From contig NZ_JABFNK010000005.1 of assembly GCF_020386975.1 (NCBI RefSeq), positions 62,001 to 126,000 on the forward strand: a DNA stretch of 64,000 bases, given 5' to 3'. This document shows positions 1 through 64,000 of this stretch, one piece after another. The notes beneath the pieces were generated by a model. The model saw nothing but the letters and a program-made list of their open reading frames with translations, ran no database searches and was not told the DNA's origin. Numbering within the stretch: the first letter of the stretch is position 1; every line of letters begins with the position of its first letter. This stretch comes from Thermococcus bergensis. Lineage in GTDB: Archaea; Methanobacteriota_B; Thermococci; Thermococcales; Thermococcaceae. The position numbers and the translations under genes are program-made.

Positions 1-312
1 TGTTGAACGTTTAACAAGAGTTAACGCATTTTTGCCGATATCTAAGTAAATTAGGGAATTATTTCCAAGTGTGCATCCGGTGGTTACCTGAACACCATCG
101 GTAAAGCAACTTTTAACCTCGACTATTGCCAAAATGCTCTCATCTACACTCTCCGAGTAGTCAAGTCTTCCGACTCCCAGTTCGTCCATTGCAATTAGCG
201 ATGCTCTTATCCCAAGAGCTAGATAGGGACAGACATGCCCATGAAATTCCCTTGCATATTCGAGTATGTCTTCTGCTTTTCTCTCACTTACAAGCTTGTT
301 AAGGATGGACAT
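1..312 (-). CDS. FmdE-like protein (formylmethanofuran dehydrogenase subunit E family), partial
   Basis: The gene starts at 312 and runs off the left edge of the window, leaving the first 104 residues. An AGGTGA ribosome binding site lies 5 bases before the ATG. Residues 23-29 read FHGHVCP, followed by LALGIRAS, the N-terminal signature of the FmdE/FwdE family; conserved Cys residues follow further on (KSCFTDG and TTGCTLG). In methanogens this subunit accompanies tungsten or molybdenum formylmethanofuran dehydrogenase. In Thermococcales the family occurs without methanogenesis, so the substrate is unknown and a redox or metal-binding role is inference. The 3' end and any zinc-ribbon domain lie outside the window. 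Confidence 0.75.
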   Translation of the reverse strand, partial: MSILNKLVSERKAEDILEYAREFHGHVCPYLALGIRASLIAMDELGVGRLDYSESVDESILAIVEVKSCFTDGVQVTTGCTLGNNSLIYLDIGKNALTLVKRST

Positions 313-563
313 TGTGTCACCTATCTGCAGTGGAGTAACATATTTTAAATGATTTTCTTAATACTAGTGTTACCAACCAAAAGTTTGCGTTACCCGTAGC
401 GGTGATAATCCCATCCATAAAAAACTAGTAGGGCTTGGGCAGCATGTATTTTCCCGGAGAGAGTTCTAAAACTCACAAGCGTTCTCTGGAAGTTCTTTCA
501 AAGTTGTTGGTTTTTATTGTTATCTGGTCTCCCCCCGCTCTAAGGGTGATACTTTCAGAAGAA

Positions 564-1344
564 GATACTGTTAGGATAAGCTGTGGGGTGTCAGGTTTAA
601 GTTACTGGCAATACTTCAGAAAAAGAAGGGGGAACATGAAGTCTGAAACCATTATTTACTGGGTGGTTTCAGCCTTAAAACCCTTTCGTCGCAACAAAAT
701 CCCACCAGAAAAGAAAATCAGGGGAGTAGAATTATACCTGCGAGGCCTCAGTTACCGGCAAACCGCCAGAATCCTCAAAATCAGTCACGTAACAGTCTGG
801 GAGGCCGTCCAAAAACTCGCAGAAGCAGTTTACAAGCCAAAAATCCTCGCAGTCAAAAAACAGCGAAACTTCATCGCAGTTGACGAAACAGTAATAAAAA
901 TCAACGGAAAGAAAAGATTCCTCTGGGCTGCAATTGACGTTGAGAGCAAGGAAGTTTTGGCAGTCTGGATTACGACTGTTAGAAACTGGTGGGTTGCCAG
1001 GGATTTCATCCTGGTTGTTTTAAAGTCGTGTGAAGGGCAGCCTGTCTTTCTGGTTGACAGGGCTAGCTGGTATAAGTCTGCTTTTAAGAGTCTGGGGTTG
1101 GGTTATCTGCATGTGACTTTCGGGCCGAGGAACAGTGTTGAGCGCTGGTTTAGGACGTTGAAGGAAAGAACAAAGCGTTTCTGGAATAATTTCAGGAGTG
1201 AGGACTGGAGAAGGGTTCATAGGTTTGTTTTTCTGTTTGCCTTCTGGTACAATTTTGTCAGAATTCATTCTAGTTTTGGTGGTCCGCCTGGTGATTTTGC
1301 TGAGTGGCTTCAGGAGGTGATGCCCCAGTTATCCTAACAGTATC
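564..1344 (+). mobile_element. IS6-family insertion sequence, complete, 781 bp
   Basis: The element is bounded by 16-base terminal inverted repeats, GATACTGTTAGGATAA at 564-579 and its reverse complement at 1329-1344. An exact 8-bp target duplication, CAGAAGAA, lies at 556-563 and 1345-1352. Size, single 233-residue DDE transposase and 8-bp duplication fit the IS6-family elements common in Pyrococcus (ISPfu group). It inserted about 18 bp before the TATA box of tRNA-Trp. Intact ends and exact target duplication suggest a recent insertion. Confidence 0.95.
636..1337 (+). CDS. IS6-family DDE transposase
   Basis: This 233-residue transposase moves the surrounding IS6 element. The start at 636 is preferred because the same frame is open far upstream into flanking DNA outside the inverted repeat, and 233 residues matches the usual length of archaeal IS6 transposases. 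An N-terminal helix-turn-helix (YRQTARILKISHVTVWEAV, about residues 34-52) is followed by the DDE catalytic core: Asp in FIAVDETVIK, Asp in VFLVDRASWYK, and Glu in RNSVERWFRTLKERTKRF. No frameshift or internal stop is seen, so the copy is probably active. Confidence 0.93.
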   Translation: MKSETIIYWVVSALKPFRRNKIPPEKKIRGVELYLRGLSYRQTARILKISHVTVWEAVQKLAEAVYKPKILAVKKQRNFIAVDETVIKINGKKRFLWAAIDVESKEVLAVWITTVRNWWVARDFILVVLKSCEGQPVFLVDRASWYKSAFKSLGLGYLHVTFGPRNSVERWFRTLKERTKRFWNNFRSEDWRRVHRFVFLFAFWYNFVRIHSSFGGPPGDFAEWLQEVMPQLS

Positions 1345-1362
1345 CAGAAGAAAAAAGTAAAG

Positions 1363-1371
1363 TTTATAAAT
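1363..1371 (+). promoter_or_regulatory. TATA box of tRNA-Trp
   Basis: TTTATAAAT lies 26-34 bases upstream of the tRNA 5' end, the expected spacing for an archaeal promoter. The IS6 element ends 18 bases upstream, so the TATA box survives but sequence further upstream was displaced. Confidence 0.7.
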
Positions 1372-1396
1372 TGGTGTTGGCTTTAGTGTTATTGAC

Positions 1397-1536
1397 GGGG
1401 GCGTGGTGTAGCCTGGTCCATCATCGCGGGCTCCAGAGGTGTGAAGACGAGCGGGTTTGCTGATTGGGGATGAGCCTTTGGAGCTCTGACCCGGAGAAAC
1501 CCGCGGACCGGGGTTCAAATCCCCGCGCCCCCACCA
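1397..1536 (+). tRNA. tRNA-Trp (anticodon CCA) with a 62-nt intron carrying a box C/D guide
   Basis: The acceptor stem GGGGGCG (1397-1403) pairs with CGCCCCC (1526-1532), followed by discriminator A and an encoded CCA. The anticodon stem GCGGG/CCCGC encloses CTCCAGA, anticodon CCA. The intron (about 1437-1498) sits at the usual 37/38 position, and removing it gives a normal tRNA. Inside it are a box C-like TGAAGA, two CTGA motifs (D' near 1460 and D near 1485) and a C'-like GATGAG. By the D+5 rule, the sequence before box D pairs across the anticodon so that C34 is the target; the one before D' pairs with the 3' exon junction so that C39 is the target. This matches the known archaeal arrangement in which the tRNA-Trp intron guides 2'-O-methylation of its own precursor. 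Confidence 0.95.
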
Positions 1537-1679
1537 ATTTTCTCTGTTTCTGTTTAGCCGTAGAACAATCTGAGAACTGAGAAAAATTGATAAAAATAAA
1601 AGATTTTTTGTTTGCAGGCTCATTTCTTGCTACTTCATCATTAAAAAATCAGAAAGGAGAACGCTAATCATCGCCCGCA

Positions 1680-2132
1680 CTAGAGTTCTTCTTTCACGGT
1701 AACAAAGGAAACCATGGTCACGGTCTGCCCGACACCCTTTATCTCTCTAAGTTTATCGATTACAACTCTTCCTATGTCTTCAGCCGAAGAGGCTCTTGCC
1801 TTTATCAGAAGGTCCCATTCTCCGGCAATTATGTGGACCTCATAAACCTCTTCAATTTGAGCTATTTTTTTAGCGACTTCCCTCTGTGTTAGCCCTGAAC
1901 CGGGCTCATACCTTGCGAGAATGAACGCTGTAGTCCCCAAATTTAGCTTCTTGTAGTTGGGTTTGATGGTGAATTTTTCTATGACACCCTCATTTACGAG
2001 CTTCTTTATTCTATAGTGGACAGTTGTCCTTGGAATGCCCAGCTTTTTACTTAAACTGGCTATATTCTCCCTCGAATTCTCCTTAAGCTCTTTAAGCAGT
2101 CTTAAATCAAGTGTGTCTATTATCTCGTCCAT
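1680..2132 (-). CDS. Lrp/AsnC-family transcriptional regulator
   Basis: A DNA-binding protein of about 150 residues. The N-terminal helix-turn-helix (LDLRLLKELKENSR through IPRTTVHYRIKKL, residues 7-46) is typical of Lrp/AsnC proteins, and the C-terminal half is a RAM ligand-binding domain (YEVHIIAGEWDLLIKARA). The start at 2132 gives the standard length and has a GGGGG tract just upstream; a longer in-frame ATG at 2189 would add 19 atypical residues. The gene stands alone, convergent with tRNA-Trp. The IS982 element begins about 70 bases upstream of the start, so its promoter lies close to the insertion. The effector is not predictable; amino acids are usual for the family. Confidence 0.85.
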   Translation of the reverse strand: MDEIIDTLDLRLLKELKENSRENIASLSKKLGIPRTTVHYRIKKLVNEGVIEKFTIKPNYKKLNLGTTAFILARYEPGSGLTQREVAKKIAQIEEVYEVHIIAGEWDLLIKARASSAEDIGRVVIDKLREIKGVGQTVTMVSFVTVKEEL

Positions 2133-2262
2133 ACAAATCCCCCATAATCGCCAGATTTTCAATAAACATTTGTCTTTATTGTCGTTCAATCCTTTTTAAG
2201 ATTTTACCCTAGTTCCCATTAGATCGTTAGGGTTATAAGTACTTAAGTTTTTTGGTTGATTG

Positions 2263-3131
2263 GGGCGTGTTTATAGTAACCTTTATTAGGGTTTTTGCTG
2301 AATTCTTTCGGGTGGTTGTCGTGATCCCCAGATGGGATCACAGACTCAAAGACCCTGAAAGCGTGGCATTCGCAATTCTTGACGTTTTAGCAGACTTCGA
2401 ATCAGAAGGAAAGCTGAAGAACCTGCCAAAATCCAAAAAATTTCCAGTAAAAACAATACTGGCAATACTCCTCTTTAAACAATACTACAACCTACCCCTC
2501 AGAGACGCCCAGCACTACGGCAGAAAATTCTTCGGAGCAAACATTCACTACTCAACCCTCCACAACTGGGAGAAAAAGCTGAACCTCGAAGAACTGACAA
2601 ACCACCTCCTGAAAAAACTCCAGAAATTACCCTACGCCAGCACTCAAGCAGACTCAACCATTATTACAAATAAAAAAAGGGCAGGATAGAAGTTCAGGCA
2701 ATAACGAGAATCCTGCCGGGTTTACTGTATCCGGTTGCTGTGAAGATCACAACTTCTGAGAACGAGCTGATTGAACTCCTGCCGGGGGGTTCTGGGAATT
2801 TTTATGCTGATGGGGCTTATGATTCAAAGAAAGTTCTGAACACTGTGGTGGAAAAGGGTTATCGGCCGATTGTTAAGAAAACTAAGAACGCTCCAGGTGG
2901 TTTTGGTAGTAAGAAGAGAGACAGAGTGTTTTCTGAAGAAGAGTACAGGCGTAGGAATCCTCATGAGGGGTTCTGGGGTGCGTTTACAACGTGGTTTGGC
3001 AGTAGGATCCCCTGTTTTCTGAAAAAGACTACTGTAACCCGAATCCTGCTTGGGGTAATGTGTTATGGTCTGAAAATCCTCCTCAGAGTCAAATACTGTT
3101 TAAATAACAGGGGGTGAAACTAAACACGCCC
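2263..3131 (+). mobile_element. DDE-type IS (type A), copy 1, 869 bp, nested inside IS982 copy 1
   Basis: The ends are GGGCGTGTTTA (2263) and TAAACACGCCC (to 3131). A perfect 10-bp direct repeat TGGTTGATTG flanks it at 2253-2262 and 3132-3141; this sequence occurs once in uninterrupted IS982 copies, which proves the nesting. Two further copies are at 12354-13222 and from 63733. I call it type A because the transposase looks IS4/IS5-like but I cannot assign a named family. Confidence 0.93.
2267..3117 (+). CDS. IS type A transposase, joined by a -1 frameshift
   Basis: Two overlapping frames encode one DDE transposase. The first runs from a GTG at 2267 (start uncertain) to a stop at 2687-2689; the second is open from the A7 run at 2672-2678 to 3117. 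Slipping back one base in that run continues the protein without a gap. Catalytic residues are split between the frames: Asp in TQADSTII before the shift, Asp in YADGAYDSKKV and Glu in RNPHEGFWGAF after it. Copy 2 has the same A7 run at the same place, so the shift looks programmed rather than a decay mutation. Transcriptional slippage and ribosomal frameshifting cannot be told apart from sequence. Confidence 0.85.
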
Positions 3132-3150
3132 TGGTTGATTGGTGGTTGTT

Positions 3151-4013
3151 ATGAACTTTCAGCAGGAAATCCTGATCATAAAATCCGAAATCTATCCGAT
3201 AATCAGCAAACACTACCCGAAAAACACTCACAGGGAAATAATCAGCCTCTACGACCTAATAACCTTCGCAATACTAGCACACTTGCACTTTAACGGAGTT
3301 TACAAGCACGCTTACAGAGTCCTAATCGAAGAAATGAAACTGTTCCCCAAAATCAGGTACAACAAACTAACAGAACGCTTGAACAGGCACGAAAAACTCC
3401 TACTCCTAGCACAGGAAGAATTATTCAAAAAACACGCCAGAGAATACGTTAGAATACTGGACTCAAAGCCCATTCAGACCAAGGAGTTGGCCAGAAAAAA
3501 CAGGAAGGATAAGGAGGGTTCTTCAGAAGTCATCTCTGAAAAGCCCGCAGTTGGGTTTGTTCCCTCTAAAAAAAGTTTTACTATGGGTACAAGCTGACCT
3601 GTTACTCTGATGGAAATTTGCTGGCTTTACTGTCTGTTGATCCGGCGAATAAGCATGATGTGAGTGTTGTCCGGGAAAAGTTCTGGGTGATTGTTGAGGA
3701 GTTTTCCGGCTGTTTTCTGTTTTTGGATAAGGGGTATGTTAGCAGGGAACTCGAGGAGGAGTTTTTGAGGTTTGGCGTTGTTTACACGCCAGTAAAGCGG
3801 GGGAATCAGATTAGTAATCTGGAGGAGAAGAAGTTTTACAAGTACTTGTCTGACTTTCGCAGGAGGATTGAGACTTTGTTTTCGAAGTTTTCTGAGTTTC
3901 TTCTGAGGCCGAGCAGGAGTGTTAGTTTGAGGGGGTTAGCTGTCAGGATTTTAGGGGCGATTCTGGCCGTGAATCTGGACAGATTATACAACTTCACAGG
4001 TGGTGGGAACTAG
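3151..4013 (+). CDS. IS982-family transposase, copy 1, joined by a -1 frameshift
   Basis: The first frame starts at ATG 3151 and stops at 3597; the second continues to 4013. An A7 run at 3568-3574 followed by GTTTTAC allows a -1 shift that reads on into [15 protein letters not shown] and then [14 protein letters not shown]. The joined protein is close to 290 residues, usual for IS982 transposases. Catalytic acids are Asp in RILDSKPI, Asp in [10 protein letters not shown] and Glu in [11 protein letters not shown]. All five copies in the window keep the A7 run. This copy and copy 4 share a variant ([14 protein letters not shown]) that separates them from copies 2, 3 and 5. Confidence 0.88.
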
Positions 4014-4575
4014 GGTTAAGATTTTCTTTTAACCATTGTGCGAACTCCTTCAGAGCTAGTCCCCTGTGAGAAATTTTGTTTTTTTCCTCAATCTCCATTT
4101 CAGCAAACGTCTTGCTGTATCCCTCCGGCACGAATATTGGGTCAAACCCAAACCCTTTATCGCCGCGCTTCTCGTTAATTATTTTTCCATGCACAACGCC
4201 GGTAAATATGTGGAGCTCCCCGTCGTAATACCCTATAACGCTTTTGAAGTATGCCCTCCTATCCTCAACTCCTTCCATGAGCTTGAGAATCCCTTCGTTT
4301 CCTAAGGTTTTGTAAACGTAAGCGGAATAGACTCCGGGGAACCCATTTAAGCCCTCAACAAAAAGCCCCGAGTCATCTATAAAAAACGGCCCTGTTATGT
4401 GATCCCTTAGCCAGCTTACTCCAAAGGCAACAACCTCTTCGAGAGTGTTTGCCTGTATCTCGGGATAGCTTATGCTTTTCTGCACGACTTCTATACCTAA
4501 AGGCGATAGATACTTTCTAGCCTCCTCTAATTTTCCCCTGTTAGACGTTACAAACACTAGCCTCATTGTTTTCAC
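3994..4575 (-). CDS. rdgB: Non-canonical purine NTP pyrophosphatase (RdgB/HAM1 family)
   Basis: Hydrolyses XTP, dITP and related deaminated nucleotides to monophosphates, cleaning the nucleotide pool. The N-terminal [13 protein letters not shown] and the [24 protein letters not shown] motif are family signatures, and [20 protein letters not shown] and ISHRGLAL complete the active site. Start is ATG 4575 or the second ATG at 4566. The last residues (NPSSHHL and stop) come from the end of IS982 copy 1. Joining the flanks across the element restores a C-terminus ending KENLKKD and a stop, so the insertion replaced only three residues. The enzyme is probably still functional. Confidence 0.92.
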
Positions 4576-4610
4576 CTAAAGAACAGAAGTGAAGAAAAGA
4601 TTAAAAAAGT

Positions 4611-5099
4611 TTAGTCTATAATGTAGCCAATTCTTTCAACAAGCTCTCTTCTCTCCTTCTTCTGTTCGTCGGTTTCAATTCTGGTTGCTGCTTTTCCATC
4701 TACTATTCCGAGTACAGAGCGTCCAAGATCTGTTTCGGCTACTATGACTTGCATGGGGTTCTCACTGGCGCCATATACCATAGCCACTGCTGGGTGGTTC
4801 TTTACTGTGTTGAGCACGTTTATTGGGAAGGCGTTTTTCATGAGTATCACAAAAACATGGCCTGCTCCAATTTTTAGAGCGTTCTTTGCGGCCAATTCTT
4901 CTAGTTCTTTATCGTTTCCGGTGTATCTGGTAAGCTGTGGCTTCGCCTCGTTCATAGCAATCCCGAACTTTATTCCCGGAACCGCTGTGAGAAGAGCCCT
5001 AGCCAAGTCATCAACGGTGAAGATTGAGAAGTTTCCCTGACCAATGATGCACTCTACTCCTTCTGGTTTTTCTACTTCAACAACTTCTATCTTAACCAT
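4611..5099 (-). CDS. Adenosine-specific kinase family protein
   Basis: A compact protein of 162 residues resembling the archaeal adenosine-specific kinase family (formerly DUF355), a fold unrelated to ribokinases that phosphorylates adenosine to AMP. Recognisable segments are VECIIGQGNFSIFTVDDLA, GIKFGIAMNEAKPQLTRYTGND and GHVFVILMKNAFPINVLN. Start at 5099 is chosen because GGTGATG sits just before it; ATGs at 5105 and 5111 overlap that site. It lies immediately downstream of the SPASM-like gene on the same strand, so the two may be cotranscribed, though no functional link is evident. Confidence 0.8.
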   Translation of the reverse strand: MVKIEVVEVEKPEGVECIIGQGNFSIFTVDDLARALLTAVPGIKFGIAMNEAKPQLTRYTGNDKELEELAAKNALKIGAGHVFVILMKNAFPINVLNTVKNHPAVAMVYGASENPMQVIVAETDLGRSVLGIVDGKAATRIETDEQKKERRELVERIGYIID

Positions 5100-5114
5100 T
5101 CTCATCACCATTCA

Positions 5115-6074
5115 TTAAATTAATTTTTTGTACATAAAACCTTTTTGGACGTTATGTCTCGAGGGATGGTCTAACGGGCAGTATTCCAGCCCCATTATAT
5201 CGCCGGAAGCGTAGTATTCCAGTGCTCTGCAATCATGACATGTAGAGTTAAATGGACAAAGTTTGCATCCATCTATATCTTCCTTTTTCAGTTTCCAGAA
5301 CTTTTTCAATCTGCGCTTTCTGAGTATTTGCTTTAGGTTTAGCTCTTTCACGTTTCCTACTATAAAATTCCGCAAAAGGGGACAAGGGAGGGCAAAGCCT
5401 TCTGGGGTTATAGCCAGCGTGCCGCTTAAACATGGATGAAACGTCATGTGTGCCTTAAATATTCTCTTAGCCTCCATTAAATCAAAATCTACCTTTCTCA
5501 GTGAGCCCGGAAAGAGAACGTCAATATAAACCTCACACGGGAACGAGAAATTTTTAATACTCCAAATTTCCTCTCCTTTGATCATAAGAAGAATTGCGTG
5601 GGCTCCCTCTATGTCTTGAAGCCTTTCCATATTTCTTCTAGAATATCGAACTTCTACAATAGGCTTAACATCTGTGGAAAAAGATGCCTTCTTGAAGTCT
5701 TCAATTCTAACAACGGGATAGACGTTTTCAATTGGGAGTGTCACGGAAAAGTGCGAAACTTCTTCTAGGATGGATAATTCATCATAATTTGTTAGGTACA
5801 GGTCTCTGCCAGAAATCATTGCGAACTCCCTTATTACACTCTCTATCAGATCGAGTTCCATAGGAGTATCCCGGAGAATAAATCTGTTGTTGCCAATGCA
5901 CCCGATTGAGCGGGGTATCCCTTCAACTTCTGAAAACACTCCCTTTCCTGAGCCAAGTTGCAGTATAAGTCTTTCTAGCTTTCCACTGTGCTCTCTTTCC
6001 ACCCATGGAGGTTTTGCGAATGTAACGATGTTTCGAGCCTTATTAAAGGCCCCATCGTTACCACTAACCTCCAT
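5115..6074 (-). CDS. SPASM-like cysteine-rich protein without a visible radical SAM CxxxCxxC motif
   Basis: This 319-residue protein has a cysteine-rich C-terminal region with CPLLRNFIVGNVKE followed by CKLCPFNSTCHDC and YCPLDHP, the layout of a SPASM/twitch auxiliary iron-sulfur domain in peptide-modifying radical SAM enzymes. The N-terminal two thirds has the length of a radical SAM barrel but I see no CxxxCxxC; the only nearby cysteine is in SIGCIGNN (about residue 58). It may be a degenerate radical SAM protein that binds an auxiliary cluster. It lies upstream of the adenosine kinase-like gene and about 90 bp from the molybdopterin genes, all on the same strand. Substrate unknown. Confidence 0.55.
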   Translation of the reverse strand: MEVSGNDGAFNKARNIVTFAKPPWVEREHSGKLERLILQLGSGKGVFSEVEGIPRSIGCIGNNRFILRDTPMELDLIESVIREFAMISGRDLYLTNYDELSILEEVSHFSVTLPIENVYPVVRIEDFKKASFSTDVKPIVEVRYSRRNMERLQDIEGAHAILLMIKGEEIWSIKNFSFPCEVYIDVLFPGSLRKVDFDLMEAKRIFKAHMTFHPCLSGTLAITPEGFALPCPLLRNFIVGNVKELNLKQILRKRRLKKFWKLKKEDIDGCKLCPFNSTCHDCRALEYYASGDIMGLEYCPLDHPSRHNVQKGFMYKKLI

Positions 6075-6167
6075 TTAATCACCATTAACTACACCATAAG
6101 AAGCTTTATCAATTTTACTATTTTCTGTAGTTTCAAGTTAACAATAAATAATAGTTAAAAAAGGACT

Positions 6168-6611
6168 CTAATGCACCTTTTTGTCTGGCACTGCTTTTTC
6201 TCCTTCAATCCAAAAAACACCTTCATCTGTCACTTCTTTCTTCCAAATTGGTACTCTCTTTTTCACTTCATCAACAGTCCAAATGCAGGCTTCAAATGCT
6301 TCTTTTCTGTGCTTTCCAGCGGCAACTATGAGAATTGTGTTCTCCCCAACTTCAAGCTCCCCATACCGATGCCATATTACCATATCTAATATCGGAAATT
6401 TTTCTAGTGCCTCTTCGCGAATTCTTTTCATTTCCTCTATCGCCATTTCCTCGTAAGCCTCGTAAACGAGCTTTCTAACCCTTCTGCCGTGGCTTTCGTC
6501 TCTAACTTTTCCGAGAAATATGGCGATTCCCCCGCTTTTCGGGGATGAAACAAGCTCAATTGCTTTAGCAATGTCAAAATCATCAGGCTTTTTAAACAGC
6601 TTAATCTTCAA
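6168..6611 (-). CDS. moaE: Molybdopterin synthase catalytic subunit MoaE
   Basis: The 147-residue large subunit of molybdopterin synthase, which inserts two sulfurs from thiocarboxylated MoaD into precursor Z. Family features include GGIAIFLGKVRDESHGRRV near the N-terminus, LVYEAYEEMA, IWHRYGELEVGE and the C-terminal PIWKKEVTDEG containing the catalytic lysine. The gene overlaps the end of moeB by 11 bases and completes a moaD-moeB-moaE cluster on the minus strand. Thermococcales need this cofactor for tungsten-containing aldehyde oxidoreductases and related enzymes. Confidence 0.94.
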   Translation of the reverse strand: MKIKLFKKPDDFDIAKAIELVSSPKSGGIAIFLGKVRDESHGRRVRKLVYEAYEEMAIEEMKRIREEALEKFPILDMVIWHRYGELEVGENTILIVAAGKHRKEAFEACIWTVDEVKKRVPIWKKEVTDEGVFWIEGEKAVPDKKVH

Positions 6612-7299
6612 GGTCTATCACCTCAAAGGAATTGTGCATTAAATCAACTATGAGAAGTTTGTTCGTTAAAAGCTCTCCTTTTCCGGTTAATAGCTTTACA
6701 ACTTCTGCTGCCTGTATCGTCCCTATAACTCCAGCTGTTGCTCCCAGAATAGGGAACTTCTCTTTTTTCTTTGGTGCAACAGGAAAAATTTCTTTTAGAC
6801 TTTTGGTTTTTCCGGGGATAATTGTAGTTACCTGTCCATAAAGACTCTCAACAGCTCCATGGACGAGGGGGATTCCCTTTTTGTGGGCGAATTCATCCAG
6901 AAGATACCTCGTTTCGAAGTTATCTAGGCAATCAACAATGACATCAACGTCTTTGAGAACTTCTTCTATGTTCTCCTTTGTCAGCTTTCCGACAAAGGTC
7001 TCAATCTCTATATCGGAATTAAAGCGTTCGAGCTTCCATTTAGCTGATATTGGCTTTGGGTTCTTTCCTAGGTCTTCTTCCCAATGGAGAATCTGCCTGT
7101 TCAGATTGCTGAGCTCCGGTAACTGTTCGTCTATAAGCAAAAGGTTTACCCCTGCAGCAGCAAGATAGTATGCCACAGGACTTCCAAGTCCCCCAACGCC
7201 TACAATGGCTACCTTGCTCTTCTTGAGCTTTTCTTGCCCTTCAACACCGAAAATCCTAATCTGCCTGTCGTACCTTTCCAGTTCTCTTTCCGTTAGCAT
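6601..7299 (-). CDS. moeB: MoeB/ThiF/HesA-family adenylyltransferase
   Basis: An E1-like enzyme that adenylates the C-terminal Gly-Gly of a ubiquitin-like sulfur carrier such as MoaD. The nucleotide-binding motif VGVGGLGSPVAYYLAAAGV lies near residue 35, followed by the conserved ELSNLNRQILH and DCLDNFETRYLLDEF. The usual zinc-binding CxxC pairs of bacterial MoeB are not seen, so zinc is likely absent. Start at 7299 follows a GGTGGA site and the moaD stop by one base; a longer frame to 7344 lies within moaD. In Thermococcales one such enzyme may serve both MoaD and tRNA-thiolation carriers. Confidence 0.9.
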   Translation of the reverse strand: MLTERELERYDRQIRIFGVEGQEKLKKSKVAIVGVGGLGSPVAYYLAAAGVNLLLIDEQLPELSNLNRQILHWEEDLGKNPKPISAKWKLERFNSDIEIETFVGKLTKENIEEVLKDVDVIVDCLDNFETRYLLDEFAHKKGIPLVHGAVESLYGQVTTIIPGKTKSLKEIFPVAPKKKEKFPILGATAGVIGTIQAAEVVKLLTGKGELLTNKLLIVDLMHNSFEVIDLED

Positions 7300-7300
7300 G

Positions 7301-7570
7301 TTATCCACCACTCGTTGGCGGAAAGAGAGCAACAATATCTCCATCCTCTAATTCCTCATCGAAGGAAGCGTATCTACCGTTTTTTGAAACATTCACGTCT
7401 GCATTATCGTCATAATCCTCGCCGAAGACTTCTTCCTTGAACTTTGGATGGAGTTCTTTTATCTTCTCGAGGAGATCTCTTATCTTGCTCCCTTCGGGAA
7501 GCTCGATTTCTTCCTCTCCCGTCCCAGCCAGTTCCCTAAAACGGGCAAAATACCTTACTCTTATCTTCAT
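7301..7570 (-). CDS. moaD: Molybdopterin synthase sulfur carrier subunit MoaD (ubiquitin-like)
   Basis: An 89-residue beta-grasp protein ending in Gly-Gly, the site that is adenylated and converted to a thiocarboxylate. MKIRVRYFARFRELAG at the N-terminus and GDIVALFPPTSGG at the C-terminus are typical. Start at 7570 is preferred over 7585 because the shorter form begins at the conserved first strand. An insertion-like acidic segment (FGEDYDDNADVNV) makes it slightly longer than bacterial MoaD, which is common in archaea. It is the first gene of the moaD-moeB-moaE cluster. Confidence 0.92.
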   Translation of the reverse strand: MKIRVRYFARFRELAGTGEEEIELPEGSKIRDLLEKIKELHPKFKEEVFGEDYDDNADVNVSKNGRYASFDEELEDGDIVALFPPTSGG

Positions 7571-7632
7571 TTTCCCACCACTCAAAATTATCGTCAGTGT
7601 TTTATAAAAGGTTTAGCATAAAACAAAAGTGC

Positions 7633-8139
7633 TTACCATGGAACGCTTTTCCATCCCAGCTTGTACGCTAAAACGTTAGCTCCCCAATGAATGAATGGAG
7701 TCACAACGAGAAGGAACAGAACCTGTCCGGTTGTGAGAGTCTTTATTGGATAAGCTAAAACCAGTGCAGAAACTAAAAAGCCCCATTGGTCGAGACCAAC
7801 TGCCGGATAACCTCTCTCCATGCCTACCCGTCTCTTGACAAAGCTACCGACTAGATCTCCAAGAAGGGCTCCAAAGGAGAGCGCAAAGGCAAGCTTTAAG
7901 GCGAGAGAAAAAGAGCCGTAGAAATCGGGCTTGAGGTAATACTGGATAATCCCAACTAAAACCCCTGCACAGAGTCCCCCAAAAAAGCCTCTCCAGGTTT
8001 TTCCATCGCCGAGAATTCGCCTTCCGTCAGTAAAATTTTTTCCAAAGTCTATTGGTTTTTTGCCCCTGAAAATTACCGGGGAAGCGTTTGCAAAGTATGC
8101 CGGGAGAATGTACCACAGGGCTTCCAACAGCTCGTTCAT
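7633..8139 (-). CDS. carS: CDP-archaeol synthase CarS
   Basis: An integral membrane enzyme of 168 residues that transfers CMP from CTP to unsaturated archaetidic acid, giving CDP-archaeol, the precursor of archaeal polar lipids. It has about five hydrophobic segments, a conserved IFRGKKPIDFGKNF and GDGKTWRGFFGG near the N-terminus, and the LLGDLVGSFVKRRVGMERG and GLDQWGFL motifs shared with the CdsA superfamily. It lies 62 bp upstream of moaD on the same strand. The start has no strong ribosome binding site in view. Confidence 0.92.
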   Translation of the reverse strand: MNELLEALWYILPAYFANASPVIFRGKKPIDFGKNFTDGRRILGDGKTWRGFFGGLCAGVLVGIIQYYLKPDFYGSFSLALKLAFALSFGALLGDLVGSFVKRRVGMERGYPAVGLDQWGFLVSALVLAYPIKTLTTGQVLFLLVVTPFIHWGANVLAYKLGWKSVPW

Positions 8140-8172
8140 TTGACCACCGTTTTAATTATTCTTGGCTCGTTT

Positions 8173-8706
8173 TTAAGGGTTTTCACTATTTAGCTTTTCT
8201 TCGAGGCACTCAAGAAGGGCTTTAAGGACTTTTTCATCCTCATGTTTCAGAAATATATTTAAGATTTTTTCCGTAATCGCGTTTCTTTGGAGTGCAAATT
8301 CTATTCTCTGCCTTATTTTCTCTGCCTCTTCGCTTTTATCGTTTTCCACTTCCTTCAAAGCCTTCAAAAGGTTTTCTCTGGTTTGCTTGACGTCTTCCTC
8401 TATTTTTTTGTAGTACGCCTCTTTTCTCCACTCTTGGATGTTTTTTATTGCAGTGTAATACGCCTTTTTGTCACCTGGCTTTTTGATCCTTTTCACGAGC
8501 CCGATATTTTCTAAGAGCTTCAGTGCGGTGCTCACGTGAGAAAGCGAGTATCCACTCCTCTCGGCAATTTCTCCTAGGCTTAACGGTTCGTCTTCAAAGA
8601 AGAGAACTCCGTATATATATCCGTAGAGCTCACTTAACCCGAATCTTCTTGCGGTATTTGCGAAGTGCTCCATCATGATCCTTTTAGCTTCCTCAACTCC
8701 CACCAT
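8173..8706 (-). CDS. MarR/GbsR-type winged-helix transcriptional regulator
   Basis: A 177-residue protein with a winged helix-turn-helix (SLGEIAERSGYSLSHVSTALKLLENIGLVKRI, about residues 42-74) followed by a charged helical C-terminal half (about 80-177) likely for dimerisation. Organisation resembles GbsR-like regulators. Its ATG overlaps the stop of the upstream 74-residue gene, so the two form an operon. A 24-base perfect palindrome overlaps the promoter of that operon, and a near-identical palindrome sits at the promoter of the RND exporter at 13303. The simplest reading is that this protein represses its own operon and the exporter; that is inference. Confidence 0.8.
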   Translation of the reverse strand: MVGVEEAKRIMMEHFANTARRFGLSELYGYIYGVLFFEDEPLSLGEIAERSGYSLSHVSTALKLLENIGLVKRIKKPGDKKAYYTAIKNIQEWRKEAYYKKIEEDVKQTRENLLKALKEVENDKSEEAEKIRQRIEFALQRNAITEKILNIFLKHEDEKVLKALLECLEEKLNSENP

Positions 8707-8930
8707 TATCCCTCCTCAATGATCAGCACTTCAGCATACAAAGCTGAGCTTTCATTCAAAAGTTTATTCTTGAGCTTTGAAAGCTCATGAATATCTTGTA
8801 CCTTAACTTTAACGATTATATCGTAATCTCCATAAAGCCTGTGCGCTTCTAATACGCATGGAAAGGAATTCAAGCTTTTCATAATTTCACTATTATCTCC
8901 CTTTGTGACTAGTAGTATGAAGGCTTTCAT
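8706..8930 (-). CDS. Stand-alone Lrp/AsnC RAM-domain protein
   Basis: A 74-residue protein consisting only of the ligand-binding/oligomerisation (RAM) domain of Lrp/AsnC regulators: MKAFILLVTKGDNSEIM, then LYGDYDIIVKVKVQDIHELSKLKNKL. There is no DNA-binding domain. Such small proteins often form pentamers or decamers of dimers and may sense amino acids or modulate another regulator. Its stop overlaps the start of the winged-helix regulator, so they are translationally coupled, suggesting it tunes that partner (inference). Confidence 0.8.
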   Translation of the reverse strand: MKAFILLVTKGDNSEIMKSLNSFPCVLEAHRLYGDYDIIVKVKVQDIHELSKLKNKLLNESSALYAEVLIIEEG

Positions 8931-8967
8931 GCCTCATCAAAACCTTTATCGTGCTTTCAAGTTATAA

Positions 8968-8991
8968 AACTTTCGGAAATTTCCGAAAGTT
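8968..8991. promoter_or_regulatory. Perfect 24-bp palindromic operator overlapping the BRE/TATA of the regulator operon
   Basis: The half-site AACTTTCGGAAA is followed by its exact reverse complement. On the minus strand the palindrome runs directly into a TATA-like TTTTATAAC, about 35 bases before the ATG at 8930, so a bound protein would block TBP/TFB. The same core, CTTTCGGAA-2-TTCCGAAAG, recurs at 13260-13279. Confidence 0.75.
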
Positions 8992-9028
8992 ATGGGGGGA
9001 AATAAACGGGAGTATGTGGAATAACCCT

Positions 9029-10611
9029 TTAGACTTTTGTTTTCCTTTTCTGGTTCATAGCTTCGTGAAACATTCTTAGATAAGCCATGACGTGACGCGT
9101 ATAAACCTCTTCGAGAATTCTAATAGTGCTCTCGTCAAGCTTCTTCGCGGAGTTTAATATTCTCTTCTGAACAAGAAAGCTCTCCACTGGAAGCTTCAGA
9201 AAGTTCTTTATGTAGTGAGGCATCCTTCGGACAACGTAGCCTTTAGCGCTGCTCAGAACGGGCTTTGAATACTCCTCAGCTTTCCCCATAACGCTATGAA
9301 GCCACTTCTTGAAGTAAAACATATACGTCTTTTCCCTACTTTCAAAGTACAGCCTCCAGAGCTTTTCTTTTGTTCTGATTACCGGTCGTAGAACGTCATA
9401 AAGATCCCAATTAAGTGTCAAAAGAGACCTCTCTTTGAGTGCCTTATAGAAGGAGTCACTGCCAGGCAGTGGAGTGTATATTGATATCTGGAGGGCATCT
9501 AAACCATGATCACCGAGCATTTGAACGAACTTGTAAGTTGCTTTTCTGTCTTTCCTTGACTCGTAGGGTGCTCCAATAATGACTCCGCCATAAGTGATTA
9601 TTCCCTGCTCGCTGAGCAGTTGAACAGCTCTCAGTGTGTCATTCTTTCTTAACCCCTTTCTCATGCTATTAAGAACTTCTTCACTTCCAGATTCAATTCC
9701 CATAAAAGCAACTCTAACACCTGCATCCGCAAGCTTTTTGGCAATTTCGGGATGTTTTGATATTATATCTGCCCTTATCTGTATGATAAAGTTAATCTCG
9801 TTGAGCCCGTTCTCTATTATAGCATCGAGAAGCTTAAGCCTCTCTTCATATTTGAAGGGAACAACGAAGTTATCATCAACAAAGAAAACCCAGTTGTAGC
9901 CGAGGCTTTTTATGAAGCCCAGCTCTTCAATTACCCTCTCATTGCTCTTGAATCTCCATGCGTGCCCCCACATCGCCGAGGCACTGCAGAACTCACAGTT
10001 GTAAGGGCATCCCCTTGAAGTCTCCACAGAGGCTATCCTTGCGTTTTCCCCGAGAATTGTTGCCCTGTATGTTTTTGAATCAACAAGGTCATAGGCGGGC
10101 ATTGGAAGCTCATCAAGGTTAACGATTGGCTCCGGTAGGAGACTTTCACGTCCCCTTTTTCCACATAAGCTATCCCCTTAACATTTCTTATGCTCCCTCT
10201 CTCCTTCAATGCTTTAACCAGCTCCTGAAACGTGTTTTCTCCCTCTCCTATAACTACTGCATCGACCCCTTCGCGTAGAACGAGAGGATATGTAAAGGTC
10301 GAGTGATGACCTCCGAAGACCACAAAAGAATCAAGCCCCTCTTCTCGCATTCTTCTAACGATTCTCAGAGAGGGATTCACATAGGTGGATGCTATGGTTG
10401 TGAAGCCCACAATGTCTGGGTCAAATGCCTCTATCTCCGCCACGGTCTCCTCTTCCGCCAGTCCCCTTGCCTCCGCGTCTATGACCTTTACCTCGGCGAC
10501 TTCCCTAATGGCTCCGGCAAGAGATAAGATCCCCAACGGAGGAGCTATGTATCCGTAAGCCGATGCATATCCGCTCTTTCCCGGGTTTGTCCTGACAAGG
10601 GCAACTTTCAT
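9029..10611 (-). pseudogene. B12-binding radical SAM protein, split by a one-base frameshift near 10120
   Basis: The N-terminal part (start 10611) is a cobalamin-binding domain with PPLGILSLAGAI, VIDAEARGL, FVVFGGHHSTFTYP and VVIGEGENTF. It drifts out of frame near 10120 and stops at 10033. The C-terminal part is a radical SAM domain with the cluster motif SRGCPYNCEFCSA, followed by FVDDNFVV, MGIESGSEEVLNSMRKG and IIGAPYESRKD, ending at 9029. In the second frame the protein would continue as PIVNLDELPMPAYDLVDSKT, exactly the linker found in this family, so one missing base explains the break. Full length would be about 527 residues. It could be a real mutation, a sequencing error, or less likely programmed shifting. 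These enzymes often do methyl transfer or lipid/cofactor chemistry; the substrate is unknown. Confidence 0.8.
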
Positions 10612-10665
10612 TTTTCATCCCCTAAATCATAGTTCTAACTTGAGGTGTATAACTTTTTTGCCCGC

Positions 10666-12273
10666 TCAATAATCTTCCATAAGGCTCGGCTGAGAATACC
10701 AGCGGTGTTCTTCTACCTCAGTCCGAATATCGAGCGGCTCAAGAGGCTTTACCTCGTAGCCCTTACTTTTGCCCCACTTCTCTATCTGCCTTATGACGAT
10801 CCGAGTTCCAAGCCTCGCCAGCGGGTAGAAAGGTATTAGGAATGGGTTGTTTTTCATAACTGCGGGCAGGCCCCTTGTGACTTCCTTCATCATGTGCTTC
10901 CAAGCGTAGTAGAGGTGGAGGAACTGGCCGTAGGTTATCATCTCGTCGATCTGGTAGAAATCCTGGTTCTTGAGCATGCCCATCGGAACGAATGCCAGTG
11001 GCGTCACAGTGAAGTGCGCTCTACTACCGAGCTTCTCCTCAAGCTCCCTCTCCATCGTGACTATTAGCTGGGCAGTCATTATCTCGTCGTCATCAGTGTC
11101 GCCAGGCAATCCCAGAATCGTTGTGTATGCAGGGAACCAGTAGTTTTTGTTGAAGACGTACGTCCCGTTGAGGAGAACCCAGGGCCACTCCTCCGGTGAG
11201 AAGGGCTTCATCTTGTTGTTCATGTACTTCCCGATGAGCCTCGGCGAGGCCGTCTCAAAGCCGACTTGAATGCCTATCCAGTGATTCGGACCAGCGTCAA
11301 CGATGCGGGAGATTTCCTCTATCATTCCTGGAGCGGCCAGGGCACCGGCAACGGCCCCGTGGGTCGGGTTCACGTTCTTCGTGTATTTTCTAGCTATTTC
11401 AAACAGCTCAACAACGGCCTCAGCATTCGGGTAGAAGTTCTTCTTATCCTCGACGCGGTAGAGGAACACGTCCTCGCTGTGGAACCAGGCGTGATCGATT
11501 CCAGAGTTTACGTTGAGCCTTATCTCCTCTTCTATCCTCTCCAGCGGTATGTGGCGGGCAACCCTCAGGTTCGGCTCGCAGAAGCGGCAGCCCCTTCCAC
11601 AGCCCCTCATCACCTCGACGAGACCCTTATACGAGGGCGCCACTATCGTCGGGATCTGCTCGACCCGCGGCCAGCCCTTGATAAAGATAGTCTCGTCGGC
11701 GCCCCCGCTCTCGATGTCCCTGAAGAGCTCCCCAGCAACGTGGTCGACTTCTCCGATTACCACGTGGTCTATCCTCAGCTTCTCCTTCTCCTCCCTTCTG
11801 AAGTCAACCTGCCAAGCCCCCGGCCCGCCGACGACGATTTTGAAGTCCAGCTTTTTGGTCTCCCTTATGCGGTTTATCCTTTCCACGAGCTCAATGAACT
11901 TGACTTTGGTGTAGTTCGTCCACTTGCCGCCGTTTGTGAACATCATGCTGACCGGCCCCAGACCGAGAGGATCCATCTCGTAGAGTGCAACGATCGTGGT
12001 GTCTTTGTCTATGAACTGCTCAACCTTGCGCGGGTGGGCGACTACCACTTCGTCCCTTCTGAAGCCGTCCCGGAGAAGGGCCGCCTCGACCTTCCTGAGG
12101 CCGTAGGGCGCTTGAGTCAGAACGCCGTTCTCATCGGGCAACTGGGTGTCAAAAAACCTGAAAACCCACTTCGGGAGCTTGTCGTAGGGTGCACAGCCGA
12201 GAAAGTCTAGCAGAGGTACGTCGTGGTATGTGCTCGTTAGAGTTTCGTCAGTAGTCAAGACTATTCTGGTCAT
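10666..12273 (-). CDS. B12-binding-type radical SAM protein, unusually GC-rich
   Basis: A 535-residue radical SAM protein. The cluster motif is MRGCGRGCRFCEP (about residues 224-236), preceded by a region like a cobalamin-binding domain (DFKIVVGGPGAWQVDF, HVVIGEVDHV). Later motifs include the GFETASPRLIGKYM and TILGLPGDTDDDEI segments common to the MiaB/BchE-like group. Start at 12273 follows GGTGAG; a weaker ATG lies at 12288. Base composition is clearly higher in G+C than neighbours (36 of 60 in the block 11641-11700 against about 25 of 60 in the exporter gene), suggesting transfer from a higher-GC Thermococcales. Reaction unknown. Confidence 0.85.
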   Translation of the reverse strand: MTRIVLTTDETLTSTYHDVPLLDFLGCAPYDKLPKWVFRFFDTQLPDENGVLTQAPYGLRKVEAALLRDGFRRDEVVVAHPRKVEQFIDKDTTIVALYEMDPLGLGPVSMMFTNGGKWTNYTKVKFIELVERINRIRETKKLDFKIVVGGPGAWQVDFRREEKEKLRIDHVVIGEVDHVAGELFRDIESGGADETIFIKGWPRVEQIPTIVAPSYKGLVEVMRGCGRGCRFCEPNLRVARHIPLERIEEEIRLNVNSGIDHAWFHSEDVFLYRVEDKKNFYPNAEAVVELFEIARKYTKNVNPTHGAVAGALAAPGMIEEISRIVDAGPNHWIGIQVGFETASPRLIGKYMNNKMKPFSPEEWPWVLLNGTYVFNKNYWFPAYTTILGLPGDTDDDEIMTAQLIVTMERELEEKLGSRAHFTVTPLAFVPMGMLKNQDFYQIDEMITYGQFLHLYYAWKHMMKEVTRGLPAVMKNNPFLIPFYPLARLGTRIVIRQIEKWGKSKGYEVKPLEPLDIRTEVEEHRWYSQPSLMEDY

Positions 12274-12353
12274 AGCACTCACCTTCATATATATGTAAAA
12301 AAATTTGCATATTTAAGCTTATCGTATTGCCTTATAATGGGACTTTTTTTCAG

Positions 12354-13222
12354 GGGCGTGTTTAGTTTCACCCCCTGTTATTTAAACAGTATTTGACTCT
12401 GAGGAGGATTTTCAGACCATAACACATTACCCCAAGCAGGATTCGGGTTACAGTAGTCTTTTTCAGAAAACAGGGGATCCTACTGCCAAACCACGTTGTA
12501 AACGCACCCCAGAACCCCTCATGAGGATTCCTATGCCTGTACTCTTCTTCAGAAAACACTCTGTCTCTCTTCTTACTACCAAAACCACCTGGAGCGTTCT
12601 TAGTTTTCTTAACAATCGGCCGATAACCCTTTTCCACCACAGTGTTCAGAACTTTCTTTGAATCATAAGCCCCATCAGCATAAAAATTCCCAGAACCCCC
12701 CGGCAGGAGTTCAATCAGCTCGTTCTCAGAAGTTGTGATCTTCACAGCAACCGGATACAGTAAACCCGGCAGGATTCTCGTTATTGCCTGAACTTCTATC
12801 CTACCCTTTTTTTATTTGTAATAATGGTTGAGTCTGCTTGAGTGCTGGCGTAGGGTAATTTCTGGAGTTTTTTCAGGAGGTGGTTTGTCAGTTCTTCGAG
12901 GTTCAGCTTTTTCTCCCAGTTGTGGAGGGTTGAGTAGTGAATGTTTGCTCCGAAGAATTTTCTGCCGTAGTGCTGGGCGTCTCTGAGGGGTAGGTTGTAG
13001 TATTGTTTAAAGAGGAGTATTGCCAGTATTGTTTTTACTGGAAATTTTTTGGATTTTGGCAGGTTCTTCAGCTTTCCTTCTGATTCGAAGTCTGCTAAAA
13101 CGTCAAGAATTGCGAATGCCACGCTTTCAGGGTCTTTGAGTCTGTGATCCCATCTGGGGATCACGACAACCACCTGAAAGAATTCAGCAAAAACCCTAAT
13201 AAAGGTTACTATAAACACGCCC
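12354..13222 (-). mobile_element. DDE-type IS (type A), copy 2, 869 bp
   Basis: Same length and ends as copy 1 (GGGCGTGTTTA at 12354; TAAACACGCCC ending at 13222), on the minus strand. Flanks TTTTTTCAG (left) and CTCTTTCAG (right) match at 7 of 9 positions, so the target duplication is either decayed or was scrambled by recombination. It lies 12 bases upstream of the likely TATA box of the RND exporter gene and separates that operon from whatever was upstream. Confidence 0.92.
12368..13218 (-). CDS. IS type A transposase, copy 2, joined by a -1 frameshift
   Basis: Nearly identical to copy 1, with the same split: first frame from a GTG at 13218 to a stop at 12796, second frame to 12368. The A7 run in coding orientation is at 12807-12813. 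Substitutions relative to copy 1 are few (for example FFQVV for FFRVV and RHRNP for RRRNP) and none breaks the DDE residues. Conservation of the run in both copies argues the shift is part of normal expression. Confidence 0.85.
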
Positions 13223-13259
13223 CTCTTTCAGTAAAGTTTTTAAGCAATATCCTCAAAAT

Positions 13260-13279
13260 CTTTCGGAAAATTCCGAAAG
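13260..13279. promoter_or_regulatory. Palindromic operator at the start of the exporter operon
   Basis: CTTTCGGAA, two bases, then TTCCGAAAG: a 9-2-9 inverted repeat matching the core of the palindrome at 8968-8991. A TATA-like GTTTTTAAG at about 13236-13244 puts the expected transcription start near or inside this site, so binding should repress. It is 24 bases before the exporter ATG. Confidence 0.7.
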
Positions 13280-13302
13280 TTCAAAAGTCTAGAGGTGAGA
13301 AA

Positions 13303-15549
13303 ATGCTCAAGAAGCTTGCGAGGATAATAGTGAAATACAGGGTGGCATTTTCATTGATAGCCATATTCTTGCTAATTCTCTCTCTATACGGAGTTCAGTT
13401 GCTAGAATTTGAGAGTGACCTTACTAAACAGCTCCCTCAAGATTTACCGGCGGTGAGGGACTATTTGACACTCCAAAATGAATTTCAAAGTGGAGATTCT
13501 GCGCTTATAATTGTTAAGGTGGCTTCTATCGAAGAGGGTGGTGTCTACGATATCCGAGACCCCGAGGTGATAAAGTCAATCTACGAACTCGAGGAGCGTT
13601 TAAGGGAGCATGAATACGTAACGAACACAATGAGCATTGCTGATATTTTTATTCAAATTCTTGGTAGATTGCCTGAAAACGAAGAAGAGGTTAAATTCGT
13701 TTTAAATACCCTGCCTCCAGAAGCCCTGCAGGGGTTAATAAGTTCTGATTACAGAGCAACAATGGTGATAGCCACCCTTACAGCCGGCTCTGGTTCTCAA
13801 GCGGTGCAGAGAATTTATGAGGACATTGAGAGGGATATAAACCAGGTAAGGTTTCCAAAAAATGTAGAAGTCATTCAGACGGGAACAATTGGAATTGCAC
13901 ACAGGATTTTGGCGATGCTTCAGAGTGATTTGAGTAGAACGATGGCAATTGCCCTTCTTTTCGTGGCTTTTCTGTTGATCTACTTCTACAGGTCAGTTTT
14001 TAGGGCAATGCTGCCCTTGATACCTCTAGTATTTGGCGTAATGATGACCCTCGGTTTTATGGGTCTTCTCGGGATTCCAATAGACATGGTAACTACCGTA
14101 GTTGGGGCAATGATAGTTGGAATGGGTATTGACTACGGTGTTCACGTAACCAACCGTTATTTTGAGGAGAGGAAAAAAGGTAGCGGTATTGAAGAAGCTG
14201 CGGAAGAAGCGGTAGCGGAGACGGGAAAAGCCCTGTTGGGAGCGGCTTTGACAACTATAGCTGGATTTTCTGCGTTGGCTCTTTCAATTTTGCCTTCCCT
14301 TCGCAGGTTGAGTTTTGTCCTAATAATGGGTCTCAGCTTGGCGGCGGTAAACGCTGTTGTGATAACTCCTTCTCTTATAATCCTCTACGAAGATGTTGTA
14401 ATGAAAATTAAAGGAAAGCACGAAGTTCCTGAGATAAGGGCACATTCGGGCTTTATTGCAAAGTTCTTTAACACTCTGGGAAGAACCATTAAGAGGCATC
14501 CAAAAACAACCCTCACGGCTGTCTCTCTAATGACTATCGTGTTTCTTTATGGCCTAACTCAGGTAACAACGGAAGTTAGACTGGAAAAAATGATTCCTGA
14601 GGGCATACCGGAAATTGAAGCTATGAAGGATGTTAGATATGAATTCGGCGGCCAAGACCAGGTGAATTTAATAGTGAAGGCAGATGATGTGAGAGACCCA
14701 TCAGTAGTTAGGGCTATTTATCGCTTTGAGCAGGAAATACTTGCCGATTCTCACTACAACAACGTCTTTGAGACCAACAGCATAGCTGATGCAGTCGTTA
14801 GAAAATATGGATACATCCCAGAAGACAAAGAAAAAATAAAGGCTGCCATAGAAGAGGGGGGAGCTTCTGTAAATGACGACTACTCGATGACACTAATTCA
14901 GCTGAAGGGGAACTTTGGTGAGGCTAATCCAGAGGATTTTAGGGCCATTATGCGCTATTTTGAAGAACAGGCAAAAAGTGCGGATCTTCCACCTGGAGTT
15001 GAAATGCGGCTAGCGGGCGATTTATATTTGAACTACGTTTTAGATAACCTAACCAATCAAGAGCTTGGTAAGATATCCACCTACGGTAGCATTTTTGTTG
15101 TGCTGGTAGTTGTACTGCTTTTCAGAAGACCGCTGGTTTCAATTGCAATGGTACTGCCCATGTTCCTTGGTGCCCTTTGGACCGTTGGTTACATGGGGCT
15201 CGCGGGCATACCTTTCACTCAAACTTTAGCAGGTGTTATCTCTATGATAGTTGGTCTCGGAGTTGATTACGGAATGCACCTTACCCACAGGTTTTTGGAA
15301 GAACTTAGGGAAGGCAATCCGTATCCCATAATCTCCGCCCTTGAAGGAGTTGGCCCCGGAATTTTGGTTGGAGCTCTAACGACAGCTGGAGGGTTTTTAG
15401 CTCTGCTTAGTGGTGAGCTCACCACAATACACGACTTTGGAAAGACCTTGGCTGTTGGAATCCTCGCTTCAATGTTTGCCGCTTTCACGGTAACACCTGC
15501 TTTGCTCCAGCTGTTTTATGGAAAAAAGATAAGGGGTGAGGAAAAATGA
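13303..15549 (+). CDS. RND-superfamily exporter, MMPL/HAE3 type
   Basis: A 748-residue membrane transporter with the two-fold RND layout: an N-terminal membrane helix, a large extracytoplasmic loop, six helices, then a repeat of the pattern. The TM4 signatures VGMGIDYGVHVTNR (about residue 273) and VGLGVDYGMHLTHR (about 652) carry the proton-relay Asp of this family. Archaeal HAE3/MMPL proteins export hydrophobic compounds or lipids; the substrate here is unknown. Start at 13303 follows AGAGGTGAG. It overlaps the next gene by 4 bases, forming an operon with CARDB-type and LEA14-like membrane proteins. The palindrome at 13260 probably controls it. Confidence 0.9.
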   Translation: MLKKLARIIVKYRVAFSLIAIFLLILSLYGVQLLEFESDLTKQLPQDLPAVRDYLTLQNEFQSGDSALIIVKVASIEEGGVYDIRDPEVIKSIYELEERLREHEYVTNTMSIADIFIQILGRLPENEEEVKFVLNTLPPEALQGLISSDYRATMVIATLTAGSGSQAVQRIYEDIERDINQVRFPKNVEVIQTGTIGIAHRILAMLQSDLSRTMAIALLFVAFLLIYFYRSVFRAMLPLIPLVFGVMMTLGFMGLLGIPIDMVTTVVGAMIVGMGIDYGVHVTNRYFEERKKGSGIEEAAEEAVAETGKALLGAALTTIAGFSALALSILPSLRRLSFVLIMGLSLAAVNAVVITPSLIILYEDVVMKIKGKHEVPEIRAHSGFIAKFFNTLGRTIKRHPKTTLTAVSLMTIVFLYGLTQVTTEVRLEKMIPEGIPEIEAMKDVRYEFGGQDQVNLIVKADDVRDPSVVRAIYRFEQEILADSHYNNVFETNSIADAVVRKYGYIPEDKEKIKAAIEEGGASVNDDYSMTLIQLKGNFGEANPEDFRAIMRYFEEQAKSADLPPGVEMRLAGDLYLNYVLDNLTNQELGKISTYGSIFVVLVVVLLFRRPLVSIAMVLPMFLGALWTVGYMGLAGIPFTQTLAGVISMIVGLGVDYGMHLTHRFLEELREGNPYPIISALEGVGPGILVGALTTAGGFLALLSGELTTIHDFGKTLAVGILASMFAAFTVTPALLQLFYGKKIRGEEK

Positions 15550-18240
15550 GAAAATATCTCGGACTTATACTGGGACTGTTGATTGTTATGGGCAGTTTTA
15601 ACCCTGTTATGGGTGAAGAAGCGCTTCTCTTTGAGGGTTATCTCAACAAAGGCGATTCAATACTTGTGGGTCCACTTGTAGTCGTCCTTCAAGATGTACA
15701 GAAAGATTACGTTGAGAACCAATACAAAGCTATGATACTCATTTTAAAGGACAACAAAGTACTTAACATGGATTACGCGTCAATAAAAGTTCCTAATCCG
15801 GAAAAAATACAAGAGCTTCTCACAAACACAACATTCCTCTACGCAATGGCAGAAACCCTTGGCTACAACACAACAAATCCTGTAGAGCTCGCCCAATTCT
15901 ATTTGTGGCTTAACAGCGCGTCCCAAGAAGAAATCGTGGATGCGGTGTTCAAAACCGTCGAAGAGCATCCTGAACTGGGCATATCAAAAGAAGACCTTCT
16001 CATGACGATTACTTATCCCAATATGGAGCTTATCGGCGAAAACGAGACTATAGAAGTTGACGTTGATGGGGAGAGGGTATCTATTACTGCCCTTCAGATT
16101 TATCCAAATGGTGCAAGGATAAGTATAAGCGGACCTCCTGAATGGAATGCCTCGATGATACCGGCATACCTTACTACATGGGCTGAAACCCCGGAAAAAG
16201 TTAGACCCGGCGATGAAATTACTGTTAAGGTTCATTTAAAGAACGAGGGATCTTTAAAAGCAAAGTTCATCACGGTAGTTGTGTCCCCAACCCCTGTTTC
16301 GTTTGCCCCTTCCGGTGGAGGGATGGGTGAGGTAATAGCCCAAGTTGCATCTCAGAGCGGAGTTGTGCAGAGTGTTCTTTTGCCGGTAGATAGCGCAGTG
16401 AAGTACATAGAATATCTGGACGGAAAAGAGGAGAAAGTCGTTGAATTCAGGTTCAAGGTAAATGAAAACGTTGATCCAGGTATTTATCCCCTCTACATTT
16501 CACTTGCATATTACAGTCAGATGGGAGAGAATTTGCAAATGCTGCGAGGCTTTAATTATTTCTCCATAACTGTAATTCGGGAGGGGGAAGCAACTTTTGA
16601 GAATAGAGAACATTGAAAAACCTGAAGTAGTTCACCCGGGGGAGGATTTTGAGGTAACCATTGGTCTTAGAAACCTTGGTTTCGAGCCGGCAAAAGAAGT
16701 GCTTGTTGATCTCTCTCCTTCATTAGAATTCCAGAATGGAGCGATATTAATCGATAACACAACAAAACAGCACTTTACTTATACAGTAAACACCAACAAG
16801 GTCATGGAGTATAAGTTCAGGCTTCATGTGAGCGAAGACGCCTCCACAGGAAGCTATCCGATACGACTGAAAGTTACATATTACAGCGGCGATTCCAAGG
16901 AGCAGAGAGAGCAGACCTTTGAATTTTCAGTTCAAGTTGTGAGAAGAAATCAAGCCTTTGTTGAAATTGAGAGCGTTGAAATGGATCCGAAGGCAATAGA
17001 GCCCGGAGATGAGTTCGTGCTTAAGGTAAAGGTGAAAAACGTAGGCGAAGAGAGAGCAAGGGCCTTTTCCTTCAGAATAGAACCGAGTGAAGTAAATGCG
17101 CCTGGAGAAGTTACGAAAGTCGATCTATCTTCCCTTCAGAACCTCCCAATACAGGGAAGCCAGAGCATGAGCGAAAACCTTCAAATTGCCATAAACCAAA
17201 TAATGGAACAGCTCGCTAGGGAGAACATCAATGCTTTCCTGCCCATTGGAGAGGATAACATAAAGTACTTGCCTGAGCTAGCCCCGGGAGAAGAGAAGAT
17301 TCTGGAGTTTCACTTAAAGGCAAATGAAAGACTCGAAAACGGTATTTATCCCCTAAAGGTTTCGCTGGAATATTTGAGCACGCCAAATGATGAAAAACTA
17401 ACGGACGATAGGTTAATTGGCATACCAATTCTTGGCAGGGAGCATATAATAATTTCAAAGGTCTCAACATCTCCAAGTAGGGTCTTAGCTGGAACGAACA
17501 ACGTGGAGATAAACTTTGAAGTGGAGAACATAGGCAGTGGAAGCGCCCGCTATGTGATCCTAAAACCAATGCCTGAGGATCCATTTGAGTTAAGTGAGAC
17601 GAGCGAGCAGATAATAAACATAGGCACCCTACGGCAGGGAGACTCAGCAAAGGCGAGCTTCAGAGTGAACGTTGGAGAGTGGGCAGAGGGTGGAACGTAT
17701 GAGATTCCAGTGAAGATAGAGTACAAGGACTCTTCGGGCAATGTTAAGGAGGATACGATCAAGATACCAGTAATAGTGAACGAAAAACCAAAAATAACTG
17801 TCGAGAAGGTCAGCTTTGACAAAACACCTATGCAGGGTGAAGAAATTCTTATATACATAAGGGTCAAGAACGTTGGAGGAGAACAGGCTGAAAATGTGAT
17901 AATAGAAGGCGTTGTAAAAGCTGATCAGCCCTTTACACTCTCAAAGAGGTCAGATTACGTTGGAACTCTTGATCCGGGAAGAGAAGGGGAAGGTGTTTTG
18001 GAACTGAGCATAGCAAACAACGCCATCCCCAAAGACTACGTCGTTCAAGTGAGAATCAGAGCAGTTGGTGATAAGGAAAGCGGAGACGACAATGTGTACG
18101 TCTTTGAGGAATTTATTACAATACCTGTTAAAGAAAATACTGAAACAAGAAGAAACCTAAGAACTGCTGGAGCGTTTATTGGAGTTCTGGCTTTGGTAGT
18201 AATTTTGTGGACATACTGGAGAGGAAAAAAAGGTAGCTAA
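15546..18240 (+). pseudogene. CARDB/S-layer-like (COG1361-type) membrane-anchored protein, split by a frameshift near 16600
   Basis: The first frame (15546-16616) has a signal peptide (LGLILGLLIVMGSFNPVMG) and an extracellular region with a CARDB-like repeat (KVRPGDEITVKVHLKNEGSLKAKF) but no membrane anchor. The second (from TTG 16597 to 18240) has no signal peptide, begins at once with another such repeat (VVHPGEDFEVTIGLRNLG), contains about four repeats and ends with a membrane helix (GAFIGVLALVVILWTYW) and basic tail. Together they make one anchored surface protein of about 890 residues; one extra base near 16600 would explain the break. Alternatively they are two coupled genes, but a secreted protein without anchor next to an anchored one without signal is less likely. 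Cotranscribed with the exporter, so it may be an extracytoplasmic partner. Confidence 0.75.
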
Positions 18241-18582
18241 CTCTTTTAAGCTCTCAACCTTTTTAATTTTTAGGTGAGAGTTATGGGTGTAGGCAAAATA
18301 CTTGGAGCAATCGGACTTATTGTGTTTCTCTGGGTGGCTTACTTAGGTTATGCGCTGATTACTTTAACTCCTCAAATAAGAGCTGAATGGGGATATGTTG
18401 ATGAAAACACCATGGAACTGGAAACAACAGTGTATTTCGGGAAACCTCTTCCCGTCTCAATAGCTATTGACGAAGCAGATTTGTACTTGGCTGGAGTAAA
18501 GGTGGGCACCCTGAAAGACCTAAAGGTTGGGTTTTTGGATGACAGTGCAAGGGGTGTGCTTGTTCTTAAAAACAGAGAGATT

Positions 18583-19514
18583 ACCCTAGTTCCCATTAGA
18601 TCGTTAGAGTTATAAGCACTTAAGTCTTTTGGTTGATTGGTGGTTGTTATGAACTTTCAGCAGGAAATCCTGATCATAAAATCCGAAATCTATCCGATAA
18701 TCAGCAAACACTACCCGAAAAACACTCACAGGGAAATAATCAGCCTCTACGACCTAATAACCTTCGCAATACTAGCACACTTGCACTTTAACGGAGTTTA
18801 CAAGCACGCTTACAGAGTCCTAATCGAAGAAATGAAGCTGTTCCCCAAAATCAGGTACAACAAACTAACAGAACGCTTGAACAGGCACGAAAAACTCCTG
18901 CTCCTAGCGCAGGAAGAATTATTCAAAAAACACGCCAGAGAATACGTTAGAATACTGGACTCAAAGCCCATTCAGACCAAGGAGTTGGCCAGAAAAAACA
19001 GGAAGGATAAGGAGGGTTCTTCAGAAGTCATCTCTGAAAAGCCCGCAGTTGGGTTTGTTCCCTCTAAAAAAAGTTTTACTATGGGTACAAGCTGACCTGT
19101 TACTCTGATGGAAATTTGCTGGCTTTGCTGTCCGTTGATCCGGCGAATAAGCATGATGTGAGTGTTGTCAGGGAAAAGTTCTGGGTGATTGTTGAGGAGT
19201 TTTCTGGCTGTTTTCTGTTTTTGGATAAGGGTTACGTTAGTAGAGAACTTCAGGAGGAATTCCTGAAGTTTGGCGTTGTTTACACGCCGGTGAAGCGGGA
19301 GAATCAGGTTAGTAATCTGGAGGAGAAGAAGTTTTACAAGTACTTGTCTGACTTTCGCAGGAGGATTGAGACTTTGTTTTCGAAGTTTTCTGAGTTTCTT
19401 CTGAGGCCGAGCAGGAGTGTTAGTTTGAGGGGGTTAGCTGTCAGGATTTTAGGGGCGATTCTGGCCGTGAATCTGGACAGATTATACAACTTCACAGGTG
19501 GTGGGAACTAGGGT
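18583..19514 (+). mobile_element. IS982-type element, copy 2
   Basis: Ends ACCCTAGTTCCCA and TGGGAACTAGGGT; an 8-bp target duplication GAGAGATT lies on both sides (18575-18582 and 19515-19522). About 930 bp, plus orientation. It splits the LEA14-like gene. Confidence 0.93.
18649..19511 (+). CDS. IS982-family transposase, copy 2, joined by a -1 frameshift
   Basis: First frame ATG 18649 to stop at 19095; second frame to 19511. The A7 run lies at 19066-19072. The catalytic Asp, Asp and Glu residues are the same as in copy 1. The second half carries the variant LQEEFLKFG and RENQVS shared with copies 3 and 5. Confidence 0.88.
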
Positions 19515-20158
19515 GAGAGATTATTGAAGCCCTAAAAGAGCACATAAGAAACGGAGAGCAGAGTGATATTGAGATAAGAGTGAGAGGTTCAATATTTGGC
19601 CTTCCAATTATAAGAGGAAGTTTTTCGCATCCATTTGAAACTAATTTGTTAAGCTACATCAGCAACGTAACAATAGAGAGCTCTGGAGACCTAATAAAAA
19701 CTCCCGCAGTTGAAGGAATGCCCTCTAAGTGGGGAAAAGTTGATGAAAACGGTATTGAGATTTTAAGTGATGTGAAGCTCTACAATCCTAACCCTATTCC
19801 TCTGCCCCTCTTTGGAATTAAATATTACATAGATGCTAACGGCTACCAGGTGGCACAAGGAAAACTCGTTGAGAACGTTGTAATCCCTGCAAACGGCAGA
19901 GCTATAGCAAAAATAAGAACAGTGGTTGACACAGAAGTTCTTCCAGAGGTACTTGCAGAACACATAAAGAGAGGAGAGAGAAGTGAGATAACCCTGAAGC
20001 TTACCCTTGCTGTGAAAGTGCTTAACAGAGAAGTAGAGATTCCCCTCCCAGAAGTCGAGAAAAGGGTTGAAACGAACATAATAGAACAGCTGAACCTTGC
20101 TCTCAGATGACCTAAACCTTTAAATTTTTCCTTCTATTTTTCCTTGGAGGTGAGAATT

Positions 20159-20671
20159 ATGAAAATGATTGAAATTCACAATCATCTAAACAAAATCTGG
20201 GGTGAGATTTTTGAGTTAAACGAGGTGCTGAGAGAGAAGCTCAGGCCTCTTGGCTTTAAGGTGGAGCCTGTAGAGGAAGTTTTCAACGCGTACATTTTCC
20301 TTGAGGGTGAGTGGAGAGAGATGCTTTATCCTCATCCTGCTTTTGAGATAAAGCCTCAAGGAGAATTGGGAGCGACGATTCAGAGCTTCTACTTTGTGTT
20401 TGCCGTTCCAAAGGAAAAAATAACCAGAGAGTTCATCGTTGAGTTCATCAAAAAATTCCCACAGAGCTACATCTACGGAACGGAGAACTTTTTGGAGGAC
20501 ATCTACAATCACAACTTTCCAAGAAACCTCGATGAAGTTTACGAAAAGATAGAAAAAAGCCAAGAAAAAGTTTTTCAACTTGAAGTTGAGGCAGAAGACA
20601 GTCAGGATATTGAAAACAAGCTCTTTGAATTTATAGGACTTGCAAAGAAGTACAAAATCCTTGAGATTTAG
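20159..20671 (+). CDS. Conserved Thermococcales protein, DUF3201-like
   Basis: A 170-residue soluble protein. It resembles a small family restricted to Thermococcales (I believe DUF3201), of unknown function. Visible features are a helical N-terminus (HNHLNKIWGEIFELNEVL), a central mixed region with YPHPAFEIKPQGELGA and an acidic helical C-terminus. Start at 20159 follows a strong GGAGGTGAG site; an in-frame TTG at 20144 lies inside that site. It is followed after 8 bases by the RNA methyltransferase gene, so the two are likely cotranscribed. Confidence 0.6.
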   Translation: MKMIEIHNHLNKIWGEIFELNEVLREKLRPLGFKVEPVEEVFNAYIFLEGEWREMLYPHPAFEIKPQGELGATIQSFYFVFAVPKEKITREFIVEFIKKFPQSYIYGTENFLEDIYNHNFPRNLDEVYEKIEKSQEKVFQLEVEAEDSQDIENKLFEFIGLAKKYKILEI

Positions 20672-20679
20672 GTGGTTCC

Positions 20680-21831
20680 ATGTACCGGGAAGCGTTTCCT
20701 GAAGAACTGCAGAAGTATTATCACGACCTTTTCGGGAGTGAAGCTGAGGAGATCATGAAAAAGCTGAGAGAGCCCGTGGAGAAGTACTACATAAGGGTCA
20801 ACACGCTTAAGATAAGTCGGCAGAAGCTCATGGAAGAGCTTAGAAGGGAGGGGCTGAAGCCGAGGAGAAGTCCCTACCTTGAGGAGGGTATCTATTTCGA
20901 GAGGGAAGGGCCGAATTTTCCCGATGATTATAACCCCAAGCTGCCAACGGTTGTCGCAAATAAGTTTGCGGCGGAGAGCGTTTACCAGGGTGCCCAGCTC
21001 TATGCTCCCGGCGTATTAAAGGCCGATAGAGGAATAAAAGAAGGAGATGAAGTTCAAATCAGAGATCCAAGGGGGCTCCTTGTGGGCATAGGCATTGCAA
21101 AGATGAGTGCTAAGGAAATGGTTATTGCCACGAGAGGAATAGCTGTCGAAGTAACTCTGCCTAAGTTCAAACTGCCGAGCTTGAGTGAATTAAAAGCTTA
21201 TGAAAAAGGCTACTTTTATGCCCAGAGCCTTCCTTCCATGATTGTTGCCCATATTCTGGAGCCACAGGAAGAAGACCTTATAGTTGATATGGCGGCTGCT
21301 CCGGGGGGAAAGACGTCTCACATAGCACAGCTCCTTGAAAACAGGGGGGAAATAATAGCTATAGACAAATCAAAAAACAGATTAGCCAAAATGGAGGAAG
21401 AGCTGAAGAGACTTGGCGTGAAGAACGTCAAGCTTATTCAAATGGATTCGAGAAATCTGCCAGACCTTGGAATTGAGGCTGATAAAATCCTCTTAGATGC
21501 CCCATGCACAGCCTTGGGAGTGAGACCAAAGCTCTGGGAGACAAGAACGCCAAAGGACATCGAGGCTACTGCAAGGTATCAGAGACACTTCATAAACGCC
21601 GCAATAAAAAGCCTTAGAAAAGGAGGTGTGCTGGTCTATTCTACATGTACCTTGAGCTATGAAGAAAACGAAGGGAACGTGCTTTACATGATAAAGAAGG
21701 GGCTGAAGCTTGAGGAGCAGAAAATCTTCATAGGTTCGCCTGGAATAGGGATAAACGAAGTTCAGCGCTTTTATCCTCACAAGCACCTTACTCAGGGCTT
21801 CTTCATTGCAAAACTGAGGAAGGTGGGCTGA
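20680..21831 (+). CDS. RNA m5C methyltransferase with PUA domain (NSUN6-like)
   Basis: A 383-residue NOL1/NOP2/Sun-family methyltransferase using S-adenosylmethionine. A PUA domain is inserted at about residues 95-165 (YAPGVLKADRGIKEGDEVQIRDPRGLLVGIG). Catalytic motifs follow: VDMAAAPGGKTSHIAQ (SAM binding), LLDAPCTALG (motif IV Cys) and YSTCTLSYEENE (motif VI catalytic Cys). The PUA insertion is the hallmark of the NSUN6 branch, whose Pyrococcus horikoshii member methylates C72 of tRNAs; that target is inferred here. It lies in a run of closely spaced genes and its stop overlaps the next ATG. Confidence 0.9.
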   Translation: MYREAFPEELQKYYHDLFGSEAEEIMKKLREPVEKYYIRVNTLKISRQKLMEELRREGLKPRRSPYLEEGIYFEREGPNFPDDYNPKLPTVVANKFAAESVYQGAQLYAPGVLKADRGIKEGDEVQIRDPRGLLVGIGIAKMSAKEMVIATRGIAVEVTLPKFKLPSLSELKAYEKGYFYAQSLPSMIVAHILEPQEEDLIVDMAAAPGGKTSHIAQLLENRGEIIAIDKSKNRLAKMEEELKRLGVKNVKLIQMDSRNLPDLGIEADKILLDAPCTALGVRPKLWETRTPKDIEATARYQRHFINAAIKSLRKGGVLVYSTCTLSYEENEGNVLYMIKKGLKLEEQKIFIGSPGIGINEVQRFYPHKHLTQGFFIAKLRKVG

Positions 21832-22844
21832 TGAAAAAGAGAGACTCCTTTATGATTTTGATTGGGGTTGGGGTTATAGCAGTACTTATATGGTGGGCAG
21901 GAGTAGAGGAAACGCTGAAGCTTTTAACAGGGGCTAAGGTGGAGTATTTTCTTCTTGCACTTCTTATGCAAGTTCTTGCAACCCTTGCGTGGGCTTTTCG
22001 GTGGAGGATATTTCTGAAAAGGGCGGGGGTAAGTGTTCGGATAAAGGACATTATAATGGCCACCATGGTTGGGATATTTGCAAACAACCTAACTCCCGGT
22101 GCCAGAGCGGGAGGAGAGCCCGCTAGAATGTATGTGATAACCAAAAAGTCCAACGGTGGTTATGGTCAGGTTTTTGCCACCATAATGGCTGACAGGATTT
22201 TGGACGTTGTTCCGGTTCTGCTTTTCACTCTTGTCGCGTTCAAGTATGCCCTCTCGTTGAAGGTAAAGCTTTTGCTGTCCGTTCTTTCTCTCTCAACAAT
22301 AGTACTCCTTCTGATAGTGGCTATAAGCCTCTTGATATCTCTGAATGAAAGTTTGGCCTTTAGCGTGCTCAACAAAATAACAGCACTTATAAAGCGCATA
22401 TTCCCTGAAAAGTTTGCAGGAGTGGAGGGAACGCTCGAAGAAAAGCTCAAAAAATCTATAACTGACTTTAGGACGACCTTTTTGGAGCTTTCTAAAGACC
22501 CGGTTGTGCTGGGCAAAACCCTCTTCTATTCTTTGGCACTCTGGGGATTCATGCTTCTCAGAACTTATTTTGTCTTCGAAAGCATTGGGTATCGTCTTGA
22601 ACTTCAAAAAATTCTAATGGTTCAAATGGCCGGCATTGCTCTGGGAATGATAAGCATCCTTCCCGGTGGGGTTGGAATAACAGAGGCAGTTAACTCTGCC
22701 CTCTATCTTAGCTTGAGAATTGATAAGAGTTTAGCCGTTACCGCGACGGTCTTAGATAGGTTTATATCCTTCTGGCTCCCAACGATTATTGGGGGGGGAT
22801 TGAGCGTTTATCTTGGTGCAAAGCTAAGCAAGGGTAGAGTGTGA
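21831..22844 (+). CDS. Flippase-like membrane protein (UPF0104/LPG synthase TM family)
   Basis: A 337-residue integral membrane protein with about eight hydrophobic segments. It matches the lysylphosphatidylglycerol synthetase transmembrane family (UPF0104/TIGR00374): an early [21 protein letters not shown] motif, then [15 protein letters not shown] and a late [14 protein letters not shown] with [15 protein letters not shown]. Members without a catalytic domain are thought to move polar lipids or glycolipids. It overlaps the methyltransferase stop by one base and precedes nadK by 4 bases, so all three are probably one transcript. Confidence 0.85.
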
Positions 22845-22848
22845 GATC

Positions 22849-23678
22849 ATGAAGTTTGGAATCGCCGCTCGAAGGGATCGGGAAGAGGCTTTGAAGCTTG
22901 CTTACAGAGTGTATGACTTTCTCAAGGTAAGTGGTTACGAGGTTTACGTTGATGAAGAAGCCCATGAGAATTTTCCACATTTTTCTCCTGAAGATGTAAT
23001 TCCCCTTGAGAAAATGGATGTTGACATGATGATAGTAATTGGAGGAGATGGGACTGTTCTGAGAGTTGAGCATAAAACCACCAGAGATATTCCCATTCTG
23101 GCAATAAATATGGGTACTTTGGGTTTTTTGGCAGAGGTTGAACCTGCTGAAACTTTTTTTGCAATTTCGAGGGTTCTTGAGGGCGATTACTTTATAGATG
23201 AGAGGATGAAACTCAGGACTTTTGTTGAAGGCTTTAACAACATACCCGATGCACTTAACGAAGTTGCAGTTTTAACGGGAATTCCGGGCAAGATAACTCA
23301 TCTCAAGTACTACATCGACGGAGAGCTTGCCGAGGAGATAAGGGCCGATGGGCTTATAGTGTCAACACCTACTGGCTCAACGGCTTATGCCCTCGCAGCT
23401 GGCGGCCCTTTAGTTGATCCTCGCCTGCATGCTATTATTCTTGTCCCGTTGGCTCCCGTTGCCCTTACCGCAAGGCCCCTCGTTGTTCCGGACCGTTCCT
23501 CAATCGAGATAGAGGTGCTGACGGACAGGGATGTTATCCTTGCCGTCGATGGGCAGTTCTACACCCAGCTACCTCCGCATTTGAGAATAAGGGTTGAGAA
23601 ATCCCCAAGGAAGACGAAGTTTGTGAGGTTCTCGAAGAGAATCTATCCAAAATACACCCTAAAGATAAAGAAGAAGTT

Positions 23679-23682
<4 letters not shown>
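22849..23682 (+). CDS. nadK: NAD kinase
   Basis: Phosphorylates NAD to NADP using ATP or polyphosphate. The 277-residue protein has the diagnostic GGDGTVLR motif (about residues 65-72), [13 protein letters not shown], the NE motif in DALNEVAVL, and the [19 protein letters not shown] motif that binds NAD. Length is normal for archaeal enzymes. It is the last gene of a four-gene plus-strand group, and its stop overlaps the convergent DUF835 gene by 4 bases. Confidence 0.95.
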
Positions 23683-25456
<1,774 letters not shown>

Positions 25457-25478
25457 TCATAACTGTCCAACTCTTTTT

Positions 25479-27343
25479 CTTTCAATTCTTTTAAAGTCTT
25501 ATTGGAACGAGCACTTCTCAACTCGTGAAATTACGTTTGAAGCAGCTTTCAATTCTTTTAAAGTCTTATTGGAACAAGAGATAGCAAAAATGGGGATAGG
25601 CTGGGATCAATTCTTTCAATTCTTTTAAAGTCTTATTGGAACCGTTTTTGCCGTAGTAGATAGTTGAACATCGTATGGGCCTTTCAATTCTTTTAAAGTC
25701 TTATTGGAACTCTTACGGATCTTTGCGTAACAGTCCCCTGTTATGTGGACTTTCAATTCTTCTAAAGTCTTATTGGAACTTGGGTAAGGGCGACGATAAA
25801 AGAGGAAACTAGCTTTCAATTCTTCTAAAGTCTTATTGGAACACCGACCGGCTCCTAATCTTGTACTCGTTGCAACGGCCTTTCAATTCTTTTAAAGTCT
25901 TATTGGAACGTAACGATGATCCAGTCTGCATCTTGTCTTATACGCTTTCAATTCTTTTAAAGTCTTATTGGAACCTTCAACTTTTGTCTTCTTGAATCGT
26001 GTATTGTAAGCTTTCAATTCTTTTAAAGTCTTATTGGAACATGTTCGAATCGACGATAAACTTTGTTATCTTCGCGTTACTTTCAATTCTTTTAAAGTCT
26101 TATTGGAACGCTAATTCTTCGATCTATCCATTCTTCTAACCACTCTTCTTTCAATTCTTTTAAAGTCTTATTGGAACTTCAGTGCCGTTAAAGTCATCAA
26201 ATAGAATAAAAACATCGTCCTTTCAATTCTTTTAAAGTCTTATTGGAACACATGCAACACACTTCGCCGGTTTGTGTAATATTCCATCTTTCAATTCTTT
26301 TAAAGTCTTATTGGAACTAGAAGAGGAAAGCCAAAACGAAGCCACCACGACCCCTTTCAATTCTTTTAAAGTCTTATTGGAACGGTTTATTATTGAGAAG
26401 TCAAAAACTCCGCAATATCCTTTCAATTCTTTTAAAGTCTTATTGGAACACGTAACACTACTAGCCCTAGCCTCCTTAGCATTAACTTTCAATTCTTTTA
26501 AAGTCTTATTGGAACCTCAACGATTTACTGTTGTTTTTGCAGGACATCGTTTACTTTCAATTCTTTTAAAGTCTTATTGGAACTCTTGATTCCTTGAGAG
26601 TAGCTTGAAAATCTCGTATTGGAGCTTTCAATTCTTTTAAAGTCTTATTGGAACAGAACATTCAGTATCCCAGAGAATACCCAATGCAATACTTTCAATT
26701 CTTTTAAAGTCTTATTGGAACTCTTGAGTAACTGTTGAAGTATTTTGTTGTCATATGCATTCATGACTTTCAATTCTTTTAAAGTCTTATTGGAACTCAT
26801 TCTTGTTGGGTCTTTCCCGAAGATGGGGAGGTGTCTTTCAATTCTTTTAAAGTCTTATTGGAACTAGATTGTGTCGAGATTTCTCGTTGGTTGCTGGACA
26901 TTCTTTCAATTCTTTTAAAGTCTTATTGGAACCAAGAGAAAATAACAGATGAACAAAGAGACCAGATGACACTTTCAATTCTTTTAAAGTCTTATTGGAA
27001 CGGTATGCAAAGATGGTGGAGGTAGATATATTTGAAGAGTCTTTCAATTCTTTTAAAGTCTTATTGGAACTGTCAGTTTGTCGTCCTTGATGAGAATTGT
27101 TGCGTTCACTTTCAATTCTTTTAAAGTCTTATTGGAACAAAGCTTGATAATGATGCTTGCGAAAAAGCCCCCTACCTTTCAATTCTTTTAAAGTCTTATT
27201 GGAACATCACGGCGTAGAACTAGTCAAGCTGGACTGGTCAATTACTTTCAATTCTTTTAAAGTCTTATTGGAACTAAGAGCGTTACGTCAAAGTAGGCTT
27301 TGTAAACTATGACCTTTCAATTCTTTTAAAGTCTTATTGGAAC
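25479..27343 (-). CRISPR. CRISPR array, 28 repeats and 27 spacers, transcribed on the minus strand
   Basis: The 30-nt repeat in crRNA orientation begins GTTCCAATAAGACTTTAA and ends AAGAATTGAAAG. Its 3' ATTGAAAG is the known 5' tag of Pyrococcus furiosus crRNAs, which fixes transcription as leftward. Spacers are about 33-46 nt. Twenty-six repeats are identical; repeats 5 and 6 (about 25751-25780 and 25813-25842) share one T-to-C change on the plus strand. Open frames that cross the array are artefacts. No cas gene is present in the window, so processing must depend on proteins encoded elsewhere. Confidence 0.98.
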
Positions 27344-27682
27344 AGGGGCGATTTTTCCTCTAAACTCCTCAAAGAGTAATTAGAAGGCCCGAATCTTATA
27401 AACTTTTCTTCAAAGGGTCAATAAAACTCCCCTCAGAAAGCTCGAATTCGAGCCCTTGAGAGAAACCTTGAAACTCAACCACACTTGAAACTCCTCCTTT
27501 TTGTCAATGCTCAAGAATGTTCATGAGACTTCCAGAGGCGAAATAGGAGCTTAAATCAAAAATAAGCTCACAAAAACGCCTTAAACTAAAAATGGTTAAA
27601 TTTCCATGAGGAGAGGATACCAAAGAAGTCCTAAAAAGTCTTTGTTTAGAATTTCGAAAAAATTTCGTTATAAACTTTTAAA
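27344..27682 (-). promoter_or_regulatory. CRISPR leader, cut at its upstream side by IS982 copy 3
   Basis: An AT-rich non-coding stretch of about 340 bases directly beside the terminal repeat. A TATA box (TTTATAAG on the minus strand, 27395-27402) lies 52 bases before the first repeat, placing the transcript start near 27370. IS982 is inserted at 27683. The sequence beyond the IS (from 28615) is also AT-rich and could be the rest of the leader. Promoter and leader-proximal sequence look intact, so transcription and adaptation may still work. Confidence 0.75.
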
Positions 27683-28614
27683 ACCCTAGTTCCCACCATC
27701 TGTGAAGTTGTATAATCTGTCCAGATTCACGGCCAGAATCGCCCCTAAAATCCTGACAACCAACCCCCTCAAACTAACACTCCTGCTCGGCTTCAGAAGA
27801 AACTCAGAAAACTTCGAAAACAAAGTCTCAATCCTCCTGCGAAAGTCAGACAAGTACTTGTAAAACTTCTTCTCCTCCAGATTACTAACCTGATTCTCCC
27901 GCTTCACCGGCGTGTAAACAACGCCAAACTTCAGGAATTCCTCCTGAAGTTCTCTACTAACGTAACCCTTATCCAAAAACAGAAAACAGCCAGAAAACTC
28001 CTCAACAATCACCCAGAACTTTTCCCTGACAACACTCACATCATGCTTGTTTGCCGGATCAACGGACAGCAAAGCCAACAGGTTCCCATCAGAGTAACAG
28101 GTCAGCTTGTACCCATAGTAAAACTTTTTTTAGAGGGAACAAACCCAACTGCGGGCTTTTCAGAGATGATTTCTGAAGAACCCTTCTTCTCCTTCCTGTT
28201 TTTTCTGGCCAACTCCTTGGTCTGAATGGGCTTTGAGTCCAGTATTCTAACGTATTCTCTGGCGTGTTTTTTGAATAATTCTTCCTGCGCTAGGAGCAGG
28301 AGTTTTTCGTGCCTGTTCAAGCGTTCTGTTAGTTTGTTGTACCTGATTTTTGGGAACAGCTTCATTTCTTCGATTAGGACTCTGTAAGCGTGCTTGTAAA
28401 CTCCTCCGAAGTGCAGGTGGGCTAGTATTGCGAAGGTTATCAGGTCGTAGAGGCTGATTACTTCCCTGCGAGTGTTTTTCGGGTAGTGTTTGCTGATTAT
28501 CGGATAGATTTCGGATTTTATGATCAGGATTTCCTGCTGAAAGTTCATAACAACCACCAATCAACCAAAAGACTTAAGTGCTTATAACTCTAACGATCTA
28601 ATGGGAACTAGGGT
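27683..28614 (-). mobile_element. IS982-type element, copy 3
   Basis: Same ends as the other copies in reverse orientation, with TTTTAAAA on both sides as an 8-bp target duplication. This copy is the most diverged (for example KEKKGSSEIIS, LLKPSRS, FTDGGN), so it may be the oldest of the five. It lies in the upstream region of the CRISPR leader. Confidence 0.92.
27686..28548 (-). CDS. IS982-family transposase, copy 3, joined by a -1 frameshift
   Basis: First frame from ATG 28548 to a stop at 28102; second frame ends at 27686. The A7 run in coding orientation lies at 28125-28131. Catalytic residues are conserved despite about ten substitutions relative to the other copies. Confidence 0.87.
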
Positions 28615-28767
28615 TTTTAAAATTTTTGTAACCTTTTGTTTAATAGTAACCTTCAGTTACTAAAGACTTCCAGAGCATTCTTAGAGCCTTGAACTCAAAA
28701 TTAATCCTTCAGAGGGCAGAAAATCCAAAAAGAGAAAATTTAAACATGATAACGTGCTATTTTGCAA

Positions 28768-30643
<1,876 letters not shown>

Positions 30644-30647
30644 CGGG

Positions 30648-31745
30648 TCACCTCCGCTTTGCTAACACCGGGAGTAAAGCTATCAGCAAAATAAGCCCAG
30701 GGCCGCAGACACCCTTTTTCTGCTCTACAACGATAATAATGTTTTTGCCGTCTGTTTCGTGCTCTTTAATCTCTAAACCGGTTGGGGCTTTGACGCTTAC
30801 GTTGTCAAATCTGAAAGGCAATGTTATGTTTGCGCTCCATGTTTTCGTGGTGAAACTTTCTTTGTAGTCTACTTTTGGCTTTACTTTTCCCCATACAAGC
30901 ACTTTGTTGCCTTCAATCTTTGAGTTTATATCCTGAATATCCAGGGTTTTGGTGAACTCCTCCCTGATTTTTGTTTCATGGTAGCTGGTGGCATTAACCC
31001 CCTCAAAGGTTGCATTAAACTGTACAAGTCCGCTTAGCGGGTCGTAATAGAGCTGGATAGTCTTTGCAGTTTTTGCCAGAAACTCGTCGAAAGGAACGAA
31101 TTTGGTGGTATTTTCTGATGTCTTGTTCATAATGGCTTCATATACCGAAGAATCGAAGGTTATCACAACTATTGGAAGATAGTAGCCGTTTTCCCATGAT
31201 GCGACATTTTCTACAAGTTCATTTGGCTTTGGAGCTAGGTTGATAACATAAGCGTCCTTTGGAAGAATAATTGTGAGCTTTCTCCAGCTGAATTCAAAAA
31301 CCCTGTTTTTAAACAGAAACTGCATTGGCCCATAGACTGAACTCTGCAGCGTTTGGTTGTTTTCCACGAGGTAGTTGTATATCTTAAACGTCACAACGGC
31401 GGTCCAGTTTTTCCCCAATTTTACGGGGCCTTCTTCAGGCACTACTACTAATGCCTCTTTGGATTGCCTCTCTACCTCTCTCTTGAAATTACCGTATACC
31501 AATGAATAAACAAAGTCATGGAATTCCTCCTCTGCTCTCTGTGGATTCGTCTTGGAGAGATTTTCGAAGTAGTTTATATAAAATGGGTCTTTGAGCTGGG
31601 CGTTGATCTTAACAGAGGCCGTTCCACTGGGATAGACGGTCATGTAAATGTCGATGTTGAAAAGATGCTGTTCTTCATAAGCGTAGACCTGAGAAAATGA
31701 TGCCAGCAACATAACTGCAATCAGAATCAATGTGCCTTTCTTCAT
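30648..31745 (-). CDS. Secreted protein with CGP-CTERM sorting tail
   Basis: A 365-residue extracytoplasmic protein. It has a signal peptide (GTLILIAVMLLASFSQVYA), several N-glycosylation sequons, and a C-terminal CGPGLILLIALLPVLAKRR, which matches the CGP-CTERM sorting signal of Thermococcaceae: Cys-Gly-Pro, a hydrophobic stretch and a basic end. Such tails are thought to be cleaved and the protein lipid-anchored. The body (beta-rich, FNIDIYMTVYPSGTASVKIN) matches no enzyme I know. It is adjacent to and convergent in neither direction with the acyl-CoA synthetase gene, separated by only 4 bases on the same strand, although a joint function is doubtful. Confidence 0.75.
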   Translation of the reverse strand: MKKGTLILIAVMLLASFSQVYAYEEQHLFNIDIYMTVYPSGTASVKINAQLKDPFYINYFENLSKTNPQRAEEEFHDFVYSLVYGNFKREVERQSKEALVVVPEEGPVKLGKNWTAVVTFKIYNYLVENNQTLQSSVYGPMQFLFKNRVFEFSWRKLTIILPKDAYVINLAPKPNELVENVASWENGYYLPIVVITFDSSVYEAIMNKTSENTTKFVPFDEFLAKTAKTIQLYYDPLSGLVQFNATFEGVNATSYHETKIREEFTKTLDIQDINSKIEGNKVLVWGKVKPKVDYKESFTTKTWSANITLPFRFDNVSVKAPTGLEIKEHETDGKNIIIVVEQKKGVCGPGLILLIALLPVLAKRR

Positions 31746-31817
31746 TTTCTCACCTCCAAAACTTTTTCAAATGGTAATACAAAAATTTATTGGTTCAGAT
31801 GGTAGAGAGGGATAGCG

Positions 31818-32285
31818 ATGAGGAAATACAGAAAAGTTGTGGTTGGGGGGACTTTTGACAGGCTCCATTTAGGCCATAAGGCCTTGCTTAGAAAGGCTTT
31901 TGAAGTGGGCAAGTACGTCTATGTTGGTCTAACTTCCGATGAAATGATAAAGAACAAACCTTATGCTGAAAAAATTCTTCCTTATGAAATCAGATTGCGG
32001 GACTTAGTAAAGTTTTTTGAGACAAATAGATACAAAAACTACAGGATAATGAAAATCCACAGCGCAATAGGCTTTGCCGACAGGCTGAAGAGCTTAGAAG
32101 CGATAGTCGTCAGTGAAGAAACGTACAAGGGTGCATTGTTAGTTAACAGGGCGAGAATGGAAAAAGGTCTAAAACCTCTCGACATTGTTACCATAAAGCT
32201 GGTCAAAAGCAAACTTGGAGATAAAATAAGCTCTTCCCTAATAAGGGCCGGTCTTATAGATCCTTTCGGAAATCCAAAGAGGTGA
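31818..32285 (+). CDS. coaD: Phosphopantetheine adenylyltransferase, archaeal type
   Basis: Converts 4'-phosphopantetheine and ATP to dephospho-CoA, the penultimate step of CoA synthesis. The 155-residue protein has the nucleotidyltransferase signature GGTFDRLHLGHKALLRKAF (residues 10-28) and the second motif DKISSSLIRAG near the C-terminus; YVGLTSDEMI and AIVVSEETYKGA are typical of the archaeal/eukaryotic branch. Start at 31818 follows GGGATAGCG, a weak site. It is followed after 4 bases by an FAD-dependent oxidoreductase gene. Confidence 0.93.
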   Translation: MRKYRKVVVGGTFDRLHLGHKALLRKAFEVGKYVYVGLTSDEMIKNKPYAEKILPYEIRLRDLVKFFETNRYKNYRIMKIHSAIGFADRLKSLEAIVVSEETYKGALLVNRARMEKGLKPLDIVTIKLVKSKLGDKISSSLIRAGLIDPFGNPKR

Positions 32286-32289
32286 TAAA

Positions 32290-33549
32290 ATGAGAGTGGT
32301 CACAATTGGGGCTGGACTTGGAGGGCTTTTGACAAGTGCCTTTTTAGCAAGAGCCGGGCATGAAGTAACGGTTCTGGAAAAAGCTCCTTTTGTTGGAGGT
32401 AGATTCACGAACCTCAACTATCAGGGCTTTCAATTGTCTACTGGAGCTCTCCATATGGTGCCTCATGGAGAAGATGGTCCTTTAGCTCATCTGCTGAAGC
32501 TTTTGAACGCCAATGTTGAAATAGTGAATTCCGATCCGAAGGGCAAGTTCTTCATTGATGGGAACCTTTACCACTACAGAGAGGGGTGGAAGCACCTTTC
32601 TCTCAAAGAGAAGGCCAAGGCGATGAAGCTTCTTGCGGAGGTAAAGGCAAACAAACTTCCAACTGGCGAAGAAGCGAGTATGAATGCTTGGGAATGGCTC
32701 GAAGAGAAGATTGGGGACAACGAGTTTGTTTACCTTTTCATAAAGAGCTTTCTCGGCTGGGCGGTCAGCTTGGCTCCAGAAGAAGTCCCGGCGATAGAGC
32801 TGGCTAAGGAGATAAAGGCAACGTTGAAATGGGGAGGTCCGGGGCTAATAAAGGGCGGATGCAAAGCCGTAACGGAAGAACTTGCGAGAATTGTAAGGGC
32901 TAATGGAGGAGAGATATTAACCAGAAAAAGGGTCGTTGAAGTCGATGGAGGTAAAGCAATAACTGCAGACGGTGAAGAATACCCCTACGATGTGCTCATC
33001 TCAAACATCGGAATAAAAGAAACAGTGGAGCTTTTTGGACGGAACAAATTTGACAGGGAGTACCTGAAAAAAGTGGACTCTTTGAAGCCTGCTGAGGGAA
33101 TTAAAATCAACGTCGCCTTGAAAGGAAAGCCCAGAATAGGCAACACGGTTGTCTTTACCTTAGACACCAAAAGAATAAACGGCTACAACGAGCCTTCAGC
33201 ATTAACGCCGGAGCTTGCAAGAGATGGCTACACCCTCATCATGACGCATCAAGCCCTAAGGAGCAAAGATGTAAAAAAAGAGCAAAAGCTTGGCCTCGAG
33301 GATCTCTATTATCTCTTCCCGGAGCTTGACAAAGAGGGAGAAGTTCTAATGGTTCAAACGTATTTAGATGGAAATCCAGTTAATAGGGTTGCCTCTGGAA
33401 TGCACCTTGATTTTCCAATTGAAAACGTCTACATAGTCGGGGACGCAAACAAGGGAGAGGGAGGCATAGAGGTGGAAGGAATAGCCCTTGGCGTTATGAA
33501 GACCCTTGAAAGCCTTGGGATTGGAAGGTTTAGTGAGTGGTATCTCTGA
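32290..33549 (+). CDS. FAD-dependent oxidoreductase of the phytoene desaturase-like family
   Basis: A 419-residue flavoprotein. The N-terminal dinucleotide-binding motif TIGAGLGGLLTSAFLARAGHEVTVLEKA is followed by the GGRF motif, and the C-terminal VYIVGDANKGEGGIEVEGIALGVM closes the FAD site, as in phytoene desaturase and related NAD(P)/FAD oxidoreductases. In Thermococcales, which lack carotenoids, the substrate may be an isoprenoid lipid or another hydrophobic compound, but this is not shown. It begins 4 bases after coaD and is probably cotranscribed. Confidence 0.85.
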   Translation: MRVVTIGAGLGGLLTSAFLARAGHEVTVLEKAPFVGGRFTNLNYQGFQLSTGALHMVPHGEDGPLAHLLKLLNANVEIVNSDPKGKFFIDGNLYHYREGWKHLSLKEKAKAMKLLAEVKANKLPTGEEASMNAWEWLEEKIGDNEFVYLFIKSFLGWAVSLAPEEVPAIELAKEIKATLKWGGPGLIKGGCKAVTEELARIVRANGGEILTRKRVVEVDGGKAITADGEEYPYDVLISNIGIKETVELFGRNKFDREYLKKVDSLKPAEGIKINVALKGKPRIGNTVVFTLDTKRINGYNEPSALTPELARDGYTLIMTHQALRSKDVKKEQKLGLEDLYYLFPELDKEGEVLMVQTYLDGNPVNRVASGMHLDFPIENVYIVGDANKGEGGIEVEGIALGVMKTLESLGIGRFSEWYL

Positions 33550-33703
33550 TTAAAACCGCAAAGATATTTCTTCAATATTCCTTAAATTTGCAAAGCCTTT
33601 CAATTATTTTTCGAAGTTTTTTCTGAAAGTACTGTTTTATGACTAAGAAACCCTTTTAATTCGCTAAAGTCTAACTTTATACACTAGTGCTGGAGGGAGC
33701 AAC

Positions 33704-34651
33704 ATGAGGAAGAGAGTTGTCATTGCTTTGGGTGGGAACGCTATTCTGCAGAGGGGACAGAAGGGGACTTATGAGGAGCAGATGGAGAATGTAAAAAAGA
33801 CCGCAAAGCAAATAGTTGATATTATTCTTGATAATGATTATGAGGTTGTAATAACTCACGGTAATGGTCCTCAGGTTGGAGCTATTCTACTCCAGCAGGA
33901 TGCTGGAGAGCATATGTATGGCATTCCTGCTCAACCCATGGATGTTTGCGGTGCAATGAGCCAGGGGCAGATTGGGTATATGATACAGCAGGCGGTGATT
34001 AACGAATTGAGGAGAAGGGGCATAAACAAGCCGGTGGCAACGATAGTTACCCAAACGATTGTTGACAAGAACGACCCGGCATTTCAAAATCCCTCAAAGC
34101 CTGTTGGACCGTTCTATGATGAAGAGACTGCCAAAAAGCTTGCCAGAGAGAAGGGCTGGGTTGTCATAGAGGACTCTGGGAGGGGATGGAGAAGAGTCGT
34201 TCCTTCACCGGATCCGATTGGGCATGTTGAAGCTCCAATAATCCAAGACCTCGTTGAGAAGGGCTTCATAGTAATAGCCTCCGGTGGGGGAGGAATTCCG
34301 GTTATTGAGGAAAACGGGGAATTTAAGGGCGTGGAGGCAGTGATTGACAAAGATTTGGCTGGAGAAAAACTTGCCGAAGAGGTTAAGGCTGACATCTTTA
34401 TGATACTTACCGACGTCAACGGCGCTGCCATTAACTACGGCAAGCCGAACGAGCAGTGGCTTGGAAAAGTTACTGTTGATGAGCTCAAGAAGTACTACGA
34501 GGAAGGGCACTTCAAGAAGGGCAGTATGGGACCAAAGGTTCTTGCTGCGATAAGATTCATCGAATGGGGTGGAGAGAGAGCGGTAATTGCCGCTTTAGAT
34601 AGGGCTGTTGAGGCCTTAGAAGGAAAAACAGGCACTCAAGTTGTTAAGTGA
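33704..34651 (+). CDS. Carbamate kinase (carbamate kinase-like carbamoyl-phosphate synthetase)
   Basis: A 315-residue amino acid kinase-fold protein with [32 protein letters not shown], and the [13 protein letters not shown] and [14 protein letters not shown] motifs. In Pyrococcus this enzyme makes carbamoyl phosphate from ammonia, CO2 and ATP and is thermally stable enough to channel it to ornithine or aspartate carbamoyltransferase; in catabolism it works in reverse. The start is set by GGAGGGAGC upstream. It lies alone, with IS982 copy 4 beginning 46 bases after its stop. Confidence 0.93.
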
Positions 34652-34696
34652 CTTTTTCCTCTATTTTTTCCCAGAAGTTTTAAAAATATTAAGTTA

Positions 34697-35627
34697 ACCC
34701 TAGTTCCCATTAGATCGTTAGGGTTATAAGCACTTAAGTCTTTTGATTGATTGGTGGTTGTATTGAGTTTTCAGAGGGAAATCCTGATCATAAAATCCGA
34801 AATCTACCCGATAATCAGCAAACACTACCCGAAAAACACTCACAGGGAAATAATCAGCCTCTACGACCTAATAACCTTCGCAATACTAGCACACTTGCAC
34901 TTTAACGGAGTTTACAAGCACGCTTACAGAGTCCTAATCGAAGAAATGAAGCTGTTCCCCAAAATCAGGTACAACAAACTAACAGAACGCTTGAACAGGC
35001 ACGAAAAACTCCTGCTCCTAGCGCAGGAAGAATTATTCAAAAAACACGCCAGAGAATACGTTAGAATACTGGACTCAAAGCCCATTCAGACCAAGGAGTT
35101 GGCCAGAAAAAACAGGAAGGATAAGGAGGGTTCTTCAGAAGTCATCTCTGAAAAGCCCGCAGTTGGGTTTGTTCCCTCTAAAAAAAGTTTTACTATGGGT
35201 ACAAGCTGACCTGTTACTCTGATGGAAATTTGCTGGCTTTACTGTCTGTTGATCCGGCGAATAAGCATGATGTGAGTGTTGTCAGGGAAAAGTTCTGGGT
35301 GATTGTTGAGGAGTTTTCTGGCTGTTTTCTGTTTTTGGATAAGGGGTATGTTAGCAGGGGGCTCGAGGAGGAATTTCTGAGGTTTGGCGTTGTTTACACG
35401 CCAGTAAAGCGGGGGAATCAGATTAGCAATCTGGAGGAGAAGAAGTTTTACAAGTACTTGTCTGACTTTCGCAGGAGGATTGAGACTTTGTTTTCGAAGT
35501 TTTCTGAGTTTCTTCTGAGGCCGAGCAGGAGTGTTAGTTTGAGGGGGTTAGCTGTCAGGATTTTAGGGGCGATTCTGGCCGTGAATCTGGACAGATTATA
35601 CAACTTCACAGGTGGTGGGAACTAGGG
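34697..35627 (+). mobile_element. IS982-type element, copy 4
   Basis: ACCCTAGTTCCCA at the left end, TGGGAACTAGGG at the right; an 8-bp target duplication TTAAGTTA on both sides (34689-34696 and 35628-35635). Intergenic between the carbamate kinase gene and the ClpP-class gene, so no gene is broken, although it lies 42 bases before the start of the latter and may displace its promoter. Confidence 0.93.
34763..35625 (+). CDS. IS982-family transposase, copy 4, joined by a -1 frameshift
   Basis: Starts at TTG 34763 where other copies have ATG, and differs in the first residues (LSFQREILII instead of [10 protein letters not shown]). First frame to 35209, second to 35625; A7 run at 35180-35186. 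The second half is like copy 1 ([14 protein letters not shown]), while the region around the start is private, suggesting recombination or mutation. Confidence 0.87.
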
Positions 35628-35669
35628 TTAAGTTACAATAATTCTGTAGGAATATTCGGGGGTGAACTC

Positions 35670-36512
35670 ATGGATCCGCTGAGTGGATTCATAGGCTCAT
35701 TGATATGGTGGATACTGTTTTTCTATTTGCTTATGGGGCCTCAGCTCCAGTACAGACAGCTACAGATTGCGAGGGCAAAGCTGCTGGAAAAGCTGGCAAA
35801 AAAGAGGAATTCCACAGTGATAACAATGATTCACAGGCAGGAAAGCATAGGTTTCTTTGGAATCCCTGTGTACAAGTTTATTAGCATAGAAGATAGTGAA
35901 GAAATTCTCAGAGCGATTAGAATGGCTCCAAAAGACAAGCCAATTGACTTGATTATTCACACCCCTGGAGGATTAGTTCTGGCAGCAACACAGATAGCGA
36001 AGGCTTTGAAAGACCATCCCGCTGAGACAAGGGTAATAGTGCCGCACTACGCAATGAGCGGTGGGACATTAATAGCATTAGCCGCTGACAAGATAATAAT
36101 GGATCCTCACGCCGTTTTAGGACCGGTGGATCCACAGCTGGGCCAGTATCCAGCGCCGAGCATAATAAGGGCTGTTGAACAAAAAGGCGCAGAGAAGGTT
36201 GATGATCAAACTCTCATCCTCGCTGATGTGGCAAAGAAAGCAATAAACCAGGTTCAGGACTTTGTATACAGTCTCTTAAAGGACAAATACGGTGAAGAGA
36301 AAGCCAGAGAACTGGCTCAAATACTAACCGAGGGAAGATGGACTCACGACTACCCAATAACTGTTGAGCATGCAAAGGAGCTTGGACTTCACGTTGAAAC
36401 AGACGTTCCAGAAGAGGTCTATGCCTTAATGGAGCTCTACAAACAACCTGTAAAGCAAAGAGGAACTGTAGAATTCATGCCTTATCCGGTAAAGCAACAA
36501 GGGAAGGACTAG
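35670..36512 (+). CDS. ClpP-class serine protease-like membrane protein (SDH/DUF114 family)
   Basis: A 280-residue protein with an N-terminal membrane helix (LIWWILFFYLLMGPQ) followed by a ClpP/crotonase-fold domain. Motifs include IDLIIHTPGGLVLAATQIA, which forms the oxyanion region, and VIVPHYAMSGGTLIALAADKI with the putative catalytic Ser, then MDPHAVLGPVDPQLGQYPAPSI. It belongs to the archaeal SppA/NfeD-related group annotated as ClpP-class periplasmic serine protease or DUF114. The natural substrate is unknown; membrane-protein or signal-peptide turnover is plausible. Confidence 0.85.
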   Translation: MDPLSGFIGSLIWWILFFYLLMGPQLQYRQLQIARAKLLEKLAKKRNSTVITMIHRQESIGFFGIPVYKFISIEDSEEILRAIRMAPKDKPIDLIIHTPGGLVLAATQIAKALKDHPAETRVIVPHYAMSGGTLIALAADKIIMDPHAVLGPVDPQLGQYPAPSIIRAVEQKGAEKVDDQTLILADVAKKAINQVQDFVYSLLKDKYGEEKARELAQILTEGRWTHDYPITVEHAKELGLHVETDVPEEVYALMELYKQPVKQRGTVEFMPYPVKQQGKD

Positions 36513-36671
36513 CTAAGCAAATTTTTTTATTTATTTTTTTTATTTATTTACATCACTTTTTGAAAAGTTAAGCTTTGGTTTTCAGTTCTGGTGAATAATT
36601 TCGCGTCCCAGCCAAAAAGTTTTTATTTGGTTTTTGCATCCCTTTAGTTAGGCTTAAATCAAGGTGAGATT

Positions 36672-37613
36672 ATGATCAACTATTCTAAAATTGAGGAAGG
36701 GGAAGAGACCATGCAAGTGAAAGTAGACCCAGAGGAAATTAAGAGGATAAAAGCCGAAATAGAGGCTTTAGAAAGAGAGAAAAAGGAAATCCAAGAGAGA
36801 TTGGAACAGCTCCAAAAGGAGCTGAATATCTGGATACAAAAAAGAGATGAGAAGAACAACGAGGTAAAGCAGTTAAGAGAGAAGGCAAGAGAGTATAAAG
36901 CAAAGAGGGATGAAATCAACAAGCAGATTCAGGAGCTTAAGAAGAACAGGGACGAGATAAACGCCAAGCTCGACCTTCTTTATCAAGAAGCTCTCGAGTA
37001 CAAGGCAAAGAGGGACGAATACAGACAGCTGAGAAGACTGAGAATGCCAAAGGAGAAGATAGAGGAGAGAATTGAAAAGCTCGAATGGGAACTGCAGACC
37101 AATCCAAACATCACTCCCGAGAGAGAAAAGCAGATAGTCGATCAAATTCAGGTTTTGGCTACAGAGCTTGAAATTCTCCAGCAAGCTGATAGATTCCACA
37201 AGAAGCTCCAAGAAACAAGAAAGAAGATTGAAAACCTGAAAAAAGCAAGAAGAGCGATAGGGATGGAAATACAGAAGCTCGCAAACCAGAGCCAGCAGTT
37301 CCATGAGCAGATGTTAAAAGCATACCAGCAAGCTGATGAAATTAAAAAAGAAGCCGATGAGTACCACCAGAAGGTTGTCGAGCTCAGAGATAAGATCAGA
37401 GAAGTGAGGCTGGCTCTCAGGGATGTAGAGAAGAAGATATTCGAGTTTGACCAGAAGCACAAGGAACTTATAGCGTATAAGATGGTTGCAAGGATGAGAT
37501 CAAAGAAAGACGCTACATTCGAAAAGGCAGTTGAGGCTCTTGAAAAGTTCAAGCGTGGTGAAAAGCTTACCTTGGACGAGCTCCTGTTGCTCCAGAGATA
37601 CAATCTGGTGTGA
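36672..37613 (+). CDS. Archaeal long coiled-coil protein (COG1340 type)
   Basis: A 313-residue, highly charged, almost entirely alpha-helical protein with heptad patterns across about residues 20-270 (for example IKRIKAEIEALEREKKEIQERL). It belongs to the widespread archaeal coiled-coil family sometimes misannotated as phosphoserine phosphatase. It has no ATPase motif. A structural, chromosome-organising or scaffold role is guessed in the literature for such proteins; none is demonstrated here. Start at 36672 follows AAGGTGAG; an alternative is ATG 36714. It ends 3 bases before arcS. Confidence 0.8.
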   Translation: MINYSKIEEGEETMQVKVDPEEIKRIKAEIEALEREKKEIQERLEQLQKELNIWIQKRDEKNNEVKQLREKAREYKAKRDEINKQIQELKKNRDEINAKLDLLYQEALEYKAKRDEYRQLRRLRMPKEKIEERIEKLEWELQTNPNITPEREKQIVDQIQVLATELEILQQADRFHKKLQETRKKIENLKKARRAIGMEIQKLANQSQQFHEQMLKAYQQADEIKKEADEYHQKVVELRDKIREVRLALRDVEKKIFEFDQKHKELIAYKMVARMRSKKDATFEKAVEALEKFKRGEKLTLDELLLLQRYNLV

Positions 37614-37616
37614 AGC

Positions 37617-39332
37617 ATGGAAATAGTAAAGCACGAAGGTCCAGGAAGGCTTGGGTTAGTTAAGCTTAATGGAAAAACCTTTGAAACACCCGCTTTGGCA
37701 GGGGTAGATTTTACTCTTTCGCCGTTCAATTCTTACTTCTACCCCAAAGATTTTAGGGAATATGATTTCAACCTTGCCCCTTCAATCCCCCTCAGCTTTT
37801 ATACTCCGAGGGAAATAGTGGAAAAAGCATTGAGCAGGCTGTATGAGGTTGATTACTCAAAATTCAACGCCCTTTATGTCCCGGTCGTGAGGAACCTTGA
37901 GTACATCGAGGAGTTCCTTGACAATGTTCTCTCTCAGTATTCCTTCGATGCCCTCTACATAGGGAATGCAAAAATCTTTGTAAAAGACTACAGGAGATTT
38001 GTTCAAGCCATTAGGCTTATCCGGGAAAAAGATCCAAATTTACTCCTCATTACTGACCTTGAGCCGTTTTTCTACCCCCTGGCTGTTTATCTCGGCATTG
38101 ATGCATTTGATACCCGTTCCTTGAAGCTCTACGATTTCCACAAGAAGGGCTTTACGCAATTTTCTCCGATACTGTGGGATGAGAAAGAGAATTCTCTTGA
38201 ATTTGCTAAGGGGGTTATAAAACTTGTTAAAAAGGCTCTTGAGGAAGGGAAGCTCCGCTATCTGGTTGAGAACTTTTTCTACACTCAAGCTCACGCTGGA
38301 ATATTGAGGATAGCTGATAAAGAAAATTGGGACTATCTTGAAAAATACACTCCAATACAAAGGGACACCGTTTACTTCATAAGCGATGCCTCCCAGAACA
38401 GGCCGGAAGTAGTGAGGTGGAGGCAGAGAGTAGTTGAGAGATTTAAGCCCCCTGAAAACGCTGAAGTGCTCTTCCTTTTCCCATGCTCAGCTAAAAAGCC
38501 CTATTCCCACTCGCGCTCTCACACCCTTTACAGAAAAGCCCTCAAGGAAGCCCTTGGAAGTGGGATATACAGGATACATGAGCTTATTTTAACTTCTCCT
38601 TTTGGAGTCGTGCCGAGAGAGTGGGAGTGGCTGGCTAAATACGACATTGTAGTTACCGGTCACTGGAGTGAAGAAGAGATAATCTCCGCGGCTGAGCTCT
38701 TAGCTAATGCTCTGGAGAAGTACCCCAAGAGGGTTCCGATAATAGCTCATTTGGATGAAGCTTATGTAGACGTTGCTAAAAGAGCCAGCGAGATTAGCGG
38801 GAGAGAGATAATCTTTACTCCAGTTAAAAACGGCACAACAAGTAAGGAAAGTTTGGATGGCTTAAAGAAGACGATAAAAGAACTTGGCATTGAATTAGCT
38901 GCTGGAAAAGAAGATAGAACTTATCGCTTCTACGAGAACATTAGGAAGGTGTTTGACTTCTACTTTGGCTTGGGTGCCGGAGAGGCGGTTCTCCCCGAGG
39001 ATGCTAGAATCATAGGTTCCAAAATGCTCCGCATTCTCATAGGCAATGAGCAAACTGGAACTTACCAAGACGGCGTGATAAGTGTAACGCCCTTTGGCAT
39101 GCAGCGCATCTACGATGCAACGAAGAGCTATTACGTGAAGATTGACTTCGATCTCAGGGGAGACGTTTTTGCCGTGGGAGTTAATGAAGCAGATTACAAA
39201 ATACGCCCGGATGACATTGTGGGCGTTGTAAGGGATGAAAAAGTAGTTGGCGTTGGAAAGGCTATTCTGAGTGGAGAGGAGATGGTGAAAGCAAAGAGAG
39301 GCGTTGCTGTGAAGGTGAGAAAGAAATTATGA
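37617..39332 (+). CDS. arcS: Archaeosine synthase ArcS (TGT-like with C-terminal PUA)
   Basis: Converts preQ0 at position 15 of tRNA toward archaeosine. The 571-residue protein has a TGT-related N-terminal domain lacking the normal catalytic machinery, a middle domain with the ArcS signature PCSAKKPYSHSRSH (about residues 288-301), and a C-terminal PUA domain (residues about 495-571) for tRNA binding. This layout matches euryarchaeal ArcS rather than ArcTGT, which carries the transglycosylase active site. It follows the coiled-coil gene by 3 bases. Confidence 0.92.
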   Translation: MEIVKHEGPGRLGLVKLNGKTFETPALAGVDFTLSPFNSYFYPKDFREYDFNLAPSIPLSFYTPREIVEKALSRLYEVDYSKFNALYVPVVRNLEYIEEFLDNVLSQYSFDALYIGNAKIFVKDYRRFVQAIRLIREKDPNLLLITDLEPFFYPLAVYLGIDAFDTRSLKLYDFHKKGFTQFSPILWDEKENSLEFAKGVIKLVKKALEEGKLRYLVENFFYTQAHAGILRIADKENWDYLEKYTPIQRDTVYFISDASQNRPEVVRWRQRVVERFKPPENAEVLFLFPCSAKKPYSHSRSHTLYRKALKEALGSGIYRIHELILTSPFGVVPREWEWLAKYDIVVTGHWSEEEIISAAELLANALEKYPKRVPIIAHLDEAYVDVAKRASEISGREIIFTPVKNGTTSKESLDGLKKTIKELGIELAAGKEDRTYRFYENIRKVFDFYFGLGAGEAVLPEDARIIGSKMLRILIGNEQTGTYQDGVISVTPFGMQRIYDATKSYYVKIDFDLRGDVFAVGVNEADYKIRPDDIVGVVRDEKVVGVGKAILSGEEMVKAKRGVAVKVRKKL

Positions 39333-39385
39333 GAAACTTTTTAACAATTTTTTAAAACTACTTCTGACGACGGGCAATGAAAGGT

Positions 39386-39420
39386 CTGACTTTTTCTTTT
39401 CTCAAGCCTCGCTCTTTCAC
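39386..39420 (+). repeat. Possible IS605-type end remnant
   Basis: CTGACTTTTTCTTTTCTCAAG followed by CCTCGCTC closely resembles the segment at 54582-54606 (TGACTTTTCTTTTTCAAGCC then TCGTCCC), which leads into a GC-rich hairpin typical of TnpB-element right ends. The hairpin is missing here. Low confidence as the match is short. Confidence 0.35.
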
Positions 39421-39421
39421 C

Positions 39422-39610
39422 AGACGTTTACGTATTCATATACCAAGACAGAAAAGTCAGGCTTGTTTAACTTCTCAGCCTGGGCGGCGCTTAGAACCGG
39501 AAATAAAACTCTCAAACTGGATCACAATTAATGGTGAGGGAGATAAGATATGTGATATAGGGGTGGTGCTTTTAGTTACTCTTTTACCTCTCCTCCGAAA
39601 AAACTTTTAA
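39422..39610 (+). pseudogene. Degenerate 3' end of a CGP-CTERM secreted protein gene
   Basis: Frame one reads TFTYSYTKTEKSGLFNFSAW and ends in a stop near 39530; a second frame continues INGEGDKICDIGVVLLVTLLPLLRKNF to 39610. The last stretch looks like a decayed CGP-CTERM tail (CDIG for CGPG, then a hydrophobic run, then basic residues). Frameshifts and the absence of a signal peptide mark it as a remnant, probably truncated at the left by a mobile-element end at 39386-39420. This fills most of the 300-base gap between arcS and the next gene. Confidence 0.5.
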
Positions 39611-39632
39611 TACAGCAACTCAATACACCACC

Positions 39633-39932
39633 ATGCCCAAGTATTTCAAGCGAGGAGTAAAACGGGAGCACCACTTTCTCAAAGGGCTTGAGAAGCCGCT
39701 TGAGGAGATAGCCAGTATCCCGGGTGTTAAGAAGGTTATTCCTGGCAGGATATATGCCAGCGACTCAAGGGGCTTTGAGATAAAAGTAACGAGGGAAACC
39801 CATGCAGGTCTAAAGCTCGTTGCAAAGAGTGATGGTTCTGTGCAGGAGGTTTTTCTCGTTGTGGATAGGGAGCAGAGGGAATTTGTCTGGAAGAAGATAG
39901 ACGAGCTTGCGGAGGAGTGGAAGAAGAATTGA
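39633..39932 (+). CDS. Small conserved protein, DUF2103-like predicted metal-binding protein
   Basis: A 99-residue basic protein. It starts MPKYFKRGVKREHHFLKGLEKPLEEIASIPGV... and contains KKVIPGRIYAS, resembling the archaeal DUF2103 family described as predicted metal-binding. The His pair in REHHF is the most likely ligand site; a nucleic-acid role is suggested by the basic N-terminus but not shown. Convergent with the SPOUT gene, with which it shares a 26-bp gap. Confidence 0.6.
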   Translation: MPKYFKRGVKREHHFLKGLEKPLEEIASIPGVKKVIPGRIYASDSRGFEIKVTRETHAGLKLVAKSDGSVQEVFLVVDREQREFVWKKIDELAEEWKKN

Positions 39933-39958
39933 ACAGCATTGGGGAGTGTACAGGCCCT

Positions 39959-40585
39959 TTACAGCTCTCTTTTTCCTTCAAAGAACTCTATGAGTTCTTC
40001 ATCGCTTATGCCTTCTTCATACCCGAGCTCCTTTTTCTGAAGTTCTATTAGGCCGGGAGTGAGCAAAAGCTTTCCGTTAATCTTGGGTACCGCGTAGTGG
40101 AGGGTTATTTCGCTGAACTCATCAAGCCTTATGGTTGGGTGCTCTTCATACTCGATCTCTTCAAGCCGTTTCCCTTCTGCTATGAGCTTTGCCACTATTG
40201 CTGACCCGTCTATCGAAAACTGGACTTTCCCGATATTTCTTGCCTTTGCCCCTTCGATTTTTGATGTTATGAATTTTTTTGTCTTTCCGGTAAACTCAAT
40301 GTCTCCAAGGATTCCTCCCACAACTATAATCGTGTCTTCGTCTATGTCCTCTGGTTTGAGCTCTTCTTCTGCAAAGGGGTCGAGGACTATCATCTTTGAA
40401 CGATCAAACGGAAACTCGGTGACACTTTGTGGAATAACCCCGCCGAGCTTAGCGAGCTCTTCTCTCTCCTCTGGCAAAACGTTTGTGAAGATGAGCTTAT
40501 CTCCCCACCACTCGCTTGCATGCTTATACTCAAGCAGAACCCACTCTCCAAGCTTTTCGAGATGTTCTATTATCAAATATGGCAT
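39959..40585 (-). CDS. SPOUT-fold SAM-dependent methyltransferase (SFM1/DUF431 family)
   Basis: A 208-residue protein of the family that includes yeast Sfm1, a SPOUT enzyme that methylates an arginine of ribosomal protein uS3; archaeal members were formerly predicted RNA methyltransferases. Visible segments are YLIIEHLEKLGEWVLLEYKH at the N-terminus, MIVLDPFAEEELKPEDID, and the knot-region IIVVGGILGDIEFTGKTKKFI. The C-terminal part carries LHYAVPKINGKLLLTPGLIEL. Start at 40585 follows AGGTGAG. Its upstream region runs into tRNA-Pro on the same strand. Whether the substrate is protein or RNA is open. Confidence 0.75.
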   Translation of the reverse strand: MPYLIIEHLEKLGEWVLLEYKHASEWWGDKLIFTNVLPEEREELAKLGGVIPQSVTEFPFDRSKMIVLDPFAEEELKPEDIDEDTIIVVGGILGDIEFTGKTKKFITSKIEGAKARNIGKVQFSIDGSAIVAKLIAEGKRLEEIEYEEHPTIRLDEFSEITLHYAVPKINGKLLLTPGLIELQKKELGYEEGISDEELIEFFEGKREL

Positions 40586-40606
40586 TTTTCTCACCTAGAA
40601 ACTTTA

Positions 40607-40684
40607 TGGTGGGGCCGCCGGGATTTGAACCCGGGTCTCCGGCTCCCGAAGCCGGAAGGATAGACCAAGCTACCCCACGGCCCC
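40607..40684 (-). tRNA. tRNA-Pro (anticodon CGG)
   Basis: On the minus strand the acceptor GGGGCCG (from 40684) pairs with CGGCCCC, followed by A and an encoded CCA ending at 40607. The anticodon arm is CCGGC, loop TTCGGGA, GCCGG, giving anticodon CGG. The T arm carries GGGTTCAAATCCC. No intron. A TATA box (TTTATA, minus strand, about 40710-40717) lies 26 bases upstream. Confidence 0.96.
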
Positions 40685-40778
40685 TCAGCGCTAACTTTCA
40701 AGCATCTGGTTATAAATTTTTCCCAACCCCTTAGCAAAAGATATAAATTCCAAGCTGCATAGTTGGAGAGGATGCCCG

Positions 40779-41834
40779 ATGATATCCATAGTAATACCCA
40801 CATATAATGAGAGAGAAAACCTGGAGGAGCTGTTTGAACGGATAGCGAGGGCTTTAGAGGGAAAAGAGTTTGAAATAATAGTTGTAGATGATAACTCCCC
40901 AGATAGAACATGGGAAAAAGCAGAGGAACTGGCGAAAAAATATCCTGTGCATGTTATACGGAGGATAAATGAGCGAGGTCTTTCTTCCGCTGTTATCAGA
41001 GGCTTTAAGGAAGCTAGGGGGGAGATTATTGTTGTTATGGATGCTGATTTGCAGCACCCTCCAGAGGTTATCCCCAAGTTAGTTGAAGCGGTTGAGAAAG
41101 GGGCGGACATAGCTATAGCGAGCAGATATGTGAAGGGAGGAAAGGTCGAGAACTGGTACTGGTGGAGAAAGCTCATTTCAAAAGGTGCTATAATGATAGG
41201 CAGAGTTGCCTTACCAAAGATTAGAGGGGTCAAAGACCCCGTAAGTGGGTTTTTTGCCCTTAAAAGGGAGGTTGTAGAAGGGGTTGAGCTCAACCCAGTG
41301 GGCTTTAAAATACTCCTTGAAGTGCTCATAAAAGGAAAGTACAAGAAAGTCGTTGAGGTGCCGTTTACGTTTGGATTAAGGAATTTTGGAGAAAGCAAGC
41401 TGAGCAACAAGCAAATACTAAACTATCTGCGTCACCTCTACAGGCTCATGAAATGGGAAGGTGAGATAGATAGACTTGTCAAATTCTCCATAGTTGGTTT
41501 GACCGGTGTCGCTGTAAACGAAGGTGCTCTTCTCGGCTTTGTGGAGTTTTTGGGATGGGATAAAAGACTGGCTGTTATACCAGCTACGGAGCTTTCGATA
41601 CTCAACAACTTTCTGTGGAACGACCTTTGGACGTTTAGAGACCTGAAGAGAAAACCACTCTATCTAAGACTTTTTAACTTCCACCTTGCAGCGCTAACGG
41701 GGGCTCTGGTTCAGTGGGCAATCTATCTGGCTCTGTTGTATGTGGGAGTTCACTATTTGATAGCAAATTTAATTGGAATAGGATTTTCATTTATTGTAAG
41801 ATTCTTCGTCAATCGGAACCTCACATGGGCATGA
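40779..41834 (+). CDS. Dolichol-phosphate mannosyltransferase with GtrA-like membrane domain
   Basis: A 351-residue enzyme. The N-terminal GT2 domain (residues 1-230) has IVIPTYNERENLEELF, VVDDNSPDRTWEKA and the metal-binding VMDADLQHPPEV; the C-terminal 120 residues hold four membrane helices of the GtrA type (FSIVGLTGVAVNEGALLGFV through LIGIGFSFIVRFFVNRNLTW). This is the architecture of the structurally characterised Pyrococcus furiosus dolichylphosphate mannose synthase, which charges dolichol phosphate with mannose from GDP-mannose for glycan assembly. The start follows GAGAGGATG. Confidence 0.92.
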   Translation: MISIVIPTYNERENLEELFERIARALEGKEFEIIVVDDNSPDRTWEKAEELAKKYPVHVIRRINERGLSSAVIRGFKEARGEIIVVMDADLQHPPEVIPKLVEAVEKGADIAIASRYVKGGKVENWYWWRKLISKGAIMIGRVALPKIRGVKDPVSGFFALKREVVEGVELNPVGFKILLEVLIKGKYKKVVEVPFTFGLRNFGESKLSNKQILNYLRHLYRLMKWEGEIDRLVKFSIVGLTGVAVNEGALLGFVEFLGWDKRLAVIPATELSILNNFLWNDLWTFRDLKRKPLYLRLFNFHLAALTGALVQWAIYLALLYVGVHYLIANLIGIGFSFIVRFFVNRNLTWA

Positions 41835-41999
41835 CCGCCTCTAATTACTGCATCTCCACCCTAAAGGGTTAGGCTTTCAGAGAGAAAATGTAAAGTTTAA
41901 ATATTTCGCACCTTACAAAATTTGAGGGCTGTTCTCTAAATGGTTAAAAGCGTGAAGTTTAAATATTTTGACTTAGTATTTTTTAATGGGTGGTTTAGT

Positions 42000-42164
42000 G
42001 TGCCTAAGGCGACCTTTGTTATTAGTGAGGAAACCTTAGAGGAATTTAAAAAAGTGGCTATCCAGCGTTATGGGAACAAGAGAGGCGTTCTGAGTGTGGC
42101 AATAGAAGAAGCCATTAAAGACTGGATCAAGAAAACCAAAGAGGAGCTGGAAAATGCCAAGTGA
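42000..42164 (+). CDS. Ribbon-helix-helix (CopG/Arc type) small protein coupled to tnpB
   Basis: A 54-residue protein starting at GTG 42000 after GGGTGG. PKATFVISEETLEEFKKVAI, then NKRGVLSVAIEEAIKDWIKK fits the ribbon-helix-helix DNA-binding fold (strand, helix, helix). Its end overlaps the ATG of tnpB by 11 bases, so the two are translationally coupled. It may repress its own promoter and so limit TnpB. An upstream in-frame ATG at 41940 would add 20 residues that look random. Confidence 0.7.
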   Translation: MPKATFVISEETLEEFKKVAIQRYGNKRGVLSVAIEEAIKDWIKKTKEELENAK

Positions 42165-43332
42165 GACTATTAAACTCACGGCAAAATTCAAACTCAAAAC
42201 AGAACCCGAAGGGTTAGAAGACCTCTTCACCCTTTACCAAGAAATCGTGAACTTTTTACTCACCCACACTTTTGAAAACAACATTACAAGCTTCTACAGG
42301 TTGAAGAAAGAAACCTACAAGACCCTCCGGAGAGAACATCCAGAACTACCAAGCCATTACATTCACACGGCCTGTCAAATGGCCACCTCAATCTACAAGA
42401 GTTACAGGAAGAGGAAGAGAAAAGGAAAAGCTAATGGAAAACCAACCTTCAAGAAAAAAGTCATAATGCTGGACGACCACCTGTTCAAGCTCGACCTTGA
42501 CGGTGGATTTGTCAAGCTCTCAACTCCAAGTGGAAGGCTGAAACTAGAGTTTTACCCTGCAAAATACCACGAGAAGTTTAGGGAGTGGAAAATAGGGCAA
42601 GCCTGGCTTGTTAAAAACCAGATGGGAATTTTCCTCCACGTGGTGTTCTCAAGAGAGGTTGAAGTTAGAGAGCCGAAAGTCATTGTCGGCGTGGACTTGA
42701 ACGAGAACAACGTTACAATTAGCCTTCCAAACGGTGAATTCATTCAGATAATCACTCACGAGAGGGAGATTAGAACGGGCTACTTCTTGAAGAGAAGGAG
42801 AATCCAGAAGAAGATAAAAACTGGTAAAAAGAGGAGAGAGCTTTTGGAAAAGTATGGCGAAAGAGAAAGGAACAGACTAAATGACTTGTATCACAAGTTA
42901 GCAAACAAGATTGTTGAACTGGCGGAAAAGTATGGTGGTATTGCTCTTGAAGACTTAACGGAAATCAGGAACACAATAAGGTATTCGGCTGAAATGAACG
43001 GTCGCTTGCACAGGTGGGGTTTTAGGAAGCTTCAATCCATTATTGAGTATAAAGCCAAGTTGAAGGGTGTGAGTGTGGTTTTTGTTAATCCTGCTCGCAC
43101 TTCATCCCTGTGCCCGATATGTGGGGGAAAGTTAAGCCCGAATGGGTATAGGGTTTTAAAATGCGAGTGTGGTTTTGAGGCTGATAGGGATGTTGTTGGG
43201 AGTTGGAATATTCGTTTGAAAGCCTTGAAGATGTGGGGAGTCTCCGTTCCCCCCGAAAGCCAGCCAATGAAGACGGGAGGCTGGAAGCCTACCCGTTATG
43301 AAATTAACACTTTACACACACTTTACGGGTAG
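42154..43332 (+). CDS. tnpB: TnpB RNA-guided nuclease (OrfB family)
   Basis: A 392-residue TnpB. RuvC motifs are visible in order: GVDLNENN (RuvC-I Asp), IALEDLTEIRN (RuvC-II Glu) and ADRDVVGSWNIR (RuvC-III Asp), with the zinc ribbon CPICGGK and CECG between II and III. TnpB proteins of this type cut DNA guided by an RNA made from the element's right end, biasing element retention. Catalytic residues appear intact, so it may be active. The coding 3' end includes the right-end inverted repeat, consistent with an overlapping guide RNA. Confidence 0.93.
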   Translation: MPSETIKLTAKFKLKTEPEGLEDLFTLYQEIVNFLLTHTFENNITSFYRLKKETYKTLRREHPELPSHYIHTACQMATSIYKSYRKRKRKGKANGKPTFKKKVIMLDDHLFKLDLDGGFVKLSTPSGRLKLEFYPAKYHEKFREWKIGQAWLVKNQMGIFLHVVFSREVEVREPKVIVGVDLNENNVTISLPNGEFIQIITHEREIRTGYFLKRRRIQKKIKTGKKRRELLEKYGERERNRLNDLYHKLANKIVELAEKYGGIALEDLTEIRNTIRYSAEMNGRLHRWGFRKLQSIIEYKAKLKGVSVVFVNPARTSSLCPICGGKLSPNGYRVLKCECGFEADRDVVGSWNIRLKALKMWGVSVPPESQPMKTGGWKPTRYEINTLHTLYG

Positions 43333-43334
43333 GC
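43287..43334 (+). repeat. 10-bp inverted repeat at the end of tnpB
   Basis: GCCTACCCGT and ACGGGTAGGC form a perfect 10-bp stem with a 28-nt AT-rich loop. The tnpB stop codon lies inside the right arm. It may be the element's right-end hairpin, the 3' part of its guide RNA, or a terminator-like structure. Confidence 0.5.
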
Positions 43335-43348
43335 AGAACGGGAGGTAC

Positions 43349-44059
43349 ATGGAAGACATCTCAAGCGGATTCTACAGACGAATTTCTACAGGAGTGAAAG
43401 GGCTCGACGACCTTATCGGAGGAGGATTGATTCCGGGAAGAGTCTATGTTGTTACAGGCCCACCCGGGAGCGGTAAAACCACTCTCGGAATCCAGTTTCT
43501 TGTTGAAGGTGCAAAAAACTGGGAAAAGGGAGTTTATATATCTCTTGTTGACGACCCAAAGACGATAATCCAGGATATGTTTCATTATAAGTTTAATTTG
43601 CTTTCTTTCATTAGAAGCAAAAAAATAGTGATATACGACCTTAGCTCTACCATTACAGCGGGAGACAAAAAGCCTAGCTGGGGAGAAATCCTTGACGAAA
43701 TAAAGATGATCATTGTTAATGAAAATGCAAAGAGAGTTGTCATAGATTCCTTCACTCCCTTGGAGCTTATGGTCAGGGATCCGGAGAACAAAAGAAGGGA
43801 ACTGGTTAGGCTGATAAAACTTCTTTCTCTTATGGGTATAACGGCATTCGTGATAACAGAAATGATGGAGTCCGATAAATATACGGACGACTACTATGTA
43901 GCGAGTGGAGTAATAGTGATGCACCACTTTATGAGGAATTTCCAGATGGTCAGGGGGATTCAGATATTGAAAATGAGAGGAACTGCACATGATAGCAATA
44001 TGAAAAAAGTGAGATTCACTGAAAATGGGATAGAAGTGTATAATGAAGCCCCCTGGTGA
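43349..44059 (+). CDS. KaiC-like RecA-superfamily ATPase
   Basis: A 236-residue single-domain KaiC-like protein. It has the RecA-type Walker A motif VVTGPPGSGKTTLGIQFL (about residues 30-47), preceded by the typical RISTGVKGLDDLIGGGLIPGR, and Walker B in KRVVIDSFTPLELM. Members are common in Thermococcales and suspected to act in signalling. Start at 43349 follows GGGAGG; an earlier in-frame ATG (43298) is inside the TnpB element. The element's right end lies within 15 bases of the start, so this gene's promoter may have been replaced. The stop overlaps the next GTG. Confidence 0.82.
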   Translation: MEDISSGFYRRISTGVKGLDDLIGGGLIPGRVYVVTGPPGSGKTTLGIQFLVEGAKNWEKGVYISLVDDPKTIIQDMFHYKFNLLSFIRSKKIVIYDLSSTITAGDKKPSWGEILDEIKMIIVNENAKRVVIDSFTPLELMVRDPENKRRELVRLIKLLSLMGITAFVITEMMESDKYTDDYYVASGVIVMHHFMRNFQMVRGIQILKMRGTAHDSNMKKVRFTENGIEVYNEAPW

Positions 44060-44487
44060 TTGCTGTGACGAGGGAAGACCTGATAAAGAAGGCATACCGC
44101 TTTGGGTACTTTGTTGGTTATAAAGGACACACGGAATGGGTGTCGTGGGTAGCAAAAAAGAAGGAAGAAATTTACAGAAAAGCTGAAGATTTGGGGATAT
44201 ACGAGGAAGTTAAAACTGCCTACAGGAAAGGTCTTCAGGATGGAAAAGAAAGGAGAATGAGAGAAATAACACAAGGGCTGAAAAAACTTGAGGACGAAAT
44301 TCTACCGGAAAAATCAAGGAAGCTAGGGGCTGAAACCGTTAAAGAAAAAGTTGAAATTGAGGAGGAGTTTCTGCAGTTTTTAAAAACTCCAAAAATTGTG
44401 GAACCCCCAGAGATACTTGCACTTACAAAAGCGCTTGATGTGCCTCAGATGTTTTCTCACCCTAAAATGCTGGGTAGAGAAGAGTAA
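44056..44487 (+). CDS. Hypothetical charged helical protein, partner of the KaiC-like ATPase
   Basis: A 143-residue soluble protein with no family I recognise. It is rich in Lys and Glu and mostly helical (REDLIKKAYRFGYFVGYKGH, then KKKEEIYRKAEDLGIYEEVK, then ITQGLKKLEDEILPEKSRKL). The first part with repeated aromatic-Gly spacing (FGYFVGYKG; AYRKGLQDGKE) could be a duplicated helical hairpin. A GTG at 44056 overlaps the stop of the KaiC-like gene; GTG at 44065 is an alternative. Close coupling suggests it works with that ATPase. Confidence 0.55.
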   Translation: MIAVTREDLIKKAYRFGYFVGYKGHTEWVSWVAKKKEEIYRKAEDLGIYEEVKTAYRKGLQDGKERRMREITQGLKKLEDEILPEKSRKLGAETVKEKVEIEEEFLQFLKTPKIVEPPEILALTKALDVPQMFSHPKMLGREE

Positions 44488-44528
44488 ACTTTATCCGTTC
44501 TCTTGCTTATTTTTCATTGGTGTTATCT

Positions 44529-46214
44529 ATGAGAGAATTTTTGGAAGAAGCCGAAGTCTTTAATGCGGAAAATGTTCTGGAGTACATTTCTGAAATTGCT
44601 AAGTTCCACAGGATACAGGGCTCTAAAGAGCTTGTTGAAGCGGCTAAATATATACTAGAAGAGCTTAGGGTGAACGGCATAAAAGCAGGGCTCTTTGAGG
44701 ATGTTTACGACGGAGAAAGGTGGCATTTAACGTTGGTTTCCCCTATTGCGTGGGATCTTATACATGGGGAAGTTGAGATTGTGGGGAAGAGAATAACAAC
44801 CTCCAAGACGCCCCTTCTCGTAATGGCACATTCTCCACCTGGAAAAGCCGAGGGGGAAGTTGTTGCAATAGAGAGGGAAGAAGACTGGGAAAACGCAAAG
44901 GGCAAGATTGTCATGGTGGGCGAGAAGTGGCATGAAAACTACAAAAAAGCAAATGAAAAAGGGGCCCTTGCGTTTATAGCCTACAGAAAAGGAACAGGCA
45001 AAGCATTTCCTTACATTGGGCTGTTTTTAGCCAAGAACGACTTGGAATGGGCAAAAATCCCTGCAGTTGCCCTAAGCGATGAGCTTGCAAACACCGTTAT
45101 AGGGAAACTAAAGAAATGTGAAAAAGTAACGGCAAAAATCAAGGTTGAAACGCTAATTTCAGACAGCCAGGCACTTCCGATTGTTTATGCGACGGTGGGG
45201 AAACCTCCCTATGTTCTTTTTGTAGCCCATATATGCCACCCTAGACCGGGTGCAAATGACAACGCAAGCGGAGCAGCGATGCTGATTGAGCTGGCTAAGG
45301 TGCTCAATAATCTCTACAACGATTCGTTCCGCTTTGGCTTCGCTTTTCTTTGGATTCCGGAGCATTATGGAACGCAGGCGTTTATAGAGAAATATACAAA
45401 GCTCGATGATTACTACGTGGCAATAAACCTTGACATGGTTGGGGGAAGTGAAGACAGAGCCAACTCAACGATAATGATAATTAGAACTCCGTTATCGAGG
45501 TTTTCAATTGTTTCTGGGATTCTGGAGTACTACCTCAACCTTGCAAACTCTGGTGGAGAGAGCTTTGGAGGGAGTCCCCTGCCAAAATTGAAGATCAGAA
45601 GCTATCCCTACGAGCTCGGAAGCGATCATGATGTGTTCAACTTCTTTGGGATTCCAAGCGTGATGCCCATAACTTGGCCTGACAGGTTCTATCACTCAAG
45701 TGAGGACAGTGTAGAGAAAATCAGCAAAGAAAGCCTTGAAATAATAGGAAAAGCGGTACTTGCTACTGCTTTAGCCCTAGCAAAAGCAAAGAAAGAAGAG
45801 CTTGAGAGATTCGCCAGAGGTTTTACAATGAAGTACCTTGGAGAGCTTAGCATTGAGAGAGACCTTGAAGTGGCTGAAAAGCTCGTGATGCTTGGACTAT
45901 CGAGGGATTCTGAGTTCTTGGGGCTAAACATAGGGCACAAATTTACCTTTGAGCCCTGGCTGAAGTGGAATAAAAAAGGCATTATTTATCCAAGATCGGT
46001 AAAGCAGATTGACGAAAAGAAGGGGGAGGAGCTGGGAAAAATATTGGAAGATAGGAAAATGGGTGTTTTGCTCCATGAGCTATTAATGCTGGGGGAGATA
46101 ATGCCAAAAGAAGAGGCATTCAAAGCTCTGGAAGAGGAGTACGGGAAGTTCGAGAAAGAAAAGCTTGAGAAAGCGGTTGGGATATTAAGGTCTTTAGATA
46201 TTATCGTTTTTTAG
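44529..46214 (+). CDS. M28-family aminopeptidase (DUF4910-like)
   Basis: A 561-residue zinc peptidase. After an N-terminal region with a PA-like insert (TTSKTPLLVMAHSPPG to KGALAFIAYRKGTG), the M28 metal ligands are visible: His and Asp in FVAHICHPRPGANDNASGAAM, Glu in WIPEHYGTQ, Asp in INLDMVGG, and His in LGSDHDVFNF. The C-terminal 130 residues resemble the winged-helix tail seen in DUF4910 proteins (GKILEDRKMGVLLHELLML). It probably trims peptides in the cytoplasm; there is no signal peptide. Start at 44529 follows TTGGTG; a longer TTG start is at 44517. Confidence 0.85.
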   Translation: MREFLEEAEVFNAENVLEYISEIAKFHRIQGSKELVEAAKYILEELRVNGIKAGLFEDVYDGERWHLTLVSPIAWDLIHGEVEIVGKRITTSKTPLLVMAHSPPGKAEGEVVAIEREEDWENAKGKIVMVGEKWHENYKKANEKGALAFIAYRKGTGKAFPYIGLFLAKNDLEWAKIPAVALSDELANTVIGKLKKCEKVTAKIKVETLISDSQALPIVYATVGKPPYVLFVAHICHPRPGANDNASGAAMLIELAKVLNNLYNDSFRFGFAFLWIPEHYGTQAFIEKYTKLDDYYVAINLDMVGGSEDRANSTIMIIRTPLSRFSIVSGILEYYLNLANSGGESFGGSPLPKLKIRSYPYELGSDHDVFNFFGIPSVMPITWPDRFYHSSEDSVEKISKESLEIIGKAVLATALALAKAKKEELERFARGFTMKYLGELSIERDLEVAEKLVMLGLSRDSEFLGLNIGHKFTFEPWLKWNKKGIIYPRSVKQIDEKKGEELGKILEDRKMGVLLHELLMLGEIMPKEEAFKALEEEYGKFEKEKLEKAVGILRSLDIIVF

Positions 46215-46526
46215 TTCTTTCTCAATTTCATTTATCTTTTTGACAACATTTTCCTTAAGTTTTGCCAGAAGCTCAGAAGGTGAGACTGCAGAATAAACAT
46301 AGCCAAGCCAGCCTCTTTGAATGAGCTCCCTCTTGAGAACTCCCCTCTTGTACAGGTTGAGGACGTGTTCCCTAACACTTCTCTCGCTTATTCCAAGCTC
46401 TTCTTTTATTTCAGTTATCCTCATAGGGGCTTTCTTTTCCAAGAGCAAGCGGTATATTCTAAGTTCGTTTTTCTTGAACCCCAATGTTCTCAAGAGGCCC
46501 TCAAGCTTATCGTACACGTCCCCCAT
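46194..46526 (-). CDS. Winged-helix transcriptional regulator, TrmB-like
   Basis: A 110-residue protein with a helix-turn-helix (LLEKKAPMRITEIKEELGISERSVREHVLNLYKRGVLKRE) preceded by a short helix (YDKLEGLLRTLGFKKNELRIYR), the N-terminal pattern of TrmB-like regulators. The sugar-binding C-terminal domain of true TrmB is missing. Start at 46526 follows AGGTGTGAG; the ATG at 46559 is upstream of that site. Its end overlaps the 3' end of the convergent aminopeptidase gene by 21 bases. Confidence 0.75.
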   Translation of the reverse strand: MGDVYDKLEGLLRTLGFKKNELRIYRLLLEKKAPMRITEIKEELGISERSVREHVLNLYKRGVLKRELIQRGWLGYVYSAVSPSELLAKLKENVVKKINEIEKELKNDNI

Positions 46527-46564
46527 CTTTCTCTCACACCTATGAATATTTAACTTCATAGGTT

Positions 46565-47221
46565 TTAAGCCTTACGGTTTAGCTCAACTTTGCCAATATA
46601 GGTTCCGTCTCCAAGAAAAGCCTCTCCTGATGAAGACTCTTTCAAAAATGGGATCATTTTTATCCCCTCTCTCACGTCGAACCCTTCTATGTAGGGATTT
46701 ACCGTGGGCAAAATTAGAAAATCTTCAACTTTAAAGAAGCATTTTACTTTTCTAATGTTTCCTCCAATCCTCAAGCTGAGTGCAGGATGGATGTGTCCTA
46801 GAAAAGCTTTCTCAAACTCAACTTCCGGAAGGTTCTGGTGTCCATGGAGGAAAAGCATATCATCGAGGAGAAAATGACTGACGACATTTACATTTCTGAA
46901 TTCCTTTGTGACTTCTTCTATTTTCCCATCGTGGTTTCCCTTTGTTATGACAATGCTGTACTCTGCAATCTCAGAAAAGAATTCCATAAGGAGCTTTTTG
47001 ACAAATCTACTCATTCCGAGGGGTTCTTTTATGTCACCTAAGATAATCACCAGATCTGGATCTTTCTCTTTTATAAACTCCGCAAGACTTTTTTCGAATT
47101 TTGTTCTTATCCTTAACCCCCTCGAAAGTTCAAAAGCTATGTGGGGATCTGCAAGAACGAGGGTTCTTCCGGAAGATGTTTTAAGTTCAAGGGAAAGCTC
47201 CTCGTAAAGAAAATTTTCCAT
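46565..47221 (-). CDS. Metallophosphoesterase
   Basis: A 218-residue calcineurin-like phosphoesterase. The metal-binding motifs are in order: VLADPHIAFEL (Asp, His), ILGDIKEPLG (Asp), VITKGNHDGKIEE (Asn-His), LFLHGHQ and LGHIHPAL (His). It resembles the archaeal/bacterial group often next to Lhr helicases, whose substrates are unsettled (nucleic acid ends or cyclic nucleotides). Here no helicase neighbour is present. Start at 47221; the ATG at 47230 is possible. It ends 39 bases upstream of the HTH gene start on the same strand. Confidence 0.85.
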   Translation of the reverse strand: MENFLYEELSLELKTSSGRTLVLADPHIAFELSRGLRIRTKFEKSLAEFIKEKDPDLVIILGDIKEPLGMSRFVKKLLMEFFSEIAEYSIVITKGNHDGKIEEVTKEFRNVNVVSHFLLDDMLFLHGHQNLPEVEFEKAFLGHIHPALSLRIGGNIRKVKCFFKVEDFLILPTVNPYIEGFDVREGIKMIPFLKESSSGEAFLGDGTYIGKVELNRKA

Positions 47222-47258
47222 GATAATCACGTAAAAGAGATATAAAGATTGAAGAAAA

Positions 47259-47372
47259 TCAGATTATTCCTCTCTCCTTCTTTCTCTGCCTCTTTAGTCT
47301 CCTAATCCTCTTTTTAATCCACTTCCACCTCATTCTTCCCTTCTTTTTCCATTTCCTTGGTCTCCTCTTCAT
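47259..47372 (-). CDS. rpl41e: Large ribosomal subunit protein eL41
   Basis: A 37-residue protein, overwhelmingly Arg, Lys and Trp: [20 protein letters not shown] then [17 protein letters not shown]. This is the archaeal form of eL41, the smallest ribosomal protein, a single basic helix. A GGGGTGATG ribosome binding site precedes ATG 47372 (ATG 47378 is also in frame). Genes this short are often missed. It stands alone, upstream of the metallophosphoesterase. Confidence 0.92.
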
Positions 47373-47771
47373 GATCATCACCCCGATAATCGTTCCAGAC
47401 TAAGCTCACTTTGCTTGGTTTTTAAGCTTTTCCATCAAAAGGGATTAGAAAATAGCAAAGACAAAAAGAACAAAATAAAGGAGATTAAAGGAAAATCTGG
47501 TCAAGCAGAGCTTTGTCTTTAGTTGAAACTATATAAATGGTTTCTAAACTTTTATATTGAGTTAAAGACTAAGAAAAAGCCTCTTGGTGAGATTGTGATA
47601 TTTGAATAGGGGATTTATGGCTTTAGAGTAATTCTAGTAATTTTGGGCTTTTTAAAACTCTCAAAAATTGTGTAATTTTAATTTTCTCTTTCTATAGCTC
47701 TTGGCTTGGACAAAAATGTGCTCGATAAGTTATTAACCATTGAACTCCTAACTGTTGAGGAGGGAGGGGTA
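47373..47771. other. AT-rich intergenic region
   Basis: About 400 bases without a convincing gene. Two TATA-like strings, ACTATATAAATGG (about 47528) and CTTTTATATTG (about 47549), and several A/T runs are present. A frame open from 47706 into the nitrilase gene is probably leader. I see no structured RNA or tRNA. Confidence 0.5.
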
Positions 47772-48566
47772 ATGAAAGTTGGGTTTGTTCAGATGGAACC
47801 AAAGCTTTTGGATCTTAATGCCAACCTCAGCAAAGCTGAGAAATTAATTGGAGAGGCTGCAAAGCAAGGTGCAAAGCTCATTGTTCTTCCAGAGCTTTTT
47901 GACACGGGCTACAATTTTGAGACAAAAGAGGAAGTGGCAGAGATAGCTCAGCAGATTCCAGATGGTGAGACAACTCAATTTCTTGTCGAGCAGGCGAGAG
48001 AGCATGAAGTATTCACAGTGGCTGGAACCGCTGAGAAGGATGAGAGGGGGAAACTTTACAACTCCGCTGTCATTGTAGGGCCAATAGGATGGGGCTACAT
48101 TGGAAAATACCGCAAGATTCACCTTTTCTACAGGGAAAAACTTTTCTTCGAGCCGGGAAACCTTGGCTTTCATGTCTTCAACATAGGCATTGCAAAGGTC
48201 GGGATTATGATATGCTTTGACTGGTTTTTCCCAGAGTCGATGAGAACACTCGCCCTTAAGGGAGCAGATATCGTTGCACATCCGGCCAATCTGGTTCTCC
48301 CCTATGCTCCGAGGGCAATGCCAATAAGGAGCCTTGAGAACAGGGTGTTTAGCATAACAGCGAACAGAATTGGGGAGGAGAGGGGGCTAAAGTTCATAGG
48401 CATGAGCCAGATAAACTCACCAAAGGCTGAAATCCTGCTCAGGGCAAGCGAAGATAAGGAGGAAGTTGGAATTGTGGAAATAAACGTGGAAGACGCAAGG
48501 AACAAGAAACTCAATGAATTTAACGACATATTCAAGGATAGGAGACCGGAACACTATGTCCTGTAA
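47772..48566 (+). CDS. Nitrilase-superfamily amidohydrolase
   Basis: A 264-residue carbon-nitrogen hydrolase. The catalytic triad is visible as Glu in LIVLPELFDTGYNF (about residue 42), Lys in KYRKIHLFYREK (about 113) and Cys in VGIMICFDWFFPES (about 146). Length and sequence fit the thermoactive Pyrococcus abyssi nitrilase, which hydrolyses aliphatic dinitriles in vitro; the natural substrate may be an omega-amide. Start at 47772 follows GGAGGGAGGGG; an in-frame upstream GTG/TTG near 47706 would add 22 unlikely residues. A foreign island begins just downstream. Confidence 0.9.
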   Translation: MKVGFVQMEPKLLDLNANLSKAEKLIGEAAKQGAKLIVLPELFDTGYNFETKEEVAEIAQQIPDGETTQFLVEQAREHEVFTVAGTAEKDERGKLYNSAVIVGPIGWGYIGKYRKIHLFYREKLFFEPGNLGFHVFNIGIAKVGIMICFDWFFPESMRTLALKGADIVAHPANLVLPYAPRAMPIRSLENRVFSITANRIGEERGLKFIGMSQINSPKAEILLRASEDKEEVGIVEINVEDARNKKLNEFNDIFKDRRPEHYVL

Positions 48567-48665
48567 CTTGGAAAAGAACCGGGAGAGCTTTAAAAAGGGA
48601 TAAAAATACTTGAGGAAATAGATAAAAAGGGGAACGCCTAGATAAAAGCGGAATGATGAGTCTTA

Positions 48666-48841
48666 ATTCCACTCCCTCCATTAGAAGAACAAAAGAAAAT
48701 AGCCCAGATTTTCATGACCATTGATAATAAGATTGAGGCTGAAATGAAGATAAAAGAAGAGCTTGAGAAATTCAAGCATGGTACGATGGACAAACTTCTC
48801 ACTGGAAAGGTGAGGGTTAAGGTGGGTGAGGAAAGTGGATA
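48666..48841 (+). pseudogene. C-terminal fragment of a type I restriction specificity subunit (HsdS)
   Basis: The frame reads PLPPLEEQKKIAQIFMTID, then NKIEAEMKIKEELEKFKHGTM and DKLLTGKVRV with a stop at 48839-48841. The LPPLEEQKKIA motif and the final LLTGKVRV are hallmarks of the second conserved helix region of HsdS, which recognises DNA for type I restriction-modification. Only about 57 residues remain; the rest was lost to the left. The last bases overlap the start of the DUF262 gene, showing they once formed an operon. Confidence 0.85.
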
Positions 48842-50691
48842 AGCTTGACCCAAAGATGGAGAATTTGCTTGAGATATTGAAACAGGCTGAAGATGGGAAA
48901 TTAGTCCTTCCTCAGTTCCAAAGAGACTTTGTGTGGTCTAGGCAGGATATTAAAGACTTGTTGGTCTCACTCCTCAATGGTTACTTTGTGGGCACCTTCC
49001 TCTTCCTTAGAACAGAGTCAACCAACCCTCCATTCAAATGGAGACCAATTCAGGGTGTCAGTTTGCCAGTTGATAGAGATGGTAACTATATTGCAGAACC
49101 AGAGGCCATGATTCTTGATGGCCAGCAGAGGATAACATCACTTCACTATGTGTTCTATGCACCACCAAAAGAGGTTGTCACCCCAAAGTACACCAGCAAG
49201 AGATATCTCTTCTTCTTGAGGCTTGAAGAATTGGAAAGGGGTAATGTTGAAGATGCTGTGTTCAGTGTGGTTGAAGATGATGCCAGGAAGTACCTGGACA
49301 AAAACCATCAGTTTGAGCATAAAATAGTCCCATTCACAGAGCTCTCTAACAAAGAAAAGTGGAAAGATTGGCTAGAGGGGTTTGTAGAGTACCATGTTGA
49401 CAAATATATAGAGGAAAACATTGGTGAAGAAGTTAGCTATAAACAGGGCAGAGAACTCACCCAAGAGTACAAGAGACAACTTAAGGCAAAGTCAGACCTC
49501 TGGGAGAAGTACATTAACAATCTCCTAGAGTTCAAGGTTCCAGTCTTATACTTGCCAAAAATTGAACCAGACAATAAACAGAAACTTAGTGAAGTCTGCA
49601 CAATATTTGAGAAGATGAACAGCACTGGAGTCAAGTTATCAGTCTTTGACCTCTTGACTGCCAGACTGTATAAGGATGACATTGACCTTCACAAAATATG
49701 GCAGGACACTGTTGACTCATTTGAAAACATCAGAAAGTTGTCTGAGGACAACCCAGACCTCTTTAAGGTGTTGCTACTCAGGGCACTGGGCCTTATGAGG
49801 GTGCTTAGGGACAAGGATAAGGACAAGGGTGAGAAGGAGATTAGTGATGTCAAAAACAGGTCTTTAATTAATCTGTCACCAATTGGTTTTGAGAATGATT
49901 GGTGGACTATGGCAGAATACTTTGACAAGGCCATTGAAAGAGTCATGAGTACTAACCAAGATGGGTTTGGAGCATTCCTGCCAAAGTGGGTTCCTTACAA
50001 ACCCATGCTCCCAGTTTTGGCAACACTCCTATATTATGTGGAGGGTACCAGAGAATTATCACCAATAGAAAAGAGCAGGGCTTACACACTGATAAAGCAG
50101 TGGTATTGGAGTTCAGTATTCACTGAGAGGTACAGCAGTGCTGTTGACTCAAAGTCCCTAAGTGACACCTTGGAGCTAATAAAAGCTTTCAAAAAGCCTG
50201 AAGATACCCCATCAATGATTGATGAGGCAAGGGCTAGGGTTACCTCACTAAACTTATACACAGTCTCAAGAAGTGGAAGTGCAATTTATAGAGGTATTAT
50301 GAACTTAATTGCATTGAACCAGGCAAGGGACTTTCTCAAAGGTGATGCCATAGAATTCCATAATTTAGAAGACCACCATATATTCCCTCAGGCTTTCCTA
50401 AGGAGGCAGGGTTTTGGGGACAAGGACAAATACAAGATTAATACCATACTTAATAGAACACTGATTTCTGATGAAACCAACAGGAAGATTTCAGCAACAT
50501 CACCAAAAGAGTACCTTAAGTGGATTCCTGGTGATTTGGAAAAAGTTCTCAAGCCCCACTTTATTGACTCTGAGTGTATTGATGCAATGAGAGAAAATAA
50601 TTATGAGAAGTTCTTAGAGAGGAGGAGAGAACTTATTATAAACAAAGTGCTGGAACTCATTGGTGGGGGAGAAGAGGATGTCAACTCCTGA
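48826..50691 (+). CDS. DUF262/DUF1524 protein, GmrSD-like (type IV restriction-type)
   Basis: A 621-residue protein. N-terminal DUF262 motifs VLPQFQRDFVWSRQDIKDLL and MILDGQQRITSLHY form the NTP-binding/hydrolysing ParB-like domain; the C-terminal part has an HNH-type core, LEDHHIFPQAFLRR and INTILNRTLISDETNRKI, like DUF1524. This architecture matches single-chain GmrSD enzymes that restrict modified phage DNA, and the related proteins embedded in defence islands. GTG 48826 overlaps the HsdS remnant; GTG 48835 is an alternative start. The gene appears intact although its neighbours are broken, and it contains no CpG dinucleotide at all. Confidence 0.85.
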   Translation: MRKVDKLDPKMENLLEILKQAEDGKLVLPQFQRDFVWSRQDIKDLLVSLLNGYFVGTFLFLRTESTNPPFKWRPIQGVSLPVDRDGNYIAEPEAMILDGQQRITSLHYVFYAPPKEVVTPKYTSKRYLFFLRLEELERGNVEDAVFSVVEDDARKYLDKNHQFEHKIVPFTELSNKEKWKDWLEGFVEYHVDKYIEENIGEEVSYKQGRELTQEYKRQLKAKSDLWEKYINNLLEFKVPVLYLPKIEPDNKQKLSEVCTIFEKMNSTGVKLSVFDLLTARLYKDDIDLHKIWQDTVDSFENIRKLSEDNPDLFKVLLLRALGLMRVLRDKDKDKGEKEISDVKNRSLINLSPIGFENDWWTMAEYFDKAIERVMSTNQDGFGAFLPKWVPYKPMLPVLATLLYYVEGTRELSPIEKSRAYTLIKQWYWSSVFTERYSSAVDSKSLSDTLELIKAFKKPEDTPSMIDEARARVTSLNLYTVSRSGSAIYRGIMNLIALNQARDFLKGDAIEFHNLEDHHIFPQAFLRRQGFGDKDKYKINTILNRTLISDETNRKISATSPKEYLKWIPGDLEKVLKPHFIDSECIDAMRENNYEKFLERRRELIINKVLELIGGGEEDVNS

Positions 50692-51028
50692 AGAGAGGGT
50701 ATCTGAGTACCCCTTTATCAATATCCTGTCCAAGGAACTTGGCTGGGATTATGTGCCTCCTTCAGAATTAAAGAAGGAGAGAGACTATAACTCAGCTCTT
50801 CTTAAAGACAGGCTAATGAGGGCCCTCCTCAGGATAAATGCTGAGAAAATAACTGAAGAAGATGCAAAGCAGATAATTAAGAAGCTGGAATACCTCCCCC
50901 ACACTATAAAAGGAACTATTGACAAGTATAGACTGGAGAATATCAAAAACTATAAGAGTCTCCTTAAGTTTTTAATGAACTTTCTGAGACCTCAAAACAA
51001 TCATCATTGTTGGAAAGCATTGAGTTGA
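50678..51028 (+). pseudogene. N-terminal fragment of a type I restriction subunit (HsdR)
   Basis: ATG 50678 overlaps the stop of the DUF262 gene (coupled). The protein begins STPEERVSEYPFINILSKEL, GWDYVPPSELKKERDY and LLKDRLMRALLRINAEKITEEDAKQIIKKL, typical of the start of HsdR, the motor-nuclease subunit of about 1,000 residues. Only about 105 residues remain before the frame is lost. In the next frame 51002-51129 reads LLESIELKREEFLRQGLLED and ends at PPEW with a stop, probably a piece of another subunit. The alaS-derived DNA begins at about 51140. Confidence 0.8.
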
Positions 51029-51189
51029 AAAGGGAAGAGTTTCTGAGACAAGGACTTTTAGAAGATAAGTTTAAGAGTGGTGATGAAAAACCCACTGGTG
51101 GGATGATGAGTCTGGAGCCCCCTGAGTGGTGAGGAGGTTTCGCGGGGCTGACTCCTGAAATCGTTAAGGAAGTAGCTGAAAAAGAAGGC

Positions 51190-52500
51190 ATGAAGGTCAA
51201 GGTCCCAGATAACTTTTACAGCTTAATTGCCAAAGAAGCTGAAAAGACTGCCAAAAAGGAAGAAGAAAAAAGTATAGTGGACTTTGAGCTGGTTCAAGAC
51301 CTGCCTGATACAAGAACCCTCTATTATGAGGATCCCTTCATGAAGGAATTCGATGCAAGGGTTCTTAGGGTGATAGATGACTGGGTGGTTTTGGATCAGA
51401 CAGCGTTTTATCCCGAGGGCGGAGGTCAGCCGTGTGATTTGGGCGAGCTCAACGGAATTAAAGTGCTCGATGTCCAGAAAGTTGGCAAAGTAATTCTCCA
51501 TAAGGTGGAGAAGCCTGAGGCTTTCAAAGAAGGTGACAGCGTTCACGGAAAAATTGACTGGGAGAGGAGAATACAGCACATGAGACACCACACCGGTACT
51601 CACGTCCTTATGGGGGCTCTCGTAAGGGTTCTCGGAAAACACGTCTGGCAGGCGGGTTCTCAATTAAGCGCCGACTGGGCTAGATTAGATATAGCTCACT
51701 ACAAGCGCATCAGCGAAGAGGAGCTTAAGGAGATAGAGCTCTTAGCAAATAGGGTTGTGATGGAAGATAGAGAGGTAAAATGGGAATGGTTGCCGAGAAC
51801 TGAGGCAGAGCAAAAGTATGGTTTTAGGCTTTACCAGGGTGGAGTTGTGCCGGGGAGGATAATTAGAATTTTGAACATTAAAGACTGGGATGTTCAAGCC
51901 TGTGGAGGTACCCACTTGCCTAGAACAGGTTTGATAGGCCCAATAAAAATACTCAGGACGGAAAGAATACAGGATGGGGTTGAGAGAATCATATTTACAT
52001 GTGGCGAGGCAACCATCAAGGAATGGCAGAAGGAAAGGGAGATATTAAGCAGAACAAGTGAAGTATTTAGAGTACCTCCAGAGAAGCTGCCAGAAACTGC
52101 GGAGAAGTTCTTCGAAGAGTGGAAGCAGGCGAGAAAAGAAGTTGAAAGGCTTAACAAGGAGCTTGCAAAGCTTTTAATCTATGAGCTCGAGAGTAAAGTA
52201 GAGAAGGTAGGGGACGTTGAGTTCATTGGAGCAGTGGTTGAAGGAGAGATAGAACACTTAAGGGAAGCGGCTCTAAAGCTTAAGAGACCAAACAGGGTTG
52301 TTGCATTGATAAGTGAAGACAGCAAAGCCGTTGTGATCAGCGTTGGTGATGAACTGCCACACAAAGCCGGCGATTTGGTAAAGACAATCACGAAGATTGC
52401 GGGTGGAGGCGGCGGAGGTAAGAAAGACCTTGCCCAAGGAAAGATAAAGAACGTCCTAAAGGCTAAGGAAGCTCTAGAGGAGCTCAAAAAGGCTCTCTAA
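51190..52500 (+). CDS. Partial duplicate of alanyl-tRNA synthetase: freestanding editing and C-Ala domains
   Basis: Corresponds to the C-terminal half of the full AlaRS at 58858-61587. The catalytic domain is absent. The editing domain is complete, with its zinc ligands in RHHTGTHVL and CGGTHL, followed by the C-Ala region with the glycine-rich [13 protein letters not shown]. This makes it the same architecture as AlaX-L, a trans-editing protein that removes Ser or Gly from tRNA-Ala. The frame is open from about 51130; ATG 51190 after GAAGG is the first good start. There are no frameshifts or stops over 436 residues, suggesting selection, but a promoter has not been identified. It may be a nascent trans-editing factor or a not yet decayed fragment. 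Confidence 0.85.
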
Positions 52501-52526
52501 TCTTTTAAATTTTTGGAGGGTTTGGG

Positions 52527-52892
52527 ATTAGAATAAGAGCTCTCACTGAAGAATTAAGCAGAACTGCTGAAGAAATGGGTTTTAAAGCCCTTAAGGAGTT
52601 CTCCACGAAGGATAACGCGAGAATAGACCTGGCGATTTTAAAAGGGCATGAAAAAATTCTGGCAATTGAGTTTGAGAACTCCTACAAATGGATAAAGCAG
52701 AGGATCCTCTACAATGGGATAAAGGCTAAGCGAGCTGGCTTTAAACACCTCTGGGTGGTTTACCCCTTTAGGAACGATCCTTTAAGAAACGGCTGGGTGA
52801 ATGATTATTTCAGAGAGCTTGGAGTAGAAGTGGAGGTTATCTCTCCGGAAAACATTGGAGAAAAGTTTAGGGAGTTTTTGAATTCAATTTAG
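52527..52892 (+). CDS. PD-(D/E)XK-like small protein, copy 1
   Basis: Found after both alaS copies. ATG 52575 gives 105 residues, but the 16 codons before it (IRIRALTEELSRTAEE) are also open, conserved in both copies, look like a helix, and are preceded by GGAGGG spaced 6 bases from an in-frame ATT at 52527, so an unusual ATT start is possible. NARIDLAILKGHEKILAIEFENSYKW has the Asp-Xn-Glu-x-Glu pattern of a PD-(D/E)XK nuclease core. No named family is recognised. It begins 26 bases after the alaS-like gene. Confidence 0.6.
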   Translation: MRIRALTEELSRTAEEMGFKALKEFSTKDNARIDLAILKGHEKILAIEFENSYKWIKQRILYNGIKAKRAGFKHLWVVYPFRNDPLRNGWVNDYFRELGVEVEVISPENIGEKFREFLNSI

Positions 52893-53083
52893 GATTTTTA
52901 CCTGACAGTTGCTATTTTCTGAAGTGTTTTGGATGCAGATTTAAGCGATTAAGGTATTTTGAGTTTTTACTTTGTTTTGTTGTTTTTTGTTTTTACTTTT
53001 GTCTTTTCGTTTTTTCTAATGGCAAATTTTATATAGTTTGAGGACTTATTATTTGTGAAGATTTCCTCATGCTTGGGGGGCGA
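52893..53083. other. AT-rich intergenic region with T-runs
   Basis: About 190 bases, very T-rich (GTTTTGTTGTTTTTTGTTTT) between 52970 and 53030, which may act as an archaeal terminator for the upstream genes. A TATA-like TTTTATATAG at about 53028-53037 could serve the next gene. Confidence 0.45.
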
Positions 53084-53341
53084 ATGAAGAGAATTGCACT
53101 TGCAAGTTTGTTCGTCTTGGTTTTAGTTTTGGGAATGGTTGCAAGGAGTGCAGTCAGTCAAGCAGAGCAAACAAAAGCCCTTCCAAACTGCACAAGTTGC
53201 AAAACGTGTGGCAAATCTTTGTCTGCTATCCTCCAAGAGGTAAACTCTTGGGAAAAGCGAAATGTGGACATCTCCAAGTATAGTGACATCAAGGAGCTTA
53301 TTAAAGTAGCCCAGGAACAGGGATATAGTTTGACGGGATAA
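53084..53341 (+). CDS. Small secreted protein with CxxCxxC motif
   Basis: An 85-residue protein with a signal peptide (RIALASLFVLVLVLGMVARSAVSQA) and a mature part carrying NCTSCKTCGKSLSAILQE. The three cysteines spaced by two suggest a metal or iron-sulfur site, or a disulfide-redox function outside the membrane. No family is recognised. ATG 53084 is chosen as it starts the signal peptide; 53069 is in frame. The next gene follows 20 bases later and the small membrane genes after it probably form one operon. Confidence 0.65.
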   Translation: MKRIALASLFVLVLVLGMVARSAVSQAEQTKALPNCTSCKTCGKSLSAILQEVNSWEKRNVDISKYSDIKELIKVAQEQGYSLTG

Positions 53342-53361
53342 GCTAAGGAGGGGAATACCTA

Positions 53362-53883
53362 ATGAAGACAGCTTATATGTATTTTTCTCTTCCTTTTCTT
53401 GTGATTGGAATTGGAGTACTTAACATTCTCGTGCCCTTCAAGGAGTTGAATTACTTAACGTTGTTCGCTCTTGTAACCCTCATTCTCCTCCGTACAGTTC
53501 TCCCAAACAGGCTCGAAAACAGGATTATAACTTTCGCGTGGCATTTTGGGATAATATTCACAATAGGCTCGCTTATTTTCCCCTACAACAAACACCTTGC
53601 GTACTCTTACTTTGCCGGCGCTGGCGTGGCTGCAACATTCTATGCTTTCGGCGACAAACTCTTTTACTACGCCCCCCAAATAACTTACGCCTGGATTGGC
53701 CTTGCAGCGGGCTTTTTGCTTTCATTAACAGTCTTTAGGGATGAAGTTCAAAGGAATAATGGATTGTTCTTCATTCTCACATTAGGGCTCAGCTTTACAA
53801 CACTCCTCATTGGGAAACTCCTTAATTACAAACCATTCTCTGATAGAGTACCAGCCATAATAGAAAAGATTAGGGAGGAATGA
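53362..53883 (+). CDS. Hypothetical membrane protein with five or six helices
   Basis: A 173-residue protein that is hydrophobic throughout: YFSLPFLVIGIGVLNILVP, LTLFALVTLILLRTVLP, FAWHFGIIFTIGSLIF, YFAGAGVAATFYAF, YAWIGLAAGFLLSLTVF and GLFFILTLGLSFTTLLIG. No domain is recognised. Preceded by GGAGGGG. It lies between the small CxxCxxC secreted protein and two more small membrane genes; the four are probably an operon of unknown purpose. Confidence 0.65.
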   Translation: MKTAYMYFSLPFLVIGIGVLNILVPFKELNYLTLFALVTLILLRTVLPNRLENRIITFAWHFGIIFTIGSLIFPYNKHLAYSYFAGAGVAATFYAFGDKLFYYAPQITYAWIGLAAGFLLSLTVFRDEVQRNNGLFFILTLGLSFTTLLIGKLLNYKPFSDRVPAIIEKIREE

Positions 53884-53885
53884 GC

Positions 53886-54053
53886 ATGGACGAGATCGTT
53901 AAACAAGAAATTGGACGGTCAGTACCCTTTTATTTTATTCTCTTTGTTATAGGGGCTAGAGCATGGCAGGCCGGAAAATTAGACATGCCCGCTTACATGG
54001 TCTTTGTCATAACATTCATAATAATCATGCTAACAAGTCTGATATTTCCATAA
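53886..54053 (+). CDS. Small membrane protein (55 residues)
   Basis: ATG 53886 overlaps closely with the previous stop (53881-53883) and follows AGGGAGGAATG. The protein has two hydrophobic segments (PFYFILFVIGARAW and YMVFVITFIIIMLTSLIF). It is too short for many gene finders. It may belong with the following gene, whose frame it overlaps. Confidence 0.55.
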   Translation: MDEIVKQEIGRSVPFYFILFVIGARAWQAGKLDMPAYMVFVITFIIIMLTSLIFP

Positions 54054-54334
54054 TTTTTGCTTCCATTTTTGGAGTTCTTTTGGGTGGGGTGGCATTAGTA
54101 ACTGGATATGCTAAGTATCCCTTCGTAATATTGTACTTTATGCTCGTTTTGATGTTATTGCCTGTGATTTTAAAGAAAAACCTGCCTATCAGCACGGCTG
54201 GAATTCTTTTGAGCATCCCCTTGGCTTATTTTGCAGTTGAAAGCATCAAAGGCCTCAACGTATCGACGTTATTTTTAGTGGCATTTGAACTTGGCCTAAT
54301 TGGTATGTACATTGAAATGATCTGGAGAAGATAG
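53963..54334 (+). CDS. Hypothetical membrane protein, start uncertain
   Basis: The frame is open from ATG 53963, but the first 27 residues are a shadow of the preceding gene and have a random look. The rest has four hydrophobic segments (ISIIFASIFGVLLGGVALVTG, FVILYFMLVLMLLPVIL, ISTAGILLSIPLAYF, LFLVAFELGLIGMYIE). There is no ATG, GTG or TTG between 53966 and 54050 in frame, so either the long form is right, the start is unusual, or a frameshift joins this to the 55-residue protein to make one membrane protein of about 150 residues. Confidence 0.5.
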   Translation: MAGRKIRHARLHGLCHNIHNNHANKSDISIIFASIFGVLLGGVALVTGYAKYPFVILYFMLVLMLLPVILKKNLPISTAGILLSIPLAYFAVESIKGLNVSTLFLVAFELGLIGMYIEMIWRR

Positions 54335-54423
54335 ACACCTTAGTACACTGACTTATACATTTGAGAAGCCCGGATAGCAAAATTTTGTTTGTGATCTTCC
54401 ATTAATTTTGGCAGAAAAAGCTT

Positions 54424-54578
54424 TCAGTTCACAACTATCTTAATCTCTCTTATTTCCCTCTCTTCTTTCTCGAATTTCTCAAATGTAAACTTTTCCCAGT
54501 TAACCCTATAGGGAGAGCCGTTGAAATTGGCAATCCAGTCATTATGGTCTAAAATTATCATTATGAGGCGTTCTTTGG
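54424..54578 (-). pseudogene. C-terminal gene fragment, unknown family
   Basis: On the minus strand an open stretch ends at 54424: TKERLIMIILDHNDWIANF, NGSPYRVNWEKFTFEKFEKE, then EREIREIKIVVN. The composition looks like real protein but I do not recognise it. It lacks a start and is cut at its 5' side by the IS605-like remnant at 54580. Confidence 0.4.
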
Positions 54579-54579
54579 T

Positions 54580-54630
54580 GTTGACTTTTCTTTTTCAAGC
54601 CTCGTCCCTTCAGGGCGGGGAGGAGGTCAG
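54580..54630 (+). repeat. Solo right end of an IS605/TnpB-type element
   Basis: TTGACTTTTCTTTTTCAAGC leads into CCTCGTCCCTTCAGGGCGGG and AGGAGG, a GC-rich hairpin standing out from AT-rich DNA. Archaeal TnpB elements end in this kind of hairpin, which is also the 3' part of the guide RNA. No tnpB is next to it. The GGAGGAGGTC at its end now acts as the ribosome binding site for the gene at 54635. Confidence 0.5.
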
Positions 54631-54634
54631 CGCA

Positions 54635-55090
54635 ATGATAAAAAGAATACTATGCAAAGATCTCTATGAAGAAATAGAACGGCTTGAGCGCTCTGTCATA
54701 GAGCTTGAGGAGCAGATAATTGAGTTAAAGACCCAGCTCAACATGAAGACCGAAGAGGCGACGAGCCTCTATATCGAGAACCAAAGCCTGAGACACAAAC
54801 TTGAAGTTCGGGAGCATGGAGCTACTCGGGGCTCTTCACCGGTGGATTTCTTCATGGGAGAAACTAGAGATGAGAAGGGAGAGAGTTCCCCTGAAGCTCA
54901 TTCGTCGGAAATCTTCAACCTTACCACCCCGAACGATTCTGTAGTTGCCCCGACAGTTGAACGCCTTATAAGTGCTCAAATATCCTACGGGAAAGTACTC
55001 TATATCATCGAAACGGCGAGTAAAGTTGGACTCCTCGTAGTTGGATTCTCGATATTCCTGGTCATGATTTCTTCTTTGGTGGTGAAGTGA
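54635..55090 (+). CDS. Coiled-coil protein with C-terminal membrane anchor
   Basis: A 151-residue protein. Residues about 8-62 form a coiled coil (LYEEIERLERSVIELEEQII), followed by a polar linker and a C-terminal membrane helix (VGLLVVGFSIFLVMISSLVV). Start at 54635 follows GGAGGAGG. It is one base before the SipW-type secreted protein gene, so it belongs to the signal peptidase operon. A tether or assembly factor for surface fibres is a guess. Confidence 0.6.
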   Translation: MIKRILCKDLYEEIERLERSVIELEEQIIELKTQLNMKTEEATSLYIENQSLRHKLEVREHGATRGSSPVDFFMGETRDEKGESSPEAHSSEIFNLTTPNDSVVAPTVERLISAQISYGKVLYIIETASKVGLLVVGFSIFLVMISSLVVK

Positions 55091-55091
55091 A

Positions 55092-55676
55092 ATGAGGAAG
55101 CCCCTTCTTGTCTTGTTTCTTGTGATTGTCTTTTTGGCCTATTTCTCACGAGCTTCATTCTCTTACTTTTCTGACACCGAGAGTGTAACAATCAAACTAG
55201 TAGCCCCCGTGGAGTCCCCTTCCAGTGTTACCGTTCTCTACGAGAACGCAATGCTAACCTTTTTCTGTCACCTTCCCTGTTGTGATCAAAATGAGGAGAG
55301 CTCGGAGATAAGCGAGGTAGTGAGGGTGGTTAAAGAGAGCGAGAACAGCTCGGAGGGCCTTGAACAAGCCCCCGAATGCTTCAAAGAAATATGCAGTAGG
55401 GCTGTTCTATCGGGTATTTACATAAAGAGTGAGGACACCGTACTCCTTGAAAACATTACGGTGAAGTGGTGGGGTGAGGGAAGGCTTAATTGCATTAAAG
55501 TTGATAGCCTAACGTTCGAGGTAAATTCCACAGCCCCGGCCGAGGTTGAACTCGGTGTGACACTGGAGGATGGGCTACACTCTCTGGACTTCGGCTTTGA
55601 ATCCCTTACTTTACCTGCATTTGAAATAACCTTTACCTTCAGCGACCATGTGGAGACTATATACTTTATACCCTAG
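55092..55676 (+). CDS. SipW/TasA-type secreted protein, last residues replaced by IS982
   Basis: A 194-residue protein with a signal peptide followed by SFSYFSDTESVTIKLVAP, the SipW-cognate signal found in TasA/camelysin-type fibre subunits. The mature part is beta-rich with a Cys cluster (FCHLPCCDQNEE) and N-glycosylation sequons. IS982 copy 5 inserted at the 3' end and its terminal CCCTAG supplies the stop. Without the IS the gene would end IPCIEFKWV, so only the last seven residues are missing. It is probably processed by the signal peptidase at 56640. Confidence 0.7.
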   Translation: MRKPLLVLFLVIVFLAYFSRASFSYFSDTESVTIKLVAPVESPSSVTVLYENAMLTFFCHLPCCDQNEESSEISEVVRVVKESENSSEGLEQAPECFKEICSRAVLSGIYIKSEDTVLLENITVKWWGEGRLNCIKVDSLTFEVNSTAPAEVELGVTLEDGLHSLDFGFESLTLPAFEITFTFSDHVETIYFIP

Positions 55677-56600
55677 TTCCCACCACCTGTGAAGTTGTAT
55701 AATCTGTCCAGATTCACGGCCAGAATCGCCCCTAAAATCCTGACAGCTAACCCCCTCAAACTAACACTCCTGCTCGGCCTCAGAAGAAACTCAGAAAACT
55801 TCGAAAACAAAGTCTCAATCCTCCTGCGAAAGTCAGACAAGTACTTGTAAAACTTCTTCTCCTCCAGATTACTAACCTGATTCTCCCGCTTCACCGGCGT
55901 GTAAACAACGCCAAACTTCAGGAATTCCTCCTGAAGTTCTCTACTAACGTAACCCTTATCCAAAAACAGAAAACAGCCAGAAAACTCCTCAACAATCACC
56001 CAGAACTTTTCCCTGACAACACTCACATCATGCTTATTCGCCGGATCAACGGACAGCAAAGCCAGCAAATTTCCATCAGAGTAACAGGTCAGCTTGTACC
56101 CATAGTAAAACTTTTTTTAGAGGGAACAAACCCAACTGCGGGCTTTTCAGAGATGACTTCTGAAGAACCCTCCTTATCCTTCCTGTTTTTTCTGGCCAAC
56201 TCCTTGGTCTGAATGGGCTTTGAGTCCAGTATTCTAACGTATTCTCTGGCGTGTTTTTTGAATAATTCTTCCTGCGCTAGGAGCAGGAGTTTTTCGTGCC
56301 TGTTCAAGCGTTCTGTTAGTTTGTTGTACCTGATTTTGGGGAACAGCTTCATTTCTTCGATTAGGACTCTGTAAGCGTGCTTGTAAACTCCGTTAAAGTG
56401 CAAGTGTGCTAGTATTGCGAAGGTTATTAGGTCGTAGAGGCTGATTATTTCCCTGTGAGTGTTTTTCGGGTAGTGTTTGCTGATTATCGGATAGATTTCG
56501 GATTTTATGATCAGGATTTCCTGCTGAAAGTTCATAACAACCACCAATCAACCAAAAGACTTAAGTGCTTATAACTCTAACGATCTAATGGGAACTAGGG
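55671..56600 (-). mobile_element. IS982-type element, copy 5
   Basis: 930 bp in minus orientation. Left ACCCTAGTTCCCA at 55671, right TGGGAACTAGGG to 56600. An 8-bp target duplication TACTTTAT lies at 55663-55670 and 56601-56608. It separates the secreted protein gene from the signal peptidase gene and probably breaks their cotranscription. Confidence 0.93.
55673..56535 (-). CDS. IS982-family transposase, copy 5, joined by a -1 frameshift
   Basis: First frame ATG 56535 to a stop at 56089; second frame ends at 55673. A7 run in coding orientation at 56112-56118. The protein is identical or nearly so to copy 2, so these two probably share a recent source. Confidence 0.88.
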
Positions 56601-56639
56601 TACTTTATACCTTGCATTGAATTCAAGTGGGTGTAGTAG

Positions 56640-57569
56640 ATGAGGGTAAAATATCTTGTGTTGCTCGTCCTCCTTCTTCCAGTCTTCTTGTTGTTGCCCT
56701 ATTCTGGAAATCTTGAGCTCCTAGTAGTTTTAAGCGGAAGCATGCAGCCTCTTTTCAACCCAGGCGATGTGATAGTTGTAGAGAGGGTGAACGCGAGTTC
56801 CATAGCTGTGGGTGACGTTGTGGCATTCCGTCCGCCAGATGCTAAGGACGAAAAGATCCTTGTCACACACCGAGTTGTGGAAATCCTTGTGAATGAGAGC
56901 GGAAGATATTTCCAGACGAGAGGAGACAACAATGAAGACGTCGACCCCTTCTTAGTACCTGCAGAGAATGTGGTTGGCAAAGCTATTTTTTCGATACCTT
57001 ATCTTGGCTACCTTACGAGACACAACCACAGCAGGACAGCTAGACTTCTTGTTTACATATTCCTGATCTTTATTCCCGGGGTTATGCTGATATATGGGGA
57101 GATATACTACTTAATGCACTACTCTCCGCGGATAGAAAGGATGAAAGAGAAAGATAAGCGCCGGAGGGCGAGGACTGTGGATGTTGTATTCTTTAAACGA
57201 GTTCTTGGAATCTTTCTTGTTATTTTCACAGTCACCACGGTCCTTTTTCACCCTCTCTTGGAAGAAGACAATAATGGAATTACCAACAAAGGGTTCCTTC
57301 CGGTTCTGGTCCTCAGGAACGATGTTCCCAATTACTCTTATCTTTCTCCTGGAGAAATCTATGGGGGAAATTACGAAGTTGCGGTTAACGCAGCTCTCCC
57401 GGTAATGTGGATTGTCCGTGCCTACGAGATCAATCCTTTTATAGTTAAATCGCTAAATGTTATATTATCTTTGCTGTTAACTCTGATCATGTTTCCTCTC
57501 TGGGTAAAAGAGTTTCCGAACGTAAAAAATCGACGCAGGAGGCGACATCATGGAACTCTGGGAATATAA
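56640..57569 (+). CDS. Signal peptidase I, archaeal/SEC11 type, with extended membrane C-terminus
   Basis: A 309-residue membrane protease. The nucleophile is Ser34 in VVLSGSMQPLFNPGDVIVVE, followed by LVTHRVVEI with the SEC11-type His in place of Lys, and RGDNNEDVDPFLVP. Beyond the usual 150 residues it has three more membrane helices and an extracytoplasmic segment, as in SipW-associated enzymes. It lies between the SipW-type secreted protein and a DUF5305 gene, so it likely processes that protein rather than general cargo. ATG 56640 is preceded by a TAGTAG stop pair; the ribosome binding site is weak. Confidence 0.85.
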   Translation: MRVKYLVLLVLLLPVFLLLPYSGNLELLVVLSGSMQPLFNPGDVIVVERVNASSIAVGDVVAFRPPDAKDEKILVTHRVVEILVNESGRYFQTRGDNNEDVDPFLVPAENVVGKAIFSIPYLGYLTRHNHSRTARLLVYIFLIFIPGVMLIYGEIYYLMHYSPRIERMKEKDKRRRARTVDVVFFKRVLGIFLVIFTVTTVLFHPLLEEDNNGITNKGFLPVLVLRNDVPNYSYLSPGEIYGGNYEVAVNAALPVMWIVRAYEINPFIVKSLNVILSLLLTLIMFPLWVKEFPNVKNRRRRRHHGTLGI

Positions 57570-58584
57570 TCTGCTCTCTAGAGTGAAAAGGGTGTGGGTA
57601 CTCCTTACGGTAATCTTTCTGATTTTATCGGCGGCTTCTGGCTACGGGTATTATACAACTCCTCCTATCCAAGACTCAAAAGTAAAGATCACCAGCACCC
57701 TCTACACGTGGTCTGGGGAGTTGGAGGGTAGGGGTGTTGTTCTAAAGCCGAACCCTCTTTGGGAAGTCGGAAAGAAAGTCGAACTTCCAATTTACCCATT
57801 ATCAATTACCCCACTTGCGGAGGTAGAACTCAAGTTTAACGTCACTGGTAAAGATGTTAGGCTCCAGTTTGAGAGGGACATCAAAGCAGTTTATTATCTT
57901 TCCTACGAGGATAAACGAGTCATAGAAGAAGTCTATAAGGTGATTTCTAACACTTCAGTTGGGAGCTGCTTTTCTGAACATCTTACACTCGACGTTAATG
58001 ATATATTTGACCGGATTGAGGAGGCAAGGAATGTCCTTAGGCTTCCAAGGGAAAAGATAGGCGTTGAAATTATTGGGAAAGTGAGATACTCCGGTACTGT
58101 AGATGGGAAGCCTGTCAAAGGTTCTCAGGAGTTCAAGGGTTCGATAAGCTTTCCCTACGAGGCATTTTACATGATTTCTGGGGAAAACAAAAATGGTACC
58201 GAGACCTTTACTGAGACTACCTCGAAGACCAGCCCGGCAAATCAAAAGAAGCGAACCGTTTTGCTCTCGCTATCTTTGCTCTTTGGGGTACTCGCAGTAG
58301 GGACTGCAATTATTGGTACGAAGTTCAAGCCAAACTTATACGACATTCAAGAGTTGGCCTTTAGAAGAGAACGTAGGAAGCTCTCCAAGTGGATAAGCAG
58401 TGGAAAGTTGCCTACTATCCTCCCTTCAGAGAAGGTGGAGTTGGCAAGTCTTACAGACCTAGTGGAAGCGGCAATAGATATGAATAAGCGCGTGATTTAT
58501 GATTCCGAAGAGCATATCTACTTCTTTCTCAGTGAAGGAGTGCTATATTACTTTAAGGAGAGGAGTATCGGAGAAAAGAAATGA
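57550..58584 (+). CDS. DUF5305 membrane protein
   Basis: A 344-residue protein with an N-terminal helix (VWVLLTVIFLILSAASGYGYY), a large extracytoplasmic beta domain and a second helix (LLSLSLLFGVLAVGTAIIG) before a cytoplasmic tail of about 80 residues. This layout and the context fit DUF5305, which is often next to SipW-type signal peptidases in archaea. It overlaps the signal peptidase gene by 20 bases. Its stop codon lies inside the target duplication of the following MITE-like element. Confidence 0.7.
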   Translation: MELWEYNLLSRVKRVWVLLTVIFLILSAASGYGYYTTPPIQDSKVKITSTLYTWSGELEGRGVVLKPNPLWEVGKKVELPIYPLSITPLAEVELKFNVTGKDVRLQFERDIKAVYYLSYEDKRVIEEVYKVISNTSVGSCFSEHLTLDVNDIFDRIEEARNVLRLPREKIGVEIIGKVRYSGTVDGKPVKGSQEFKGSISFPYEAFYMISGENKNGTETFTETTSKTSPANQKKRTVLLSLSLLFGVLAVGTAIIGTKFKPNLYDIQELAFRRERRKLSKWISSGKLPTILPSEKVELASLTDLVEAAIDMNKRVIYDSEEHIYFFLSEGVLYYFKERSIGEKK

Positions 58585-58589
58585 ACTTC

Positions 58590-58790
58590 GGTACTGTCAG
58601 GATAAATGTGGCATTACCTCCTGGTCAACCAGAAAAATAGGTCGCTTCTCGCGGGATTTCTTTTGCTATTTTTGAATGGCTTCCCAGACGGTTGTGTGGC
58701 TGATTCCGAGGATTCTAGCGGGGGTTGTTTCGGCGGAAAGTCTGGGATTTAAACCTGACGCCACACAGCTTATCCTGTCCTGATGATATC
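58590..58790. mobile_element. MITE-like internally deleted derivative of an IS6-family element, 201 bp
   Basis: Flanked by an exact 8-bp direct repeat TGAACTTC at 58582-58589 and 58791-58798. The left end GGTACTGTCAGGATAA resembles the IS6 terminal repeat GATACTGTTAGGATAA; the right part reads, on the minus strand, AGGATAAGCTGTGTGGCGTC, matching the IS6 left end and subterminal region. In between, the minus strand encodes ARILGISHTTVWEAIQK, the remains of the IS6 transposase helix-turn-helix. There is no intact transposase, so movement would need one in trans. It sits just before alaS. Confidence 0.75.
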
Positions 58791-58857
58791 TGAACTTCAA
58801 ACGAAAGTCTTTTTAGCATCATTGTGGACTAAGGCTAGTAGCAAGAAGGTGATGATC

Positions 58858-61587
58858 ATGAGTATGGACATGAGCACAAGGATGTTTAAGGAAGAAGGGT
58901 GGATAAGGAAAACCTGTAAAGTCTGTGGAAAGCCCTTCTGGACGCTGGATCCGGATAGGGAAACCTGTGGAGATCCTCCATGTGATGAGTATGAGTTCAT
59001 AGGTAAGCCGGGAATCCCGAAGAAGTACACCCTCGACGAGATGCGCGAGAAGTTTTTGAGCTTTTTTGAGAGAAAAGGACATGGGAGAGTTAAGCGCTAT
59101 CCCGTGTTGCCCAGATGGAGAGACGATGTGCTCCTCGTTGGAGCCAGCATAATGGACTTCCAGCCGTGGGTTATAAGCGGCGAAGCCGACCCTCCAGCAA
59201 ATCCACTCGTTATAAGCCAGCCTTCGATAAGATTTACCGACATAGACAACGTTGGAATCACCGGCAGACACTTCACGATATTTGAAATGATGGCGCACCA
59301 TGCCTTCAACTATCCAGGAAAGCCGATTTACTGGATGGATGAGACCGTCGAATATGCCTACGAGTTTTTCACAAAAGACCTTGGAATGAAGGGAGAAGAC
59401 ATAACTTTCAAGGAGAACCCATGGGCTGGTGGAGGAAACGCTGGTCCGGCTTTTGAGGTTCTTTACCGCGGTTTGGAAGTGGCTACTCTGGTTTTCATGC
59501 AGTATAAGCTGGCTCCTCCGGATGCCGATCCTTCCCAGGTCGTAGAGATCAAAGGAAATAAATACGTTCCGATGGAGACTAGGGTGGTTGACACTGGATA
59601 CGGTCTTGAGAGGCTTGTATGGATGAGCCATGGTACTCCAACGGCCTATGACGCGGTTCTGGGCTACGTCATAGAACCCCTCAAAAAGATGGCCGGAATT
59701 GAAAAAATAGACGATAGAATCCTTATGGAGAACTCAAAACTAGCAGGAATGTTTGATATTGAGGACATGGGCGATTTGAGAGTACTGAGGGAGACCGTTG
59801 CAAAGAGAGTTGGAATTGACGTGGAAGAGCTCACCAGGCTCATTAGGCCATACGAGCTGATATATGCAATAGCTGACCATACAAAGGCCTTAACGTTCAT
59901 GCTTTCCGATGGAGTTGTGCCTTCAAACGTTAAAGCTGGTTATCTCGCCAGATTGCTCATAAGAAAGAGCATAAGACACCTCAGAGAGTTAGGTTTAGAG
60001 ATTCCCCTGAGTGAGATAGTTGCAATGCACATAGAGGCTCTGCACAAGACTTTCCCCGAGTTCAAAGAAATGGAAGACGTTGTTCTTGATATGGTCAACG
60101 TTGAGGAAAAGAAGTACATGGAAACCTTAGAGAGGGGAAGCGGACTAGTCAAGAGAGAAATAGAGAAGCTTAAGAAGCAGGGCATCAATGAGCTCCCATT
60201 GGAGAAGCTCCTCCTCTTCTATGAGAGCCATGGTTTGACCCCTGAAATAGTTAAAGAGATTGCAGAAAAGGAAGGCATGAAAGTCAAGGTTCCGGACAAC
60301 TTCTACAGCCTAGTTGCCAAAGAGGCTGAAAAGACTGCCAAAAAAGAAGAGGAGAAGAGAATAGTGGACTTTGAGCTTGTTCAAGACTTGCCAGATACGA
60401 GAACCCTCTACTATGAGGATCCGTTTATGAAGGAGTTTGATGCAAAGGTGCTTAAGGTAATAGATGACTGGGTGATTTTAGACCAGACAGCGTTTTATCC
60501 CGAAGGCGGAGGTCAGCCCTGTGATCTGGGAGAGCTAAACGGCGTTAAGGTGCTCGATGTCCAGAAAGTTGGCAAGGTAATACTCCACAAAGTGGAGAAG
60601 CCTGAGGCTTTCAAAGAAGGTGACAGCGTTCACGGAAAAATTGACTGGGAGAGGAGAATACAGCACATGAGACACCACACCGGTACTCACGTCCTTATGG
60701 GGGCTCTCGTAAGGGTTCTCGGAAAACACGTCTGGCAGGCGGGTTCTCAATTAAGCGCCGACTGGGCTAGATTAGATATAGCTCACTACAAGCGCATCAG
60801 CGAAGAGGAGCTCAAGGAGATAGAGCTCTTAGCGAATAGAGTCGTAATGGAAGACAGGGAAGTAAAATGGGAATGGCTGCCGAGAACTGAGGCAGAGCAA
60901 AAGTACGGCTTTAGGCTCTACCAGGGTGGAGTAGTGCCAGGAAGGGTAATTAGAGTGCTTAACATCAAAGACTGGGATGTGCAAGCTTGTGGAGGTACCC
61001 ACTTGCCTAGAACAGGTTTGATAGGCCCAATAAAAATACTCAGGACGGAAAGAATACAGGATGGGGTTGAGAGAATCATATTTACATGTGGCGAGGCAAC
61101 CATCAAGGAATGGCAGAAGGAGAGGGAAATATTAAGCAGAACGAGTGAAGTATTTAGAGTACCTCCAGAGAAGCTGCCAGAGACCGCAGAGAGGTTCTTT
61201 GAGGAATGGAAGCAAGCAAGGAAAGAAGTGGAGAAGCTCAACAAAGAACTTGCGAAGCTTTTAGTCTATGAGCTCGAGAGCAAAGTTGAAAAGATAGGGG
61301 AGATTGAGTTCATTGGAGCTATAGTGGAGGGAGAGATAGATCACTTGAGAGAAGCGGCACTCGAACTCAAGAAACCAAAGAGAGTTGTTGCTTTGATAAG
61401 TGAAGACAGCAAAGCCGTTGTGGTCAGCGTTGGTGATGAACTGCCACACAAAGCCGGCGATTTGGTAAAGACAATCACGAAGATTGCGGGTGGAGGCGGA
61501 GGAGGTAAGAAAGATCTCGCTCAAGGAAAGATAAAGAACGTCCTAAAGGCTAAGGAAGCTTTAGAAGAGCTCAAAAAGGCTCTCTAA
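58858..61587 (+). CDS. alaS: Alanyl-tRNA synthetase, full length
   Basis: A 909-residue class II synthetase that charges tRNA-Ala and edits Ser- and Gly-tRNA-Ala. It has the archaeal N-terminal zinc-binding segment ([19 protein letters not shown]), catalytic core motifs ([43 protein letters not shown]), the editing domain with RHHTGTHVL and CGGTHL, and the C-Ala domain with [13 protein letters not shown]. Start at 58858 follows GGTGATGATC; an in-frame ATG at 58783 lies in the MITE. Its C-terminal half is duplicated at 51140-52500. Confidence 0.96.
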
Positions 61588-61613
61588 TCTTTTAAATTTT
61601 TGGAGGGTTTGGG

Positions 61614-61979
61614 ATTAGAATAAGAGCTCTCACTGAAGAATTAAGCAGAACTGCTGAAGAAATGGGTTTTAAAGCCCTTAAGGAGTTCTCCACGAAGGAT
61701 AATGCAAGAATAGATCTGGCTGTTTTGAGAGGAGACGAGGAAATTCTGGCAATTGAATTTGAGAACTCCTACAAATGGATAAAGCAGAGGATCCTCTACA
61801 ATGGGATAAAGGCTCACCGCGCTGGCTTTAAACACCTCTGGGTGGTTTACCCCTTTAGGAACGATCCTTTGAGAAAAAGCTGGGTTGAGGAGTATCTCAA
61901 GGAGCTCGGTGTTGAGGTGGAGATTGTCTCTCCAGAGGGCATTGGGAAAAAGTTCAGGGAGTTTTTGAGTTTGATTTAG
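61614..61979 (+). CDS. PD-(D/E)XK-like small protein, copy 2
   Basis: Paralogue of the gene at 52527, in the same position after alaS. ATG 61662 gives 105 residues; the same 16 codons upstream are open from an ATT at 61614 behind GGAGGG. NARIDLAVLRGDEEILAIEFENSYKW carries the Asp-Xn-Glu-x-Glu pattern. The two proteins differ at scattered positions (for example KGHEK versus RGDEE, GWVNDYFREL versus SWVEEYLKEL), but the first 130 bases after the alaS stop are almost identical, which suggests gene conversion across this stretch. Confidence 0.6.
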   Translation: MRIRALTEELSRTAEEMGFKALKEFSTKDNARIDLAVLRGDEEILAIEFENSYKWIKQRILYNGIKAHRAGFKHLWVVYPFRNDPLRKSWVEEYLKELGVEVEIVSPEGIGKKFREFLSLI

Positions 61980-62079
61980 GTTTTGTGAGAGATTGCTATT
62001 TAGGAAGTTATCCTCGATGGAGCAAGCATTCTTTGATTCGTCCATAAAAAATGCATTATGAAGGGGCGATCGAAGTTGC

Positions 62080-62538
62080 TTACTCCCTCTTTCTGAACCT
62101 AGCCGTTATTGTTTCGTTGGTTCTCCAGAATGGTAGTTTGCTGGCTTTGATTTCGATTTTTGCGGAACCCTTATTGAGAACGACCTCTTTTGCTAGCTCA
62201 CTTGGTAGCTGGAACTGGATGTATATCTCTTCAGGGAGTTCGTCTTTCTTGACCGTGATCTTGAACTTATCGGTCCCATTTATGTTCTCATCGCCATAGC
62301 GTACGAGGTATGATGTGCCTTCAGGAAAAATGATCTCGAGGTTAAAGTTGTCAACGTAGGGGGTGATCTTCAGCCCGAAGAGAGCGGTTCCGTCTGAGGT
62401 TATGTATGTCACGCTTTCATTATTTGTATAGAAAACGTCTATGTAGGAGAAGCTTGCGGGTGGTAGCTCTGCTGTATTGACTGCGTATGCTAGGAGGCTG
62501 AGTGTTATGAGGATAAGCACAAGCATCGTTTTGTTCAT
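62080..62538 (-). CDS. Hypothetical secreted or lipid-anchored protein
   Basis: A 152-residue protein with a signal peptide (TMLVLILITLSLLAYAVNTA) and a beta-rich mature part containing N-glycosylation sequons (TNNES, ENINGTD, RTNET). It resembles no family I know. Preceded by GGGGTGAAA. It is monocistronic, between the nuclease-like gene and the Nif3 gene. Confidence 0.6.
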   Translation of the reverse strand: MNKTMLVLILITLSLLAYAVNTAELPPASFSYIDVFYTNNESVTYITSDGTALFGLKITPYVDNFNLEIIFPEGTSYLVRYGDENINGTDKFKITVKKDELPEEIYIQFQLPSELAKEVVLNKGSAKIEIKASKLPFWRTNETITARFRKRE

Positions 62539-62584
62539 TTTTTCACCCCAGGGGATTGTGTGGGATGGCTATATAACATTTCTC

Positions 62585-63343
62585 TTATAATCCTGTCGGC
62601 TCGTCTATAAAGAAAACGCTCACCCCAAATCTCTCCTCCAGCAAGGGCATTAGTGCTTTAACACCAAGGGTTTCTGTGGCGTAATGTCCTGCTGCTATAA
62701 CATTTAGCCTCCCTTCCTTGGCTGTGTGATAGTCGTCGTGCAGAAATTCACCTGTTATGAAAAGGTCAACGCCTTTTTCTATCGCTTCCGGTATGGCAAA
62801 CCCTCCCCTGCCGCTGACCACGGCGACGCTCTTTATTTCCTCGACCCCGAATTCATAGCCTTTTACATAGTCAGTTTTCAGCTTTTCCACGAGTATCTGG
62901 GCAACCAGAGGCAATGGTTTTGGCTCTTGAAACTCTCCCAGGTATCCAATTTTTATGCCATTATATCCTCCGAAAGGCTCCTTTGGCTCCAAACCTAAGA
63001 GTTTCAACAGCTGTGCGTTGTTTCCTACCTCAGGATGAACGTCAAGGGGCAGATGGGCGGCGTAGAGGTTTATCTCGTTTTCGAGGAGAAACTTAAGCCT
63101 TTTTTGTACAAGCCCTCTGACGTACTCTATTCCTCCCCATATTAGGCCGTGGTGCACTATCAGCATGTCTGCTCCTAAAGCCTTGGCTTTGACAAAGGTG
63201 TCCATGCAGGCATCAACTGCAAAGGCAATCTTCTCTATCTCTTCTTTTCCTTCTACCTGCAATCCATTTCGGGATTTGTCAGGAAAAGAGCCTATGCTCA
63301 GGTACTCGTCAAGGAACGCAACAATCTCCGCTCTGCTTACCAT
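62585..63343 (-). CDS. Nif3-like dinuclear metal centre protein
   Basis: A 252-residue NIF3/DUF34 protein. Metal ligands are visible in DMLIVHHGLIWGG (His-His), AAHLPLDVHPEVGNNAQL (Asp) and, near the C-terminus, GHYATETLGVKAL (His and Glu). The family forms toroidal hexamers with two metal ions per subunit; it is often annotated as GTP cyclohydrolase I type 2, but that activity is doubtful and its real role is unknown. Start at 63343 follows AGGTGA. Confidence 0.9.
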   Translation of the reverse strand: MVSRAEIVAFLDEYLSIGSFPDKSRNGLQVEGKEEIEKIAFAVDACMDTFVKAKALGADMLIVHHGLIWGGIEYVRGLVQKRLKFLLENEINLYAAHLPLDVHPEVGNNAQLLKLLGLEPKEPFGGYNGIKIGYLGEFQEPKPLPLVAQILVEKLKTDYVKGYEFGVEEIKSVAVVSGRGGFAIPEAIEKGVDLFITGEFLHDDYHTAKEGRLNVIAAGHYATETLGVKALMPLLEERFGVSVFFIDEPTGL

Positions 63344-63481
63344 CTTGTTCACCTTTTAATAGTTGCTTTTCTTGTGTTTAAATGTTTTTCATGGGCTTAG
63401 GCACTTGCCTAAAAATGTGCCAACTGTAGTCGAAAGTTTTAAATAGAAACGATGTAAAAGTTGCTATTTGGTGAAATCACC

Positions 63482-63775
63482 ATGAGTAAGGTAAAGCAAA
63501 ATCTATACGAAATTTTTGGGGAAGTTATAGCAGAACACGATTTTATAAAAGCATTCCTAATAACAAGCGCATTGGCATTTCTAATGTACTTTAGCGCTCC
63601 ACAGATAGTTCGTATGATTGGGAGGGAAGATTTGTTGAATGCCCTAAGAGTAACGTTAGGTGCCTTCGGAGCATTTTTGGGATTTATAGTATCAACAGCA
63701 ACAATTGAACCAAAAAGGGTTGTGGAGGAGGAGGGCGTGTTTAGTTTCACCCCCTGTTATTTAAACAGTATTTGA
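63482..63775 (+). pseudogene. Membrane protein gene truncated by IS type A, copy 3
   Basis: ATG 63482 starts a protein with two hydrophobic segments (FLITSALAFLMYFSAP and LGAFGAFLGFIVSTATI). After residue 84 (RVVEEE) the frame enters the IS and ends with 14 IS-encoded residues (GVFSFTPCYLNSI and stop). The original 3' end is beyond the element, outside the window. Function unknown. Confidence 0.65.
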
Positions 63776-64000
63776 CTCTGAGGAGGATTTTCAGACCATA
63801 ACACATTACCCCAAGCAGGATTCGGGTTACAGTAGTCTTTTTCAGAAAACAGGGGATCCTACTGCCAAACCACGTTGTAAACGCACCCCAGAACCCCTCA
63901 TGAGGATTCCTATGCCTGTACTCTTCTTCAGAAAACACTCTGTCTCTCTTCTTACTACCAAAACCACCTGGAGCGTTCTTAGTTTTCTTAACAATCGGCC
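63733..64000 (-). mobile_element. DDE-type IS (type A), copy 3, partial at window edge
   Basis: Starts with GGGCGTGTTTA at 63733 on its right end and matches copies 1 and 2 to the end of the window. The coding strand is minus; only the 3' part of the transposase is included (stop at 63747). The amino acids match copy 2 (RHRNP variant). The left end and target duplication lie outside the window. Confidence 0.9.

Follow-up and report, generated by a model that had tools for sequence, protein, structure and literature searches.

Thermococcales mobile elements nearly free of CpG, with a decayed remnant at a box C/D sRNA gene of Thermococcus bergensis

Among the closest described systems are pTN3 and the TKV elements, integrative plasmids and proviruses of Thermococcales, which share with the elements reported here a tyrosine recombinase, an MCM-type helicase and a size of 16–22 kb. 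The GATC-free state is likewise common to pTN3 and our elements. In contrast to pTN3 and TKV, the present elements lack CpG and occupy box C/D sRNA genes, and three of them (E1, E2 and E4) carry defence operons as cargo. Avoidance of short sequences under host pressure has been described in two other settings. In vertebrate viruses, CpG suppression linked to ZAP is likewise CpG avoidance under host pressure, but there CpG is reduced rather than absent and is sensed in RNA, whereas here noncoding DNA is equally free of CpG and the hosts are archaea. We are not aware of any natural replicon of double-stranded DNA, tens of kb long, that has zero CpG. In plasmids and phages, restriction-site avoidance holds specific short motifs of the mobile DNA, but not those of the host, far under what a Markov model predicts, with motif sets that vary from element to element, as they do here (PMC10359461). 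The targets known from that work are 4–8 bp long, while here the missing motif is a bare dinucleotide, at zero over 17–22 kb in several elements, and the agent is putative.

A keyword literature search, with subscription papers mostly outside its coverage, returned nothing on CpG-free mobile elements of archaea or on integration at sRNA genes, which leaves novelty unproven. Neither sRNA nor small RNA is mentioned in a review of archaeal tyrosine recombinases (PMC8371274), and a 2026 preprint on Thermococcales viruses is silent on CpG, dinucleotides and sRNA (PMC12934983).

The CpG-free tract and its anatomy

The window, a 64,000-nucleotide stretch of a Thermococcus bergensis contig, contains no CG from 48785 to 51140 (flanking CpGs at 48784 and 51141; 2357 bp), where 98.9 are expected from base composition and about 66 from the local density of CpG. 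The initial annotation had recorded zero CpG over 48786–51139 against roughly 100 expected, which is confirmed and was even understated. Its remarks that GpC is common inside the tract (67 counted) and that CpG is ordinary in the flanks hold as well; a truncated alaS copy beyond the right edge is normal in CpG. In 864 kb sampled from the 2.08-Mb host genome (G000, Thermococcaceae), the CpG observed/expected ratio (o/e) is 0.669 and the mean spacing 30.8 bp, which rules out host-wide CpG depletion. CpG-free stretches of 2 kb, which the initial annotation had named as the finding that would speak against it if common in this genome, are not common: the next longest gap in the same sample is 332 bp, and the chance of a 2357-bp gap at this CpG density is about 10^-34. 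The CpG-poor tract begins further left, at ~48650, and includes the single CpG at 48784, which is consistent with mutation of ATG to ACG in the dead hsdS fragment that contains it. We also found a parallel loss of GATC that had been missed before (0 in the tract vs 5.8 expected).

Judged from its genes and boundaries, the tract is the decayed remnant of a Thermococcales integrative mobile element, inserted at the box C/D sRNA gene sR23. Its features, and those that adjoin it, are as follows.

48650..51100, + strand: CpG-free element remnant, 2.45 kb, with 1 CpG and 0 GATC
48653..48663, + strand: left att-like scar ATGATGAGTCT, fused straight to the hsdS tail; exact match to the E1/E2 att core
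48664..48842, + strand: hsdS 3' remnant (type I specificity subunit), ...IPLPPLEEQKKIAQ...GEESG stop, with the same C terminus as the intact HsdS in loci L021 and L022
48826..50691, + strand: intact DUF262/GmrSD_N gene, 621 aa; Pfam PF03235, 116.9 bits (cut-off 33.2)
50678..51028, + strand: truncated hsdR 5' end, beginning just as the 1011-aa L021 HsdR does
51012..51100, + strand: right-terminal element block adjoining sR23, about 80% identical to the E1 right end
51101..51153, + strand: host box C/D sRNA gene sR23 (RF01138), the integration site (attR); 74.2 bits (gathering threshold 45)
51139..52500, + strand: truncated second alaS copy (C-terminal half) with ordinary CpG, outside the CpG-free tract; Pfam tRNA-synt_2c, tRNA_SAD and DHHA1

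The initial annotation had the CpG-free border coincide with the border of a foreign island, at alaS-derived DNA. The two edges do coincide, with the left one at ~48650 and the right one at sR23 rather than at alaS. The truncated alaS copy lies directly after sR23 and its start is 68% identical to alaS residues 460–522, while an intact alaS copy is found at ~58852, about 7.7 kb downstream. The type I restriction-modification (RM) system of the window is incomplete, in that only the hsdS tail and the hsdR start remain, and the integrase gene is gone. On the truncated hsdR, the HSDR_N match (22.1 bits) falls under its cut-off of 25.1; on the 621-aa DUF262 protein, the PF07510 (GmrSD_C) match scores 18.2 bits, under the cut-off of 23, and the protein contains an EDHHIFP motif. 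Among genomes that have this gene, the nearest named relatives of G000 are Thermococcus MAGs.

Intact relatives with near-zero CpG

Homologues of the DUF262 gene at 91–92% identity were found in genomes G001 and G016, within the elements E1 and E2. These elements are 16.9 kb each and 99% identical outside a difference in the hsdS target domain. They encode a tyrosine recombinase (E1: PF00589, 57.1 bits, cut-off 27.1), an MCM helicase, two small genes, HsdM, a membrane protein, a KwaA-like protein, KwaB, HsdS, DUF262, HsdR and a YgjP metalloprotease. Both are bounded at either end by the att core TGGGATGATGAGTCT, with sR23 intact at the right end, and on both sides the host DNA switches abruptly to normal CpG. 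Each element contains 7 CpGs against about 620 expected, 6 of which are common to the two, and GATC is absent from both (46.9 expected in E1 and 45.8 in E2 by the Markov model). The initial annotation had asked whether the homologues of this gene and their neighbours are also CpG-free; this is the case throughout E1 and E2, and it is not in the homologous operon of a third genome, G028 (o/e 0.34).

E1 and E2 thus hold a complete hsdM, hsdS and hsdR set with embedded Kiwa-like genes and a GmrSD_N gene, an operon of which the window keeps only a remnant. The KwaA-like and KwaB genes lie between hsdM and hsdS (L021 7000–9219); the E1 KwaA-like match is 2e-18, and KwaB reaches 28.9 bits in Pfam (cut-off 26.3) but has no KwaB match in PADLOC. 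The hsdS genes of E1 and E2 differ in one target-recognition domain, and the one in E2 corresponds to that of G028 (L021, L022, L023), which suggests domain swapping.

Surveying further integrase/MCM loci yielded E4, whose primase in turn led to E5. E4 (in G071) spans 19.2 kb with 1 CpG against 627 expected and 2 GATC against 63.3; it is bounded by sR23 on one side and by the att core on the opposite side, the ends form a 24-bp exact repeat, and its integrase scores 59.7 bits (Phage_integrase). E4 carries a BREX type 4-like operon in the order BrxP, BrxC, PglZ, BrxL (L113 851–11558). These four genes in order are shared with BREX type 4, and the difference lies in the carrier, which is CpG-free; the window has no such operon. 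E5 (in G018) spans 22.3 kb and lacks CpG (673 expected), GATC (80 expected) and CATG (69 expected) altogether. Its integrase match is only 24.4 bits (Phage_integrase cut-off 27.1), and on the right it ends at a different box C/D sRNA gene, sR43 (RF01128, 58.5 bits; L140 3889–3948). The gene layout and the set of primase, integrase and packaging-like ATPase make E5 provirus-like, and no capsid gene was identified among its genes. In addition, G026 contains a 2.3-kb CpG-free remnant adjoining sR23.

Pooled over E1, E4, E5 and the two remnants (63.1 kb, leaving out E2 as the twin of E1), there are 9 CpGs where 2123 are expected, and the host DNA that flanks E4 and E5, like that around E1 and E2, is normal in CpG. 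E4 and E5 have a primase block in common at about 69% DNA identity, while the only common part of E1 and E4 is the integrase, at 30–31% identity; the CpG-free state is therefore found in at least two unrelated backbones. It is seen again in separate assemblies, including three single-contig chromosomes, which rules out an assembly artefact. Among 50 flanks of sR23, a set that excludes the loci of the window and of G071, a CpG gap of more than 1.5 kb occurs in 3 (E1, E2 and G026), and all others are at most 431 bp. Other Thermococcales elements and regions surveyed, pTN3 included, have a CpG rho of 0.5–1.1. No relatives were found in plasmid DNA or IMG/VR contigs; the matches in phage records were confined to distant DUF262 proteins, and those in plasmids to distant MCM proteins. 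A comparison of E4 and E5 DNA with 94 genomes gave no CRISPR-spacer-like match, the weak matches not having been viewed one by one.

The box C/D sRNA genes sR23 (window 51101–51153; L022 15536–15588) and sR43 (L140 3889–3948) are element integration sites in Thermococcales, so that box C/D sRNA genes now join the integration sites used in archaea. CpG freedom provides a simple compositional tag for finding further elements of this kind.

CpG scope, regain and the DUF262 gene

The noncoding DNA of the full elements contains 0 CpG against 88 expected. This rules out codon choice as the cause, in agreement with the initial annotation, which had argued that the depletion goes beyond it. Since noncoding DNA is as CpG-free as coding DNA, what is acted on is DNA, or at any rate not solely the translated message.

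CpG returns in copies that have been captured. In the G028 element E3, the type I operon has a CpG o/e of 0.34 against 0.80 in E3's own replication module. Among lineage-specific substitutions in the DUF262 gene, 12 of 72 create CpG in E3 and 23 of 160 in a decayed copy in G063, which is the neutral level (0.149), as is expected of an avoided motif once the pressure has ended. The window copy (0/35) and E1 (1/19) show almost none. Regain is not uniform, since a decayed copy in G057 lags, with only 5 of 94 substitutions creating CpG. Between E1 and E2, 131 substitutions outside the hsdS module have produced 2 CpG differences, against about 18 expected neutrally. Taken from these sequence comparisons, the pattern fits an operon whose CpG freedom was ancestral, was kept while the element was mobile and was lost afterwards. 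CpG regain could accordingly serve as a clock for the time since integration.

These results bear on the suggestion that the purging of CpG reflects an action of the GmrSD-like enzyme on it. We found no support for this. CpG freedom extends over entire elements, down to the integrase and helicase genes; it is even more marked in E4, which carries BREX, and in the provirus-like E5, in neither of which a DUF262 gene was seen; and CpG is present in the intact homologous operon of G028. Of the original reading, the island with extreme CpG avoidance stands and proves more general than claimed, while the cause centred on the DUF262 gene does not.

Candidate causes of CpG loss and other avoided motifs

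CpG is far below expectation in the elements and not in their hosts, as in restriction-site avoidance, and differing sets of zero motifs per element are the signature of that process. We infer that selection is the force and a restriction-like host system its agent: a CpG-directed barrier that purges CpG during the mobile phase of the elements is the explanation we rank first, with slightly better than even confidence, ahead of hypermutation. Such an element inserts through its tyrosine recombinase into sR23. Some hosts on its route would bear a DNA-directed barrier that senses CpG in DNA that enters or replicates unprotected, and each CpG would lower establishment, so that selection would strip CpG and, separately, GATC from coding and noncoding DNA. 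Once a copy is fixed in the chromosome, or its genes have moved to an element of another host pool, selection would end and CpG would come back by mutation. Because the present hosts are rich in CpG, such a barrier must sit in other hosts or recognise self. It is conceivable, with somewhat less than even confidence, that some Thermococcales possess an undescribed anti-mobile-element system that senses bare CpG, with self marked by CpG modification or chromosome context, and that plasmids and proviruses escaped it by near-total CpG loss. No restriction enzyme specific for CG alone is known to us. In a survey of archaeal RM systems, CG is not among the persistent motifs (PMC10609329). That unrelated backbones have the trait in common points to one strong, recurrent pressure in Thermococcales, and a CpG-directed immune barrier is directly testable.

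Hypermutation, which we place second and consider rather unlikely, would have CpG in foreign replicating DNA m5C-methylated, or hit by a CpG-specific deaminase, in some host and converted to TpG/CpA by heat or enzyme. In E1, the G lost from NCG codons reappears as A with the purine share unchanged, CA/TG is raised (rho 1.2–1.3), and third-codon-position replacements are biased to transitions. However, a similar excess of A after C is present in control elements and host genes, and at CpG sites that differ between E1 and E3, transitions make up 77% of the single-step cases against 76% at control sites. When the third-codon-position test was run with several baselines, the controls shifted both predictions, and the pooled values lay between those of selection and mutation. 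The loss of GATC and CATG would require additional mutators. The persistence of six CpGs in both E1 and E2 has, by a back-of-envelope estimate, a likelihood of about 0.003 at the decay rate for a rho of 0.01; tolerated sites fit these six better than fast CpG decay.

The elements might instead bear the signature of a donor, an unsampled lineage with a wholly CpG-free genome, so that host composition rather than pressure on mobile DNA is responsible. Their GC content of 0.35–0.39, against 0.52–0.58 in the present hosts, is in line with a foreign origin, but the att sites are Thermococcales sRNA genes, E1 and E2 stayed CpG-free while diverging, and no CpG-free cellular genome is known to us. We regard this origin as improbable. 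Less credible still is self-avoidance, in which an island nuclease (DUF262/GmrSD, KwaB or HsdR) cuts CpG DNA and the island is CpG-free to escape its own cutting. E4 does have BREX, and E1 and E2 have the type I RM/Kiwa-like/DUF262 operon, but the provirus-like E5 has zero CpG and shows no such operon, the full operon of G028 coexists with CpG inside it and in the host, and the HsdS target domains differ among E1, E2 and G028. The version centred on GmrSD is rejected, with E5 and all other element genes equally CpG-free. Chance, codon choice or assembly artefact can be set aside as next to impossible, given the gap probability, the CpG-free noncoding DNA and the recurrence in separate assemblies.

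The 9 distinct residual CpGs of E1, E2 and E4 have C or G at 15 of their 18 flanks (p = 0.001 against the CpGs of the E3 operon, in a post hoc comparison), a weak hint of a context preference of the putative CpG-directed agent.

Other motifs are avoided elsewhere. The pTN3-like elements (L090, which is pTN3, L093, L095, L096 and L104–L108) strongly avoid GCCC/GGGC, with 10 against 103 expected in pTN3, which also has 0 GATC against 58. E3 (L023, G028) contains 4 ACGA/TCGT against 39 expected, 0 CCWGG against 15 and 0 GCWGC against 13, a motif set unlike that of E1 despite the homologous RM operon. In L101 (G075:C22:87000-100000), TATA is found 0 times against 41 expected and TAGA/TCTA once against 65.

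Follow-up and report, generated by a model that had tools for sequence, protein, structure and literature searches.

A segment with a truncated alaS copy inserted exactly behind the sR23 gene of Thermococcus bergensis, with an IS200/IS605 right end at its far edge

Within the 64 000 nt stretch of the Thermococcus bergensis genome analysed here (hereafter, the window) the 3′ half of alaS, the gene for alanyl-tRNA synthetase (AlaRS), is present twice, and the extra copy holds a long ORF. The question raised by this locus is whether that ORF represents a new protein or DNA that was merely carried along by another process. An earlier note, made from the sequence alone, favoured the former, suggesting a live example of how AlaX-type proteins arise from AlaRS. 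Our analysis favours the latter: we propose that the fragment is a truncated, probably non-functional 3′ copy of alaS brought in by IS200/IS605-type single-strand transposition behind the CTGAC of sR23, a reading to which we assign a probability of roughly 0.55.

The truncated copy and the DNA that accompanies it

The features first needed are as follows.
51190–52500, + strand: alaS 3′ fragment ORF, editing domain plus C-Ala (from ORF, BLAST, Pfam, structural relatives and motifs).
51149–52917, + strand: duplicate of 60236–62001 (alaS 3′ half, intergenic DNA, downstream gene), 90.2 % by blastn with mosaic tracts.
52575–52892, + strand: copy of the small gene after alaS (ORF).
52893–54580, + strand: rest of the segment, with ORFs 53069–53341, 53362–53883 and 53963–54334 and DNA matching that downstream of alaS in relatives.
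58783–61587, + strand: intact alaS (934 aa ORF), with a donor-like TTGAC at 60235–60239.

The fragment is open throughout its 436 codons, and its product shares 95 % identity with the C-terminal 436 residues of the intact AlaRS. Pfam returned only the tail of tRNA-synt_2c (profile positions 410–552), followed by tRNA_SAD and DHHA1; the editing domain and C-Ala are thus present at full length, whilst the aminoacylation domain is absent. Both zinc motifs are intact (HTGTH at 51589 and CGGTH at 51901), and the glycine-rich C-Ala segment is visible in the translation. Solved relatives include the AlaRS structure 2zze, a close homologue from Pyrococcus horikoshii, and AlaX-type proteins such as 2e1b. 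The uninterrupted frame, the two zinc motifs, the glycine-rich C-Ala, the missing aminoacylation domain and the resulting AlaX-L layout had all been described in the earlier note, along with an origin by partial duplication of alaS, and on each of these points the translation, Pfam, protein identity and blastn homology bear it out. As to translation signals, an in-frame TGA lies at 51130, inside sR23, and the frame opens downstream of it; the first ATG, at 51190, is 38 nt past the end of the sR23 CTGAC, and by inspection no Shine–Dalgarno-like sequence was seen before it.

The duplication reaches beyond the coding sequence. Using blastn, 51149–52917 aligned with 60236–62001 at 90.2 % identity over 1770 columns, with an E-value that excludes a chance match. 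As the homology runs past the stop codon of the fragment to 52917, spanning an intergenic stretch and the downstream gene, the duplication was not confined to a coding module. This extension, the sR23 gene at the left edge and the in-frame TGA inside it lie outside what the earlier note described. For the copy of that small gene, searches of Pfam and NCBIfam gave no hit. The duplicate forms the left part of a 3478 bp segment that also carries ∼1.7 kb of other DNA. Parts of the segment beyond the downstream gene match DNA found 3′ of alaS in relatives, and 53394–53850 matches a different contig of the relative G002 at 94 %; for the DNA of 53.1–54.58 kb no counterpart was found 3′ of the intact alaS in this genome. 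No match to 51000–55000 was found among the plasmids of the searched collection, and an integrated plasmid was set aside as an explanation.

With regard to the intact gene, relatives align to the ORF from residue 24 and AAGGTGAT precedes ATG 58858/58864; judged from these alignments, the real start is probably near 58858–58864 and the listed start at 58783 too far upstream. The 5′ half of the gene is 86 % identical to the relatives G002 and G004, which are 98 % identical to each other there, as against ∼93 % for the upstream flank (46000–48569) in the corresponding loci (L050 and L051); this suggests that alaS itself has been imported or exchanged. Between the coiled-coil gene that follows the segment and alaS lie ∼4 kb (54814–58850; a signal peptidase gene, a DUF5305 gene and an IS), compared with ∼0.2 kb in G002 and G004. 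The window contains five copies, 94–100 % identical, of a ∼0.93 kb IS that is presumably IS982-like (3132–4020, 18582–19514, 27669–28614, 34680–35628 and 55670–56602); in the last of these the transposase frame is split into two ORFs, and for a flank that includes part of this IS about 40 places are listed in the genome. Additionally, self-blast of the window revealed a CRISPR-like array of a 30 bp repeat with ∼66–67 bp spacing at 25479–27343.

An exact insertion behind sR23 that closes with an IS200/IS605 end

The features that define the insertion are as follows.
51101–51153, + strand: sR23 C/D-box sRNA gene (Rfam RF01138), conserved in 11 relatives.
51153–54630, + strand: inserted segment, 3478 bp, absent from this position in all 11 relatives compared.
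54581–54630, + strand: right boundary, TTGAC (54581–54585) followed by a 45 bp IS200/IS605 left-end/right-end hybrid (54586–54630), guide CAAG, cleavage site GGTCAG.
54631–55090, + strand: ancestral locus resumes with the coiled-coil gene (ATG 54635), directly after sR23 in most relatives compared.

The sR23 gene was recognized by Rfam with 74.2 bits against a gathering threshold of 45, and its D box together with the next base forms CTGAC (51148–51152), the insertion target. In order to reconstruct the empty site we compared 11 of the 12 other genomes of the genus, the contig of the twelfth (G008) not covering it. In all 11, sR23 ends in GGGGCTGAC and is followed directly by CGCAATG or a close variant, the sequence across the empty site being GGGGCTGACCGCAATG or close to it. 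In the window, CTGAC is instead joined to alaS sequence and CGCAATG returns only at 54631; thus, 51153–54630 is an exact 3478 bp insertion, 3′ of CTGAC, with zero bases lost or duplicated relative to the empty site. Likewise, the blastn blocks 51100–51152 and 54631–54813 (or –54805) are contiguous in four retrieved loci (L050, L051, L055 and L057). In relatives, alaS lies downstream of the sR23/coiled-coil gene region. On the other side of sR23, 48826–51028 holds a GmrSD_N (DUF262) gene and then a small ORF whose resemblance to HSDR_N stays under the Pfam cutoff, following a nitrilase-like gene; at this place relatives carry other DNA or none, and G001 keeps 51015–51155 at 88.6 %.

The right edge of the insertion is that of a mobile element. 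The sequence 54607–54630 occurs perfectly eight times in this genome (18 times allowing ≤ 3 mismatches), and five of these occurrences are the right ends of identical 1895 bp IS200/IS605 elements that encode TnpA (NF033573) and TnpB, each with TTAC at its left boundary and GGTCAG at its right end. The window copy is a solo 45 bp hybrid of left end and right end, preceded by TTGAC, with a one-base insertion in its hairpin; in relatives no element is found at the place homologous to 54585, where host sequence continues. The sequence 54607–54630 is identical to the right end of the five intact elements; the right-end hairpin prediction is weak (z − 0.92). At the outer left edge, 51148–51210 folds no better than its shuffles. 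Because the 45 bp scar retains the left guide and lacks the right guide (GAAC), it may no longer be mobile in its present form. TnpA is available in trans only, from the element present in five identical copies (NF033573 hit in L081).

To establish how guides relate to targets, left-end and solo elements in the retrieved loci were tabulated, leaving out guides other than NAAN, hits < 40 nt away from the end of a locus, repeats that share their 60 nt upstream sequence and the window copy itself, whose hairpin insertion blocked the pattern match; the classes AAAA, AAAC, GAAC and GAAG also occurred and were left uncounted. Elements with a CAAG guide, the guide of the window element, followed TGAC in 9 of 14 cases, TTAC in four and neither in one, whilst those with AAAG followed TTAC in 31 of 40, TGAC in none and neither in nine (Fisher 1e-6 on the 9/4 versus 0/31 table). 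Moreover, the TnpB-only elements with CAAG guides (L087 and L088) follow TGAC and the TnpA + TnpB elements with AAAG guides follow TTAC, which is natural covariation of guide and target inside one genome. In the present case CR is TCAG, its guide GR reads GAAC and insertion follows the TGAC of a TGAC/C target (the slash marks the cut); the target in relatives reads CTGAC/C and the matching place in intact alaS TTGAC/C. As TGAC occurs at only 2.4 per kb in the window, its presence at the left break by chance is unlikely, albeit that the motif is just four bases long.

Mosaic divergence and the AlaX reading

Pairwise comparison of the fragment with intact alaS (NG86) gave dN 0.0219, dS 0.4836 and a dN/dS of 0.045, the 451 codons compared containing 99 synonymous and 21 non-synonymous differences. 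These differences are unevenly spread: none of 10 000 codon shuffles produced an identical run as long as the longest one observed, 221 nt. In the identical runs (221, 134, 76 and 137 nt) both copies differ by 8–18 % from the relatives compared, and one run crosses non-coding DNA, where 74 of 74 bases are identical between the copies. On this sequence evidence, the runs point either to a very recent common origin or to conversion between fragment and intact gene. In other tracts the intact gene is 95–97 % identical to G002, whereas the fragment is only 82–86 % identical. The clumping, the shared runs and the lineage-like tracts indicate that both copies are mosaics of recent exchange and of imports from functional genes, and the pairwise dN/dS is therefore uninformative as to the fragment's own function. 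Changes private to the fragment (nine synonymous, eight non-synonymous) fall within the range of intact genes in relatives (8/10 in G004 and 6/13 in G007); as such, private substitutions gave no signal when tried as a test for relaxed selection, those two intact genes looking no better than the fragment. Of the dN/dS comparison suggested in the earlier note, then, the low ratio was obtained and its value as evidence for selection is removed by the mosaicism. Similarly, its alternative of a recent duplication or a selected product holds with respect to recency, or conversion, in the identical runs, whilst the open frame and low dN/dS do not establish selection.

Nevertheless, the fragment might be expressed and kept by selection as a trans-editing protein with the AlaX-L layout, its translation starting on the sR23 transcript or on a transcript from an internal promoter. 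Its open frame, intact zinc motifs, full editing plus C-Ala length and low pairwise dN/dS would all fit, and in the available text of PMC3158927 AlaX-L (AlaXp-L) has precisely this layout, an editing domain and C-Ala without the aminoacylation domain. The fragment shares with it the HxxxH and CxxxH zinc motifs and a DHHA1 domain fused to the editing domain, yet it is 95 % identical to its own AlaRS and only 32 % identical to the genome's own 415 aa AlaX-L-like protein. NCBIfam scores and BLAST identities group it with AlaRS, not AlaX: its best model was archaeal AlaRS (TIGR03683) at 556 bits, below the full-length cutoff of 744.7, compared with 214 bits, below the cutoff of 300, for AlaXM. In the family search, 87 of 94 genomes matched at threshold and a second internal copy occurred in this genome only (the second hit in G076 begins at a contig end), so that looking for the same fragment in related genomes, a check named in the earlier note, came out against the idea. 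Furthermore, the genome already contains AlaX homologues of three sizes (415, 214 and ∼153 aa, the sizes of AlaX-L, -M and -S), no Shine–Dalgarno-like sequence was seen at the ATG at 51190, the dN/dS is confounded by mosaicism and the private changes cannot be distinguished from those of intact genes. As the fragment groups with AlaRS and is confined to one of the 94 family genomes, we did not file it as AlaX-L despite the layout, and we consider this reading very improbable. An AlaX origin, unsupported by families, the family-wide search, start signals or dN/dS, was rejected; the IS200/IS605-type footprint and the extra DNA carried, the single occurrence among 94 genomes and the AlaX homologues already present also speak against the live example proposed earlier. 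The fragment is most likely a non-functional passenger, unremarkable if taken as a protein and instructive for its origin.

Proposed route, rival origins and known systems

Insertion exactly at TGAC, a perfect IS right end at the right edge and the donor TGAC of alaS at the left edge are direct observations, and they follow the cut rules; from these we infer the use of a surrogate left cleavage site. In the proposed route, an economical one in that a single IS200/IS605-type event is enough, TnpA supplied in trans would let the left guide CAAG pair with the TGAC inside alaS rather than with the element-adjacent TGAC, and a cut at the normal right end (TCAG) would then release a circle holding the alaS 3′ part, the downstream gene, further DNA and the element. 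This circle would be inserted directly behind the TGAC in sR23; thereafter the element would have collapsed to the 45 bp hairpin scar. That the frame is still open would be due either to a recent event or to continued exchange of tracts between the copies, and the identical tracts, among them the 74 matching bases of non-coding DNA, speak for recency or conversion. In favour of such a route, two TnpB elements of this genome have CAAG left ends after TGAC. Against it stand the missing hairpin at the outer left edge, the scar that keeps the left guide only, and the DNA of 53.1–54.58 kb, which is missing 3′ of the resident alaS, so the donor arrangement would have to be gone or to have belonged to another strain; moreover, the four-base junction could reflect microhomology joining. 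No second case of capture emerged from this genome, single-copy host DNA being duplicated on the left of none of its three other solo elements (for the L067 flank the sole match was to a high-copy repeat, and for the L071 flank to short dispersed repeats).

Simple vertical partial duplication was set aside in view of the mosaic divergence and of edges that coincide with IS edges. A more elaborate duplication can be drawn, with unequal exchange between IS copies after sR23 and 3′ of alaS producing a tandem repeat, followed by deletion between the TGAC of sR23 and that of alaS. This yields the same two junctions, the right-hand IS becoming the exchange product; however, it takes some four steps and a deletion that ends where it does by coincidence, its intermediate is seen in no relative among the 94 genomes and the missing 53.1–54.58 kb DNA counts against it too, making it clearly improbable. 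We regard as unlikely, on other grounds, a homology-facilitated illegitimate recombination, in which DNA from a related strain (alaS 3′-downstream DNA and IS) recombined on its right side with an IS already present behind sR23, its left side being joined through TGAC microhomology. The two copies do differ by 9.2 % (125/1353), and some of their tracts look like those of other lineages. In the comparison interval that begins at 51947, the fragment reaches 98 % identity with G008, and in those beginning at 52047 and 52147 the intact copy reaches 95–97 % with G002; the downstream gene and the DNA from 52918 onwards are contiguous in G008. Yet two independent events would need to have met precisely at both TGAC and the right end of the IS, and alone they leave the 221, 134, 76 and 137 base identical runs unexplained. 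An assembly artefact joining the alaS regions of two strains, which the estimated contamination of 3.87 % and the mosaic identity might bring to mind, is scarcely credible given that both junctions follow the IS200/IS605 cut rules to the base and lie inside a 1.25 Mb contig.

If transposition of a captured segment is right, this locus is a base-level example of a minimal single-strand transposon duplicating part of an essential gene without its own left end. Tentatively, and at somewhat less than an even chance, we extend this to a general capacity of IS200/IS605 TnpA to capture multi-kilobase host DNA, with the left guide selecting a faraway occurrence of its tetranucleotide to serve as a surrogate left end, in the way that it selects a target. 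‘Peel and paste’ elements would thereby generate truncated gene duplicates and deposit them at the D boxes of C/D sRNAs (CTGAC) and similar sites, and guide-directed capture would be testable by a simple TnpA assay. The locus would also be a caution that a gene fragment may owe its intact frame and low dN/dS to transposition and recombination rather than to new function. Within the literature searches made, we found neither this alaS case nor host-DNA capture via a surrogate left end.

Amongst known systems, IS608 is described in the available text of PMC5934647 as inserting 3′ of TTAC (CL) with guide GL AAAG, CR TCAA and GR GAAT and a preference for C at + 1, rules with which the guide-to-target pattern seen here agrees; the same guide principle appears in the accessible part of PMC6006769. 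The segment resembles an IS200/IS605 product in lying 3′ of a guide-specified tetranucleotide, in the absence of a target duplication and in its right end with a hairpin and a fixed cleavage site. It differs in that 3.4 kb of host DNA has moved, that its outer left edge is without a left-end hairpin and that one 45 bp hybrid hairpin is left. As it behaves like an IS200/IS605 product but is missing the left end, we name it an IS605-like capture rather than an element. In Borrelia plasmids, free-standing IS605 stem loops are linked to duplicated lipoprotein genes, and a role for the loops in duplication is raised as a possibility in the available portion of PMC2775950. Common to that case, as presented there, and to ours is a gene copy that ends at an IS605 stem loop, whereas in the alaS case the empty site, the exact target and a donor site can also be pointed out, and its gene copy is truncated.
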